A stretch of 64,000 bases of DNA from Buxus sempervirens (lineage: Eukaryota > Streptophyta > Magnoliopsida > Buxales > Buxaceae). The DNA lies in contig OX387183.1 in NCBI GenBank assembly GCA_947561395.2, forward strand, positions 60,619,915 to 60,683,914, in the 5' to 3' direction. Shown here piece by piece: positions 1 to 64,000 of the stretch (positions are counted from its first letter, which is position 1; the number at the start of each line of letters is the position of its first letter). The position numbers were made by a program, and so were the translations under genes. Under the pieces are notes generated by a model, which was not told the DNA's origin, did no database searches, and saw only the letters and a program-made list of their open reading frames with translations.

Positions 1-3000
1 ATGAATGTAGCCACGATGTCAAACCATGTAAATCTGTATTTAATTACTTTTAGTTTTTTTAATATATTTCATTATGCATATTGGCATATTAATAGTTTTT
101 AATCAATAAATAGACAAATAGGGGTCAAAATAAGCTCAAGGTCAATTTGATAAGAGAATTCGACTATAAAGTATCAACTAATTGGAAAAGTATTACTGGG
201 TGGTGGAAGGTGACCATAACCCTGAGAATTCGACTGTAAGCTTGTAGCCCAATTTCTATCAGCCCATCAGTGTTTCCTTCAAACTGAAGGCTGTAGGCCC
301 GCAGCCTAACCTTAAATATACTTGCTAAGTCAATTAACTGATCCACTATGAACTGATTTGAGATTGAAGAGAGGACAGATTTCTTCATATACAAAAGGAA
401 GGAGATATATAGACACAAGAAATTAGGATTTCAACAATGATTGAAGCAAAATGTTATTGAGCAAGATAGAAACATTTGAATTGTGAAATTTAGGGATTAA
501 TTTTCAATAAATTTTACAAAATGTCATCAAGTATTCCATGCAAGTTCTATTTTTCAAGATTGTCGATCTTAAATCCCTTTCTTATTGATGAACTAAGATT
601 TTCAAATAGGATATGATCTTACTTTCTTCTGATGTTTATATCTAAAACTAAATTTCTTAATTTTTATTAATTTACCAAGAAGATATTGAGTGACACATTG
701 AAACAAAATTATATATCAATTTATATCTCTTGGCAATTTTCTCCTTGTAATTTTGTGTTATGACAAGAAGATATTGAGTTACACTTTCACCAACTGCGGC
801 ACATAACTGATATACATGCACACACTTATCACCTCGAATGATAGAATTCAGATTTACAGGTGCCCCAACTCCCAAGCTTGGGATATAGCTACAATTCAAA
901 TTATGAGGGTCTGTTACCTAAAGGCAAGTTATTGAGTACACTTAAGTAGCACTATTTGTCACATTTTGATTTAAATGATTGGCTAAATGGTTTTTGGTTG
1001 TGGTTTCAGAATTATTATAAAAAGTACACAAAATTTTTCCCTTTTTCAGTTTTACTCATTTCACTAATTAGCAAGGTGTAATGTGCAATACTGCACGTAG
1101 AGGGAGGGAACAATTTTACAACTGCCCAAATTTAAATGAACAAGTAGAGTCTTGACTATTTTAACCCTATACTAATGATGCATTTCCATCGAATGATAAA
1201 AGGGTTTTTTTAGAAAGTCGTGCATAGTTGTAGGCACGTTTCCCAAGAGACCTACTCTCGTATTTTATATATATAATAAAGATATAGATATAAATAAAAA
1301 AGGAAATATAAAATGGAGCAGCGAAAAGGCTGGTCTGCTTGAGGGTCGTAGTGGTGAATCTTGGTGGCTCCACGTGGAGAATTATAATCAGATTTGACCT
1401 GGTTGGCACGATGTGACCACATTCATTCTTTGGATGGGATGATGTGTCGTGCCGTCTCAGGTTGGGCCCTCGCACCAACACTCACCCTGAACCGAACCAC
1501 CTTTTGGCATAACCATTTTTGACTTTCAATTTAGTAATAAGTATCTCTTTTTTCAAATTAATTGATTATACCCACGTGGCAGAAAATATAATTTCCCAGA
1601 TAATTAAAGCTGGCGATGCATACTACAATATCATATACGAAACGCTCTGATTTTGCACATGAAAGGCTTTCTGTCTGTCATCCACAGGGAACGATATCAT
1701 AGGAAACATATCCTCTTTTTGACCACGGCTAGGCACTAACCAAATTCCAAATATTTATATTCATATTACCAAAAAGAGAAAAGAGAGACTATAAAAAAAA
1801 AATTGAAAAAAAGAAAAGTGTTGGTAGTCTTCACCCTTACACTACAATGTTGCTCAGTGGGAGCAGAACAAAAAGTGGAGTACGGATCAGGTTCCAAACT
1901 TTTTTGGGTTGGCGAGGGCAGGTCACATCGCAGACAGATTCAGAGATAGATTTGACCTTCCCCGTAAAAGCCTGCCAGGCTGGCCGCAATCCCAAGGTTC
2001 TTCTTATCGGTCCACTAGAACCATGACACTTGTCATGTTTCTATTGAGTGATCCTTTCGATTCAAATATAAAAATTCTCGAGACATATGGATCATGTATT
2101 TGCGAGGGTAAGTAATTGGATTCCCCGGAAAATTCCGTAATTTTCTAGAAACACCTTCGAGGAGGAAACATGAAGTGATCTTATATTGGTGGATCGATCG
2201 ATGCTATTATATTCAACAAGTCTCAAAAGATGGAGGGAGACCAACAACTCTGATAGTGAGATAATAGATTTCATTTCATTGACCCAAGAATTAAGCACTT
2301 CATGAATAAGACCGAATTATTCCATATTCCATACCTTTCTCGGCCTTTCTACCTAAGATCAAAAAGTCAGGACTGCCGCTGGTAGCCCTTTCTTCTCCTT
2401 TTTCAAAAACCGCCTTCTTCTGCTACGGGGATTTTCACCCTCTCAACTTCTACAGAAAGCCAATTATGCTTTTTTTTGGCTGTCATTCACTTCTCAAAAT
2501 GCCCTCCAATTTTTTTTAATTTTACTTCTTGTTACTGTCACATGTCTTAACTAATTACCCACAACCTCTTTGTTTCTAATTATTTTGGCATACCACTATG
2601 TGTCATAACTAGTTGCCACAACCTCTTTGTTTCTAATTCTTTTGCTATACATATAGCACGTGTATTTCCCTTAATTCTTTTGATACATATATAGCACGCC
2701 TATTCTCCTAGTATAACAAAGGGATGGCATTAAAATTTCTCAAAGGGCGTACATAGAAAAAGAAAATATCACACCAGAATCTTTAGCTTTTCCTTTATAA
2801 TAAATAAATAGGGGTAGCATGTGCAGTGTTGTAGGTACACAGAAGTCTGATTGAGTAGTTATTTAGGAGAGATGGGGTGTCTTCAACAAATTTTCAAGAG
2901 AAGTTGGGGTGAGTAGTTATTTAGCAATGTAGCATGCAGTCTTTATTTTATTTTATTTTTTTCTGAAAACCAAAAAAGTCAATCTAGAATCTTTTAGGTG

Positions 3001-4200
3001 TACTCTATATTAATAAATATATTTGATTAAAAAGTGAAATTTTTATTCTTCAATTTAAAAGGACCAAATTAAGTGGATTGTTAAAACCATAGCTAAATTT
3101 ATTGTACTACATGGATAGCCACAATTAGGGTTAGAAGGTGTATCCTTTAATGGATTGGTCTAGAATTTGATAGAGTATAGACAAATTTTGTTTTACTAAT
3201 ATAAAAATTAAAATTGATCGAATTGTATTGATTCCCCTATACCCTCAACTATATAATGAGAAATAATCCTACATATCAAAATTGACATAATTGAGAGTTT
3301 AGCACTAAGATAAACAGGAACTTTAAATTATGTAAGTTCTGTCTACCCACATGGAATCTCTTGCCTCGATGACTTTGATTGCTTGATAATTTATTATCAA
3401 ATCACCACTGATGTACTTTTCAAGGTTTCTATGATAACTGTGATGCTAACTTATGTTGAATTCTTTGATCATCAAGTTTAACAAATGGCACTAATTCATA
3501 GTACATTCTTTGTATGTTTTTCTTTCTAATTTCCATTGTGTTGTAATTATGAGTTAAAAATATAATAAGAATACAAGTAATATATATGAAAGAAGTTCAA
3601 AGTTATAAATGCGATGTTAGTTGTTGTTTGATTAAGAAAATAAAGGTCAAAAAGAGAATAGAAAAATGAAGTTGAGAACAATCTATAATGATTTGTGTGG
3701 TCGACCCCAAGAACTTTAGTCATCCAACCAAAAGAGCTATAATACTACCCGAAACTAAAACCCATGACTGTGACAAGGATTAAAGAACTTCAACCACTTA
3801 GCTATCATGTCATGATGAGTACATGACTTTTAAATGCATTAATTAAAGCAGAAACTTACATTATTCACCCAAAGTTGTAATTAAGATCACACAAATTAAT
3901 CTATCATAACTCTAAATATCATGCAATGTATGATGGATATATGGAAATTTTAGTAATTAAGAGGACAAAGTTGTAACATTTGATGCATAATATCCCTTCT
4001 TGGATTTCAAGATACTTAAACCCCACTCCGAGATTCTTGTCACCGTCTCTTGAAAACGAAAGAATACGTAGTCGGCAGCATATATATAACGTATCCGTCC
4101 CTCCATAGACACGAAGTCGTCCCCAGTCCCCTTACTGAGTCACACTGCCAATAGCCATGGCTCGCACTGAATCTTCTTATAAATAAATGGCCTTGTCTCC
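1..4200. other. AT-rich intergenic DNA, no gene recognised
   Basis: I see no coding region here: the open frames are short, low in complexity and match no family I know. Visible structure is limited to small repeats. An approximately 19-bp direct repeat sits near 677 and 766. A diverged tandem pair of about 58 bp lies near 2537-2660 (shared core CACAACCTCTTTGTTTCTAA). A short duplication around GAGTAGTTATTTAG occurs near 2853 and 2911. No transposon ends could be fixed. Confidence 0.6.
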
Positions 4201-4640
4201 TGGCCTCCACAATCACATTTCGTTTAGCATCGGAATCTGCTTCTGATACGAAGCCAATATCAATAGCTGCGTCGTCCGAAAGTAGAGGGGAATCTGTAAA
4301 GCTCAGGAGGGATAGCGCCGTGGATGATTCTACTAGATATGCTGGCAGCCACACTTGGCTTTTGCTCCTTATCCCTTTTTTTAACGGTGAAAATGGAAGT
4401 TTACATGATCAACTCGTCAATGGCGCTATCCATCCTGAGTTTTATGGCTTCTTCTTACTCTGTCGGGTTTGCTGCAGCAATAGAAATGATGAAGTTCATC
4501 TGGGTATGTGATATTATTCCTATTTCTGGCTCTTTGCTGATAGTTTCTTTCAGTATTTCTGCATCCATGATCAACTGCTGCAGGATAGGAAACCATATCT
4601 ACTACGGAAAAAGTGATCATTACCTTCCTTAAGGAAGTGA
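4200..4640 (+). other. Possible exon remnant, family not recognised
   Basis: Two overlapping plus-strand frames stay open here. One runs from upstream of 4230 through about 4511 and is Ser/Asp-rich and then Trp/Leu-rich. The other, 4324-4632, reads as a hydrophobic, Met/Ser-rich segment that could span a membrane. A good 5' splice donor (GTATGT) follows a Trp codon near 4504. I recognise no domain in either frame, and the opposite strand is also open (4040-4354). It may be a gene fragment or chance. Confidence 0.25.
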
Positions 4641-4660
4641 AACATGTGACTTGTGATTTT

Positions 4661-4760
4661 TTGCGTATAACTTCCTTTTTTTATCTGATGGAATTGCGTA
4701 TAACTTCCTGGGTCATCCGAATTTTTTTGCGTATAACTTCCTGGGTTATCCGAATCTTTT
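4661..4760 (+). repeat. 33-bp tandem repeat, three copies
   Basis: The unit, core GCGTATAACTTCCTGGGT, starts at 4663, 4696 and 4729, a constant spacing of 33 bp (11 codons). The first copy is diverged in its second half. In the open frame over this stretch the repeat is read as an 11-residue repeat (LRITSWVIRIF). The frame itself has no other support as a gene. Confidence 0.8.
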
Positions 4761-4859
4761 GCCTTTTGTTAAATTTTTCTTTGTGCGGTACGCTTGGAAA
4801 ATGAATCTTTCTAGCTAGCGGAATGAGATTATGCTCAACCGCTCACATCGTTTACTCTC

Positions 4860-7800
4860 CTCACCGAGTTATTTAAAGGTGAGATGGTTTGCAGAGTGTC
4901 TCTATCACTCAATAGTTCAGACTTCAGAGCTTTCATCTAGGGATCTAGGGTTTTGTGTTTGACTAGCTAATTCTTGCAGGAGACATCTTCCTCGTTTTGC
5001 AGGAGACATCTTCCTTCGTACAAGTAACGGCCTCAGTCGCTGTCCCTTAGATTGTCCCTCTCTCCCCCTATTTTACTCTACCTCTGTCAGATCTTCCGTC
5101 GAAAAATCAAATCGAACCCGCTGCTTTGTTTACGAAACAAAGTTTCGGATTAGGGTTTCTTTTTCAGAAAACGGATTAGGGTTTCCGTTCTACGCTGTAC
5201 AATACGGTCAATCTGGTCCCTTTTAGGTTTTAGGTTCGATGTTCAACCTCCGTCAACTTGACCATTCGATGAGTGGTTGGCCACGTGGATGACGTGGAAT
5301 CCGTGACCACCGGACGAATGCGTAAGGTGGCAAATCCGTGGTGGTGGCACAGGCAAAGATATGTTGGAGTTTGACCACCTTTGGGGGCACAAAGTCTGGT
5401 GCGTCGTTCTTAGTGCTGAAAGGGGTCGGAGGAAACACCTTGCCGGATACTCACTCATCTCCAGTCTCCACCTTTTAATCTAATTCTGCTCCCGGGAAGA
5501 TCTGCTTGCAGGGAAACGGTTTATAGTCTTTTCACTACTGAGTGTGGTGAGGAGGCAAGATGAGGTTTAATTTGGCCAAGATCCTCTAGGAGCTCCCATT
5601 GTAGCCATACCATTATCCATAATTTTGGTTAATGATTCACGCAAAATGCTATCATTTAGCCTTTAATCTCTTTCTTGTTTTGTTAATGAGATATGAGCTT
5701 GCATTAGTACTAATCGTTTGCCTAAATTAATACGTCATTCTATATGCAATCCCATTCATCATTTCCATTTTCATCCACCAAATTCTGTGTTTGCATGGTT
5801 CGCAAGCATGTTCTGGGGAAGTGTGCATGAATTTTTTTTAACATATCATTACCAATTAATCTCCAGCAATTGCGTAAACTTGGTTATGAAAGCAGCAATT
5901 CACCTGGCCCGGAAATCTCTTGATTGCCAAGAATTCCGACAATTGAGTGCCAACGCATGCTTTGCCTCCACTGTGTTACCAAGTATGTATTGCACCAAGA
6001 TTGAGTGCCAACCCTATGTATGTCTATACCATAAATTAAACTGTTGTTTTGGTGTCAAGTGAAGCTAAGAGAGAGGAATTAATTGGAGTGTTAATGGATT
6101 ATGGGAGGCTAGGTTGTTTTTCTTTTATTTTCTTTCAAAATCTCAAATTGTTTATGGAAAAAAGTTTTGATATATATATCTTAAGAGAAATTTTAATAAA
6201 TTAATCTTCTTCAGAAATCCTTGTCTTCAATGCTACTCAAATAGAAGGAAGTTCTTTTCTTAATGCATTTTATTTTCTTTTCTCTCAATAATAATTTTTT
6301 GTAAATATAATATAAATTTATAACTATGGTAACTATGCTATTTCCATTTGCAACTAGCATTCTTTGCTAATTGTTATTGTTGGTTTATGACTTCATGGCA
6401 TTCGAGTGTAGAGTAATGCCTTACACATAAATATTTGACGTTTACTAAAGAGTTGCCTAGACACTTCCTTTCATCAAAGTTCCCAAGAAGAGGTATGTTA
6501 TGTGCCTAGCCGTCGCTCTAGAAGGCCCGAGACTTATGGAGACCAGGTTGGTTAATAACTTAACCTTCAAGATCATAACATTCTACCACATTTTGATAGC
6601 CGATGCCATAGTGCATGGCTTACTCTATCAACACTGACGCAGTGGTAGCCCTTTCCTTTTTTGTGGCTTCTTTTATCTATTAGTATTCAATGACTTAGCA
6701 TCATGCCTATACATAATATCAAGGTATTTTAATGCAACCTCTAAGTCGCCCACTCCGCAAGTGAAACCCGAGATGGTGCCTGCTTTGATACTAATTATTA
6801 TGTGCCTAACTGTTGCTCCAAAAGCCCCCGAGATTTATGATGACTGGGTTGGTTAATGAGTATTTAACCGTTAGGATGGTAATGAGGTATACCATATGGC
6901 TGTCATATATTTGTTTCTAACTTAACTGATAGTGTTCAAATTAATCATATATTTGTTTCTAACTTAACTGAAAATTTAATCATGTGATGTCACGATGAAA
7001 GGGTCCATTTGTGGAAATATAAAGATTTTGTCTGCTCAATACCAGAATATCTTCTTCAACAATGAAAGGATTGCAGCCAACGTTTCAGAATCAACTAAAC
7101 AACACTTGTTTGCTCAATATCAATCTTCTTCAGGCAGTCAAATTATCTGGTACTTGGATTCATGGGGACCCTGCAGCTAGCCATGGATGTCTTCTCGGCT
7201 TCTAAACAAGTTTTGGTAAGTTGTCTTGGTCCCGATGCATTGGTAACTCCAGGAAGGTTTCAGTTTGAGAACTTTGGTGCTATCGAACAACTTTTGTGTT
7301 TTTCTTTCAGCGGTTTGTAGTGGTTGAGTATAGAAAGTAGAAACATAATGGGTGCATGCTATTAAGGCTCGTGAATATATGCGGGGAGTTTCACCTTTGG
7401 GTGCTTCTCTGTGTAAAGTTCTTAGAAATTGGATTGGGGACTAGAGGAGATACTGAGACTGCTGAAGAAGCTGCCACTGTAATGAACTATTTATTCCATT
7501 CATACGGTTACAATTCTTATTTAATAATATTGATGAATTTAGTCAACCAGATTAGTCTAAGTTTTGTTATAATTTTTGTAATCAAAGTATAGGAACTGTA
7601 CTTTCTCTTTTTTTTCTTTTTCTTTTAAACTGCAAATGAAAGATAGATGAGTGGGTGCCAACCTAGTTGGGATGTGCTTATATTATAATGATGCAGTATT
7701 ATTTGTTCAAGTAATTATGTAATTTTTGCAAAGTTGCAATTGTACTTGTGATAATTAATGCATTTATATTTTTTTCGAGCAAAATCTATCCCAATATATG

Positions 7801-8380
7801 TAAGACAATTTTGTGAATAATAAAAGTTTTTTTCAAAATTTTTCTGTGATTTTTTGGGATTTTTTTGATTTTTTTTTTTTGAAAAAAAGGGGGGCGGGCC
7901 CGACCCGGCATGTCTGTTCGGGCGTACCATGCCAGGCCGGGGGTCCGGCTAAACGGGCCTGGCGTGCCGCGGCACGCTGAGCAACCCTTACTTAACCCAA
8001 CCTAAATTATAAATTCTGTTCACTTTGGTCAATTAACATGCGTTAAATGAGTTTTATACCTCAACAAAGTTAAGTATAAAGAATTAGATAATACGTAGCA
8101 TATATTAATCAAACCGGTATACATCCGTAGCGGGTATGTGCTTTCATGTTTATCATGTATGCGTTTTCTATACTAACAATAGTGATTTAATTTAAATTTC
8201 TAAAAACAAAAGTTTTGGAAATTGAAAAACCAATACCATCTATGGATTAATGTCAAGTAAGCCACTAAGCCTATGCCTATCCCCGTTCATGGATGCGACA
8301 AGTGATCTGACGTTAAAGTTCTAGAAGATGCCTCTCTTTGATCAGATCGGTTTCGCAATTTCCGATTTTAAGTTGCCATT
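4860..8380. other. Intergenic DNA; possible leader of an unrecognised transcript
   Basis: From 4860 to 5240 the sequence resembles a plant 5' leader. It has pyrimidine-rich stretches, three telo-box-like TAGGGTTT motifs (near 4949, 5150 and 5174) and a duplicated GCAGGAGACATCTTCCT. I could not connect it to a coding region. A diverged direct repeat of about 70 bp lies near 6497 and 6798, sharing TATGTGCCTA and GGTTGGTTAAT. Around 7885-7985 a sharply GC-rich patch breaks the AT-rich background. The frame at 5718-6062 has no recognisable domain. Confidence 0.4.
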
Positions 8381-8389
8381 TTTTTTTTT

Positions 8390-8802
8390 GGACAAATTAC
8401 ACTTACCTCCCTTGAGGTATGACATAATTACACTTACCTCCCTTGAGGTTTCTGATATAACACTGTTACCCCTTGACGTTTATGTGTGGGTCACGCTAAT
8501 ACCCCTCATTACATTTTCCGTATTAAAAAATAAATAACTTTTAAATGTATGACTAAAAATTAATTTTAAAAAATAAATAACTTTTGAATGTATGACTAAA
8601 AATTAATTTAGAAAATTAATTTTTAGTCATACATTCAAAACTTATTTATTTTTTAATACGGAAAATGTAGTGAGGGATGTTAGTGTAACTCACACATAAA
8701 CGTCAAGGGATGACATAAACGTCAAGGGGTGACAGTGTTATATTAGAAACCCCAAAGGAGGTAAGTGTAATTATGTCATACCGAGGTAAGTGTAATTTAC
8801 CC
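8390..8802. mobile_element. Foldback MITE, Mutator-like
   Basis: The two halves are near-perfect inverted copies. The left end reads GGACAAATTACACTTACCTC and the right end, on the other strand, GGGTAAATTACACTTACCTC. The arms are about 190-200 bp and meet in an AT-rich centre near 8600. Each end abuts a run of T, consistent with a 9-10 bp poly-T target duplication as made by Mutator-type transposases. The left arm carries a second copy of the ACACTTACCTCCCTTGAGG motif. No coding capacity is present, so it would need a transposase from elsewhere. Confidence 0.8.
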
Positions 8803-9049
8803 TTTTTTTTTTTTTTTTTTTTTTTTTACCATTTCGAAGGAAAAAACTCGTAAATGTTTCCAAAATTCACACAGAAATACTCGTTAATCTCTTTTTCGTT
8901 CAATTCATTTGTCCATCCATTTCAAAATTTTTACATGTTCTCCCACCTACCTTTCCAACAAACTACAAAGTCACTCGCTTGGAGCTTATATACAACAAAG
9001 AATCGTAAATATCAACAGAAACTTTATCTAATAAGGAACTGACCAACCA

Positions 9050-9368
9050 TCATCTGTTTCAAAAGAACCCTCATTTACATAGAATACAAGAAAGAATTGG
9101 GAAAAAAAAAAAGAAGGCAATATACTCTGACTCCCCATACTAAAAACCAACAGAGAATCAGCATATATGACGATGAAAGCAAAGCGTTAGAAGAACTAAT
9201 GCTGAGGAATATGCTTCCTGAGATCAGAAGCAACTACTCTGCACCAGTCCCCAAGAATTGATCCAAACCAAGAACCAAGGACTCGCAGTAAGGAGCGCTC
9301 AGCTCCATCTGGCTTTCAAACTATTGTAAGCTCAATAAGGTTCTCGAGAATATGGAGAGACTTCCATA
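9050..9368 (-). other. Presumed 3' UTR of the DREB2-like gene
   Basis: Non-coding stretch directly downstream of the minus-strand DREB2-like stop codon. No open frame or repeat is visible. Its role as 3' UTR is inferred only from position. Confidence 0.4.
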
Positions 9369-10466
9369 TCAAGCCCCAAATCTATCTTGAAACTCGAAAT
9401 CAGGGATATCGAACCCAAGCAACCCATTCTCGTCAAGTCCAAAAGTTAAGTCCTCCATCACATCCGGTTTCAAGAAATCATAACCGTAATCCAAACCACC
9501 AGGTGCCTCGTCCATGGGATATAAGCTCCCAAGCCGCTTCGCGTCTGGGTTCTGCAATTCATATGACAAATTCGAATCCATCAGATACTTGGTATCATCT
9601 CTCCCAGACAACCCCGTTCGTGCATAATCATAATCAAAATCCCTCTCCTGCTTAGGTTCGGACCCGGAAAGAGGGTCAGTTTTTATCGTCCGCAAGAGCT
9701 CATCCATGTCGAACATCTCTTCCATTGATAAATTCTGCATGTACTCCTGCCCCAAATCCAACCCATTGCGATCGTTCGAATCCACAACCGGCTCCAATAG
9801 CACCTCCGTGTCGACTGTACTCATTGGTGTTCCAGCTTCCGTTAGTAAAGCAGGCTTGCAAGGCCCAAAATTGATTCTTGATTCAACTTTTCCGTCTTCT
9901 GGTTCCGTCTCTGGAGCCTCGAGCTTCACCTTGGCTTCTTCACCCGTACACACAGAATGGGTTGCCGTTGTCGTGGACTCTGAAGTCGATGGGGTTGCAA
10001 CTGTGGATTCCTCCTTCGAATCGCAACACTCCGGCAAATTCAGTCTAGCAGAGGGGCCATACATAGCTCTTGCCGCTTCGTCATAAACACGAGCGGCTTC
10101 AAGAGCTGTCGGGTAAGTTCCCAACCAAAGTCGATTTCCTCTATTTGGTTCCCGAATTTCAGCCACCCACTTCCCCCACGTTCGTTGCCGTACCCCTCTG
10201 TAATTACAGTTTGAATTATCGGGTCCTCCCTTCCCTTTCATACATCCCTTTCTTGAACCCTTTGCAGGTGCTTTCCTTGCTCTGTTGATGGTAGAAGCAA
10301 GCTGCTCGTTATACTCTTTCCACTTGGCCAGAGTCTCCGCTACAGAGTTACCATTGCGTCTACTCCTTGATTTCCTCTTCCTGGAGCAAGACAAACACGA
10401 AGGACTCCTGTTAAAGCCATGATCACAAGCGTCCATTTGCAAAAAAAAGCGAACATTATACCCCAT
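9369..10466 (-). CDS. DREB2-type AP2/ERF transcription factor
   Basis: Encodes a nuclear DNA-binding protein of the DREB2 class, which in plants activates drought- and heat-response genes through DRE/CRT elements. The frame gives 365 aa. The start is probably the internal Met at residue 11 (MDACDHGF), because the preceding residues are not family-like, giving about 355 aa. A basic nuclear localisation signal (RKRKSRSRR) lies at about 29-37, followed by the DREB2 signature [14 protein letters not shown] and a single AP2 domain at about 88-146. The AP2 domain has Val and Glu at the DREB-defining positions 14 and 19 ([11 protein letters not shown]). After it comes a Ser/Thr-rich segment resembling the negative regulatory region of DREB2A, then an acidic C-terminus typical of an activation domain. 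The coding part is one exon. A splice donor (AAAG/GTAAGC) at 10863/10862 suggests an intron in the 5' leader; I could not choose the acceptor with certainty. Confidence 0.93.
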
Positions 10467-11039
10467 ATATCCTTACGAGTTCAAACAATTAGACTCTCAT
10501 ACTTCAAAACCAATCTTTAAAAGGAATCGGAACATAATATCTACCAGGAATTGAAATCATGAAGACCAATTTCAATCTGAAATAGAAGAAGACGAAAAAA
10601 AAAAACTGAAACCCTAACACTAAAACAAAATCCTCCAGCAACAATAAAAAGGACATTAAAGATCACGACGAAATTTGCAAAGAGATTGTTGCTTTAATTT
10701 GCGAAATCATTTACCTACAAATTTTGAGAAAGATTAAGTTCAGAACTGATCGTTCAAACAAGAAACCAGAGCTTTAAATTTATTAGGTTTAGAAATGGAA
10801 AAAAACCTTTGAATCAACATGGAAAAAGCAGAGAAAAGGAGAAAAAATTAATCGTAGCTTACCTTTCATTAATCCCCGACGACATACGCAAAAAACTGTC
10901 CACCTTCAAAGACTTTGCGATTCTTCTTTCTCTCCAAACTTAGACTGAGATTTCGATTTCCTTTCCAAATGATGATATTTCTTCGTCTGCTAAACTCTGC
11001 GTCTGCTATCTCACACTCACTTCGCTAATGCTCGCTTTG

Positions 11040-11135
11040 ATCGAAACCCTTGCCTTGTTCTCCTCCTCCGTTATTTATATAGGCTAGTATCTAGATATTT
11101 CCAGGCCCATAAAAGGTTCGATGACGTGGCGCAAT
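11040..11135 (-). promoter_or_regulatory. Core promoter of the DREB2-like gene
   Basis: On the minus strand a TATA box (CTATATAAATA) lies at about 11071-11082. It is some 600 bp upstream of the coding start and about 210 bp before the leader splice donor. An ABRE-like ACGTGGC occurs at 11124-11130 and a further ACGTGT at about 11224, compatible with stress control. Assignment rests on position and motif only. Confidence 0.55.
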
Positions 11136-11139
11136 CTTA

Positions 11140-12866
11140 GTCATGTCGTGGCACTTCACTTACCGAGGATTCCGATTCGTGGCAGTAGAAGTTTCCGGAG
11201 AACGTATCGTCTTCGCAGGCAATGACGTGTGTCCCGTCATTGAAATTTCTCGATCACCCCCGTCTTGTTCTAGAATTCTCCAGTCTGCCCTCCCCTCTTG
11301 AATTGATAACTCATCTTAAAGATAAAGAGGGCTTTTTTTATTATTATTTTTAAAGGCAGGCCAACCGCGTCAATCTTATCATGAAGGGCCAAAATGGTCA
11401 ATACGTTTATTTTAACACATCCGTTTCGAATCGACTCGAGTTGAATTCTTCTCTCACACAAAAGAAAATTTTAATCCCTCTGACGCGCCCATCTCTCGAC
11501 TCTCGCCACCTGTTCTCTGTCTTGAACGATGTTATCCAGCTTTTGAACGATGTTATCCGGCCAGCTTCCACAGCCATTAAATTAATTTTTTGAAATCGAT
11601 TTTATAGACAATCTTCTTGACTCCTCAGGTGCAGATATTTTACAGAAAGGAAGAAAGAGGAAATTCCTCTCTAAAAAAAGGGAAGTTACGCCGGTGGCAT
11701 TCTTCGAAGGAAGGGAGGATTTCACTGGTGCTTATTCTGACAATGGTTTCCTCGTAACAATGGAACGGATTTCGCCGGTGTTGTTGCCAGCAGCTGTGGT
11801 TCTTCATAGGAGATGAGAAGGTGTTTTCGCAGCAACGGAGAGGTTTCACCAGTCTATTAGTTATGGTGGTTGTGGTGCTTGAGATATCAATAAGAGGAAA
11901 GTATAAAGTAAACCTCTAGCAAAGGCTTTGGTTACTGAAAGGTTTCCTCCTAATCAACAATATTTCTGGAGATTAAAATGTTTTCATATGGCGTGGATGT
12001 GCACCGAAAGAAGAGATGCTATCTCTTCTTAGAATCGTGTGTTGTATTGTTACGAAGGACCTCTAAAATCATAATATCGTGAATTGAAAAGAAGAAGAAA
12101 CTTGAATCTTATTCAGCAAACTAGCAAGAGAACGGGGCGATTTATCTAGAAATCAGATCGATCCCAACAATTTGTTGAGTTCGGCATTCTATCCAAGCAT
12201 CAACAAATACAATTATTTAACCTATTTTGGTGCTAGGAGGCGTCATCTTCATGACCTAAATATCTCTTTTACTGATACTTATCAACACTCATCTAAGTTT
12301 TTTTTTTCTTTTTTGTCATTATCCCCAATAAATTATGGAGCAATGCCAAGGAATCCAGGCAAAAGGTTTCTGATATGCAATGCTTATCACGTAATTGCAC
12401 GTCTTAAAGTTAAATCAACAAGGAAACATGAAACAAACAATATTGTCAAAATCCAAAGCGAAACAAAAAGGAACACTGCGGTGATTGTCTTTCAAGAGAC
12501 ACAGAATCCATGAACTCGTCATCTTCGTCGTCTTAGGCAAGAGACAGATCTCCAAAGTCCAAATCAATGCTACCACCACCTCCTTGACCAGAATCCTGTC
12601 ATTTTTGTTGATAAAACAATAGAATATGAAGGTAAACGAGGACAGATGGAAGCACCCATTAGGCTTCTGTTTTGATTGCTTGTAGCCTTTTTTCTGTTCT
12701 CGATAATACCAAGAACGGAGACAACATTCGAATTACTCACACTAGCTTGGCGTATCCTCTGTTATGCTCTGTAAGTTAGGCTTTGATATGTTATAACTTT
12801 TGCACTGTTCTTGCTCAACCAAGAGACGGTGACAAAAATGAAAGCACTAACACTTATCTGGTAATG
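11140..12866. other. Intergenic DNA between DREB2-like gene and CHX pseudogene
   Basis: No protein-coding frame with recognisable content was found. A short duplication (TTGAACGATGTTATCC) occurs near 11522 and 11546. The open frames at 11640-11849 (minus) and 12172-12513 (plus) have no family resemblance. Confidence 0.5.
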
Positions 12867-12870
12867 GTTC

Positions 12871-12966
12871 TTGATCACCCGAGAAATGGCGACGACGGCG
12901 GTGCCGACTTGCCAAGCCGTCGTCGCCATTTGGCACCGCCGTCGTCGCCATTTCTTGGGTGATCAA
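12871..12966. repeat. 35-bp inverted repeat (hairpin)
   Basis: The left arm 12871-12905 and right arm 12932-12966 are reverse complements at 34 of 35 positions, from TTGATCACCC inward to GGCGGTGCC. The 26-nt loop itself contains a third, shorter copy of the GCCGTCGTCGCCATTT motif found in the right arm. It lies about 220 bp upstream of the CHX pseudogene start. I see no flanking duplication that would mark it as a transposon. Confidence 0.85.
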
Positions 12967-13182
12967 CAAGTGTTTTAATTTTTTATTAAACAGAGAGGAC
13001 GTTAACGCCCTTTTAACGTGCATTGGCACAGGAACTTTGAAAAGATGGGACATGTGGCAGCTTGGTGGTGCGTGAGAGTTGCATGAGAAGAATTCAACTT
13101 TATTGTCTTTCCATCTCCAACCTTGGTTGTTATTTCCTTTTCTGTTCTTCTTCTCAAGCTCTTCTGGTTGGTGTTGAGGACA

Positions 13183-14589
13183 ATGTCCAAGTCCGATCCC
13201 AGTGCTTGGATAGAAAATAACACAGAAAATGAAGCTGTGGTGTGTGCTATCCTTGGATGGAAAAAGGAGAGCACCAACTCCAATGGTATTTGGGCCGGAG
13301 ACAGTCCTTTTGGTTTCTCCCTTTCTGTCATCATGGCTCAACTAATCTTGGCTTTCGTCTGTACCCGTCTCTTCTGGTTTCTTCTCAAACCTCTCAAGCA
13401 ACACCCAAATTCGTCTCCAGCGTCTTGGTAAGCTTGTCCATTCTTCCTCAACGGCTTTGAGTATTACATCATTAATGGATTAAGATCTAATTGTACCGGA
13501 AAGGCTTGGGATGTTGTTGCTCTGAGGCCTTTGATCGGGAAGGTGATTCATCGACCAGGTACCCAGAATACCAAACAGAGGAAAAAAAAATTTGAAAAAG
13601 AAGAGATTTATTGAAATTATAGAGATTGGAAAGCAGAGGTCTATTAGATTAGACTATTGCATTACATGATACATTAGTTGGGGTTTCTCTGTGTCATGCT
13701 TTTTTCTAGTGAAGGCAAACTCTTGAGTTTGAACTAAATCTTATTTGTTTGTTGTATGGGATTGTCCAGGGAGATAGCGTCTTAGGCCCTTCTGTTCTAG
13801 GACGCAATTTAAGATTTAGGATGACAGTCTTTCCCCGAATAGAAGTAGTGGTTTAAACGTAATAGCTACTCTGGGCGTAATTTAGGCCATGTTCCTTATT
13901 TCAGTACTGAGAACGAACACTTCTCAGATGCTGAAGCCAGGGAAAAGGGCTCTGGTTTTGGGCTCTGCATCTGTCTTCCTTCCTTTCCTGTTGGTCGTAG
14001 GACTCATTATTCTTCTACGTGATCACTTTCAGTGGATTATCAGAATCCTTCTTCTTCCTATTAACTTCGTCTTTATCGGTGACGGCCTTCCCTCCTGTTG
14101 TTCACGCACTGGGTGAGCTCGATCTTCTCACTTCCGAACTGGGTCAGATTGCTCTGTTCTCGGCGATGACCGACGACGTGATTGGATGGTTCTTCTTGGC
14201 TCTAGCTATTGTGTTCTTTCAACGAAACGCCACGGCCACATTCGTGGCCCTCGTGTTGCTTTTTATTTTTTTGGTTTTCCATCGTTTTTCTCCTACGTCC
14301 TGTAATTCTGTGGATCATCAAGAGAACACCAGAGGGGAAACCAGTAGCTGAAGTTTACATCGTAGCCATACTATTTCTCGTGCCATTTCTGGGATTGATA
14401 GGCGACGTAATAGGTGCAACTGTTTTTATCGGGCCTCTGATTCTGGGGTTGATTATACCGGACGGGCCACCTCTAGGTGCCACATTGACGGAAAAGACAG
14501 ATCTTATGGTCAGAGAGTTTCTTGTACCTCTGTTCTTTGTCGTCGCCGGTATTAACACCAACTTATTTGCGATACAGGACTTGAGAAAA
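13183..14589 (+). pseudogene. CHX cation/H+ exchanger pseudogene, 5' part
   Basis: N-terminal membrane half of a CPA2-family CHX antiporter. In intact form this is an endomembrane or plasma-membrane K+/H+ exchanger. Exon 1 starts about 13183 and includes SNGIWAGDSPFGFSLSV and the first helix. A phase-0 intron is visible from 13428 (GTAAGC) to 13769 (TCCAG), rejoining family-like text, SVLGPSVLGR. Decay is clear. A 2-bp insertion shifts the frame just before the intron (LLKPLKQ). An indel and stops interrupt exon 2 near 13853-13885. The frame shifts again near 14020-14040 and in a T-run near 14270. The conserved segments SLSVTAFP, LTSELGQIALFSAMTDD and FVVAGINTNLFA remain readable in different frames. 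The gene is cut at 14589 by a Helitron and resumes at 18912. Confidence 0.9.
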
Positions 14590-15065
14590 TCTATATATTA
14601 AGCGAAAGGGGGGTGGCGTTTGACGTGTACCCCCCCCCCCCCCCCCCCCCCCGTTGCTTCGGAGGCTCGGGATAGCCTCGCGTGCTTTGGCGTGCCCGAG
14701 CCTCGCAAAAAAATAAAAAAAAAACTTCGTCGTTCCCAAAACAGTTCCAGTCGAGAGTTCCAGAAAGCTCTGAACCCTCCCTCTCTCTCCCTTCTCTACA
14801 TTGATGCTCTGTTGTTTACCGAAAGAGCTACCGTCGAGAGGGTTCGAGAAAGCTCCAAACTTCTGGCAAGAAGAAAAAAAAAATTGGGGCTTCGTTCTGT
14901 GAAGAAGGCTCCTGACCCCGATCAACAAGCTTCGATCAATCTTCTTCTCTCCCGCAGCCCTTCGAGACTATTCCTCTTTCTTACTCCCTCGAAAGCGCCG
15001 TGCGGTCTTTCTCTCTCCCTCTCTCTCGCACTTTCCCTCTCTTCTACGGCTCTACCTGTCTTCCC

Positions 15066-15350
15066 GGTGATGGAGGAGGAGGAGGCGACATCACCCAGGT
15101 ATCCCTTGCCTACCCCCTCCATCCCCCTTTCTCTCTATCTCACTCTCTTCTTCTTCAGTTTTATGTTTTTTTTAAGGGTTCCGCAACCGTGCCTGGCGGA
15201 ATCCGCCTGTTCCGAGCCGTCCAAACGGCGCCGCTGCGCCTTCCCGTCTCCCTATTTCCCCCTTCTCCCAGTCCCCCACCCCTCCTCTATTTCTCTCTCT
15301 CTCTCTCTCTCCTTCCCTAAATCCCTATTCCCTCTCTCAGTCGATTAAGA
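15066..15350 (+). pseudogene. Captured leader and possible first exon, gene unknown
   Basis: A CT-rich, GC-elevated stretch inside the Helitron that looks like the 5' leader of a plant gene. An ATG near 15070 opens a short acidic peptide (MEEEEATSPR), followed by a plausible donor (CAG/GTATCC). The CT-repeat tract at about 15290-15315 is also leader-like. The composition contrasts with the AT-rich Helitron body. It could belong to the same source gene as the Aux/IAA fragment downstream, but I cannot show this. Confidence 0.35.
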
Positions 15351-15493
15351 GTGACGACTCACAGTGGAGTCTCAATCGATAGCCGGGAAACAGTCCACTG
15401 CAAAGTAAGATTACAAGAACTGTTCAATTCTTGAAGAAAAGGTTAATTATATTTGTTAATGTCGGGTTTTGATTTTTGTGTTCCGGCTTTCAG

Positions 15494-15695
15494 AGCTCAA
15501 GTGGTTGGATGGCCACCAGTGAGATCGTTCAGGAGGAATGCGTTGATCAGCAGCTGTACGTATGTGAAGGTCGCCGTCGACGGAGCGCCGTACCTTCGGA
15601 AGGTAGACTTGGAGACCTACCGTAGCTATGAGCAGCCGTTCAAGACTTTGGAAGATATGTTTAGTTGCTTAACCATCGGGACCGAAGATCCCTGA
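15494..15695 (+). pseudogene. Captured Aux/IAA gene fragment (degron plus start of PB1)
   Basis: The fragment begins right after an intron-like acceptor (GGCTTTCAG, about 15486-15494). It reads [15 protein letters not shown], the domain II degron recognised by TIR1/AFB auxin receptors, and continues into domain III ([17 protein letters not shown] ... MFSCLTIG), the first half of the PB1 interaction fold. It then ends in a stop at 15693-15695. The repressor domain I (LxLxL) and the second half of PB1 are missing, so it is not a complete Aux/IAA. It lies within the Helitron, which explains its isolation. GC content is higher than the surrounding DNA. Confidence 0.88.
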
Positions 15696-17118
15696 GGTGA
15701 TACTCCGTTTGAATACCAAGTGTTTGTGGTTGTTTTTCTTATGTATTGTCTTTAGAATAGGAGAGGTTATGGCTTATGCTGATGATCATCAACGGTTCAT
15801 TTTCCTTCTGTGAGAAGTTATCTCCAAATTATCAAACAATAGAGCTGTAAATGAAATTCCATCTGTTTAATGAATTTTATGAGTTTATGTCGATCATCTT
15901 GGTACTCATGAGCAAAAAATTAGGGAGAAAATTATGGGTTTCCTTTTATCTGCCATCTTTTTAGTATGCAATGGGAAAAAGAAATACTTTCATGTAGATT
16001 GTTTAATACAGTGTGATTTTTTTTAGATCTTTGGTCTTAAACTCATGTGCTTCGCAATACTTAAGTGGAATTTTTGACTGCATCTTCTCCATTCTTAGAA
16101 TACTTCCTCTTTTATGTTCGTTTTTACATTTTGATGCGCTTTATTTATCTTTTATTTTTTACAATTTCAGCTCTATTTAATTTTACGGTTAGGTTTTTAT
16201 TTGCTTGCAGTTTAGGGAATTCGATCCCCTTTTCTTTTTTTTTTTCTGACGTTGGTGTATTTTGGGTGAAAATATTTGTTATTGATTGGCTTTTTCATCT
16301 GAATTCACAATTGAATTGTTTAAGCACTGCCTCAGATCGATCAGCAAGCAGCGGAATCACTTGGAAAGAGTGAGAAACCTTGACCGGAGGAGTTCATCAA
16401 TGAAACCCCAACGAAAACAGGGGTAGTCGTTCCTCTGAAGCATCAGCTAAAGAAGAAAATACCTGAAAGACAATAGGTTCTTCTCCACTCCATGTTAAGA
16501 GTCCTATCTCCACGTTGGAGTCATATTAGTTGTAGAAGTTACAACATTGTTTATACTATTCACTTTGGTTGCTAGAATAATTATAATCAGCTCATCCAGA
16601 ATTTCCCTCCTAAACAATGATGAAACATTCACTTGAAAGTGATCAACGTAATGTCATTAAGGCTATATCACATTTTGAGGGCAAAGTTTGTGTCTCCAAT
16701 CCGACCCTTTTAGTTGTGCCTTTCTACTTACTATGTTGACAACAAATATGATTACCGATTCTGCTAGCTTTCTTTACCTAATACAACATTTTTTTAATCT
16801 AACAGAAGAACTGATGGATATTGCTCTAATATTTTATTTACTCAGTTATTGCTATGTATCTTTGTTGGTTCTATGCTTTCCCCAACTATAAATTGTTGAG
16901 TTTGATTAATTTTTATTAGTAAAAATAGTTTTTTTAATCTAACAAAAGAACTAATGGGTATTGCTCTGATATTTTATTCAGCCAATGGCTGTTGTATATC
17001 TTCATTTGCTTTATGCCTTCCCCATTAGATATAAATTGCTGAGTTATATTAATTTTTATTTTGTAAACGGTTGTTATAGGAATTAGGAATCTTATATGGT
17101 GTGCTAGGCTTTGTGGAA

Positions 17119-17595
17119 ATGCACAACCAAAATATTTACTTGACAATAGTGTTTCTCTGCTTTCTGGCTTTTGTGCTGCTATCTTATGCCATTAGGATGA
17201 GCATTTCACTGCAGAACTTCAAGGTTCAGAAGCACTTGAAGTGTTTAAAAAAACCTGCCTTGAAAAGCATTAAGGTGACTTTCTTTTCTTTTCCGAAAAT
17301 TTTGTTGACTATTTCCTCTTTAAGTATTCATGAATTTTTTTTTAAAATTATTTTGCCTGTAGTTTGGGTGATTCCATCTATTTATCGTGAAAATTTGTGT
17401 TTATGGGGTTCGTTGATATTTCATGTCTTTGTTTGATGGGTTTGTCAATGGTATTAGGCAATGAGCATAAGAATTCATGCCATCTTCACTGATTTTTGAT
17501 GTTGAAACAGGGTCCAGATGGAGATATAATCAACTGTCCATCTCTTTCAGCATCCTACTTTTGATCACCCATTCCTACAGAACCACATAGTTCAG
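17119..17595 (+). pseudogene. Captured neprosin-domain (DUF239-type) gene fragment
   Basis: Two exon remnants with their intron. Exon 1 (17119-17274) begins with Met and a hydrophobic signal-peptide-like stretch (IYLTIVFLCFLAFVLLSY). It ends VQKHLKCLKKPALKSIK, the conserved start of the neprosin activation peptide. The intron runs 17275-17510 (GTGACT ... AACAG). Exon 2 reads GPDGDIINC, then after an apparent 2-bp deletion HPTFDHPFLQNHIVQ in another frame, ending at a donor near 17595. The peptidase domain that should follow is absent. This is a Helitron-captured 5' part of a secreted glutamic-peptidase-like gene, now broken. Confidence 0.82.
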
Positions 17596-17847
17596 GTTCC
17601 ACTTCCTGTCGTTTGCTATTATGTCTAAGGTTTTTTTCTTTCTTTGTTTTTTCTTTTTTCAGACTTTTCTATTTTATAGTACGCCTTTTAGTTCGGGTTC
17701 CACCTTGATGACACTTTGCCTCCTCCATAATAGACAGCTAGAACCAACAACCTTAGTGTCAGGGCAGCATTGAGCGAGAGCCATTTCGAGGAAGCCACAT
17801 ATTGATCATCTCAATGCCTTACTGACCTCCTTGGAGGTAGGGAGGGG

Positions 17848-18126
17848 ATGAATTTGGCATCTTTGTCAAGGATAAACGACATAAAGATTGCACCAATCAT
17901 GGATCAGGAGACGTATTTAGAAGAGAAGGGCTATTGGAGGTGTTCAACGCTGATGGATGATGTGAAGACGGCGATGAAGAATTCAATAGAGTTCACCAGA
18001 CACGGCTTGACAATCATGGTTAAGATCTTGGGTGTTCTTGCAGATTTTGACATTCCCATTATACGCTACAAATTAGCCTATTTAATTTCCAATTCCTTTG
18101 GCGGCCGTTTCAATCATCAAGAATGA
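17848..18126 (+). other. Open frame in the Helitron, family unknown
   Basis: A 92-aa frame (MNLASLSRINDIKIAPIMDQ...) with balanced composition and no low-complexity sequence, so it may be another captured exon. I do not recognise it. It does not look like the missing neprosin peptidase domain. It ends about 780 bp before the Helitron terminus. Confidence 0.3.
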
Positions 18127-18881
18127 TCCAGTCATCATGGGTTTTCATTATTGGTTTAGATTGTAACTGAGAACCAAGAAATGGAGGTCCCATTGCTTTT
18201 TTCGGCAACTGTATGGAGGTTCCATTGCATCCATTATTTGTTTCTGCTGTATTGCATATATCCAACCAAAGTTCATTACATTTATCTTAGCAACATATTG
18301 TAATTTAAATGTCACTTTCGTTTGTGCTATTCTACTATTACACAACATTCATTTTCTTTGGAATCATATATTATGTGCTAAGCATTGTTTGTTTTCTATA
18401 TTTGGAATTTGTAGTAGCATTCTCATCTATTTCATATGGCATCATTGCAGCTTATGGTTAATCTTCTGACATCAATCTGGTCCTACTCAGAATGAAGAAT
18501 CCTTCTTGGAGACCGCAATGAGACTATTTTTTAGGCATAAAGTTCAAGCTGAAATTGAACTAATTTAGATTTAGTTATATCTTAACCTTCATTAAGCTAT
18601 AACATTGCAATGGATACATATTTTAAATAGAAGTGAATTTTTGTTTTTGCATTTCAGTCAAATCTTACTCTATCTTCACATTGCTTTTTTAATTAGGCAA
18701 AACCTATTCTGTTATGCCCACTGCTCTCATTTTCCACCTAGATCTTTTGTTGTATTTAACAATTTGCCCCTTCTAGGAGTTTGAGAATACTGACAACTTT
18801 ATCCCTTTTATTCTAAGGTACAAGGTAGACTTGGCATTTAAAAGAAGACAGCTGAGTCAAAATAATTATTAAAACTATTTG

Positions 18882-18911
18882 CCCGTGCATCGCACGGGCC
18901 ACATTGCTAGT
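18882..18911 (+). repeat. Helitron 3' terminator hairpin and CTAG end
   Basis: An 8-bp perfect stem (GCCCGTGC/GCACGGGC) with a 3-nt loop ends 7 nt before the terminal CTAG. This is the classic signal for termination of Helitron rolling-circle transposition. Confidence 0.93.
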
Positions 18912-19004
18912 TTATGTTATTAGAGTTCATCGTCTTCGTAGGATAGCTGGGGAAGCTATTCGGCGCTCTGCTCTCTTCACTCTATCTCAAGATGAGCTTT
19001 CGAC
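18912..19004 (+). pseudogene. CHX pseudogene, sliver between Helitron and Copia
   Basis: About 93 bp of CHX exon between two transposons. In the frame continued from 14589 it reads FMLLEFIVFVG, a stop, then LGKLFGALLSSLYLKMSFR, matching the helix region before the last transmembrane segments of CHX proteins. The final five bases TCGAC (19000-19004) are the Copia target duplication. Confidence 0.88.
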
Positions 19005-19326
19005 TGACGAAAATAGAAGATGAAGATAGAAGAATTCAGATCTGGAAAAACAGTATTTCTTGCTGTATTTTTCATACCATTCATGGGAGTATTACATCAC
19101 CCTTTATAGGATCTTACCTAACTATGAATAAAGAAAGAAGCTTTACATTCTGGAAACCTTCCAGAGAATATCTACAGCAGTACAATGAGTTAGGAAATGA
19201 TTCAAAACAGATCCTATAATCAAGGAACTAATCAAGGAACCAATTCCTATAATCAAGGAACTAATTCTTAATCGGTTAAGGAAATAAATCTCCAGATCCT
19301 TCAATTTAGGAACTAATTCTTCAACA
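19005..19326 (-). repeat. Copia 3' LTR
   Basis: 322 bp, matching the other LTR without a visible difference. It follows the polypurine tract on the minus strand. It is flanked on the left by target duplication TCGAC. Confidence 0.95.
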
Positions 19327-19333
19327 CTCCCCC

Positions 19334-20749
19334 TCAAGTTGGTGCATAGATATCACACATGCCCAACTTGTCTACTAATTTTGAGAAGATCCGATTTGAG
19401 ACAGCTTTAGTAAGAAGATCGGCCAACTGATCTTCTGATCTGATCTTAGGTAACTCCAATATACCCTCATCAAGCTTTTCTTTAATAAAGAATCTGTCCA
19501 CCTCTACATGTTTTGTACGATCATGTTGGACTGGGTTATGAGCAATATCACACGCAGCTTTATTGTCACAATACAATTGAATGGATTGCATAGATGAGTA
19601 CCCCAAATCTTGCAAAAGAAGTTTCAGCCACAACGCTTTACAAAGAGCAAGAGCCATACCTCTGAATTCAGCTTCTGCACTTGAACGAGCAACAACATTT
19701 TGTTTCTTGCTTCTCCATGTAACAAGGTTACCCCCCACAAACGTAAAGTAACCAGAAGTTGATCTCCTATCATCTTTAGCTCCAGCCCAATCAGCATCAG
19801 TATAAGCATCAATGTTGTAACAGTCTGTCGCATCGATGTTACAACAGTCTGTGTTTTTAGTGAATAGAACCCCTTTTCCAGGTGCAGATTTTAAATACCT
19901 CAAGATGCGCATGACTGCATTCATATGTTGTTCTCCTGGATCATGCATAAATTGACTAACAATACTCAATGCGTAAGCAAGATCCGGTCTTGTATGTGCT
20001 AAGTACATCAATCTCCCTACAAGTCTTTGGTATCTCACTTTATCAGTTGGAACTTGGTCTGACTCAACACATAACTTCAAACCTTCTTCCACCGGTGTAT
20101 CAGCTGGTTGACATGCTGACATTCCAGTTTCTTGTAATAGATCCAAAGTATACTTTCTCTGTGACAGAAATATCCCTTTCTTAGATCTAGATACTTCAAT
20201 CCCAAGAAAATATTTTAAAGAACCTAGGTCCTTCATTTCAAATTCTTTAGATAAGTACTCTTGTAGTGCCTTCCTTTCTTCTGGATCATTCCCTGTGACT
20301 ACCATATCATCTACATAGATGATGAGTGCAGTGATCTTACCTTGTTGCCTTTTTAGAAACAATGTATGATCTGAGTTGCTTTGATGGTAGCCAAAGCCTA
20401 TCATGGCTTTTGTAAATCTTCCAAACCATGCTCTTGGAGACTGTTTCAATCCATACAATGATTTCTTTAATCTGCACACCTTCTGACTGTGTTTTGCTGG
20501 TGTCATGTAACCCGGTGGAAGGTTCATATAAACTTCTTCAGATAATTCTCCATGTAGAAAGGCATTCTTCACATCAAATTGTTGCAATGGCCACTCCAAA
20601 TTTGCAGCTAAAGACAACAACACCCGAACAGTGTTGATTTTAGCTACAGGTGCAAATGTCTCTGTGTAGTCAATCCCATAGGTTTGGGTTCTTGTAAGCT
20701 TGTCTCTGTGTACTTGTAAGCTTGAAACTTTGTTCTTCATTTGTGGCAT
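19334..20749 (-). CDS. Copia reverse transcriptase-RNase H (3' part of pol)
   Basis: 471-aa frame in the same reading frame as the upstream gag-pol part. It starts to match the Copia RT family at TQTYGIDYTETFAPVAK and carries the RT catalytic box YVDDM. RNase H follows (AYTDADWAGAKDDRRSTSGY, RSSAEAEFR, YCDNKAAC), ending with DRFFIKEK...LADLLTKA. Just before RNase H there is a duplicated eight-residue block (TDCCNIDA / TDCYNIDA). The N-terminal part before TQTYG (MPQMKNKVSSLQ...) is not family-like and replaces the usual RT start. The Met chosen is simply the first in this open stretch. Translation by itself is unlikely, since pol is normally made as part of one polyprotein. Confidence 0.9.
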   Translation of the reverse strand: MPQMKNKVSSLQVHRDKLTRTQTYGIDYTETFAPVAKINTVRVLLSLAANLEWPLQQFDVKNAFLHGELSEEVYMNLPPGYMTPAKHSQKVCRLKKSLYGLKQSPRAWFGRFTKAMIGFGYHQSNSDHTLFLKRQQGKITALIIYVDDMVVTGNDPEERKALQEYLSKEFEMKDLGSLKYFLGIEVSRSKKGIFLSQRKYTLDLLQETGMSACQPADTPVEEGLKLCVESDQVPTDKVRYQRLVGRLMYLAHTRPDLAYALSIVSQFMHDPGEQHMNAVMRILRYLKSAPGKGVLFTKNTDCCNIDATDCYNIDAYTDADWAGAKDDRRSTSGYFTFVGGNLVTWRSKKQNVVARSSAEAEFRGMALALCKALWLKLLLQDLGYSSMQSIQLYCDNKAACDIAHNPVQHDRTKHVEVDRFFIKEKLDEGILELPKIRSEDQLADLLTKAVSNRIFSKLVDKLGMCDIYAPT

Positions 20750-20800
20750 GGTTGTCCGATCCGTTGGAGCAACATGGTCACCACCATCTAGCTTTCTCTA

Positions 20801-23800
20801 CTAGCATGCCCATCCCACTGGCTTCTTCCCTGGTGGACAATCAACAAGTTCCCAAGTTTGATTCTTTTGCAAGGCATTCATCTCTTCATTCATAGCAACT
20901 TTCCATCTTGGGTCAGCTAAGGCTTCCTGCACACTGTTAGGAATAGCTACAGTAGACAATTGATTCACAAATGATTGATTTGATTCAGACAGATTTTTGT
21001 GAGACACATAATGACTCATGGGATACTTAACTCTACTAGACAGTTCAGGTTCATATGTGGGCTTAGGAATACCTCTGGTTTGACGATGTGGCAGCTGTTT
21101 TATTTGTGGTTGAGATCCTCTATCAAGAACATCCTCAGTAGATGATTGGTGTGGTATATTGACGGGAGGCTCGCCCTCAAATAGGAATGGACTGGTGTCT
21201 TCTGATTGTGTTATTCCTTCTGTTTCACCAGTGCCTTCTATTTGTGTTCCTCCTTCAGTTTCTGGCCATTCACCATCATCTGATTCAGCAATATTTTCTG
21301 CTGTTTCTGTGACAGACGGTTCTGTTGCAGCAGGTGTTGCAACATCGTTAGGACAGACCTCTCCAGCAGCAGTTTCTTCACAAATCTGATATTCATACTG
21401 TATCAAATCATAATCTAGAGTCTGAATTTCCTTCTGATACTCCCCCTGAAGTTTAGACTCAGATAAGAAATACATTTCATCTTCATGGAAAACCACATCC
21501 ATTGTGATAAACATGCGTTGAGTTGGAGGATGATAACATCGGTACCCCTTTTGGTGTATAGCATATCCAACAAAAACACATCGCAACGCTCGAGGAGCTA
21601 ACTTGTTGCGTTGATGTTTATAGAGATGGACAAAAGCTACACAACCAAAGATATGAGGAGGTAAATTTGGGACACTTGTTGTACCAACAGCAGTAGTAAG
21701 AACTTGAAGGGGTGTCTGGAATTCAATAGAGCTAGAGGGAACTCTATTGATCAAATATGCTGCAGAAGTAAGGGCTTCTCCCCAATAGGATAATGGCATA
21801 TGGGCTGCAATCAAGGAGGCACGAACCACTTCCAACAAATGTCGATTTTTCCGCTCTGCAACACCATTCTGTTGGGGTGTATTGGAACAAGTAGTTTGAT
21901 GGATAGTGCCATGGGCGTGCAAAAACTTTTGAAGTTCAGAACTTTGATATTCTCCACCATTGTCACTCCGAAGAATCTTGACTTGGGCATTGTATTGAGT
22001 TTCAACAAATTTATGAAACTTTTGAAATAATGAGTTCACTTCACCTTTGGATTGCATTAAATATAACCAAGTCATCCTTGTACAATCATCAATAAAAGTA
22101 ACAAACCAACGAGATCCTCCCAAAGTATTGACTTTAGATGGCCCCCAGACATCAGAATGTATCACCATAAATGGAAGTGGACTTAATGTCAAACTCAATG
22201 GAAATGGTGTGCGATGGCTTTTGGCCATTTCACATACATCACAATGGAAACTAGAAACATCCACTTTTATGAATAAACTAGGAAATAATTTCCTTAGATA
22301 ACCAAATGAAGCATGCCCAAGACGTCTATGCCATAGCCAGATTTCAGATATCTTCTTCTCCCCCTCATAGCCATTCACTGCCAAGACTTGATGTAACTTG
22401 TCTGAGATTCCGGACACCAAATCCAGATAGTATAGCTTGCCTCGTCTAATACCACAACCAATCGTCTGCTTTGTTTGGATGTCCTTAAAAACACAACAAT
22501 CAGGCCAAAAGATTACAACACAAGATAAGGCTTTAGTTATTTGAGAAACTGACAAGAGATTATATTCTAAAGATGGGACAACCAAAACAGAAGTGAGGTT
22601 TAAAGTATCAGTTAGGGACAAGGATCCTTCCCCAATAACTGGGGTAGTGTTACCATTGGCAGTTGAAACAAGTTGTTGTGAGGAAGGTTTAAGAAGATTT
22701 ACCTGTCTAGAATCAAATATCATATGATCTGTAGCACCAGAATCAATTATCCATGCACTATTAGAAACAGGTGAAGAAATATTAAAAACCTTACCACCGT
22801 TATCTGTAGTGGCTACGAACACGGAGGAAGTCTGGATTTCGGCATCTGTTCCAATATCTGTTGCAACATCTGTTGCAACAACAGCAGCAGCAGCAGCAGG
22901 TCCAGTTTTCTTCTTCCGGGCTGCACGGCTATGATCCCACCATTCGGGATATCCCACCAGTTCAAAGCATCGATCTTTGGTATGCCCAATCTGATTGCAA
23001 TGGGTGCACTTATATGTAAGCTTATCAACACCATTTGTACGCTTTGGAGGAAAGTCTCTTTGGCGGTCCTCTCGATTGTGGGTTGGGCGGTTGCGGGTCA
23101 TCATTGCGGAAGCTTCAGATTTTTCAGATTCCCCAACCAGGGTTGCTCGACGTACCACCTCTCTTCGAATTAATGAATAGCATTCTTCCAAATCTGGAAC
23201 AAGTTCTTTGCGTAGAATCTCTCCACGAACTTGATCAAATGATGCATCCAATCCAGCAAGAAATATATGCACCCTTAGTCGTTCAATAGACTTTCGGTAT
23301 GCAATGATATCATCAGGATCCTTCATGACAACTTTATCACGATGATCCAATTCTCGGAAAACTCCGGTTAACTCTCCATAATATTCTGAGAGAGACTTTC
23401 CCTTTTGTGCAGCTGTAAATGCCTTCTGATTTAAAACAAATACCTGCAATTCATCACTTCCATCATAGAAGGCTTTTGATAGAGCACTCCAGATGTCGTA
23501 GGCAGTGGATAAGCGTACATAACGCTTCATAATTTCTGGAGTCATGGACATCAATATCCATCGTTTCACTTTCTGATTTTCAGCATACCACCTTTCATAG
23601 CCATCTTCAAATTCTGCAGGTGGCTTCGTCTTACACCGAATATAAGAGAGTTTCTCTCTTTCGGCGATGTGCATCTCCATCAACTGTGACCAAATATCAT
23701 AATTTGATTCATTTAAAATGATTCCAGCATTAAAAATACCTTCAGATTGAACAACGGTAGGAACTGATCTTGGTTGAGATGGTTCCGGCATGTTGTTGGA

Positions 23801-23812
23801 TGAAGAATCCAT
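20801..23812 (-). CDS. Copia gag-protease-integrase polyprotein (5' part of gag-pol)
   Basis: 1003-aa frame. Gag with the UBN2-type retrotransposon domain fills roughly residues 30-230. A CCHC zinc knuckle is at C269-C272-H277-C282. The aspartic protease motif DSGA starts at D357. The integrase zinc-binding motif has H495, H500, C524 and C527, and the catalytic triad fits D554, D617 and E653 (IHSDVWG, LRSDNGG, NGVAERKNR). The C-terminal part contains the usual LVDCPPGKKPVG linker before RT and then stops (TAG at 20803-20801, followed by a second in-frame TAG). All enzymatic signatures appear intact up to that point. Normally this polyprotein continues into RT-RNase H. Confidence 0.93.
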   Translation of the reverse strand: MDSSSNNMPEPSQPRSVPTVVQSEGIFNAGIILNESNYDIWSQLMEMHIAEREKLSYIRCKTKPPAEFEDGYERWYAENQKVKRWILMSMTPEIMKRYVRLSTAYDIWSALSKAFYDGSDELQVFVLNQKAFTAAQKGKSLSEYYGELTGVFRELDHRDKVVMKDPDDIIAYRKSIERLRVHIFLAGLDASFDQVRGEILRKELVPDLEECYSLIRREVVRRATLVGESEKSEASAMMTRNRPTHNREDRQRDFPPKRTNGVDKLTYKCTHCNQIGHTKDRCFELVGYPEWWDHSRAARKKKTGPAAAAAVVATDVATDIGTDAEIQTSSVFVATTDNGGKVFNISSPVSNSAWIIDSGATDHMIFDSRQVNLLKPSSQQLVSTANGNTTPVIGEGSLSLTDTLNLTSVLVVPSLEYNLLSVSQITKALSCVVIFWPDCCVFKDIQTKQTIGCGIRRGKLYYLDLVSGISDKLHQVLAVNGYEGEKKISEIWLWHRRLGHASFGYLRKLFPSLFIKVDVSSFHCDVCEMAKSHRTPFPLSLTLSPLPFMVIHSDVWGPSKVNTLGGSRWFVTFIDDCTRMTWLYLMQSKGEVNSLFQKFHKFVETQYNAQVKILRSDNGGEYQSSELQKFLHAHGTIHQTTCSNTPQQNGVAERKNRHLLEVVRASLIAAHMPLSYWGEALTSAAYLINRVPSSSIEFQTPLQVLTTAVGTTSVPNLPPHIFGCVAFVHLYKHQRNKLAPRALRCVFVGYAIHQKGYRCYHPPTQRMFITMDVVFHEDEMYFLSESKLQGEYQKEIQTLDYDLIQYEYQICEETAAGEVCPNDVATPAATEPSVTETAENIAESDDGEWPETEGGTQIEGTGETEGITQSEDTSPFLFEGEPPVNIPHQSSTEDVLDRGSQPQIKQLPHRQTRGIPKPTYEPELSSRVKYPMSHYVSHKNLSESNQSFVNQLSTVAIPNSVQEALADPRWKVAMNEEMNALQKNQTWELVDCPPGKKPVGWAC

Positions 23813-23856
23813 CAGTTGTTGATGGACGACTTCAGCAATAATTCTTCAGATCGTTT

Positions 23857-23869
23857 GGCTCTGATACCA
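23857..23869 (-). promoter_or_regulatory. Copia primer binding site (iMet tRNA)
   Basis: TGGTATCAGAGCC directly adjoins the 5' LTR on the minus strand. It is the standard plant Copia site for priming minus-strand DNA synthesis with initiator-Met tRNA. Confidence 0.95.
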
Positions 23870-24191
23870 TGACGAAAATAGAAGATGAAGATAGAAGAAT
23901 TCAGATCTGGAAAAACAGTATTTCTTGCTGTATTTTTCATACCATTCATGGGAGTATTACATCACCCTTTATAGGATCTTACCTAACTATGAATAAAGAA
24001 AGAAGCTTTACATTCTGGAAACCTTCCAGAGAATATCTACAGCAGTACAATGAGTTAGGAAATGATTCAAAACAGATCCTATAATCAAGGAACTAATCAA
24101 GGAACCAATTCCTATAATCAAGGAACTAATTCTTAATCGGTTAAGGAAATAAATCTCCAGATCCTTCAATTTAGGAACTAATTCTTCAACA
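23870..24191 (-). repeat. Copia 5' LTR
   Basis: 322 bp, the promoter-bearing LTR in element orientation. It matches the 3' LTR throughout. It is followed by target duplication TCGAC. Confidence 0.95.
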
Positions 24192-25076
24192 TCGACATGC
24201 CCTCTCCATGAGTCTTATAATGAATTTTAAGAGACTCGTAGAGATCGTCTCATTCACGCATCGGAAAGCACTTAAGGTGAGCTTTTTGTTTTTATATTTT
24301 TACGACAATCGCAGAACATTACGAAACACACCATCCAACTCCGAATTGCGAATCCTGTCCTGCTTCCACAGCGACGACAATGTCCCCAACATCATCACTC
24401 TCCTTCCAGCTTCCAACCCAACTGAAGAAAGCCCAATATGTGTCTATATGGCTCACCTCGTCGAGCTCGGCGGCCGAGCTACCCCTTTGATTCTTCCCCA
24501 TAAATCCTGCAAGAAGAGAGCGTCAAGGCCTACAACCACCAACCACATTGTGTCTGCCTTCAAGAACTACTCATCTAACACATACGGCCTAGTCTCTGTC
24601 CAGCCCTTCACCATCGTGGCTCCATACAGGACCATGCACGAGAGCATTTACAAATTAGCTGATGAAAAGCTGATACCCTTCATTATCATCCCTTGCTCCA
24701 TGAACCAAGCGGTTCGTGGCGTAGGAAGCAGTGGCATACGTTCACTTAACAGTAGATTACTAGCTCTCGCGCCCTGTATGGTTGGGATCCTTGTCGACCG
24801 GGGTCTGCCTCCAAAAATTCGCTATACAAGCTTCTCTTATCATTTGGCAGTGGTGTTCTTAGGCGGAGAAGATGATCGTGAAGTGTTGGCATATGGGATT
24901 CGCATGTGTGAGGACCCGGGCGTGATGGTGACGGTGTTGCAGTTCATAGTATCGGACGAGAGCAAGGATTATGATGAAGAGAGGCAGCTTGATGATGCAT
25001 TTGTTGACGAGTTCAAGATAAAGAGCATTAGCAAACGCAACCTCTCCACAGAGCAGCAAAGGGAATCCCAAGAGAG
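24192..25076 (+). pseudogene. CHX cation/H+ exchanger pseudogene, C-terminal cytosolic part
   Basis: Continues the CHX frame after the Copia insertion: HALSMSLIMNFKRLVEIV joins SFR of the preceding sliver once the 5-bp duplication is removed. The last transmembrane segments are largely missing between about 24270 and 24320 (an internal deletion). The universal-stress-like cytosolic domain is then readable: SELRILSCFHSDDNVPNIITLL, SPICVYMAHLVELGGRATPL, FIIIPCSMNQAVRG, APCMVGILVDRG, VVFLGGEDDREVLAYG. The frame runs open from 24208 to 25095, an unusually long survival for a pseudogene. It leaves CHX sequence at about 25070, where a LINE fragment begins. Confidence 0.9.
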
Positions 25077-25554
25077 GCTGCGATTGGGTGTATAGCAAGA
25101 GATTACCAAGGCAAATGCCTTGGTGCCATAGCACAGAAGATTGGGATCACAGAGTTGTTGGTGGCAGAAGCTACAGCGGTTAGAAAGGCCAAGAATGGCT
25201 AACCATCTCAGGTTTCAAAAAGTGATACTAGAATGCGACTGCAGAAGCTTGGTTGGGATCTTGAACAAGGACAACGAACCACCCTGGAGAATAACTATTC
25301 TTGTGGAGGAGATCATGTTATTGGCCTCCCTCACCTCCCCATTCAAGCAATTTACAGAGAAGCCAATGCTGCTGCTGATGGCTTGGCTAATTTTGGCATC
25401 ACAAACTATTGCTGTTTCTGGAGTCAAAACTTGCCCGTATGTATGACAATATCGCGTCACTGCTGATGTTATGGACCGGACTTCTCCTAGAAGGATCCTT
25501 TCTTGTTTTAATTAATAAAGTGTGTTGTGACTGTTTTCCTATCAAAAAAAAAAA
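25070..25554 (+). mobile_element. 5'-truncated LINE fragment (RNase H end and poly(A))
   Basis: Begins inside the CHX coding region with an RNase H-type sequence in several frames: AAIGCIARDYQGKCLGAIAQKIG, LLVAEATAVRKA, VILECDCRSLVGILNKDN and AIYREANAAADGLANFG. This is the RVT_3 RNase H domain found at the 3' end of plant LINEs. A 3' UTR with an AATAAA-like stretch follows, then a run of A at 25544-25554. No target duplication could be fixed. CHX sequence resumes after it. Confidence 0.75.
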
Positions 25555-25876
25555 GTTTTCTTGAAACAATTGCTCAGGACGGGTTGGAGGTGATTATGAC
25601 CTTGTGATGGTGGAATTGGGTGTTTAGAAAGTGATTATGACCTTGTGAATTGAGATGGTGGGGCGTCGACGAGGAACTAATGTATCATTCCATGAAGGAA
25701 TGGCGAATTGGATAAGAAGTGCAGAGCTGGGTGTGATCAGCAAACAGCTTGCGTCCTCCAACCTCTCGGCTAGCATGTTCTCTGTGTTGGTGATTCTGAG
25801 TTTCACAGGCAGACTAACTGTATCTCAAGAAAGCAATGAAATACTTTTATGCGTCTACGGGTATCGATCGGATTAG
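25555..25876 (+). pseudogene. CHX pseudogene, extreme C-terminal tail
   Basis: After the LINE poly(A) the CHX tail resumes. GDYDLVMV appears first, then in another frame MVGRRRGTNVSFHEGMANW and SAELGVISKQLASSN...SMFSVLVI, equivalent to the conserved end of CHX proteins (VGRR...ELGVIGD.LASSDF...SVLVVQQ). The break is explained by a local duplication: GTGATTATGACCTTGTGA occurs at 25590-25607 and again at 25631-25648. The family stop is lost and the frame runs on to 25876. Confidence 0.85.
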
Positions 25877-25879
25877 TGC

Positions 25880-28800
25880 ATGTGTGGTAATTTGTTGGAT
25901 TATGATGCTGCGACCGAGCTCGTCTTGTAGACTTGTTCGATTTCCCCGCAAAGACTCCTCTTTCTAATCACAACTTGAATACTTTACTTGCTTTCTCGTT
26001 GGAGTTCTCCATAAACTTAAAAAGTCTTAAAACCACAAACCAAAAAGAAGGAAAAAGGAAATGGTTCGAGTTCTCATTGAATTCGGAGGAAAATTGGCCA
26101 AAATTAATGCCAAGGAATGTCATACAATCAAAACAACCCTAACCATTAATGCATTAACAGCAAGCACAAGATCATTGCATCACATGCTTCAACCTGTAAT
26201 ATCTAAATGTTCGTCATCTGAGAAATATCCTACGCGTAGCTTCTTCGACCAATCAATACAAACGATAAAGACAGAAATTAATAGAGTTAAAAGATGGTAC
26301 CAATCTAAGAAATACAAACTTCAACACATTGAACGCATTCACAACAAGATTTTAGAAAGAAAAAAAATCTACTAGCTATCCCAGAAAATATATACAAGGG
26401 CAATTAAATGTAGTATATTTTTAAAGGCAATTATCACTGATCAATCTGAATCACTCTTAAAGAAATCAAGCTTTAAAACAAGCTTGATGCTCAGGGGTGA
26501 TGTTCTAATCCAAGACAAAGCCTGTCGGAATAAGAATATCCAAACATCTGACTATTTAACTACAGGTCTTGTTATAGTTTGTATATGATACATGTTCATT
26601 GTGGCAAACCATGTTCATTGTGGCAAACCAAACACTGAGACAGCTTCAAGTTTTATTCTCTTATGCTTATAACCATGAAAATGGTTGAAGGCAACAAAAA
26701 CAAAAATAAATTAATTTTAGTACAAGTAATAACACAGGAGAGGCAATGGCTAGCATCAAGACCTAGAAGATTTCTAAAAGTAATCATTTCCAGTGTCTTG
26801 GATCGGTTATGTATAATGAAAAGAATATCAATGGGGATATTTCTTGAAGTTTGCTGACTGCAGTGGAGGGGAGATTCTGGACTGTTTCTAGATCAGATTA
26901 TTCAACAAAAGTCAAAAGGAAAGTTTACACGATAGCTACTCCAATTGCTTGGATGTATGGAACAAAAAGGCATAATATTCATAAGATTAGCACTGCTGAG
27001 ATTAGAATGATGGGATGAATGTAGGAGAATTAGGAAAGGTAAGACAAAGAACAAAAAATATCCAAGACCGCAATTGTACCTGGATACTCCGATTGGAGTT
27101 ATAGTTTTTGCTGACTTGGATAGCTGAACAAGATTCATGCTACCAAAAGCAATTAGTTCAGATCAAGGTGCACCATGCCGTCTTAGACACCATTCTGCTC
27201 AGAACCTGTTGTGTCGCTAAGCAGGAATTCCGCTGGCACACTGCTCCTGCTACCGTAAAATTCCATGATGAAATTCCAAAATATTTTAAAATTTTCAAAA
27301 AACTAGTAAAGAAGCCCAAAAAATTTGTAAAAATTCATAAAAATTAAGACTTTTACAAACTTCCATGGCCTTTTTTGAATTTTCTCATTTTTTTTATTAA
27401 TTCTTTTAATTTTCATACTTTTTTTAATAATAGCTTAAATATTTAATTATCCAAATCACATTTGGACAAGTAAACTCATATAAACTTCCATGGCCTTTTC
27501 CTAATTTTTCTAGATTTTTTATTTTTATTTTTAGTAGTTTCTAATATTAAAATATTCTTTAAATAATTACATATCTGACATCAACTTTAATGAGTAAATA
27601 GCTCTATGTAGATTTCCATTATCTTTTCCTAAGTTTTGATGATTTTAAAATTTTAACAGCACGTTCAAAATTTCTAACTGTTACTTTCAAAAAATAACCC
27701 AATTAAGTGGCACAAGCGAAACATACCTTCCATTTTATGAGTGAAATTGGCAAAACTTCAAATTTTCTCTCTTTTTGCTCATGAAATAACCAAATTAAGA
27801 GGCAAATGTGGAACATGCCTCTAATTTTATGAGTGAAATTGGCAAAACTTCGAAATTTCTCCCATTTTGCTCATAAAATAGGCGGCACGAGCAGTACATT
27901 CTGCCTGTGCCTTCCAATTTTTTTTATCCAAAATCAACAGTTCACTGAAACCAAATGGTTTCAATGCAGCTTTCCACCAGCACAGCGAAATTTCAGGGGC
28001 ACGAGCAAAACTTTGCCAAAGTTGCATTCCTTGGTTCAGATAAAGTTCTCAATCATTCTTCTTGTTGTCATTATAATAATGAAAAATATATATCAAATAA
28101 TCTCAATTGTTTAACACTAGCTCACCCTGCTTTGTTTTTGTGCCAATAGGCATGAGTGGTCTCTTTTTTGTTATCAAGTTTCTCTTCATTGTGATAACAA
28201 TACCAGATGGGGAAAGGCAATATTTTTTTGGGACTTCTGTTATAGTAAAACCTGGGTTTCATGTCTGGCATCTTATTTGAACATATATCTTATTCAAAAA
28301 GAACGTTGTAACAACACAAGAGATGACCATAACTAGGATCAAAGTTCAGATTGATTCATTGAAGGTAGCAGACAATTTTTGAGAATGTTACCAGTATAAC
28401 TGAGAATGTGAACAATTGCCAGAGACTCTAGATTTATACCAGAAAATGGCATTAGAACATAGTCAAGAAAAAGCAGACAACAACTTCTTAACATCCTTTT
28501 GTGAATACTGAAAACATCCTTTGACAGAACAGATCAATAAACGGAATGGCTATTTTCTGGTCTGACCAGGCTCTATATGGGGAATAGTTTGGCAATGTAA
28601 AATATCTGGCAGATACTATATGTTAACCAATACACCAGTTTGCTCATCGATTCATACATTATTCAATTTATCTGGATTGGCACATATGATGTAATGAATG
28701 CACAAGGCAGGCACCATAGTTGGATAGAGAATGCTGCTTGAATATTTGAATCTTGATACAATCATGAGAAGAAAAATACATAAATAATACAAATATGAGA

Positions 28801-29239
28801 CCGCAATCCTCTTAGATGTTTAGTGATGTGCCAGAGTATTTTTTAAAAGAACCTGTACTCTGATGATTCCAAGGTCTTCCTACCAAAAAGGAGAAATAGA
28901 AGAAAAAAAAAAAGGATTCCAAGGTCTCGGACGGAACTCAACCATAACTATAATCAGTATGGGAAAAAAAGGGCCAATTAATTCAAGTTCCTGCCTCATC
29001 TATATGAAATCACCATGACTGGAGTAACACATGAAAGAAATGGTAACCAAGACAACATCATCCCTAGCTCTAAAATTAATACAACCTACAGGGGTTCACA
29101 ATCCAGTTGGAGACCTGATAGTAAAGGCCAACTCAAGGAGTTGGTATTTAAAAATATAGGATTCATCATCGGAGAGTGAGAAATACTGAATTAAGTATCA
29201 CCTGACAAAATCAAGCACAATCCTCCGAGCATCCAAATC
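25880..29239. other. Intergenic DNA, no gene recognised
   Basis: AT-rich, with no convincing coding region. Minor repeats are a perfect 19-bp tandem duplication at about 26591-26628 (core CATGTTCATTGTGGCAAAC) and a two-copy repeat with a 92-bp period near 27732 and 27824 (TTTTATGAGTGAAATTGGC). The 3' UTR of the Abraxas-like gene probably reaches into the right end. Confidence 0.5.
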
Positions 29240-30899
29240 CTACTCCAAGCCAGCAACTTTGTACCTTAATTTTGTATTTTGACTTTCCTGTCAATAAGCA
29301 ATACAACAAGTCAATAAATATCGCATCACAAAAAACTATAAAAAAAACTAGATAACTAGAAAAGTTCTTATTGAACAACTATAAAGTCATTCACCTCCAA
29401 ATTATTAAAAACATTTTGGAGGGAAATTAATCAACCGAAATAAAGGCCACATTTCATTTAGGAGAAGCTTTATTCATCAAAAACTTGAGTTTATACACCA
29501 CATTCAATACGTACACTATCAAACACAAGCATCTAGAAACAAGTAAAAATCTGTCAGTTCAAGGTTAAAGTGCATGTGAGCTCAAGCTTCCTGAATCACC
29601 ACCCATACAAAGAATATGCAAACATAAAGCTCTAAGGAGATATGTAACCCACTTTTAAATGATCAATGCAGATCAATGCATTAAATGGAACCGTAATCCA
29701 ATTAATTACAGCTGAAAAGTATCCTTAGAAAAGTCATATAATCAGTTGAAAACTGAAGTAAGCATTAATAGCAGAAACTCTAGTACCCTAAATTGGTCCA
29801 TAAAACGATAGTTACCGACAATGTAATTTCAATCTTAAGAATGTACTGAAATTGCATATAAAATTATCATTAAAAAAAAAAAAAAGACGATGTCTCTGCA
29901 AAGCAAGCTCATATTCATAGGCGGATTCAAGAAACCAAAGAAATTGAAGAAGGTAAAAATTTGAAAACCTAAAATACAATCTCAAATCACCTGCTCAAGA
30001 ACCCTAGCCGAACTTTTCTCCACCAGCCGTGCTAAACCCTCCAGTTTAGCAAGCATCGTACCATATAAATCCTCCAACTCCGAAGTATACCTTGTAGCGT
30101 CAGAACCCATCAAACGACTCAGCCTCCCTACCTCAAAACCGTCCGCAGACATATCCAACTCTTTCTGCTCCTTCGACACCTGCTTCAGCTGCTTCGGATT
30201 ATCATTCCTGCCACACGCCGCCATTGACGAATCCCTCAATTCGCACGATAGCAATGGGAACGGAGAATTAGGGCAAAAAGCACCGTAATGCCCACGGAAT
30301 GCCGGTCCAATGTTCACGACATCCATAGATTTTGGCTCAAAAACACCGAGCGAACGGCGGAACTGAAACGTACGGTGCTCGTGCGTGTGGATCAGCTGAT
30401 CGGATAATGGTGTCGAAAAGACGATGAAGACACAAGGTGGAAAATCGATGGAGTTCGGCATATCGTCAGGCGGAATAAGATTTAGGGTCTTGCTGGCAAG
30501 AGAGGCAGAGACAGCAAATTCTCTCATGGAAGGTCGCAGATGGGTTTTACGCCGTCCGATGAACCAGCCGATAAGAGATGATCCTCGACAGCTGAGCAAG
30601 CGACGAAGTGCAGTGAGGTCAAGTCGACCCACAGGGTCGTAGAAGCTATTAACGGTGCCGGAGCAGAAATAGCCTGTAACGTTGGCAACCAGATTCGAGG
30701 AATCGGAGCGATTCGAAGAAGACTCGGTGCTGTCGTCGTCCGGAAGACCGGAGGGGGTTACGTGGGTGACATGACCGAAGAGGAGGCCATCCACGTCTCC
30801 GGGCGAGGATGAGAACCGCTGGATAATGGAAGCAAGTGTGGGGCCAGAGACCGCGATCTTCTGTAGAGGAAGATCGTCCATGGCCGTTTCCATTAACAA
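29240..30899 (-). CDS. Abraxas-like (FAM175) subunit, BRISC/BRCA1-A type
   Basis: Encodes a scaffold MPN-fold protein related to Abraxas/ABRO1, which holds the K63-specific deubiquitinase BRCC36 in BRISC and BRCA1-A complexes. Exon 1 (30899-29991) includes LQKIAVSGPTLASIIQRF, GDVDGLLFGHV, SLIGWFIGRRKTHLRPSMREF and a C-terminal helical segment likely to be coiled coil. No JAMM zinc-binding motif is visible, as expected for the inactive partner. The donor after VLEQ (CAG/GTGATT, 29991/29990) and an acceptor at 29288 join phase 0 to exon 2 (29287-29240), ESQNTKLRYKVAGLE, stop. The first Met is at 30899. MDDLPLQKIA at 30881 is the more family-like start, giving about 312 aa. The frame past the stop still looks coding (see findings). 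Confidence 0.85.
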
Positions 30900-30919
30900 G
30901 TGACGGGGTAGGTTTCACC

Positions 30920-31651
30920 GTTTCTGGAACGATGGAAGAAAGAAATGAAATCCCTACCTGATTCAGTATTTTGGAAGATACGTTAGTGTAAGATAAACCC
31001 CTGATTCATTCCTGAGTCCTGACTATGCCTGTGTAGGTCCCATCTCACGAGAACTCCCAAATATCTAACGGTTAGCTGCTTCGATGAACTCTCGTGCTTT
31101 TATTTCGCAATTGGTCACCCAAAAATGTAATCTGAAATGCTTAGTTGCCCTCGTTTCTTCGATTACACGCAGTTTCATATTAACCAGCTCTTTTTTTCTA
31201 TCACCAATTATTTTGATCAAAATGCCAAAAAGTTCTCAAAAATTGTGCTTAGTATTTTTAATTTGGAAGAGTAGCTGCACCAGTTAAAATTCTAAATTTG
31301 ATATGTTTCCAAGGTGCTCTCTCACTTATGTGTGTATATATGTAAACTTATATATTATTACTGTTGTTATTGTCATTATTATTATATAATTATTTTACCA
31401 TTGGATCAATAATTAATAATGAGATTTGCTTAACTAAACATTCTTTGGGTGATAATACAATATCCTAAACCATCAACCCGTGGTCTAAACCATAATCAAC
31501 TTCAACTACTAAACTTTTTTTTTTTTTGGGTTAATTCAACTACTAAAATTGCTCATAGAAAATGTTCCCCATTAGACTCTTAGCCACTGTTTTTTAAAGC
31601 CTAGAGTGGACTTGTTATTTACCTTGGCTCATCATTATCATAAGTCAGTTC
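30920..31651. other. Intergenic DNA upstream of the Abraxas-like gene
   Basis: Contains the presumed promoter and 5' leader of the minus-strand Abraxas-like gene near 30900-31080, then AT-rich DNA. No gene or transposon end is visible. It stops at CCACC (31652-31656), the target duplication of the LTR cluster. Confidence 0.5.
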
Positions 31652-34600
31652 CCACCTGTGCGCGGTGAAATCGCACGGCGGGGCACACGGGTCGTGTGCG
31701 TGCCTTCTAAAAATTGAGTACCGAAGTTGCCACTGCCTGAGAGGTGCAGGTAGACACAGGGTAACCTAACCGGGTCTATTTTGGTCTACGACTTGAGATT
31801 CTGACTAAATGCTCGGTTACGGTTCGGGGAAGTCTGAAGACACCCCGGTCCGCCCCATCGGTTGATGGGTCCCTCGGGTCTTCCTAGTTTGAATCAACTA
31901 TACTCACCCTTATCCTATTCCAGCATGTATCAAATTAAGTTTGATGGGACTTTCTGCAGGTGTAAGTCCCTTTTATTTATTTTTATCTTTTAGTTACTTA
32001 AGTGAAGTGGGTCTGGTATGGGTCCCTTTGGGAGACCCATAGGTTGCCGGGTTGGGCTTTAGCCCATGGCCCATTAGGGTTATTGGGTAACCCTTTTAGG
32101 AATTTGGTTATTTTGTTTTTAAATAATTTAGACATGCATTTAATTAAATTTGTTAAGATTTTTAAAAGAGGCTAATGGGCTTGATGGGCCCACAGGCCAT
32201 TAATCAATGGCCTTGACCCATTTATTGGGAAACGGGCCTTAGTGGGCCGGATCAGGTGTGGGCCCCGTTGGAAGGCCCACAAACATTATTTAGATCAAAA
32301 GTGGACTTGGGTCCACAAAGTGGGTTTGGGCTGACCCACGGGTCCAACTGGGTTCGGGTCATATCAACTTGGGTCGGATTGGGTCCAACCGGATCTTAAA
32401 AATTGGTTTTAAATATTTTAATAAAGATAACCGCACTTAGTCTATGTTTGCGGTTCGACCAAAAACTGATTTTTTCTGGAACTTTGGTCAGAAACTGCTC
32501 GCCGGTCTTTTCTCGACGTCCGCCGCCTTCTGCAGACTCCAGAACCGCTTCATAGTAGCTCAGATTCTTCATTTAAGCCAAAAATGGCCTTTTTCATGAG
32601 GCTGTAAATATTAGAGCATTTTCACTTTTGATTCCTCCTTTAGATTCCCAAGGAGAGACTCTAGATGTCTCTTCTTTGGTTCAAGGACTGATCCCTCCCT
32701 TTCATTCATGACAGAACGAGACTAAAGGCAAAAAAACCTTAAACCACACTAAACTCACCTAATCTATATGTATATACACCTAACCAAGATGAATGAAAAT
32801 ATGAATGAGACAAGAATGAACATATCATTGCATGAGGGCAACAATACACGATACTACACAATAACAAATCAAAAGTTAGATACTTAAGACTCTATGCATG
32901 CAATGAGATCAAGTTAGGGAAGCTAAAGAGGAACCCAAAAGAATAAATATGCATGGGTTGAAAGAAAGTTTCTTATGATTTTTTTTAGTGGATAAAAACA
33001 AATCTAAAATGGGTAGGAACATGGATGTGCATGAGACTCATTTCCTAAAAAAATGCTTCAAGGTGTGTGTGAAGGTGACTAAAAAAGATGCATGACATGA
33101 TGAACCTACATGTGCACGACTAAAATATTAAATAACCTATACAGCACACATAAAAGAGGATACCAATCACTTCTCTTGGGAGAAGGGAGAGAGGGGAGAG
33201 AGATCTTAAGGGTACAATACAGACCTAAAGGAGGACAAGCCCTCCTAAGAAGATCAATAATAACGATCAAGGGTACAGCTCTTACAACAACATTCTTTGA
33301 AGTTTATTCACAAGAACCTCCTCCTAAACCTTGATTTTACCAACTCCTCCAGATGTGCTGTGGTCCCAAGAAAGATGTTGACAACGATTTTGGAGCCTCC
33401 TTCCACTCCAAAGAGTCCTTTTCTTTGAACACTTTAAAGAGATGGTGATGAAATAAAATGGTGAAGAAGGATTACAAGGACAAAATGGGAAGTAACAAGG
33501 GTTTTTGTTGGTTGAAAGAGATGGGTTAGGATTTTTCTAGGTTCGGACTGGAGGGATGTGGACGAAGGAAGCCAAAGATTGAAGAGATTGGAGAGAGCCG
33601 ACCAGAGTGGGACAAGACTGGAGCTCCAGGGGCCAGCCAATTTAGAGAGAAAAAAGGGAGTGAGAGTCTCCTCTTTTTTTGCAGTGACCGAGTGGTCTAG
33701 TAAGTAATGATGGGCTGTAGCCCCTTTTTAAAAAAAAATCGAAAGGGCACTGTGCGCACCCAATTTCAGATCGCACGCGAGGTGCATGTGAAATGATGCT
33801 CGCCTCGAGACTGATTTGGAGTCACCACTGTCTGAGAGGTGCAGGCAGACACAAAAGGGGCACCTATTCAGGCCTAATTATTCTGATCTGCGGCTTTATT
33901 AGAGATCTGAGCAAGTTTCCGGTTACGTCTAGGGAAGTCCGAAGACACCCTAGCCCGCCCCATCAACTGACAGGTCCCATGGGTCTCCTTGGTTTTGAGT
34001 CAACTTAATTCTCACCCAATTCCTAAGCCAGCATGCACACTTATTTGGTCTGAGTGGGGACCATTGAAGGTGTGGGTCCCCTTTTTATTTGATTTTATCT
34101 TTTTATTAAGTAATGAAGTGGGTCTGGTATAGGCCCTGTTGGAGGGCCCGGTGGAACCCATGTTGGGCTTTAGTCAAGCCCAAGGCCCAAATCGGGTTAT
34201 TGGGTAACCCTTATTGGATTTTGGCTATTTGGTGTAAAGATTCAATTATATTTACACAATTTAGTGGGTTTGAGTTTTTTAGGGCCCATTGGGCTTGGAC
34301 TTGGCCCATGGGCTGTTAACTAAGTGGCCTCGGGCCCATTTATCAAAATGGACCTTGGTTAGGCCAGACTGGGCATGGGCCCCTTTGGAGGGCCCAAGAA
34401 GCCTTTGGTGGCCCGTTGGGCCCACAGTCACAAAATGGGCTTGGAAAAGTCCAAGAAGCCCAATGGGTCGAGTTGGGTCTAAATGGGTCCAAAGAAAAAT
34501 GATTTTTAAATTACTTCCTAATCTGCCCGTATTTACTGTGCGGGCGGGCTTAGCCCGTAAACGCATTACGGTTTAGGCCTGCCCGTATAGTACATACGGG

Positions 34601-36639
34601 CACGCCTAGACCGTACAAAAAATGCGGTTTTCCCCGATTTCCTAAAAACATCACGGCAGCCTCGAGATTTGGTTTGTCTGCTTCTTTTTCGCCGTCGGCC
34701 ATCTTCTGCTGGGGTTATCTGACTTCCATAATGATAGAATCGCCCTTTTCTTAGTCCATAGGGCTTCCTTTTGTGTGTCCCGCCAAAAAAACAGATTTTA
34801 TCTTTTCGCCGTGCACCTAGGCCACTCACAAACCTGTCTGTGTAGAAAATCAAGAAGGGAGAGAGGGGGAGAATCATGGGATACAACAAGAATTAAAGAG
34901 GACAGGACCCCTCTTGTATTAAATCAATCAAAAGACACGGAGTTCTGACTTCAAACAAATCTTTCTACTATCATGAAGATACCATCTTCCCATTTTCTCG
35001 TACGGGGAGTCCCCCTTTTCCATGGGGACTCCCTCAGTATTTGCAACAAAACTAGATAGTTAGTATAAAAGTAGGAAATATAAATCTAAAGATAACAACA
35101 GAAATTATTGAAGAGATTTTTTATTTCAATGAGTATTAGAAGAAAACATTACATTACCTTAGTATTACCTTGCCTGTAGGAGGTGTGGAGATACTCCGGT
35201 TGATTTTGGCAGCGCTTCCGCACTCCCTTTGATTATCCGAAATGGGTTTGAACAGAGCTTTCTTGCTATTGGAAATGAAAGGGACAAAAGGAGAAAGCAA
35301 AAGGGTATGGCCTAGGGGCAATTTAGGGATAAAATTATGCTTGAAAAATGAGAGGGCATTTGAACAGAGTTTTGGACGTGGGAGAAGCCAAAAACCGGAG
35401 AGGGTGGAGGCTAGGGGAACCAGCTTGCACAAATGGGGGGCTGGCCCCCTATTTATGGCCAAAATTTTCGTGCCCGTATTTGAAATGCGGGCATGCCTTG
35501 CCCGTACTTCAAATGCGGGCGAAAAACGCACATTTTCAAATCTCGCCGAATCGGCCGTACGGGAATCGTGTCCCGCCGTAAAGCGACACACGTCCCCTTC
35601 TAGAAGCTCGCCCGTATTTGAAATGCGGGCATGCCTCGCGCGCACTTCAAATACGAGCGCGCACGTTTTTTAAATGTTCGGATTTCAAATTTTTATCCAA
35701 TTTGATTTTTAAACAGATTTTATTCTGATTTTATGATTATTATATTATAAAAACGAGATTCTTTTATTAAAATATTATTAAAAATAAAGATATTTCTATT
35801 AAATGATTATTTTATTTATTTAATTCATTTATTCTGCTTTTTTGCTGCTGTTTTGCCACATGGGTAGCTTTCTTTGAAACTTCAACTGCCCATAACTTTT
35901 TCGTCCGATGCCCGATTTTAGCAAATTTGGTGTCGTTGGAATCGGCTCGGAACCCACTATCCATTGGGATTAAGTTTGGTAGCTGAATTGGGGTCGAGCA
36001 AAAAGTCAACTTTCGCTCCCCCAAAAGTTTGACAGGCTCCTAACTTCCTCATCCAAACTCCGATTCCAACAAACTCAGTTGCGTTGGAACCGTGTCAAAG
36101 TGCTCTTTTTAATGAGATGAAGTTTGATGGCCAAATTTACTTGAATCAAAAAGTCAATTTTTTACCCCCTTTAAGGTTTGACTTTTAGTTTGACTTTTCA
36201 TTTTTCTTCATTTTTGCGGTGCAAAAATCAGGTGTCTACTGTTGACCAAAAATTTGAATCTTAATCAATTCCTGATCAAACATGATTTCACCCGATTATG
36301 TGGGTTTTTATTTCATGGGGTACGGACCCATCCAGGGTGTCTAGGTTACAGAACGATCCCCTTAATTATAACTCTAAAATATTAAAGAAAACCCTTTGAT
36401 GCTAACTTAATTCACAAGACTTGATTACTTGTGTGGTTGGGATTGATTTGGTTTGTTTTAATTGTGACTGAACCCGGTTTGATTTATCGGGTTGCCTACG
36501 TACCCAATTATTTGGGATCAAGTCATAACGTAGTTCAAAAGAATAATTTGAGTTTGAATTTAAGGTATTATATTTAATTTGGTTTATTTTAATTAATTGG
36601 ACCATTAAGATCCGGTTCAATTGGGTTTAATTTGAATGG

Positions 36640-37000
36640 TTTAATGTTTAAGGCATTGGACCGTAAAAGATCATACCTTGGATTAAACCATTTGAGTTTA
36701 ATTTGAGTTAAACCGCAAAGAGGAAACGGTTTGATTTGAAAAGATTTGATTTGATTTAATTTAATTTAAGTGGTTCAATTTCAAAGGCATTGGACCATAG
36801 AAGAGCATACCTTAATTGAACCAAGAAGTTTAATTGATTTAATTTAGGTTGAACCGAAAAGGGAAAACGATTCAATTTAAGGGAATTTAATTTTGTGTGG
36901 TTTAACCCCAAGGCATTAGACCGTAGATCCTACCTTAGGTTGAACCACAAGGTTTGATTTGATGGATTAGTTCAATTAAACCACTTTTATGACTTGAACC
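36640..37000 (+). repeat. Diverged tandem repeat, about 130-bp unit
   Basis: Three diverged copies share AAGGCATTGGACCGTA-like cores near 36650, 36783 and 36911. Each is followed by GATC/AGCATACCTT and an (A)AACC-rich tail. It lies inside LTR C. Confidence 0.7.
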
Positions 37001-37188
37001 GTAAAAGGGGAAATGGTTTTAATTTGTTGGTTGAATGTAATCACTTTAATGTGTATGGGGGGCTGGTTTGAACCATCTTGATTGCAATATGTTATTTAAT
37101 TTGGCTTGATGCCATTAATTGCATAATTTGGTTCAATTTTAGGATGATTTTTGGTTTATTTAGTTTAAGGACAATTCCGGTCCGATTT

Positions 37189-37840
37189 GAATTATTTATA
37201 GTCCAGTTTTAGTTTAAGGACGATTTCGGTCCAATCTGAGTTTGATTTGGTTCAATTTAGTTTAAGGACGATTCCGGTCCAATTTGAATTGAAATTTGGT
37301 TTATTTTAGTTTAAGGACAATTTCGGTCCAATTTGGATTTAAACTTGATTTATTTTAGTTTAGGGACAATTTCGGTCCAATTTGAATTATTGTTAGTTCA
37401 GTTTTAGTTTAAGGACGATTTCGGTCCAATTTGAGTTTGATTTGGTTCAATTTAGTTTAAGGACGATTCCGGTCCAATTTGAATTGAAATTTGGTTTATT
37501 TTAGTTTAAGGACAATTTCGGTCCAATTTGGATTTAAACTTGATTTATTTTAGTTTAGGGACAATTTCGGTCCAATTTGAATTATTGTTAGTTCAGTTTT
37601 AGTTTAAGGACGATTTCGGTCCAATTTGAGTTTGATTTGGTTCAATTTAGTTTAAGGACGATTCCGGTCCAATTTGAATTGAAATTTGGTTTATTTTAGT
37701 TTAAGGACAATTTCGGTCCAATTTGGATTTAAACTTGATTTATTTTAGTTTAGGGACAATTTCGGTCCAATTTGAATTATTGTTAGTTCAGTTTTAGTTT
37801 AAGGACGATTTCGGTCCAATTTGGATTTAAACTTGGTTCA
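37189..37840 (+). repeat. 195-bp higher-order tandem repeat
   Basis: The marker GAATTATT starts at 37189, 37384, 37579 and 37774, an exact 195-bp period for three full copies and part of a fourth. Each 195-bp unit is built of four shorter units of about 49 bp sharing TTTAGTTTAAGGACGATTTC and GGTCCAATTTG. Copies two and three look essentially identical while the short units differ from each other, so the large unit was amplified most recently. Confidence 0.92.
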
Positions 37841-40565
37841 ATTTAATGGTTCAATTGATTTGAGACCTTTTGGTCTAATATTGAACACTTTTGGAACACA
37901 TTAAGGTTGGTTTGAAGTACTTTTGGGTGCATTTAAACACTTTTACATATAAAAAAGAGAAGCAATTTGATTTTTACATCATGGATTTTGATGTAATTTT
38001 GGGATTTTTAGCTTCCAGGAAGGTCCAATGATTTTTATGGATTTTCTGGAATTTTTCTGGGGCCAAATCGGGCTTGAATTTGGCAAAATATGCATTTCTG
38101 GGTTAAACCGGGTTGATTTTCTGGTTCAATTGCTGCCGGTTCAGGCGATTTGGGCCTGTTTTAAATCCATGGGTCACGGCTGGGTCAATTCCAGCGTAAC
38201 AGGCCGGGCGAATTGACCTGACCCGCGCGCGGGCCGCAATTGGGCCTGTGTCCATGCGCGCGGGTCTTGAAACTGGCGGAACGGATCGGGCCGAGAAATG
38301 GACCCGCGCGGGTCGCGTCTGGGTCAGAGACATGGGCGCATGGGTCTTGGGCACGGCCAGGCCCGAGGCGCCTGGGTTTAGAGCGCCTGGGCTCAATGCA
38401 AGGCCCAGTTAGCTATCTGATGTGCGCAGGAGCCCAGGACGCGGCCCAGGACGCTGAAACAGTCCTTTTTGCCCTTGTTTAACCTTCGAATTTGCGATTT
38501 CTGCCACTGCCGAACCCAAGATGCTTGCAGGTCCGTTTTTGGCCGGATTTTGGGTATTTTTAGCCCAATTTCATGACTATAAACTCAGATTTTAACCCAG
38601 AAAATTATTTTAAAGATTTTAGATCATTTTAGGGAATTTTCACGCAGGAGTTTGGATGACCCAAATATGAGTCTCCAACTCTCCCCTTTTTTGGGGGTTT
38701 ATCTTATGAAGTCCAGGTGGTCCTGAAAAGAACCCCTGGCCCTTCGAATTTGTTTCACGGAAGAAATTGAAGATTTCCTTATCTTTAATCCTAATCCAAT
38801 TAGGATACAGAGTCCAGGTGACCCTAATAAGAGTCCCTGACTCTCTGAAATTAATCGGAGAACAGATTAAAAATAAGGATAAGATTAGGGAGAAGAAAGA
38901 AAAGAGATAAACCTCATCTAAATCTTACATTTTCTTTCTTGTGATAATCTTCTGTCACTCTTCAAATCAAGCTTTTTGTTATCCTTCAAAACCCTGCGTA
39001 TCCTTTTTTCTTTTGGCTTCTCTCCCTTTTCCAACCTCTCCCTCCTCCTTTATCTTAACCTTTTATAAGGTTTCAACAAAAGGTTGTTACGAGAGGAGTG
39101 GGAGAGAATATGGGAAGTGGGATGTTGGGAAAACCTCCCACTTCCCATTTGCTTGACACATGGCCACCAAACAACAACTTTAGTAACCACCCATCATCCT
39201 TCTCTCCTATTTTCTCTCTTATTCCTTTGAGTTTGTGACACATGGAAAGAAGTGGGGTCCACTTCAAGCAAATATCCCCCTCTTTTCTTTATCCTTTCTT
39301 TAAAACAAGAGAGAGGGACGTACCCTCCTCTCTTATCCCCTTTTCTCTTTTTTAAAGGAGGAGGAGGGAGGGAGCCACATGGCATGTGGTCCCCACCTCA
39401 AACTTTGACTCCTTCACACAACTCTTGAGAAATTGTGCATGGGCATGACTATGTTTATTTTTATTTTTGAATTATCTTTTATAAGAGAGAAAGGGACGTC
39501 CCTTCATCTCTATATATATATTTTTTATTATTATTTTTTATCAACATTTATCCCTTTATGTCTATTGAAATTTTTTATTTCAACATCTACAGGCACTCAA
39601 AACAAAATAAAAAAAGAACATACAAAAATGAGAAACAACTTTGCTCACGTCTGCATAACTTACATGTGCGGACGTAAAGAAACAAAGAATTCAGCCTAAA
39701 TCCTTACCTCCTTATCTTTGCAATGTCATTTTATTATTGTTACTTTTTTTTTTAAAAAGCCTGCTTTCCCAATTTGCCCCTCATGTCTTGTACATGAGAG
39801 AATTCTTTTTTTTTATCTTAAATATATCAATTAGATACTTTTCAAAATAACATTATTATATTCTTAGATTTTTTATTTAATGTCTTTTCTTTGATCTTTG
39901 CCACATGTGCAGATTTTCCCAAGATTTTGACTGCTCATAACTCTTTCATCTAGTGCCCGATTTTAGCAAACTCAGTGTCGTTGGTGTTAGCACCTGATTT
40001 TTGCACCCCAAAAAATGCAGACAATAAAAATTTCAATTAAAAAGTCAAACCCTGAGGGGCCTGAAAATTGTCTTTTTAATCCAAAGAGAATTAGCCATCA
40101 AACTTCCTCTCATTAAAAAGAGCATTTCGACACGGTTCCAACGCAATTGAGTTTGCAAGAATCGGAGTCCGGATGAGGAAATTATGAGTCGGTCAAACTT
40201 TTGGGGGAGCGAAAGTTGACTTTTTGCTCGACCCCAATTCAGCTGCCAAATTTAATCCCAGTGGATAGTGGGTTCCGAGCCGATTCTAACGACACTAAGT
40301 TTGCTGAAATCGGACATCAGACGAAAAAGTTATAGGCAGTTGAAGTTTCAAGAAAGCTGCCCATGTGGCAAAACAGTAGCAAAAAGCAGAATAAATGAAA
40401 AAAATAAATAAAATAATTGTTTATAGAAAATATCCTAATTTTTAATAATATTTTAATAAATATCTAAAGATATTTTAATATAATAATCATTAAAATTGGA
40501 TAAAAATCTGTTTAAAAATCAAATTTAATAAAGAGTTTGAAATTCGCCACTTTTAAAACGTGCGT

Positions 40566-40780
40566 GCCCATATTTGAAGTACGGGCGGGGCATGCCCGTA
40601 CTTCAAATACGGGCACACCTTCTGGAAGAGACACGCGTCGCTGTACGGCAAGACACGTGTCCCGTACGGCCGATTCGGCAAGATTTGAAAATGTGCGTTT
40701 TTCGCCCGCACTTGAAGTATGGGCAAGGCATGCCCGCATTTGAATTACGAGCAAGGCATGCCCGCACTTCAAATACGGGC
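40566..40780 (+). promoter_or_regulatory. Array of five palindromes upstream of the LTR D TATA box
   Basis: Five 21-bp imperfect palindromes of form GCCCGTA-(7 nt)-TACGGGC at 40566-40586, 40594-40614, 40704-40724, 40732-40752 and 40760-40780. Most are separated by a 7-bp spacer ending GGCAT. The last ends 14 bp before TATAAATA (40795). Four further palindromes of the same kind lie downstream at about 44581-44684. Confidence 0.85.
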
Positions 40781-41100
40781 ACGAAAATTTTGGATATAAA
40801 TAGGGGGCCATCCCCCCCATTTGTGCACGCTAGTTCCCCTAGCCTCCACCCTCTCCGTTTTTTGGCTTCTCCTACGTCCAAAACTCTGTTCAAATGCCCT
40901 CTCATTTTTCAAGCATAATTTTATCCCTAAATTGCCCCTAGGTCATACCCTTTTGCTTTCTCCTTTTGTCCCTTTCAATTCCAATAGTAAGAAAGCTATG
41001 TTCAAACCCATTTCAGATAATAAAAGGGAGTGCGGAAGCGCTGCCAAAATCATCCGGAGAACTTCAATAGGTCAAAACTAGGTAATACAAACAAGGTGAT

Positions 41101-44100
41101 TGTAAGCACCTCATTTTTGCGCTCCCCAAAAGAGCCGGAAATGCAAAACCCGACTAAAAAGTCAAACCCTGAGGGGTCGAAATTTGACCTTTTGATCAAG
41201 TGGTGATTGGCCACCTTGTTTTATCCCATTGGATAGAGCATCCCGACACGAGTCCAACGCAACTGAGTTTGCTGGAATCGGAGTCCGGATAAAGGTTCTG
41301 TGGGCCGATCAAACTTGAGGATGAGCCGAAAGTTGACTTTTCCTCGAACCCCGTGCCAAGTGCTTAGCCCTATGTCATTGGATAAAGGGCTCTGATATGA
41401 GTCTAACGCAATTGAGTTTGCTCAAATCGGAGTTCGGATGAAGGAGATATGAGCTGTCGAAGTTTCCGAGCAGCAAAACCGGAAACTGCACACGTGGCGC
41501 GGGAACTGCCCACGTAGCAGCCAACGCAGCAAAATATCTCAGGGACCAAATCTTAAATATCCAAAATTCGCAGGGACCAATCCGTAGATATCCAAAAGTG
41601 TCAAATCGGTCGAATCAGTCAAGTCGAGGGGCAAATCCGTAATTTTTTGATTTGTATCCGGTCAAATATGCCGGATACACATACCCTTGTGTATGTCTGG
41701 ACTCAAATGCTGGATACAATAAGATTTTCGCGCGAGATTCGCACTGATCGCCCGACAAATTCGCGGCGGCATTTAATTTTCGAATGATCATGTTTTGTAT
41801 CCGGCATTAAATGCTGGATACAAAGGAGCCTCTGTGTAACCGGCCATAGAGGCCGGATATGAAGGGTACTTAGTGTATCCGGCCTGAGTTGCCGGATACA
41901 TTAAGTTTGTCTATAAATAGGAAACAGCAGCTCATTTTCGGGGTTGGTTGTTTTGGCTGTTCTTGAGCTCTCCTCTCTCACCTGCTCCCCTCCGAATCCC
42001 CCCTCTTTCAACTCCCTTTGGCCCTTCATCACCTCTCCACACCACCCAAGCCCTTCTTATCATCCTCTTCCTCCTCCATCTCCATTCACAACCCAACAAG
42101 AGGAGGAACTGCTGCTGTTGCTGTCAAAAGGAAGAGCTTCCAGCCATTGTCACAGCCTCAAGGAGGAGTCTTCACCCCGTGCTAGGGCATAAGAACCTTC
42201 AGGTAAGGTTCCTCATCACCTTGTGTAATACATATATTAAAATGGATTTTTTTTAAGGAGTTCAAAGAATCTGATCTCCCATTGCCGCATGGCTATGTTA
42301 GTGATTCTTTGCATGCATTTTCTTCCATAGTTTGGTAATATAGTGGCCTCCAAGGGCAAGTGAGCCCCTATGCATGATTTTCGGATAGAATGAGGAGCTT
42401 TGTTGTCCCATTCTAAGGCACTAAGTGTGCTGTTTTGAGGGCCTCAGTTACTCAAGGAAGGGAGCATGTTCCCTCATGCAAGGAATGTCTAATGTATCCC
42501 TATGTAAACCCCCTTCCCTCACCCTTCTCTACATTTTCGTGGGTTTAAGTATAAGGTTTTGGGTTTAGATGGCGCTAAGAGGTGGACAAGATGTATGTTA
42601 GATCACGGTTCATCCCATTGGTTTCCTCGCATGCATTAGTTTTTTACCTTGCTGATTTCCTTACCTCTTGCATGCTATGTTTTTTTGTTAGTTGATAAGG
42701 AGTGCTAGACTCCCTTAGTTATACCTGTTGGTTTATGCATGGTAAGTTATCTTCTTGCATGCATGCATGTTTTGGTCAACCATGGGAGCATGTCTCAAGT
42801 CCTGGATTCAAAGGGTTCTCCATGGACCCTTGTCGTGTGCTGGGATGGGGATTCAGAAACCAAAGCAAGGACACCTTGGTCCCTGCCAGGTTGACACACA
42901 TGATCCCGAGTGGAAGAGGCAGTCCGGATGCCTCTTCCCCCATTGCCTTGCTGGAAAGTCCCAAAAGAAGGCCGAAATGGGGTCTCCCCCAGGTCTGAAC
43001 CACTGTGAGCCCACCCAGGGGCCCACACAATTGCTAGAACACCCCTGGAAAACTCAGAAACCCAACCCCCTTGAAAAAAGCCGAAAAACAGCTCCTGTGT
43101 GTTGATCCGACAACTCAAGCCGGATCAACTGGGACCTGTGTATATCTGGCAACTAAGGCTGGATACACTAGTCCCTGTGTGTAGCCGGCATCTCAGGCCG
43201 GCTACATTGCCGAAAATCCAATTTTTCCATTTTGTTTGGTCTTGTGCAATTTTCCTATTCTTTCCATTGAACCGGATGATCCAGTAGGGTTTCCGGGCCA
43301 CCCGGAAACCCAACTTGGGACTTGGGCCACGGTCCAACTTGGTACATCTGTGGGCCTTCCAACGGGGCCCACCAAGCCCAATGAACACTAAAGCATGCCA
43401 TTAAACAACTTAAATAAAATGAACCAATTGAATCGGGTGGGCCAAACTCAATGCGGCCCACCCGAACCTTGATCTGTGGAATAATGCATGAATTGTGTGG
43501 TATGGCCGAGACCCCGGGCTAGGGCCTATCGGGTCCGCCAAAGCCCATTAATCGGACTTAGGAAGGGTGCAAACCCTAAGCCTCCAGGAGCTAGGCCTTC
43601 AAGCCTAAAGTCGAACTACGGGCCCCAAGCCCAACGTCCAAATCATACTGGCAAAATTAAATAAGATAAACTAAAAACATCCTGGCAACCATCGGGGGCC
43701 CACCTAGGGGCCCACGAACCAAGGCAAGCCCACTAATTGCATGGAAATCACTTAAGTTTCAAAATTGAACAATTAAAATAAAACCAACACATTTAACCAA
43801 AGCCCAAAGGGCCTCCTAGGACTAAATAGAGGCCCACCAAGGGCACAAGGGCTTAAACCAATCCCGCCAAGGACATCGTGGGCCTTCCAACAGGGCCCGC
43901 CCAATCAGATTCAGACAACTTAAGTCAAGCAAAGATAAAATCAACTAAAGGGACCCACACCACTCAGGTGGTCCCGCCAAGACTTAACTAAGTGGCATGC
44001 CGGATTAGGAATCGGGTGAGAAACCAAAATAAAGCTGATTCAAACTAGGGAACCCACGGGACCCGTCATTCGACGGGGTGGACTGGGGTGTCTACGGACT

Positions 44101-44253
44101 TCCCCAGACCACAACCGAGACCGCAACTTAGAATCTCAAGCCGCAGATCCAAAGCCCAAAATAGACAAGATTAGGCACCCAGGTGTCCGCCTGCACCCCA
44201 TCAGGCGGTGGCAACTCCAAATTCCCCCGTGCTGCGTTTCCCACGCGCACACA
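41101..44253 (+). mobile_element. Solo LTR E, nested in D
   Basis: Plus-orientation LTR of 3153 bp with ends TGTAAGCACC and CGCGCACACA. It is flanked by GTGAT (41096-41100) and ATGAT (44254-44258), one mismatch. A TATA box (TATAAATA) is at 41912-41919. A leader-like CT-rich stretch follows, with a possible splice donor (CAG/GTAAGG) near 42201. It is related to A, B and D at both ends (start TG...AGCACCT.ATTTTTGC; end GGCGGTGGCAACTCCAAAT) but different in the middle. Confidence 0.82.
41653..41900 (+). promoter_or_regulatory. Array of five palindromes upstream of the LTR E TATA box
   Basis: Palindromes of form TGTATCCGG-(about 9 nt)-CCGGATACA at about 41653-41679, 41690-41718, 41794-41824, 41834-41860 and 41874-41900. 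The last ends 11 bp before TATAAATA (41912). Three more of the same type follow downstream at about 43102-43128, 43139-43167 and 43180-43206. The layout is the same as in LTR D but with an unrelated arm sequence. Confidence 0.85.
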
Positions 44254-46103
44254 ATGATCTTTTATTTTATTCTACATTTGACGTATATGCAAATCCCTTC
44301 GTTTTAAGCCAATTCTCTTTTTATTCCTCTGGTGTTTTAATTTGTTTGTTTCCTTTGTACACAATGTGAGAATCCTTGGTAAGAAGGGTATCTCCACGTG
44401 AGAAAGAAGGCCGCAATTAAAGAAACAGAACACCGAAAAAGGAGGCGTCTGAACTAAGCATTGCAGATTTCAACCATTTAGAAGTACGGAAATCACCGAT
44501 CAAGATTGGCGGAGGGCAAAAAGGAGCGGACGACACAAAACCCGAGACCGCGGCGACCATTTCTTGTAAATCGAGCAAAAACCGTATTTGAAGTACGGTT
44601 CAGGCTCACCCGTATTTAATGTACGGGTAGGCCTAAACCGCACTATATTTACGGTTTAGCCCAGCCCGTATAATAAATACGGGCAAATAAAGAAATAACT
44701 TAAAAATCAACTTTTTTGGACCCGGTTGGACCCAATCCGACCCATTGTTGTAAGACTTGACCCATTGGGCATTTTGGACTTTTCCAAGCTCATTTTGAGA
44801 CTGTAGGCCTAAGTGAGCCCACCAAGGCTTCGTGGGCCCTCCAATGGGGCTCACATCTCGACTGGCCTAACCAAAGCCCGTTTTGATAAACGGACTAAAG
44901 GCCACATGATTAACTGCCCGTGGGCCAAATCCAAGCCCAATGGGCCATAAAAAACTCAAACCCGCTAAATTGTGTAAATATAGATCAACCTTTAAACCAA
45001 ATAACCAAAATCCAATAAGGGTTACCCAATAACCCGAATTGGGCCTTGGGCTTGGCTTAAGCCCAACTTGGAATCCTTTGGGCCTTCCAACAGGGCCCAT
45101 ACCAGACCCATTTCATTAACTGTTAAAAAGATACAAATAAAAAAGGGGACACACACCATCAATGGTCCTCATTCAGACCAATTAAGTGTGCATGCTGGCC
45201 TAGGAAGGGTGAGACTTAAGTTGACTCAGAACCAAGGAGACCCATGGGACCTGTCAATCGACGGAGGCAGGTTAGGGTGTTTTCGGACTTCCCTAGACGT
45301 AACCGAGAACTTAGCCAGAATCTCTAAAAAGCCGCAGACCAGAAAATTAGGCCCGGATAGGTGCCCCTTTGTGTCTGCCTGCACCTTTCAGGCAGTGGCG
45401 ACTCCAAATCAGTCCCGAGGCGAGCATCACTTGGTATGCACCTCGCATGCGATCCGAAATGGGGTGCGCACAGTTGGGATCAGTGTGAGATTCCATATCC
45501 ACTTAACTTGAGTTTAGCAGCGAACTGAGATTTTTAGCAGAAGTGAAAAACTGCTATCTGGAAGTCAATTTTGCTCATATCTTTTAATCCGGGACCCCGA
45601 TTCCAGCAAACTTGGTTGCATTGGAATTGTGCCAAAGTGCTCCTACTGCTGGGACCAGATTAGACGGCTAATCTGGGTTTTAGCAAAAAGTCGATTTCTG
45701 CTATTCCCAATTTTGACCAGCTCATAACCTCTTCATCTAGACTCCGATTTGGACAAACTTGGTGTCGTTAGAACCGTATCGGAATCCTCTTTCCAATGGT
45801 ATGAAGTTTGGTGGTCAATTCGCACTGGATCAAAAAGTCAACTTTTTGACCCTTTAGGTTTGACTTTTCAATTGGGTCTTCATTTTCGGCACTTTTGGTG
45901 TGCAAAAATGAGGTGCTGACACCACTATGGTAGGGTCCGTGATACTATCCTTGTCTCTCCATCCCACTTTATCAAAAGTCATATTTTTAGTTAATTTATA
46001 TTTTTGTAAATCTTATTTTATAAATTCCATCCATATCTTTTTTAGGTCTTTCTCTTGCTCATTTAGGACCTTCAATCTTCATACTCTTGAATTATCTAAT
46101 CGG

Positions 46104-46855
46104 TAGGGCTACAACTCGGTGCGATTTGGTTTAGGTTGGCCTCAACCCAAGACCAAACCAAGGTTACTGATGGTCAGCCCAAAACCGAACCAAACCGACC
46201 CCAGAACCGAAATACCCAAACCTAAAACCAAACCGATTATTTAGAGAAAACTCATAACCCAATCCAAACCGAACCGAATTACAAAATTCGGTTCGGTTTG
46301 GCTCGGTTCGGGTCATTTTCTCATACTTAAAACCTGTTATCAAGAGAGAGATTCCTACTTTTGCCCAAAAAAATAAATTTAAAGAATACACAACAAATTT
46401 TAAGGATCATCACTTACATGGAGTCCAATCCCTTAAGTAGTTAACATGCATACATAAGATGGAGCAAAGAGCTTAGAATCCCAAGTCATATGTTAAATGT
46501 TTTGGATCGCACTTTTGAGCTTGTGAATCAATTTAATAATTAATTACAAAGATTTATAAAATAATAATCTTATTCATTAATTTAAAAGTTATATTCTATT
46601 ATTACAACTTTATCTATTGTATATTTTATATATATTATTATATTTCGGTTTGGTTTTATACTTAGGAAATTCAGTTTGGTTTTCAGTTTGGTTCGGTTAA
46701 CCCGAGCCTTCAACCCAAAACTGAACCAAACAAATTCGGTTATCTATTTTTAAAATCAAAACCTACCCAAAGACTATATAACCCAAACCAAACCGAGCCA
46801 AAGTCGGGTTGAACCTATTTGGTTTCGATTTTAACTGACCCAAGTTGCAGCCCTA
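46104..46855. mobile_element. hAT-type MITE
   Basis: 752 bp with terminal inverted repeats TAGGGCTACAACTCGG and TAGGGCTGCAACTTGG (right end, reverse strand). The flanks CTAATCGG (46096-46103) and CTAATCGA (46856-46863) form an 8-bp target duplication with one mismatch, as for hAT elements. The interior is rich in AACCGAACC repeats on both arms and has no coding capacity. Confidence 0.8.
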
Positions 46856-46993
46856 CTAATCGATGCATCTTTAGGTCTTTACTTTATATGACCAAACCAC
46901 CTTAACCTACTTTTCTCCATTTTATCTCTAATACATGCTATGCCTATAACCACTTTCGAGTGTCTGTGTTTTGGAATGAAATCGTCTACCATC

Positions 46994-47170
46994 ATTCCCT
47001 AAATTGTTCTTTGATGTTGTCGTGAGATGCTGCCATGTGGAGCATCTCACAGCCACTGTTTTTTCATGTGGGAAAATGTATTAAGTGGGCCCCACATGAA
47101 AAAATAGTGCCCGTGAAATGCTCCACATGGCAGCATCTCACGGCCATTTCAGGAAACAATTTAGGGAAGC
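46994..47170. mobile_element. Short foldback MITE
   Basis: Outer inverted repeat TCCCTAAATTGTT / AACAATTTAGGGA encloses a longer hairpin. GTGAGATGCTGCCATGTGGA on the left pairs with its complement on the right, around a centre of GGGCCCCAC. About 175 bp in total. The class is uncertain because the target duplication is not clear. Confidence 0.7.
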
Positions 47171-48600
47171 ATGGCAGGCGATTTCAACTCCTATATTTCT
47201 TATTTTGTCTTCCTAGTTTTGCTACAAGTCTATCTTAGCATTCTCATTTCGTTAACACTCAATTTTTTGAATATGTTGACTATTTGTCGTGTAATATTTT
47301 GCACTATTCTTTGTCTTTCTTAGTGTTATTGAGCCTGGCTAGACACAAAAATTGTGAAGTTTTGATTTGGTTCAAGATGACCATTTATTTATTAGAGAAT
47401 TAATTGTCCATTTAAAATCACATGATACATAAATAAATAGAATCAAGTTAAAAGATATTGTTTTGGGCTTTTACAATTTGTGAAAAATGCAAAAGAGAAA
47501 CTTTATATAGACATCTTCAATAGTTAGTTGTTTTGGTTAGTTTAAATTTTTTTAAAAAATATATTAATAATAAAAATTAAATTAGTTATGAATTAGTCGG
47601 TTGAGCGTAAGCGAGCCTGGATATCCTGAGTTCCAAAAAAAAAATGTTATGGATTGTTAATTGAACCTCTAACGTGTAACTTTTTATTTGAATGATTCAA
47701 ATTTCTTAATAATAATAAAGAAATTTACCGTGGAACCAATTTTATTTTTTAAAGGTCGATCTGTCATGTAAGAATAATATCTTAAATAAAACATAAAGAA
47801 AAAGTTAATTTTCAATACTTTTCAGTTTTCCTTCTATCCTTGAACAAAAAAAGATATGATAATTAAGAAGATACAAGAATTTTAAAATAAACTAAAAAGA
47901 TATAAAAAACAGTTTTCAGCATTTTATTGTTTATAATTAAGTATTTAGTTGTATAGCAATTGAAATATATAAAACCTGTGCGATGGAATAAAACTAGTTT
48001 AATCCGGATGACTCTCAAATGTATGGTGGGCCCCCCGACCCCCGCCCCCCGCCCCAACTGAATGTGAGGGGGTGTATTTCGATCTTTTGTTATTTTTCCT
48101 TTCTTTAGAACCGTCCGGCATTGAAAGCGTTGAAATCATCGGAGAGAATTTTTTACTTCATTGGGGCGAACGCTTATAAAAAGCAGTGGTGCGTGTCTAC
48201 GGGGGCATCATTGGCCAGTCTAGTTTTTCCAAAGTCTGATCCATTACTTGACTTCACATGCTCGCAAGCATGTGCTGCTGCTTCTCTGCCTTGGCCGCAA
48301 CGTGTTCTCGATCCTCTTTACTCTGGCTGTGCACGGGTCACGAGCATTAACAGCCCTCCGGCGTAAGCCAGCGTTCGTTGCATCTGACCACATGAACCGC
48401 TACTTCCTTCTGCAACTTCCGGTTCCCATTCTCTTTCTTTATCGTCTCTTTTTATGAATTTTCTCTCTCTCTTACCAACAATGGAACGCAAATCGGTTCT
48501 GCTTTAGTTTCTTTTACAACCTTTCTTATTCATATTATGATCGGTTCCATTCAACGGAGCCACTGTTTAGTTATTTTGGTTTTTGGTAATCTCTCTGTGT
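47170..48600. other. Upstream region of the SNX2 gene
   Basis: AT-rich to about 48000, then a short C-rich block (48031-48055) and, from about 48120, sequence likely to be promoter and 5' leader of SNX2. The frames here (48121-48366 and 48248-48457) have no family resemblance. No TATA box could be assigned with confidence. Confidence 0.45.
48031..48055 (-). promoter_or_regulatory. G-quadruplex motif on the minus strand
   Basis: Runs of C of length 6, 5, 6 and 4 with loops of 1-2 bases give, on the minus strand, four G-tracts that fit the canonical G-quadruplex rule. It lies about 570 bp upstream of the SNX2 start codon in otherwise AT-rich DNA. Confidence 0.6.
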
Positions 48601-48627
48601 TTGTTTAATATCGATCGATAAACGAAG

Positions 48628-51600
48628 ATGATGGGCTCTGAGAGCCAGGGCTTTTACGCATCTAGAGAAGAAATGGAGAGTCTCGTTCTCGACGAACCAT
48701 CAGACGCGAAATGCTTCTCTAATTACCGAAGTGCCGTGGCGTCTCTATCTGAAGCGGATCATCCCTTATCGCCGCCTTTCGTCGTCGGCGTTGCATCCCA
48801 CGATGATCCGTTGCTCTCGCGTTCGCCACACGAAGATAATCGAAACCCTAATTTTTCCGAGAACTCGTACCTTGAACCCCCATCATATGCTGATGTGATT
48901 TTCAGTCCGTTCGATGAAGAGAATGGCGATGCCAATGGTATCGGAAGCCCTATCGAAGATTCGGGAAGCTCGGGAACTCTATTGGGATCCGCTTCGTCGA
49001 ATTCAGAGTATATCAAGATTTCTGTCTCTAATCCTCAAAAGGAGCAGGAAATTTCGAATTCACTTGTTCCTGGTGGTAGCACTTATATTACTTATCTGAT
49101 CACGACCAGAACGAACATGCCGGATTTTGGTGGAACGGAGTTCAGTGTTCGGAGGCGATTCCGAGATGTGGTGACCTTGGCGGATCGGTTAGCCGAGTCT
49201 TACAGAGGATTCTTTATTCCGCCAAGGCCAGATAAGAATGTAGTGGAGAGTCAAGTCATGCAGAAGCAGGAGTTTGTGGAACAGAGACGAGTGTCATTGG
49301 AGAAGTACTTGTCTAGATTAGTCTCGCATCCGGTGATTAAGAAAAGTGATGAGCTGAAGGTGTTTTTACAGGTAGAAGGGAGGCTTCCGTTGCCAACAAC
49401 CACCGATGTGGCCTCAAGGATGCTCGATGGTGCTGCGAAGCTTCCAAAGCAGTTGTTTGGGGAATCTGTGAGTATGGTTCCTCCACATGAGGTGGTGCAG
49501 CCGGCAAAAGGTGGGAGGGATCTGTTGAGGATCTTTAAGGAATTGAAGCAGTCAATGGCCAATGATTGGGGCAGTTCAAAGCCGCCGGTGGTAGAGGAAG
49601 ATAAGGAGTTCTTGGAGAAAAAAGAGAAGCTGCAGGATCTTGAGCAGCAACTCAGCAATGCATCTCAGCAGGTGATTTTTCACTTGAAGCTCTTCTTTGT
49701 ATATTCCTTCCGTTATGCAGATTAGATTTTTTTTCCGTTAGCTATCTTTAGTGGTGATCTTTACCTCACCCGTTGGCGGCAGGCTGAACTACTTGTCAAA
49801 GCTCAGCAAGACATTGGAGAAACAATGGGAGAATTAGGGTTAGCATTTATAAAACTGACCAAATTTGAGACAGAGGAGGCTATCCATAACCCTCAGAGAA
49901 TACGAGCTGCTGATATGAAACGTGTGGCAACTGCTGCTGTCAAAGCAAGCAGATTTTATCGGGAACTAAATGCACAGACTGTCAAACATTTGGTATGCTA
50001 CGGAACTTCTCATGATTATTAATCTCTGAAAACTTCCTACTTGTTGATCTTTGAGATCCAAATATTCAACACCTTTTCTATCGGGAATCAAATCAACACA
50101 GTTATAATGGTCAGTAGAAGTGAAAAGTTTGGTGTTAGGCTTTGGAAATGAGTTTATTCTGTTGTTTAATTTTGCAGGATACGTTACATGAATACCTTGG
50201 ATTGATGTTAGCTGTTCACGGTGCATTCTCAGACCGCACAAGTGCTCTTCTTACTGTTCAGACTCTTCTATCAGAACTGTCTTCGTTGCATTCAAAAGCT
50301 GAAAAACTTGAAGCTGCATCATCCAAAATATTTGGTGGTGACAGATCTAGGATTCGAAAACTAGAAGAGTTGAATGAATCCATAAAAGGTACCGAGGACG
50401 CTAAAAGTTGCGCAATTAGTGAATATGAACGCATCAAGGTAACATATTTCTTCGTGTTATTATGCCATTTGCCAGAAATTAGATCTATTTGCTCGCATGT
50501 TAGATGTTATTGGTCCCATGATTCTAAGATCTTTTTGTAGATTGGCAGCCTAAAATCTAGATATGATCTATTTTGCGTTTAATCTAGAGCTACTGACATT
50601 GCCCTGTGTGCCATTACCATATATACATGATTTTTCTTGGTACCAAGCCTCCTGTGCTGTGGGTGCTATATGTATGGCTTATAAACCAAAGCAGTTATTT
50701 ATTTTTTTCCCTATTTAATGAATAACAAAGAATGTCTTCAATATAAAGTGGATAAATCCAATGTAAAAGTAGTATACCCTCCAGTAAGGCTAGAGAAGCA
50801 CCATAACCAAGCTGGAAAAAAAAGGGTAATATAGATTGATAACACTGATCTTTCCTCACAAACAATTACAAGTCGACCCCTTTGGATTTTCCGAAGTTAA
50901 AAGGAATCATGGAAAAATGTGTGATGGCACTCAACGAACCCAGCATCTCTTTTAAATTCCTCCCGTTCCTTTCCTTCAAAATTAATCAACTAAACATAGA
51001 TCGAACATATTTTAAAATAGAAGGAATCTTATGCTTCCACATCAGTTTTCCATGGTGCAGAGAAAATCATGGAAATCATAAGGACCCCAAATCTATCCTA
51101 GAAAAAAATACAAGCCTTCAAGGTGAAGTTACGGTGCAATGGTTACTTGTGTACTGAACTGGATAGTATCATTGCTTTGACGGCATCATCGGTCTGTATA
51201 AGGAAAGAATTTTTGCTCACCTCAGTTGTAGATATCATTAGAGATATGGCCTCAGTTGTTTATTGGTTAGCCTTTGAGGTCGATTGGATGTAGAGTGTAT
51301 TACCTTTATTGTCGTGGTTCTTCCTTTTGTCTTTCTTTTTTATCTCTTTTTGCTCATCAGCAGGTTCCCATCTCTCATGGGCCCCTTGCTTTTTTTGTAT
51401 TTTTCCCCTTTCCTTTAATGAATTTTATTATTCATAAAAAAAGGAAAAAAAAAATAGTTAGTAGTGTATTGTTTAAACTTGTTTGCATGTAATACATCTC
51501 TAAAAAAAAAAAAATTTGGAGAATCTGTTCAGAATTGTCAACTTTCTCAAGATGGGATTGCTCGTGTAAGAATTTTTTCTAAGGATCCGTAACAAATGAA

Positions 51601-54600
51601 GAATGCCACTCTGGAAGGTGCTTTTGTGTTCAAACAAAATGTGAGGACTACCTTAATTCTGATTATCAATTGATGGATTTGGCTGAGAAAATTGTCCGTC
51701 CTCTTCAAGATTCATTATATTCTATCTACAGCTTGTCTTTACTACCGTATCTTATGTTAATAATAATTCCACAATCTAATTTCTCCTCCTAAAACTGCCA
51801 TGACTACTACCTGGGACCCAATCTCTTTTGAAGGATAGTCTTCAATAATGGCAATCTGATTTTTATCCTCTGGTCTTCTTGGGTTTTCTTACATATTGTT
51901 GTAAAGATTTTAAATTGCTAGCATGAGGCAGATGTATCAGTTCGGCTTGAGGCAAGGTATGAGATTCACATGAACATATTTTTTAAATAAAAAGGTGAAT
52001 ACATGAAATATGATATGTTTAATACAGATAAGAAATATTAGTAAAATAGGAAAAATAAACTTGATGTCAAATTTTAGAGTAAATTTATCAAAAGAATGTG
52101 TTGTGTTTCAAATTGCACCTTACAACTAGTATAATATTTCAACTTGCTCACAAATCCTATTAACTGTATATAGCAGGTAGGAGTTATACCAATCTTCTAA
52201 CCAATTTTGATGAACTCCATCCAAGACTTTTCTTGGCCTTCCTCGAGCTTTTTTTGATCCTTTAATCCTCTCGTACCTTCTCATATGCATCTTCATAGGG
52301 CTTTATTTTAATGCCCGATCCATCTCAACTACTTTCCTTTAATTTTATATCCAACTGGGGTTATTCAGTCTCTTTGATTTGCTTGTACTTCATCTTTCCT
52401 TGTCATTTATGCATACCCATCCGTGTTCTCATCTATGGTGCACTCATCTTATGAAGTATTTTGCTTCTTCATATCTCATCCATTGACTTAGTTTCTGAAT
52501 CGTTTAAACTAGAAACATCATGCTCCATGTAATCCTTCGCCAAGGCCTTCATATTTATGGCTAAGGAAAATAGGCCAGTAAATGAATCACAAAAAAGGAG
52601 GCCTCTAGTTCCTACATCCATCCATACAATATCTGTCACCAGATCCATCCCACAGCTTGAAGATCCACCTCTGGGAAACTCCTCATCAAAGTTGAAAATA
52701 TACTGCCATATTTAAATCCCATAACTACCCTGGTTACGTTGTTATTCAATTCCAAATTTCTGTTCCCATAAAGATTCAATGATCATCCTTTTATCAGTCA
52801 CCCATTTCCTCGGTGTATCCTCATAACTAAATACCTGACAGCACTTTACAGAAGATGCCCAAGGGCTTGATGCATCTTGCAGCTATTGTGATGTTTGTAT
52901 TTCATGCTTCTATATGCATGTTTTTGAAATAAATCTCTGTTTGAGTTGCTTTGATATTCATAAGTTTCTTCTGTTTCTAAAACTAATAGCACTTGATTAA
53001 TATTTTTAAATGTGATCCTAATATTGATAATACAGGAAAACAACAGGACTGAACTTGAAAGGCTGGATGGTGAGAGACACCACGATTTCTTGAACATGTT
53101 GAAAGGTTTTGTGATTAATCAGGTACTTTTCTCCTTATCTTCTGGCTATATCATCTGCTTAAAACTATCTGAAGTGCGTTAACTTTATATTTGATATCAA
53201 GATAATCATTTCTTCTGTTTTCTCTGATGAGTTGCTTGTTGACTATTTTTTGTTGTTTAATGAATCAACTGAGTTATTCAAAGGCGTAGTCACAAAACAA
53301 ACTATGCCAAGCAGTCTTGCACACCATTTTCAGTTGGGTTTCGATTCATCCAACCTTTCCCAAAGTGTCGATTGAGGAATTTTTTTTTGAAATGTAACAC
53401 CTTCTAGGATCTTTGACTAATTGGGATACTAGATGTATCCTTCTTTAGGTGGCTGTTACACTCTTCGTGTATACACCTATGTACTGCTATTTTATATATT
53501 CTTATAAAACTATCCTTTCCTATCAAAAAGGGGGCAAAAAAAGAATCAATTGAGTTATTTAATTTTTCCAGTCCGGATGGAAACTGAAGACTACGAAATA
53601 TATGATTATAAGATGTCTAAAAATGCCTTAATTCTTGATGATCGAGGGCAACCAATCGAGGATCCTTCAAAGTTCAGCTTGAGGACCTTGATGGGGGTGA
53701 CCTCCAAGCCGTGAAAATACTGTTGCCTACAAGTGATGATGAAGAAATAACTATCCGTTCCCTAGGAATCTCAGTCGTTGAGAAGTCTTTAAATCTTGTG
53801 GGATGGAAACCATAGAGGCCACAAATATTAAAGCCAAGAGAGTAGCCTATATAGTGCACCTTTAGCCCTTTAATATCCCTCATATTCTGCTTGTCCCATA
53901 AGTCACAAAAATAAAATACATAGAAGAGAGACTAAGACACCATTTTACCTCTCATCTCATTCCTGTAAACCTCCACTATTTTAATAACCATACAATACCT
54001 AAGGGCATCACCTAATGTACATCAATCCTTTGGGTATTATCATCTAAATTTCTCTAGCAACAAGACAATATAAAAATAGGTGATCATTCTATTCTCCATT
54101 GCTCATGGACATGATAAAAATTTGTGGGCACGAGTTATTTCCTAATTTTTTTAATTGAATGTCACTTGTGTTAAATTTTTGAAGGATTGCGGTCAATAGA
54201 AGTGCCATAGGCCCATAAATATAAGAGATGCATGAGTTTTTTCAGTTTGACAAGGCATAAAGGAAGCTAGAGGAGATGCATTAGTAAAGTTCAGTTCTCA
54301 TTCATGCTAAATGGGTCAGTGAGGGGCTTATTTCCATCTTCTAAGGGTTTACATCAGGGGCCCCCCTTTCACCCTTTTTATTCATGGTTATAGGAGAGGT
54401 GTTTAGTTGGTCTATTAACAAAGCACAAAATAAAGGGTTGATTGATGAGAGGTTTTTAGATAGGAACAGACCCCTTGTATGTCTAACACATACAATTTAC
54501 AGATGGCATGATAGGTTTTTTGGAGGCTGATCCAAGTCAAGTACAATGGCTAAAATTCATATTCTTACACTTTTGAGATGGTTTTTTAAAAGTCAACTTA

Positions 54601-56521
54601 CAGAAGAGTACAACATTGGGTTTGAATTTGAGGGAGGAGGAGGTGAGAGATTTAGCAGTTATCTTATGATGTCCTATAGGATCTTGGCCTAAGTCATATT
54701 TAGGGCTCCTTCTTGGTGGTTACCAAGGAAGGAGTTTTGGGAACCAATCATTGAAAGAAAGGAAAAAAAAAAAAGGTTGGCAACCTGTAAAGGAATTATC
54801 TCTCTTTCAGAAGGAGGATCATGTTAATAAAATCTGCCTTAGTTAATTTTCTAGTCTACTTTCAGTATTCAGGATGCCTAAGAAAGTGGTGAGGATAATG
54901 GGGAGATTTTTTTTTTCTTTTTTACTCAGTATTAGGAAGATTATATTAGTAGAAGTGTAAAGTTACGGGGGTACACAAACTGTGTACCACCAAGAGGGCC
55001 TACATCCCATAGTGCAGGACAAGAAAGACCGGAAAACTAGCCCCCAGAATTCCCGGAAAAAGTTTACAAGGAACGAAATCTTCTCATTGAGTGATAGAGA
55101 AGGATGAAATTTGAGATTTCCACCAGAACATAAAGTTTTAACACCATAAGCTCTAACTATTCTGTCCTCCTCACCTTATTTTTGAAAATTCTCCGGTTTC
55201 TCTCCCCAAATCATCCAGCATATTGCCGTAGGAGCCATATTCCAGATCTTAATCATATTTGACTTACAGAGAGATTTTTTTGTGGGAAGGGAGAGGGTAC
55301 GTGAAGGATCATGTTATTAAATGGCAAATAATGTGCAGGGAGAAGGAGAAAGGAGGGATTAACGTGGGAAACATCTCTACCAGGAACTCCTCCATATTAC
55401 TTTTTAAGACTTAGTTTTTGACTTTTCAAAAGCTACTTTTGAATAGTTATACCGAACAGCCTCTTTAGATTTCAGTTGAGCGTTAGCTCTTTTATGCAAG
55501 GAACCTGGCATCCTATGTGGATTAAGTTGTAGAAATCTGATGAAACTGTCCAGTGTAGTGACATAGTTTATTACCCGATCACATTGCTTTAGTAGATATT
55601 ATGGCGCCTTAAAGAATTCTGAGATGGGTGGTGGTTCTACTTTGACTGCCTGGTAGCATTTAAGCATCACTAAGGAGGTTACTATTTAGGGGATTAAGGA
55701 GTTTGTTTTAAATTTTGGGCAAAATAAATTATACATTATTTTTTTAGTTTATAATGGCAATTTAGTTAAATGAGTTTAATTATTACAATATGGTTCTATC
55801 AAATAGCATATTATATTATTATAAGAGTTAGCAGAGCCATGAGACGAATAAAGCAAATGATGACTAATCAGAATGGGAGGGGTTTGAAATTAGAAGACCA
55901 TTTTGAGTTTGTTAATAGTGTTATGGTATTATTTGTTTCTTCTGTAAATATTTTGCCTAATTTCAATATTAAGATAGTATGTGCAAGTTTAAGAAATGAT
56001 ATTATTTATTCATTCCTATTGCTCAGGCGTGCAAGTTGATGCCTGGGCATCACCTAGATGCCTTGACTATGTAAATTTATCATGCAACTGTTGCTTCACT
56101 CCTTCATAAGAAGATAGTTCTTTTGCGGCTTGCATCTTGCCATATATTTATCATGGTGCTGGAAGTGATTTCCCATCATCTTTGAAGTTGGAAAACAGCT
56201 GGGCTATTCATATGGATGTGCCAAACAGCTTGTATACAGAGTACTATATTTCACTTAATTTCATTTCTTTTTCTTTTTATACTTGAATGTGGATTGAGAC
56301 TGCTAATGAATTTTTTGTTTTTAGCTGATTCTTTGCTCCACATATAAATGTGGGCTGGCAGAGACTATTTCGATAGACCTTATGTTTTATATTGTCAAAT
56401 TTTTATTGTAAATTAGGGCTTTATTTGTGCATTTTTACAGGTTGGATATGCTGAGAAGATTGAGAACGTGTGGGCAAAGGTTGCGGAAGAAACAAGTGGG
56501 TATGCAAAAGAGGGCAGTTGA
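48628..56521 (+). CDS. SNX2: Sorting nexin 2 (PX-BAR), five exons
   Basis: Membrane-curving subunit of plant endosomal sorting (retromer-associated SNX1/SNX2). Exons: 48628-49671, 49783-49992, 50178-50438, 53036-53122 and 56441-56521, all joined in phase 0 at clean GT-AG borders, total 560 aa. The N-terminus holds the family motif YLEPPSYADVIFSPFD at about 81-96. The PX domain spans about 127-250 with the phosphoinositide-binding motif RRFRD and PPRPDK. After a linker (KPPVVEEDKEFLEKKEK), a BAR domain fills about 330-555 (LGLAFIKLTKFE, FYRELNAQTVKHL, YLGLMLAVHGAF). It ends VGYAEKIENVWAKVAEETSGYAKEGS. The start is the first of two adjacent Met codons, as in known plant SNX2. Introns 3 (2.6 kb) and 4 (3.3 kb) are swollen with transposon debris. 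All conserved blocks are intact. Confidence 0.96.
50439..53035 (+). other. SNX2 intron 3, with transposon debris
   Basis: 2.6-kb intron (GTAACA ... TACAG). A LINE-like 3' end with AATGAATTTTATTATTC then A-rich sequence lies at about 51280-51445. A second A-run follows at about 51503-51515. The stretch 52180-52820 has the look of degenerate retroelement coding DNA on the minus strand but is too decayed to name. Confidence 0.5.
53340..53530 (+). mobile_element. LINE 3' end remnant in SNX2 intron 4
   Basis: Sequence ending ATAAAACTATCCTTTCCTATC followed by a short A-run resembles the tail of the LINE fragment at 25500-25554 (TTTTCCTATC then A). No coding part is readable. Confidence 0.45.
54270..55430 (+). 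pseudogene. LINE reverse transcriptase remnant in SNX2 intron 4
   Basis: Plus-strand non-LTR RT sequence, readable with frameshifts. It shows NGSVRGL...SSKGLHQG.PLSPFLFMVIGEVFSWSI, then NLQKSTTLGLNLREEEVRDLAVIL, SWPKSYLGLLLGGYQ...FWEPIIERKEK, and after an insertion RFFVGRE and VKWQI-like WQIMCREKEKGGINVGNIS. These are the palm, thumb and post-RT blocks of plant LINE-1-type ORF2. The catalytic YADD-type box is not intact. The remnant is interrupted at about 54914 by another LINE fragment in the opposite orientation. Confidence 0.8.
54914..55270 (-). mobile_element. 5'-truncated LINE inserted in the older LINE remnant
   Basis: Minus-strand fragment ending in a poly(A) (seen as a T-run at about 54907-54916). 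The flanking direct repeat GAGATTTTTTT occurs at 54903-54913 and 55271-55281. On the minus strand it reads MAPTAICWMIWGE, the ORF2 C-terminal region typical of plant LINEs. Removing it rejoins the RT text of the older plus-strand LINE. Confidence 0.78.
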
Positions 56522-57472
56522 AATGTCATGCTGTAAATTTTGGATCTTCCTCTTCTCTACCATTTCATTTGTGTACACTAATGAGAGGAAGGGATATGCC
56601 CAAAACATTGATTATAAAGAAAGTAAGAAAAAAGTGAGGGAAAACAGAGCACTTTGAGGGGGAACATTTCCAATCGGCGTTCTTGTAGATCTTTGGGTTC
56701 TAAAAGTGGTTGTTTATCCGTTCTTACTTGTTACGTTGAAAAGGAAGATGGGTTTTCTTGGTGATATATATGATTTTTGTGACATGTTTTCTTGAGTTGT
56801 CATGAAAGAAATAATCCCTACAGTGCTGTCCTCCGAAATAATAGCGTCTTTGATCCCTTCTGTTGTTGAAATTAGGTTGTTACTGTTCATCGAGATCAGC
56901 GGAAGAATAGAATCTGTTACTCGGCTGTTACTAACAAATTCTGAACAGTTCCAGTTTAGTCCTTCCTGCAACTGTATAATGGGACAGATGCGACACGCCC
57001 GTTAACAGCACCAATTATCTGAATCTTTGGAATTGATGTATGTAGCCATACGTTTCAAAAGGCTATAACCCTTATAGACGGTTTGCTGCTTGTTCCGTGA
57101 TCGGCTGAATCTATGCTCCTTAAGCTCTAATCTGTCCAACTCAGCCTTTAAACCACCCTAGGTCGGAAGATTCAGAGCCCTATCCTTCTATAACCAATTA
57201 AGCAAGGTAGAACTAAAGGTGGCATGTAACTCAGGTCTCTGTATCATTGCAGGTTCACGACCCACGCTCTAGCCAACCAATCAAAACGATCTTAAAATCC
57301 ACCATAAAAGTCCCCGCAGAGTAGAATGTGGGTTCTCTTTAGAAAGCTGAAACGAGCTTTTCAAAATCATCCGACGCTGCTTTTTACCAGCTCAATGATC
57401 ATGTTATGCTAAAAACCTTTTTATCTAATCTTCACCTCGCTGATGCCAGGGGAAGATCTTTTTCATCAAAAA

Positions 57473-57495
57473 GTGAGAGAGAGAGAGAGATCATC
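57473..57495. repeat. (GA)n microsatellite
   Basis: About ten GA units in an otherwise plain stretch between SNX2 and the receptor kinase gene. Confidence 0.85.
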
Positions 57496-57767
57496 AGATT
57501 ATAAAGACCATGCACAACATTGCTTTTGTTTATTTCGACTGCAAAGGATGCAAGCATCCTATAAATAACAAATAGAAATATAAGGAAAGAGTGGTTTCTA
57601 TCCCAAAAACATTTCTTCTAAATAAACTACAATAAAAATTTTATCAAACAAAAATATTTAAATAAAAAAAAACTATATTTACAGACAAATAACTACCAAT
57701 ACCAAAATCAAGAAAGAGAGTTTTAGGCTCCATCTATTGCTACTAAAAGCCGGTGAGAGGCTCCCAA

Positions 57768-60496
57768 TTAATCACTCGTCGAAGGAGCTGCAGCACCATC
57801 ATCACCAGAGGTGGCAACCAGTTCTGGCTTAATTTCTTCTAGTTGCTGGAGAACTTGCTGAACTTCTGGCCTTGCCGCAGGTGAGGGATCGACACAGTGC
57901 AGAGCCAACTTCAAGGTGTTTAGCAACTCATCCCCAGTGGTAGATGCGTCCCTCATCAGCTCCAAATCGAACACCTCATTCGTCCATTCCTCCTTTACTA
58001 TTGAAGCCACCCACTGAGGTAAATCCCCTCCGTTCATGGCCTCACCCGGGGACTTCCCTGTTAAAAGCTCTAGTATTATCACCCCCAGGCTGTAGACATC
58101 CGTCTTTGTGTTGGCCTTCTTGAGTTTCGAGAGCTCTGGTGCACGGTATCCTAGTGCGCCGGCAGTCGCGATCACATTAGAATTGGCTGCAGTTGTCATG
58201 AGCCGGGAGAGGCCAAAGTCTGCAATCTTTGCATTTGTATTTTCGTCGAGCAGAATATTGCTTGATGTCAGGTTCCCATGTATTATATTTTCTTGGGTGT
58301 GAAGATAGCACAGACCTCGCGTCGCACCCATGGCTATGTTCATCCTTGTTGGCCAATCAATGGGGGTATCTGGCCCACGAGCTGCGGATTATCAAAATTA
58401 GAATTAATTCTCAATTTGGATTGGATGTTCCATTGTTATGAACACTTAAGCAAAATTGGAACTTGAAACAGCAAGTTGAATTGAACCTACTTACCATGGA
58501 GGAATGATGCAAGACTCCCTTTAGGCATGAAATCGAAGACAAGAAGCTTCTCTCCTTTTGGTCCCAAGTAATATGCCCTTAGAGCCAAGAGATTAGGGTG
58601 GCGAATCTTTCCAAGAGCATTAACCTCCACTTCAAACTCCCTCTGACCCTTTGCAATCTTCTCTCTCAGCCTCTTTACTGCAACTTGACTCCCATCCTCC
58701 AATGTGGCCTTGTACACTGTCCCATAAGTGCTCTTTCCCATTATCTCTGCTGTTGCACACAACAAATCATCGGCTGTAAACACCAGTGGACCATCAAAAT
58801 GGACTAGCTTCCCTCCGGCCTCACCGCCAGATTCGACTTCAGGTCCACCAGCGGTTGCCCCCTTCTCGCCCCTAGCTGTAGCTGCTGCTCCCCTTCCCGC
58901 AGGCTGGCCACTCCTCGCTTTGGAGGCAGCCCTTTTCCTGATCAAACAGCAGAGCAAGATACAGCACAGAAGAAGTAAAACTGCAAGCAGGGCTCCCGAA
59001 GCTATCAGAATTATGTCCTTAGTACTGAGTTTGCGCTTATGGTGTTTCACAGGCCGGGATGGAGGTGAGAGGATTTGAGCTGGTGGTGGAGCACATGGGG
59101 TTGAAGCACTGTACCCACAAAGCTGAAGATTTCCCACAAAGGAGCTTGAATTGAACTTTCTGGAGAGGAGAATGGGAACAGCACCGGAGAGGTTGTTATA
59201 AGACAAATTGAGGTATTTAAGACTGGGAATATCAGCAAGCGAAGCAGGGATTTCACCAGTAAGAGCGTTTTGAGATAAATCAAGTTCAGTGAGGCTGGAT
59301 ATGTTCCCAATTGTTGCTGGCATAATGCCTTTGAACTGATTTCTCCTCAAGTTGAGAACCGAAAGGTTCTGTAGTCTGTACACGGCCACTGGGATTCGGT
59401 TATCAAGACGGTTGCCCTCAAGATTTAATACAACGAGCGAGGAGAGGTTGGTGAGGGTAACAGGAAAGCTTCCATTGATGGCATTGTGAGATAGATCTAG
59501 GATTCGAAGCCTTGATAAGCTCCCAATATCGTCGGGTATTGTTCCAGTGATCTGGTTGTGGTTCAGAGAGACCTCTTCAAGCCTTTCTAGCTTGCCAAGG
59601 GAACTAGGAATAGGTCCCGAAAGGAAGTTGTGACCAAGAGTGAAGTACTGAAGTTGATGCAAGTTCTTTCCATGTGTTCCATCCCAGGTATCTGGGATTG
59701 AACCGGAGAGATTGTTGTTCTGGAGAGCAAGGAAAGTAAGAGAAGGTGAGCGAGTAAGACTAGCTGGGATCGAACCTGACAGGGCATTGAAGCTGAGATT
59801 GAGTCTGTAAAGCCTTGTAGAATTTGCGAGGCTAGCGGGGACTGTGCCGACAAGTGAATTGTTACTGAGATCAAGAGTCTGAAGCAGAAGGCAGGACCCG
59901 ATTGATGGGGGGATTGCGCCTGAGAGGCGATTGTTGAAGAGACTCACTCCCCTGAGATTCGGGAGGAAGCCCAGAGAAGAAGGAACCATTCCCCCAATAA
60001 AATTGTCATGGAGACTAAGCTTTCGAAGTGCTTGTAGTTGGCCGATCTTCTCAGAGATTCGGCCACCGAGTCCCCTCCAAGGGAGCTGGATCACAATAAC
60101 CTGTCCCTGGGCGCACTTGATGCCCTCCCATCCACCAGAACAAGCTCCAAAACCACTGTCGTTCCAGCTCCGCAAGAAACCTCTAGTATCAACTAAATCA
60201 TGTTTGATGGCTTGAAGTGCTTGATAATCCGCTTGGGTAACAACTATCCCATCCCAATAGAGGCTTGATACCGGTTGAAAACCGAAAAACAGTATCTGTA
60301 GAAGCAAGACCAGGTGGCTACAAAGGAAAATGTTGCTCAGATGCCGAAATGGGGTGTTGTAAAAAGGCTGATTACCCCACGTTTCCTTATTTTTACACCA
60401 AACACGGCGGAAATCAGATTTTCTTTCCGTCTTGATTTGCCGAAGGTGAAACGGGTGTATACTAAAACCATTCAATAGCTGGTTCTGAAACTCCAT
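57768..60496 (-). CDS. LRR receptor-like kinase, IMK2-like, atypical kinase
   Basis: Plasma-membrane LRR-RLK of the IMK/MRLK group (LRR III type). Exon 1 60496-58495 and exon 2 58381-57768 join within an Ala codon (CAT G/CT CGT), giving 871 aa. After an unusually long N-terminal extension (about 55 residues) comes a signal-anchor-like helix ([12 protein letters not shown]). The N-cap [21 protein letters not shown] follows, then about 11-12 LRRs (from about 140 to 460) and a transmembrane helix at about 495-517. In the kinase domain, the glycine loop ([11 protein letters not shown], about 587-597) and the ATP-binding Lys608 (VAVKRL) are present. The catalytic HRD is HGN (702-704), so the proton-acceptor Asp is replaced by Asn; DFG is kept (D722). 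It is therefore probably catalytically weak or dead, as described for IMK2. A possible internal start near the hydrophobic helix would remove the extension. Confidence 0.94.
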
Positions 60497-60499
60497 GAA

Positions 60500-61210
60500 T
60501 CCTAATCCAGAGTCGTGGAAATGCTAAAAAGAAGGGACTCAAAAAAGGGAACTATTTTGGCTGCAAAAAAAATGCAAAAAGATGGAAAAAGTAATTAATC
60601 TTGGTTCCTCTTTGCTTTTCTCTTTTTCTGATCTTGGTTCCCCTGTACTTTTTTCTTCCTCCTCTGGCTTAATTTCTGCAAGCGATGGATTTGAAACAGG
60701 CGAAACGCCCAAGCAGAGAGGATTTTGTAGTGTGTGTGAGAGAGAGAAAGAGAGAGAAAGCAGGATTGAGCATGTGAAGATCTTAAGTGTGACGGGGTGG
60801 GGGAGAGAGGAAGAAAGTGAAGGCGAAAGAATCTTGTTATGGGGGAGAGAAAATCGGAGACAAAGTCAGGTGGGATTGGTTCAGACTTCAGAGGCTCTTC
60901 CCCGCAGTTAAGCCTAACGGCTAGTTTTTGTTTTCTTATTTCTCGGAGCGCCCCTTCAACGGCTCTATTTTGTGGGTCCCGCATCTACTGGAGCTGCAGA
61001 TGAAAATTATCGAACTTGCCACTGTCAGTGTCGGCCTTGAAAATGTCCTAGGTTTGGTTTTGGGCCTGATGACCTCATCATCCCAGTTCCCTACTCGTAT
61101 AACGGACTCCGAAAAGGCTAAATTATAATATCGTACAAGCTTAGATGCGGAAACGTTCTTTTCTTACCCGTATTTTTGCTGGATTCATATGTTGTTTTGC
61201 CACGTGGAAT
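60500..61210 (-). promoter_or_regulatory. 5' leader and promoter region of the receptor kinase gene
   Basis: Upstream of the minus-strand start codon lies a CT-rich leader (seen as GA repeats at 60740-60765 on the plus strand), typical of plant 5' UTRs. A G-box CACGTG is at 61201-61206, with a nearby GACGTGG at about 61214. The transcription start was not identified. Confidence 0.4.
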
Positions 61211-63300
61211 GATGACGTGGTAAATCCAGACACTCAACTCCTGGTTAACCCAGGTTGAGAATTCTAGAACACGTAGTGTAACCCACTGTTTTACTTGTGT
61301 TTGAGTTATTAAATTTTGATGTTGGGAGGAAAACATGAGATAAAAAATTTAGTATTATAAGTGAAGTGAAATCATGTGCCAAATCATTTGTAATGTGTAA
61401 ATCATACACTGTCTTTCTAGTAACCCAAGTCTTACCATAACTATTTTGGAATATAATTCTATAACCTCCTTGAAATTCACTATGATTCCCAAAAAAAAAG
61501 GAAAGAAAAAAAAAAAAAAAAAAAAGAGGTGGCTCATTAGCCGTTTTTTCCTCTTTACGTTCTTTCATTCTTTTATTTTATTATTTTAAAAATCTTCATG
61601 TTCTTCTAATTTTCTTGCAATTTATTATTTTTATATTCATTGAATTATAATTTACTAAATAACTCCATTAATATTGTTTTATTATCCTCGCTTGATTTAA
61701 ATTCTTTCTTCTTAAGCAAGTGAATGGTTTTTTGACAATCAAACCTTACTGAGTGGATTCAGGATATTGGCTACTAATATATTTCCAAGTTGCTATTTTA
61801 TGCTTTACATTCTATCTCACCATGTTTATTTTCTTACTTTGTCATTTCTAAGCTGCCAAATCTGATAAAAATTTTGTTATTTTTCTTATTTTTGGCATGC
61901 AGGGAAATTAGGTGACGTATCGAAACCATTCACCTAACATGAAACAGTCTTGATGGGACGCGTGGACAATCCCTTCCATTTACGCAAACACTAGGTGCAC
62001 TTCCAGTGTCAAGTTCAAATATAGGTGGGATAAAAAGTTTCGATAATATTTTCCATCTACAGAGCACAAATAAAGGTACAAAATGTTATCATTTAGGTAT
62101 GTACCCCAGTTGGCACATCGATGCCCTCCAACCTATAGTAGTCGTAAAGGAATCTCATCGGAAAGCAAAGAAAAACTTGCATCATTCTACATTTCCTATT
62201 TCACCAATATCATACCAAATGGGTTATAAGGTTGGTACGGCTGAATTTCTTTCAGAATAACAGGCACTTTTTAGGTTCCTACCTGCCTACATTAAGATGC
62301 CATTGCAAGCAATAAGGCCATGAGGCCTTCCTTGTTTGTCAACTAGCACGGCGAGCCCCTAGAAGTTCCAGGGCATATATTATTATTATTTGGACCGTTG
62401 AACATTTTATCCTTAACAGGTGTTCTTCGGACAATCCCAGATTCCCATCATGTCTGCTAACAAAGACCAAAACTTCGTTAAGTACTTGATAATATCTATT
62501 AGTCGCATAACCGTTGTTCCAGAAGCTCTATCTCTTACCCACTTAAATTTTTAATCCGCTTTTGGAAGGCATTTCCTCTGCTTCCCATTCGGTTGAAAAA
62601 AGAAGTGGGTTGCTCGGAACTTAAGCGTGTTCGGAAGTGTCCAGGATCACCGCGCACCACAAACTTAACTCCATGAAAATGTAGAGAAATTTACGCTGTT
62701 TCCTTGATCTCTCGCATCCATTCATCGCTCTGAGGTGTAATAATGTTTAATTCGTCTCGGTAAATGTTAATGAACCCGATAAAACATTATAACCTTGATG
62801 CTAAAAAGAAAAAAAGGAATTTATGAATACGTAACAGGAGTAGAATAAACATTGAGATCACATAGCTTCAAGAATAAAATGATCCCTACCGGGTTTACCA
62901 TTTTTCATTCTCAGAACCTTTTTATACGATCAAAGATTTCTCACGCGGTTTTCACCTAAGACAAATGGAAAATTTCAGGTATGTTCCATCCAAGATCATA
63001 AACTTTGCAAGGAAAAGAAATACAGTCAACAGATTTCTCACGCGGTTTCTTTAGCCTGACAGAACCTCAACGGCGCAAAGCACGATGATACAAATTACTG
63101 AAGAAAAAATCGATTACAGTAGATCTGAAATATCTCCCAGAGAAACCCTAATACCCATTCAAAATCACACATCACAGCTATCACTAAATATTGTAATCCA
63201 GATCATGAATAACAGAAAGAAAAGAAAAATCATATGATAATTTTTGTAAGTTTGCCTGTAACAATTTCATACTTGTAATAAAAAAAAAATTCCAATACAG
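61210..63300. other. Intergenic DNA between receptor kinase and PRA1 genes
   Basis: AT-rich DNA with an A-rich run near 61491-61525 (two A-tracts, of about 9 and 21). No gene or transposon end was recognised. The frame 62006-62260 has no family resemblance. Confidence 0.5.
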
Positions 63301-63608
63301 ACAGAATTGCAGAATTAAGAACTAGTCTAAAATCAACCGTTGCAAAATGTTCTAATTTCTAACATAATCCCACAGACACAGTAGTGACTCGGAGAAGAAA
63401 GAGAGGAAACGGAATCAGATGTACAGTTTCTGTCCGGATCCAGTCTACATGTCGAGGAAATTGAAAACCTTATAAGAGAGCCGCACAAAAATTCCGATAC
63501 AATGAATTTTACACCTAAAGGGTATTGAAAAAGAGAAGACATAATAACCTGGTTCCCCGACAAACCTCTCATCGATCAGTAAGATCAGATCCGCTAGATC
63601 TACGATCT

Positions 63609-64000
63609 TCATACGCGTGAAGCAACAGCGGGTCCTGCGACTGCGGCAGCATTTGAGGCGGCACCACCTAGAAAAGAGAGGAATCCAGTAGTGGCCTGTT
63701 CTTGATCATCGAGAAACAGGTCCTCCGGAACCCTAAAAGCGCCATGAGCGCATACGAGCGCCAAGCCAACCAAGAGAGCAGAGATAAGCAGCGATCCAAC
63801 GTTGGTGAGGAAAATGACGACGACGGTGAGCACGATTAACACGCCGAGAGTCTCCCGATCCGTAAAGGTGCGACCGAAGAACACGAGCGGCTGATCAGAG
63901 GGTCGGAAGAGGTAAAGGAAGAACCACGCAGCGAGAAGGCAAAGGAGGGTGAGGAGAGAGAAAGGATGAGAAAGGAGAGAGAGGGCGAGGACGGAAGCAA
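63609..64000 (-). CDS. PRA1-family protein, C-terminal part (gene runs off window)
   Basis: Minus-strand frame open from the window edge to a stop at 63609. It encodes the C-terminal approximately 130 residues of a PRA1 (prenylated Rab acceptor) family membrane protein, involved in vesicle traffic at ER, Golgi and endosomes. The visible text includes AWFFLYLFRPSDQPLV, FFGRTFTDRETLGVLIVLTVVVIFLT, SLLISALLVGLALVCAHGAFR and the conserved tail VPEDLFLDDQE, with two pairs of hydrophobic segments. The real start lies beyond position 64000. The last 300 bp before 63609 are probably its 3' UTR. Confidence 0.9.
   Translation of the reverse strand, partial: ASVLALSLLSHPFSLLTLLCLLAAWFFLYLFRPSDQPLVFFGRTFTDRETLGVLIVLTVVVIFLTNVGSLLISALLVGLALVCAHGAFRVPEDLFLDDQEQATTGFLSFLGGAASNAAAVAGPAVASRV

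What the first reader, a model, noticed from the sequence alone, without database searches (positions are those of the whole stretch)
31652..45926. Five solo LTRs nested in three tiers, resolved to the base
A 14.3-kb gene-free block is explained fully by LTR A (31657-45921) containing B (33751-39591) and D (39985-45472), with C (36240-39585) inside B and E (41101-44253) inside D. Target duplications are CCACC/CCACT, GGCAC/GGCAC, TCTAC/TCTAC, GTTGG/GTTGG and GTGAT/ATGAT. All five lack an internal region. This implies repeated LTR-LTR recombination and a strong preference of these LTRs to insert into one another. C landed one base from the end of B. The order of events is A first, then B and D, then C and E.
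Basis: partly seen in the sequence, partly recalled or inferred. Interest (0 to 1): 0.78.

Follow-up and report, generated by a model that had tools for sequence, protein, structure and literature searches.

The report
Five nested solo LTRs, plant DNA
Between two plant genes lies a pile of five old jumping-gene remnants, each inserted into an earlier one and later trimmed to a single end-repeat; the layout is real and clean, but this kind of nesting is ordinary in plant genomes.

Summary
All five intervals have TG..CA ends and the stated 5-bp duplications (3 of 5 perfect, 2 of 5 with one mismatch) and nest without crossing. Duplications alone prove little: 750 TG..CA intervals with a perfect duplication exist in the surrounding 15.5 kb. 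Homology decides: A, B, D and E are one LTR group, and similarity stops exactly at 5 of their 8 ends. The D site in A reads through against B and D; the C site restores a D-like end for B; the E site is weaker; the B site cannot be checked. No element has terminal direct repeats beyond 10-14-base chance matches, and none of 26 ORFs of 85 aa or more reaches a Pfam cut-off. Solo LTRs are the best reading, but no full-length relative could be examined. The claimed 'strong preference' for inserting into one another is not shown: one locus, picked for its nest, and inserts in internal regions would have been lost.

The parts
31657..45921 (-). LTR A, outermost and oldest by nesting; arms 31657-33750, 39597-39984, 45478-45921 (2926 bases)
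   Evidence: TSD CCACC/CCACT; right end coincides with D and E ends by homology; strand inferred from alignment to D and E
33751..39591 (-). LTR B inside A; arms 33751-36239 and 39591
   Evidence: TSD GGCAC/GGCAC; 81% and 86% identical to D over two long stretches, left end exact; strand inferred from alignment to D
36240..39585 (.). LTR-like element C inside B, one base from the B end; unrelated to the others; carries a 195-bp tandem array at 37151-37845
   Evidence: TSD TCTAC/TCTAC, 6-bp inverted ends; tandem array
39985..45472 (+). LTR D inside A; arms 39985-41100 and 44259-45472
   Evidence: TSD GTTGG/GTTGG; both ends exact by homology; empty site continuous with B and D
41101..44253 (+). 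LTR E inside D
   Evidence: TSD GTGAT/ATGAT; left end exact by homology with D and A; TATA at LTR position 812 against 811 in D
40564..40781 (+). hairpin array of D upstream of its TATA box (40795)
   Evidence: inverted repeats; RNA folding z -6.2 and -2.8
44579..44683 (+). hairpin array of D downstream of its TATA box
   Evidence: z -8.9
35472..35662 (-). hairpin array of B, upstream place
   Evidence: z -4.2 and -4.3
34524..34615 (-). hairpin array of B, downstream place
   Evidence: z -6.0
41794..41906 (+). hairpin array of E ending just before its TATA box (41912)
   Evidence: z -9.3
43101..43207 (+). hairpin array of E downstream of its TATA box
   Evidence: tandem array 43107-43201 and folding z -6.6

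Best explanation
The block is a nest of five solo LTRs in plant intergenic DNA. Retrotransposon A inserted first with a 5-bp target duplication; relatives B (same strand as A) and D (opposite strand) inserted into A; an unrelated element C inserted into B one base from its end; a more distant relative E inserted into D. At some time after its own insertion each element lost its internal region and one LTR by recombination between its own two LTRs. Shown: ends, duplications, nesting, kinship of A, B, D and E, absence of recognisable internal and coding sequence. Inferred: that the copies once had internal regions, the deletion mechanism, and the strands of A and B. Not determinable here: when each deletion happened relative to the later insertions, and which superfamily the elements belong to.
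For: Ends, duplications and arm homology; empty-site alignments at C, D and E; no terminal direct repeats beyond 10-14-base chance matches in 5 of 5; no Pfam match at cut-off in 26 of 26 stop-to-stop ORFs of 85 aa or more; TATAAATA at LTR positions 811 and 812 in D and E. Solo LTRs and nesting are well known in plants (PMC7251063 and PMC6911290, abstract and passages seen).
Against: No full-length relative was seen. The B site in A gave no resolvable alignment and the E site in D only a moderate one. Two of five duplications have a mismatch. CpG depletion is not a clean clock: A is lowest (observed/expected 0.52), as expected, but E, nested in D, is at 0.56 against 0.84 for D, though base composition differs between them.
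Confidence: 0.93

Rival explanations
1. The units are complete small non-autonomous elements (TRIM or LARD type) with short terminal repeats, not solo LTRs.
For: Lengths of 2.3-3.3 kb and no recognisable coding sequence would fit such elements.
Against: The first and last 600 bases share no direct repeat beyond chance-level matches of 10-14 bases in 5 of 5. The two ends of A, B, D and E are different sequences, each matched to the same end of the others.
Confidence: 0.03
2. These elements actively target their own LTRs (self-targeting integrase or chromatin-guided insertion), which produced the nest.
For: The four members of the group found in the 64 kb (BLAST E up to 1e-4) all lie in this one nest. 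Autoinsertion in some families is reported (PMC6911290).
Against: The same paper's abstract says LTRs are not commonly targeted. The insertion points lie at different LTR positions, counted from the U3 end on the arms: about 444 (D in A), 832 (B in A), 1116 (E in D) and one base from the end (C in B); A cannot be aligned near the B site, so a shared place for B and E is not fully excluded. Target sites show no TSD-centred palindrome (13 pairs in all against 15.4 expected, P of at least this 0.79). C is unrelated. It is a single locus with strong selection of the case.
Confidence: 0.1
3. Some of the single LTRs arose by integration of a one-LTR cDNA or by recombination between different elements rather than within one element.
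For: No internal sequence remains to tell the routes apart.
Against: Recombination between different elements would leave unmatched flanks; here 5 of 5 pairs match at 4 or 5 of 5 bases. The one-LTR cDNA route is not excluded by any search.
Confidence: 0.04

Closest known systems
Solo LTRs of plant LTR retrotransposons (PMC7251063; abstract and passages seen)
   Same: Single LTR with TG..CA ends and 5-bp duplication; internal region absent
   Different: Five stacked in one block; four are relatives; LTRs of 2.3-3.3 kb are long against the 552-bp median LTR length given in that paper
Nested LTR retrotransposons with autoinsertion (PMC6911290; abstract and passages seen)
   Same: Relatives inserted into older relatives; 5-bp duplications
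   Different: That study counts pairs of nested and original elements and finds LTRs not commonly targeted; here only LTRs remain, so other targets could not be seen
Sirevirus palindromic repeated motifs (PMC2829016; section 9 and passages seen)
   Same: Several copies of a lineage-specific palindromic word upstream of the TATA box in the LTR; the word of E resembles the Citrus one in the paper's Table 3
   Different: Here the words form longer hairpins and a second array downstream of the TATA box; superfamily unknown; the B/D word has CCG..CGG order, not CGG..CCG

Membership tests
Solo LTR | TG..CA ends | tested here: met
   5 of 5
Solo LTR | Target duplication of the size usual for LTR retrotransposons (5 bp) | tested here: met
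   3 of 5 perfect, 2 of 5 with one mismatch
Solo LTR | No second LTR and no internal region | tested here: met
   No terminal direct repeats beyond 10-14-base chance matches in 5 of 5; no Pfam match at cut-off in 26 of 26 ORFs of 85 aa or more
Solo LTR | Sequence is the LTR of a full-length element elsewhere | not tested
Solo LTR | Promoter signal inside | tested here: inconclusive
   One exact TATA word each in C (+ strand, the only strand scanned), D and E; none in A or B
Sirevirus (Ty1/copia) | Palindromic repeated motifs upstream of the TATA box in the LTR | tested here: inconclusive
   Arrays present in B, D and E; the words searched for are absent from A; CGG..CCG order agrees for E only (against the letters)
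Sirevirus (Ty1/copia) | Conserved PBS and PPT next to the LTR, and coding lineage | not testable with these tools
   No internal region remains
Ty3/gypsy lineage | Gene order with integrase after RT and RNase H (recalled) | not testable with these tools
   No coding sequence remains

The most novel reading that the evidence does not exclude
The LTRs of this group carry two arrays of strong hairpins, one just upstream of the promoter and one downstream in the transcribed half. The hairpin word differs between lineages (B/D against E) but is shared by both arrays within a lineage, as if both sites track one changing partner: a DNA-binding protein, or pairing between the two ends of the genomic RNA, where both arrays would lie.
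Probability: 0.2. Interest if true: 0.5.

Novelty: new member of a known kind. Interest (0 to 1): 0.25.

Why it matters
The block is a clear worked example of layered insertion and trimming in a plant genome, and of why nesting in solo LTRs must not be read as target preference without correcting for what was deleted. The hairpin arrays are a testable side lead on how long LTRs are controlled.

Tried and rejected
Self-targeting as the cause of the nest: rejected as unproven (see rivals). Palindromic target preference: no signal. CpG depletion as an independent clock: A fits, E contradicts. CpG decay between aligned B and D was split (B only against D only: U3 side 4 against 8, U5 side 14 against 6) and says nothing firm. 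Hidden coding sequence: none at cut-off in 26 of 26 ORFs of 85 aa or more; five weak matches at E 0.086-0.27 in four ORFs, all below cut-off, were set aside. Search for relatives in viral contigs by a 15-base LTR word: 42 stretches, all 42 then compared with the arms by BLAST at E up to 1e-3, no hit; 42 is about what chance gives by my own rough estimate. Rfam on the whole window at gathering scores gave one match, MIR390, outside the block. Literature: no paper in the held library has both 'solo LTR' and 'nested solo LTRs', a test of wording only; listings 12, 31, 39 and 40 were seen but only the papers named here were opened. Searches looked for hairpins or palindromes in LTRs; one search listed the Sirevirus paper. 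PMC11656987 was opened for passages and not used.

Full report
WHAT IS THERE. The window reads as flowering-plant DNA (an AP2-domain protein, a PX-domain protein, an LRR protein with kinase domain, a Copia element; MIR390). The organism was not identified. The block 31657-45921 lies between an MPN-domain ORF (29982-30899) and a PX-domain ORF (48628-49725).

HOW STRONG IS IT. A perfect 5-bp duplication between TG..CA ends is cheap: 750 of 479,189 possible intervals of 0.5-15 kb in 31000-46500 have one. What makes the case is homology. Arm-by-arm BLAST shows A, B, D and E to be one LTR group. B and D are closest (81% and 86% by BLAST over two long stretches; K2P 0.167 and 0.110). The longer matches of the other pairs lie at about 70-76% by BLAST (some short ones are higher) and at K2P 0.21-0.30 in local alignments of their better parts. 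Similarity stops exactly at the stated bases for A right, D left and right, E left and B left (5 of 8 ends). B right is reached to 6 bases; A left and E right only to 68 and 31 bases. With ends so guided, the duplications become a test, which 2 of 4 pass perfectly (B, D) and 2 of 4 with one mismatch (A, E).

EMPTY SITES. D in A: the joined flanks align through the junction against both B and D with no gap at the junction (a one-base gap follows a few bases on); E aligns too, less closely. E in D against B: clear similarity on one side, moderate through the junction and weak beyond. B in A: A has diverged there and the one relative tried (D) does not align convincingly; that junction rests on the ends of B and its duplication.

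SOLO LTRS. No element has a direct repeat linking its first and last 600 bases beyond chance-level matches of 10-14 bases in C and D. None of 26 ORFs of 85 aa or more, stop to stop, reached a Pfam cut-off. D and E have TATAAATA at LTR positions 811 and 812, so they are read on +; A and B, aligned in reverse, on -; no exact TATA word was found in A or B. C has one TATAAAA word on +, the only strand scanned, and its strand is left open. That each element lost its inside by recombination between its own LTRs is inference from matching duplications and from established knowledge of solo LTRs.

ORDER. A before B and D; B before C; D before E. B against D, and C against D or E, are not ordered by geometry. 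Nor is the time of each deletion. CpG observed/expected (A 0.52, B 0.74, C 0.73, D 0.84, E 0.56; rest of window 0.63) agrees for A and disagrees for E.

PREFERENCE. The four group members found in 64 kb sit in one nest. Uniform insertion into 40.9 kb (the window outside seven masked ORF or Copia intervals and outside the nest, plus A; other exons were not masked) would put both B and D into A with probability about 0.005, E into the nest 0.17 and C 0.22. The window was picked for its nest, selection removes insertions near genes, and insertions into internal regions would have been deleted with them. Published work on 1491 nested pairs reports autoinsertion in some families, but also that LTRs are not commonly targeted (PMC6911290, abstract). 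So the preference claim is not shown.

HAIRPIN ARRAYS. B, D and E have arrays of strong hairpins upstream and downstream of the TATA position. Eight pieces, chosen because they hold the inverted repeats, fold better than shuffles (z -2.8 to -9.3; 7 of 8 better than all 200 shuffles, 1 of 8 equalled or beaten by 3). Bases in stems exceed the highest of 10 shuffles in 5 of 5 elements, by least in C (284 against 272). Upstream and downstream arrays share 8-mers within a lineage (B 14, D 26, E 18; shuffle means 1.3-1.7, maxima of 200 shuffles 12-16, so B and E are only just above the highest shuffle). Between B/D and E arrays 0-8 are shared, within shuffle range. These shuffles keep single-base content only. 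Of the words searched (5 typed, 3 distinct apart from reverse complements) A holds none; two of the three also occur 2 and 8 times in the rest of the window, so the words alone are not specific. The nearest published feature is the palindromic repeated motif of Sireviruses, upstream of the TATA box with a CGG-CCG core (PMC2829016); the paper also reports copies before the envelope gene, and a second LTR array downstream of the TATA box was not mentioned in what I saw, beyond 92% of copies lying in the upper half of the LTR. Whether these LTRs are Sireviruses cannot be tested without internal regions.

OTHER LTR FEATURES. A 37-base word recurs (25-36 of 37 bases matching) at LTR positions 155/303 (B), 156/304 (D), 156/305 (E) and 153/300 plus position 3 of the next arm, about 447 by my count (A), a spacing of 147-149. 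TTGACY words are frequent in the U3 parts: A 6 (444 bases), B 4, D 3, E 5 (820 bases each), against means of 0.7-0.9 and a maximum of 4 in 300 shuffles each, so only A and E exceed all shuffles. That TTGACY is the WRKY W-box is recalled, not from a call.

VERDICT. A correct and careful reading of an ordinary kind of structure; the claim of targeting goes beyond the data.

Noticed in passing
34524-34615, 35472-35662, 40564-40781, 41794-41906, 43101-43207, 44579-44683: Arrays of strong hairpins on both sides of the TATA position in LTRs B, D and E; the word differs between B/D and E but is shared by the two arrays of one lineage.
   Followed up: partly
39985-40349, 41101-41466, 45478-45921, 35876-36234: A repeat with 147-149 base spacing at the same U3 places in all four related LTRs; the spacing is close to nucleosome length, perhaps by coincidence. 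D inserted at the edge of the third copy in A.
   Followed up: partly
37151-37845: Tandem array in C: 195-bp unit, 3.6 copies, 97% matches, with a 49-bp sub-period.
   Followed up: no
19005-24191: Full-length Copia element on -, with identical 322-bp LTRs and TCGAC on both sides (the duplication scan stopped short of its end), and Copia gag, integrase and RT domains in two ORFs. Identical LTRs suggest a recent insertion.
   Followed up: partly
24208-25095: CHX17-like cation antiporter fragment directly beside the Copia element; possibly a gene or pseudogene cut by it.
   Followed up: no
46103-46856: About 750-bp element with imperfect inverted ends (15 of 18 bases) and TAATCG on both sides, perhaps a hAT-like MITE (class recalled).
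   Followed up: no
4285-4456: MIR390 precursor, 87.9 bits against a gathering score of 77.
   Followed up: no
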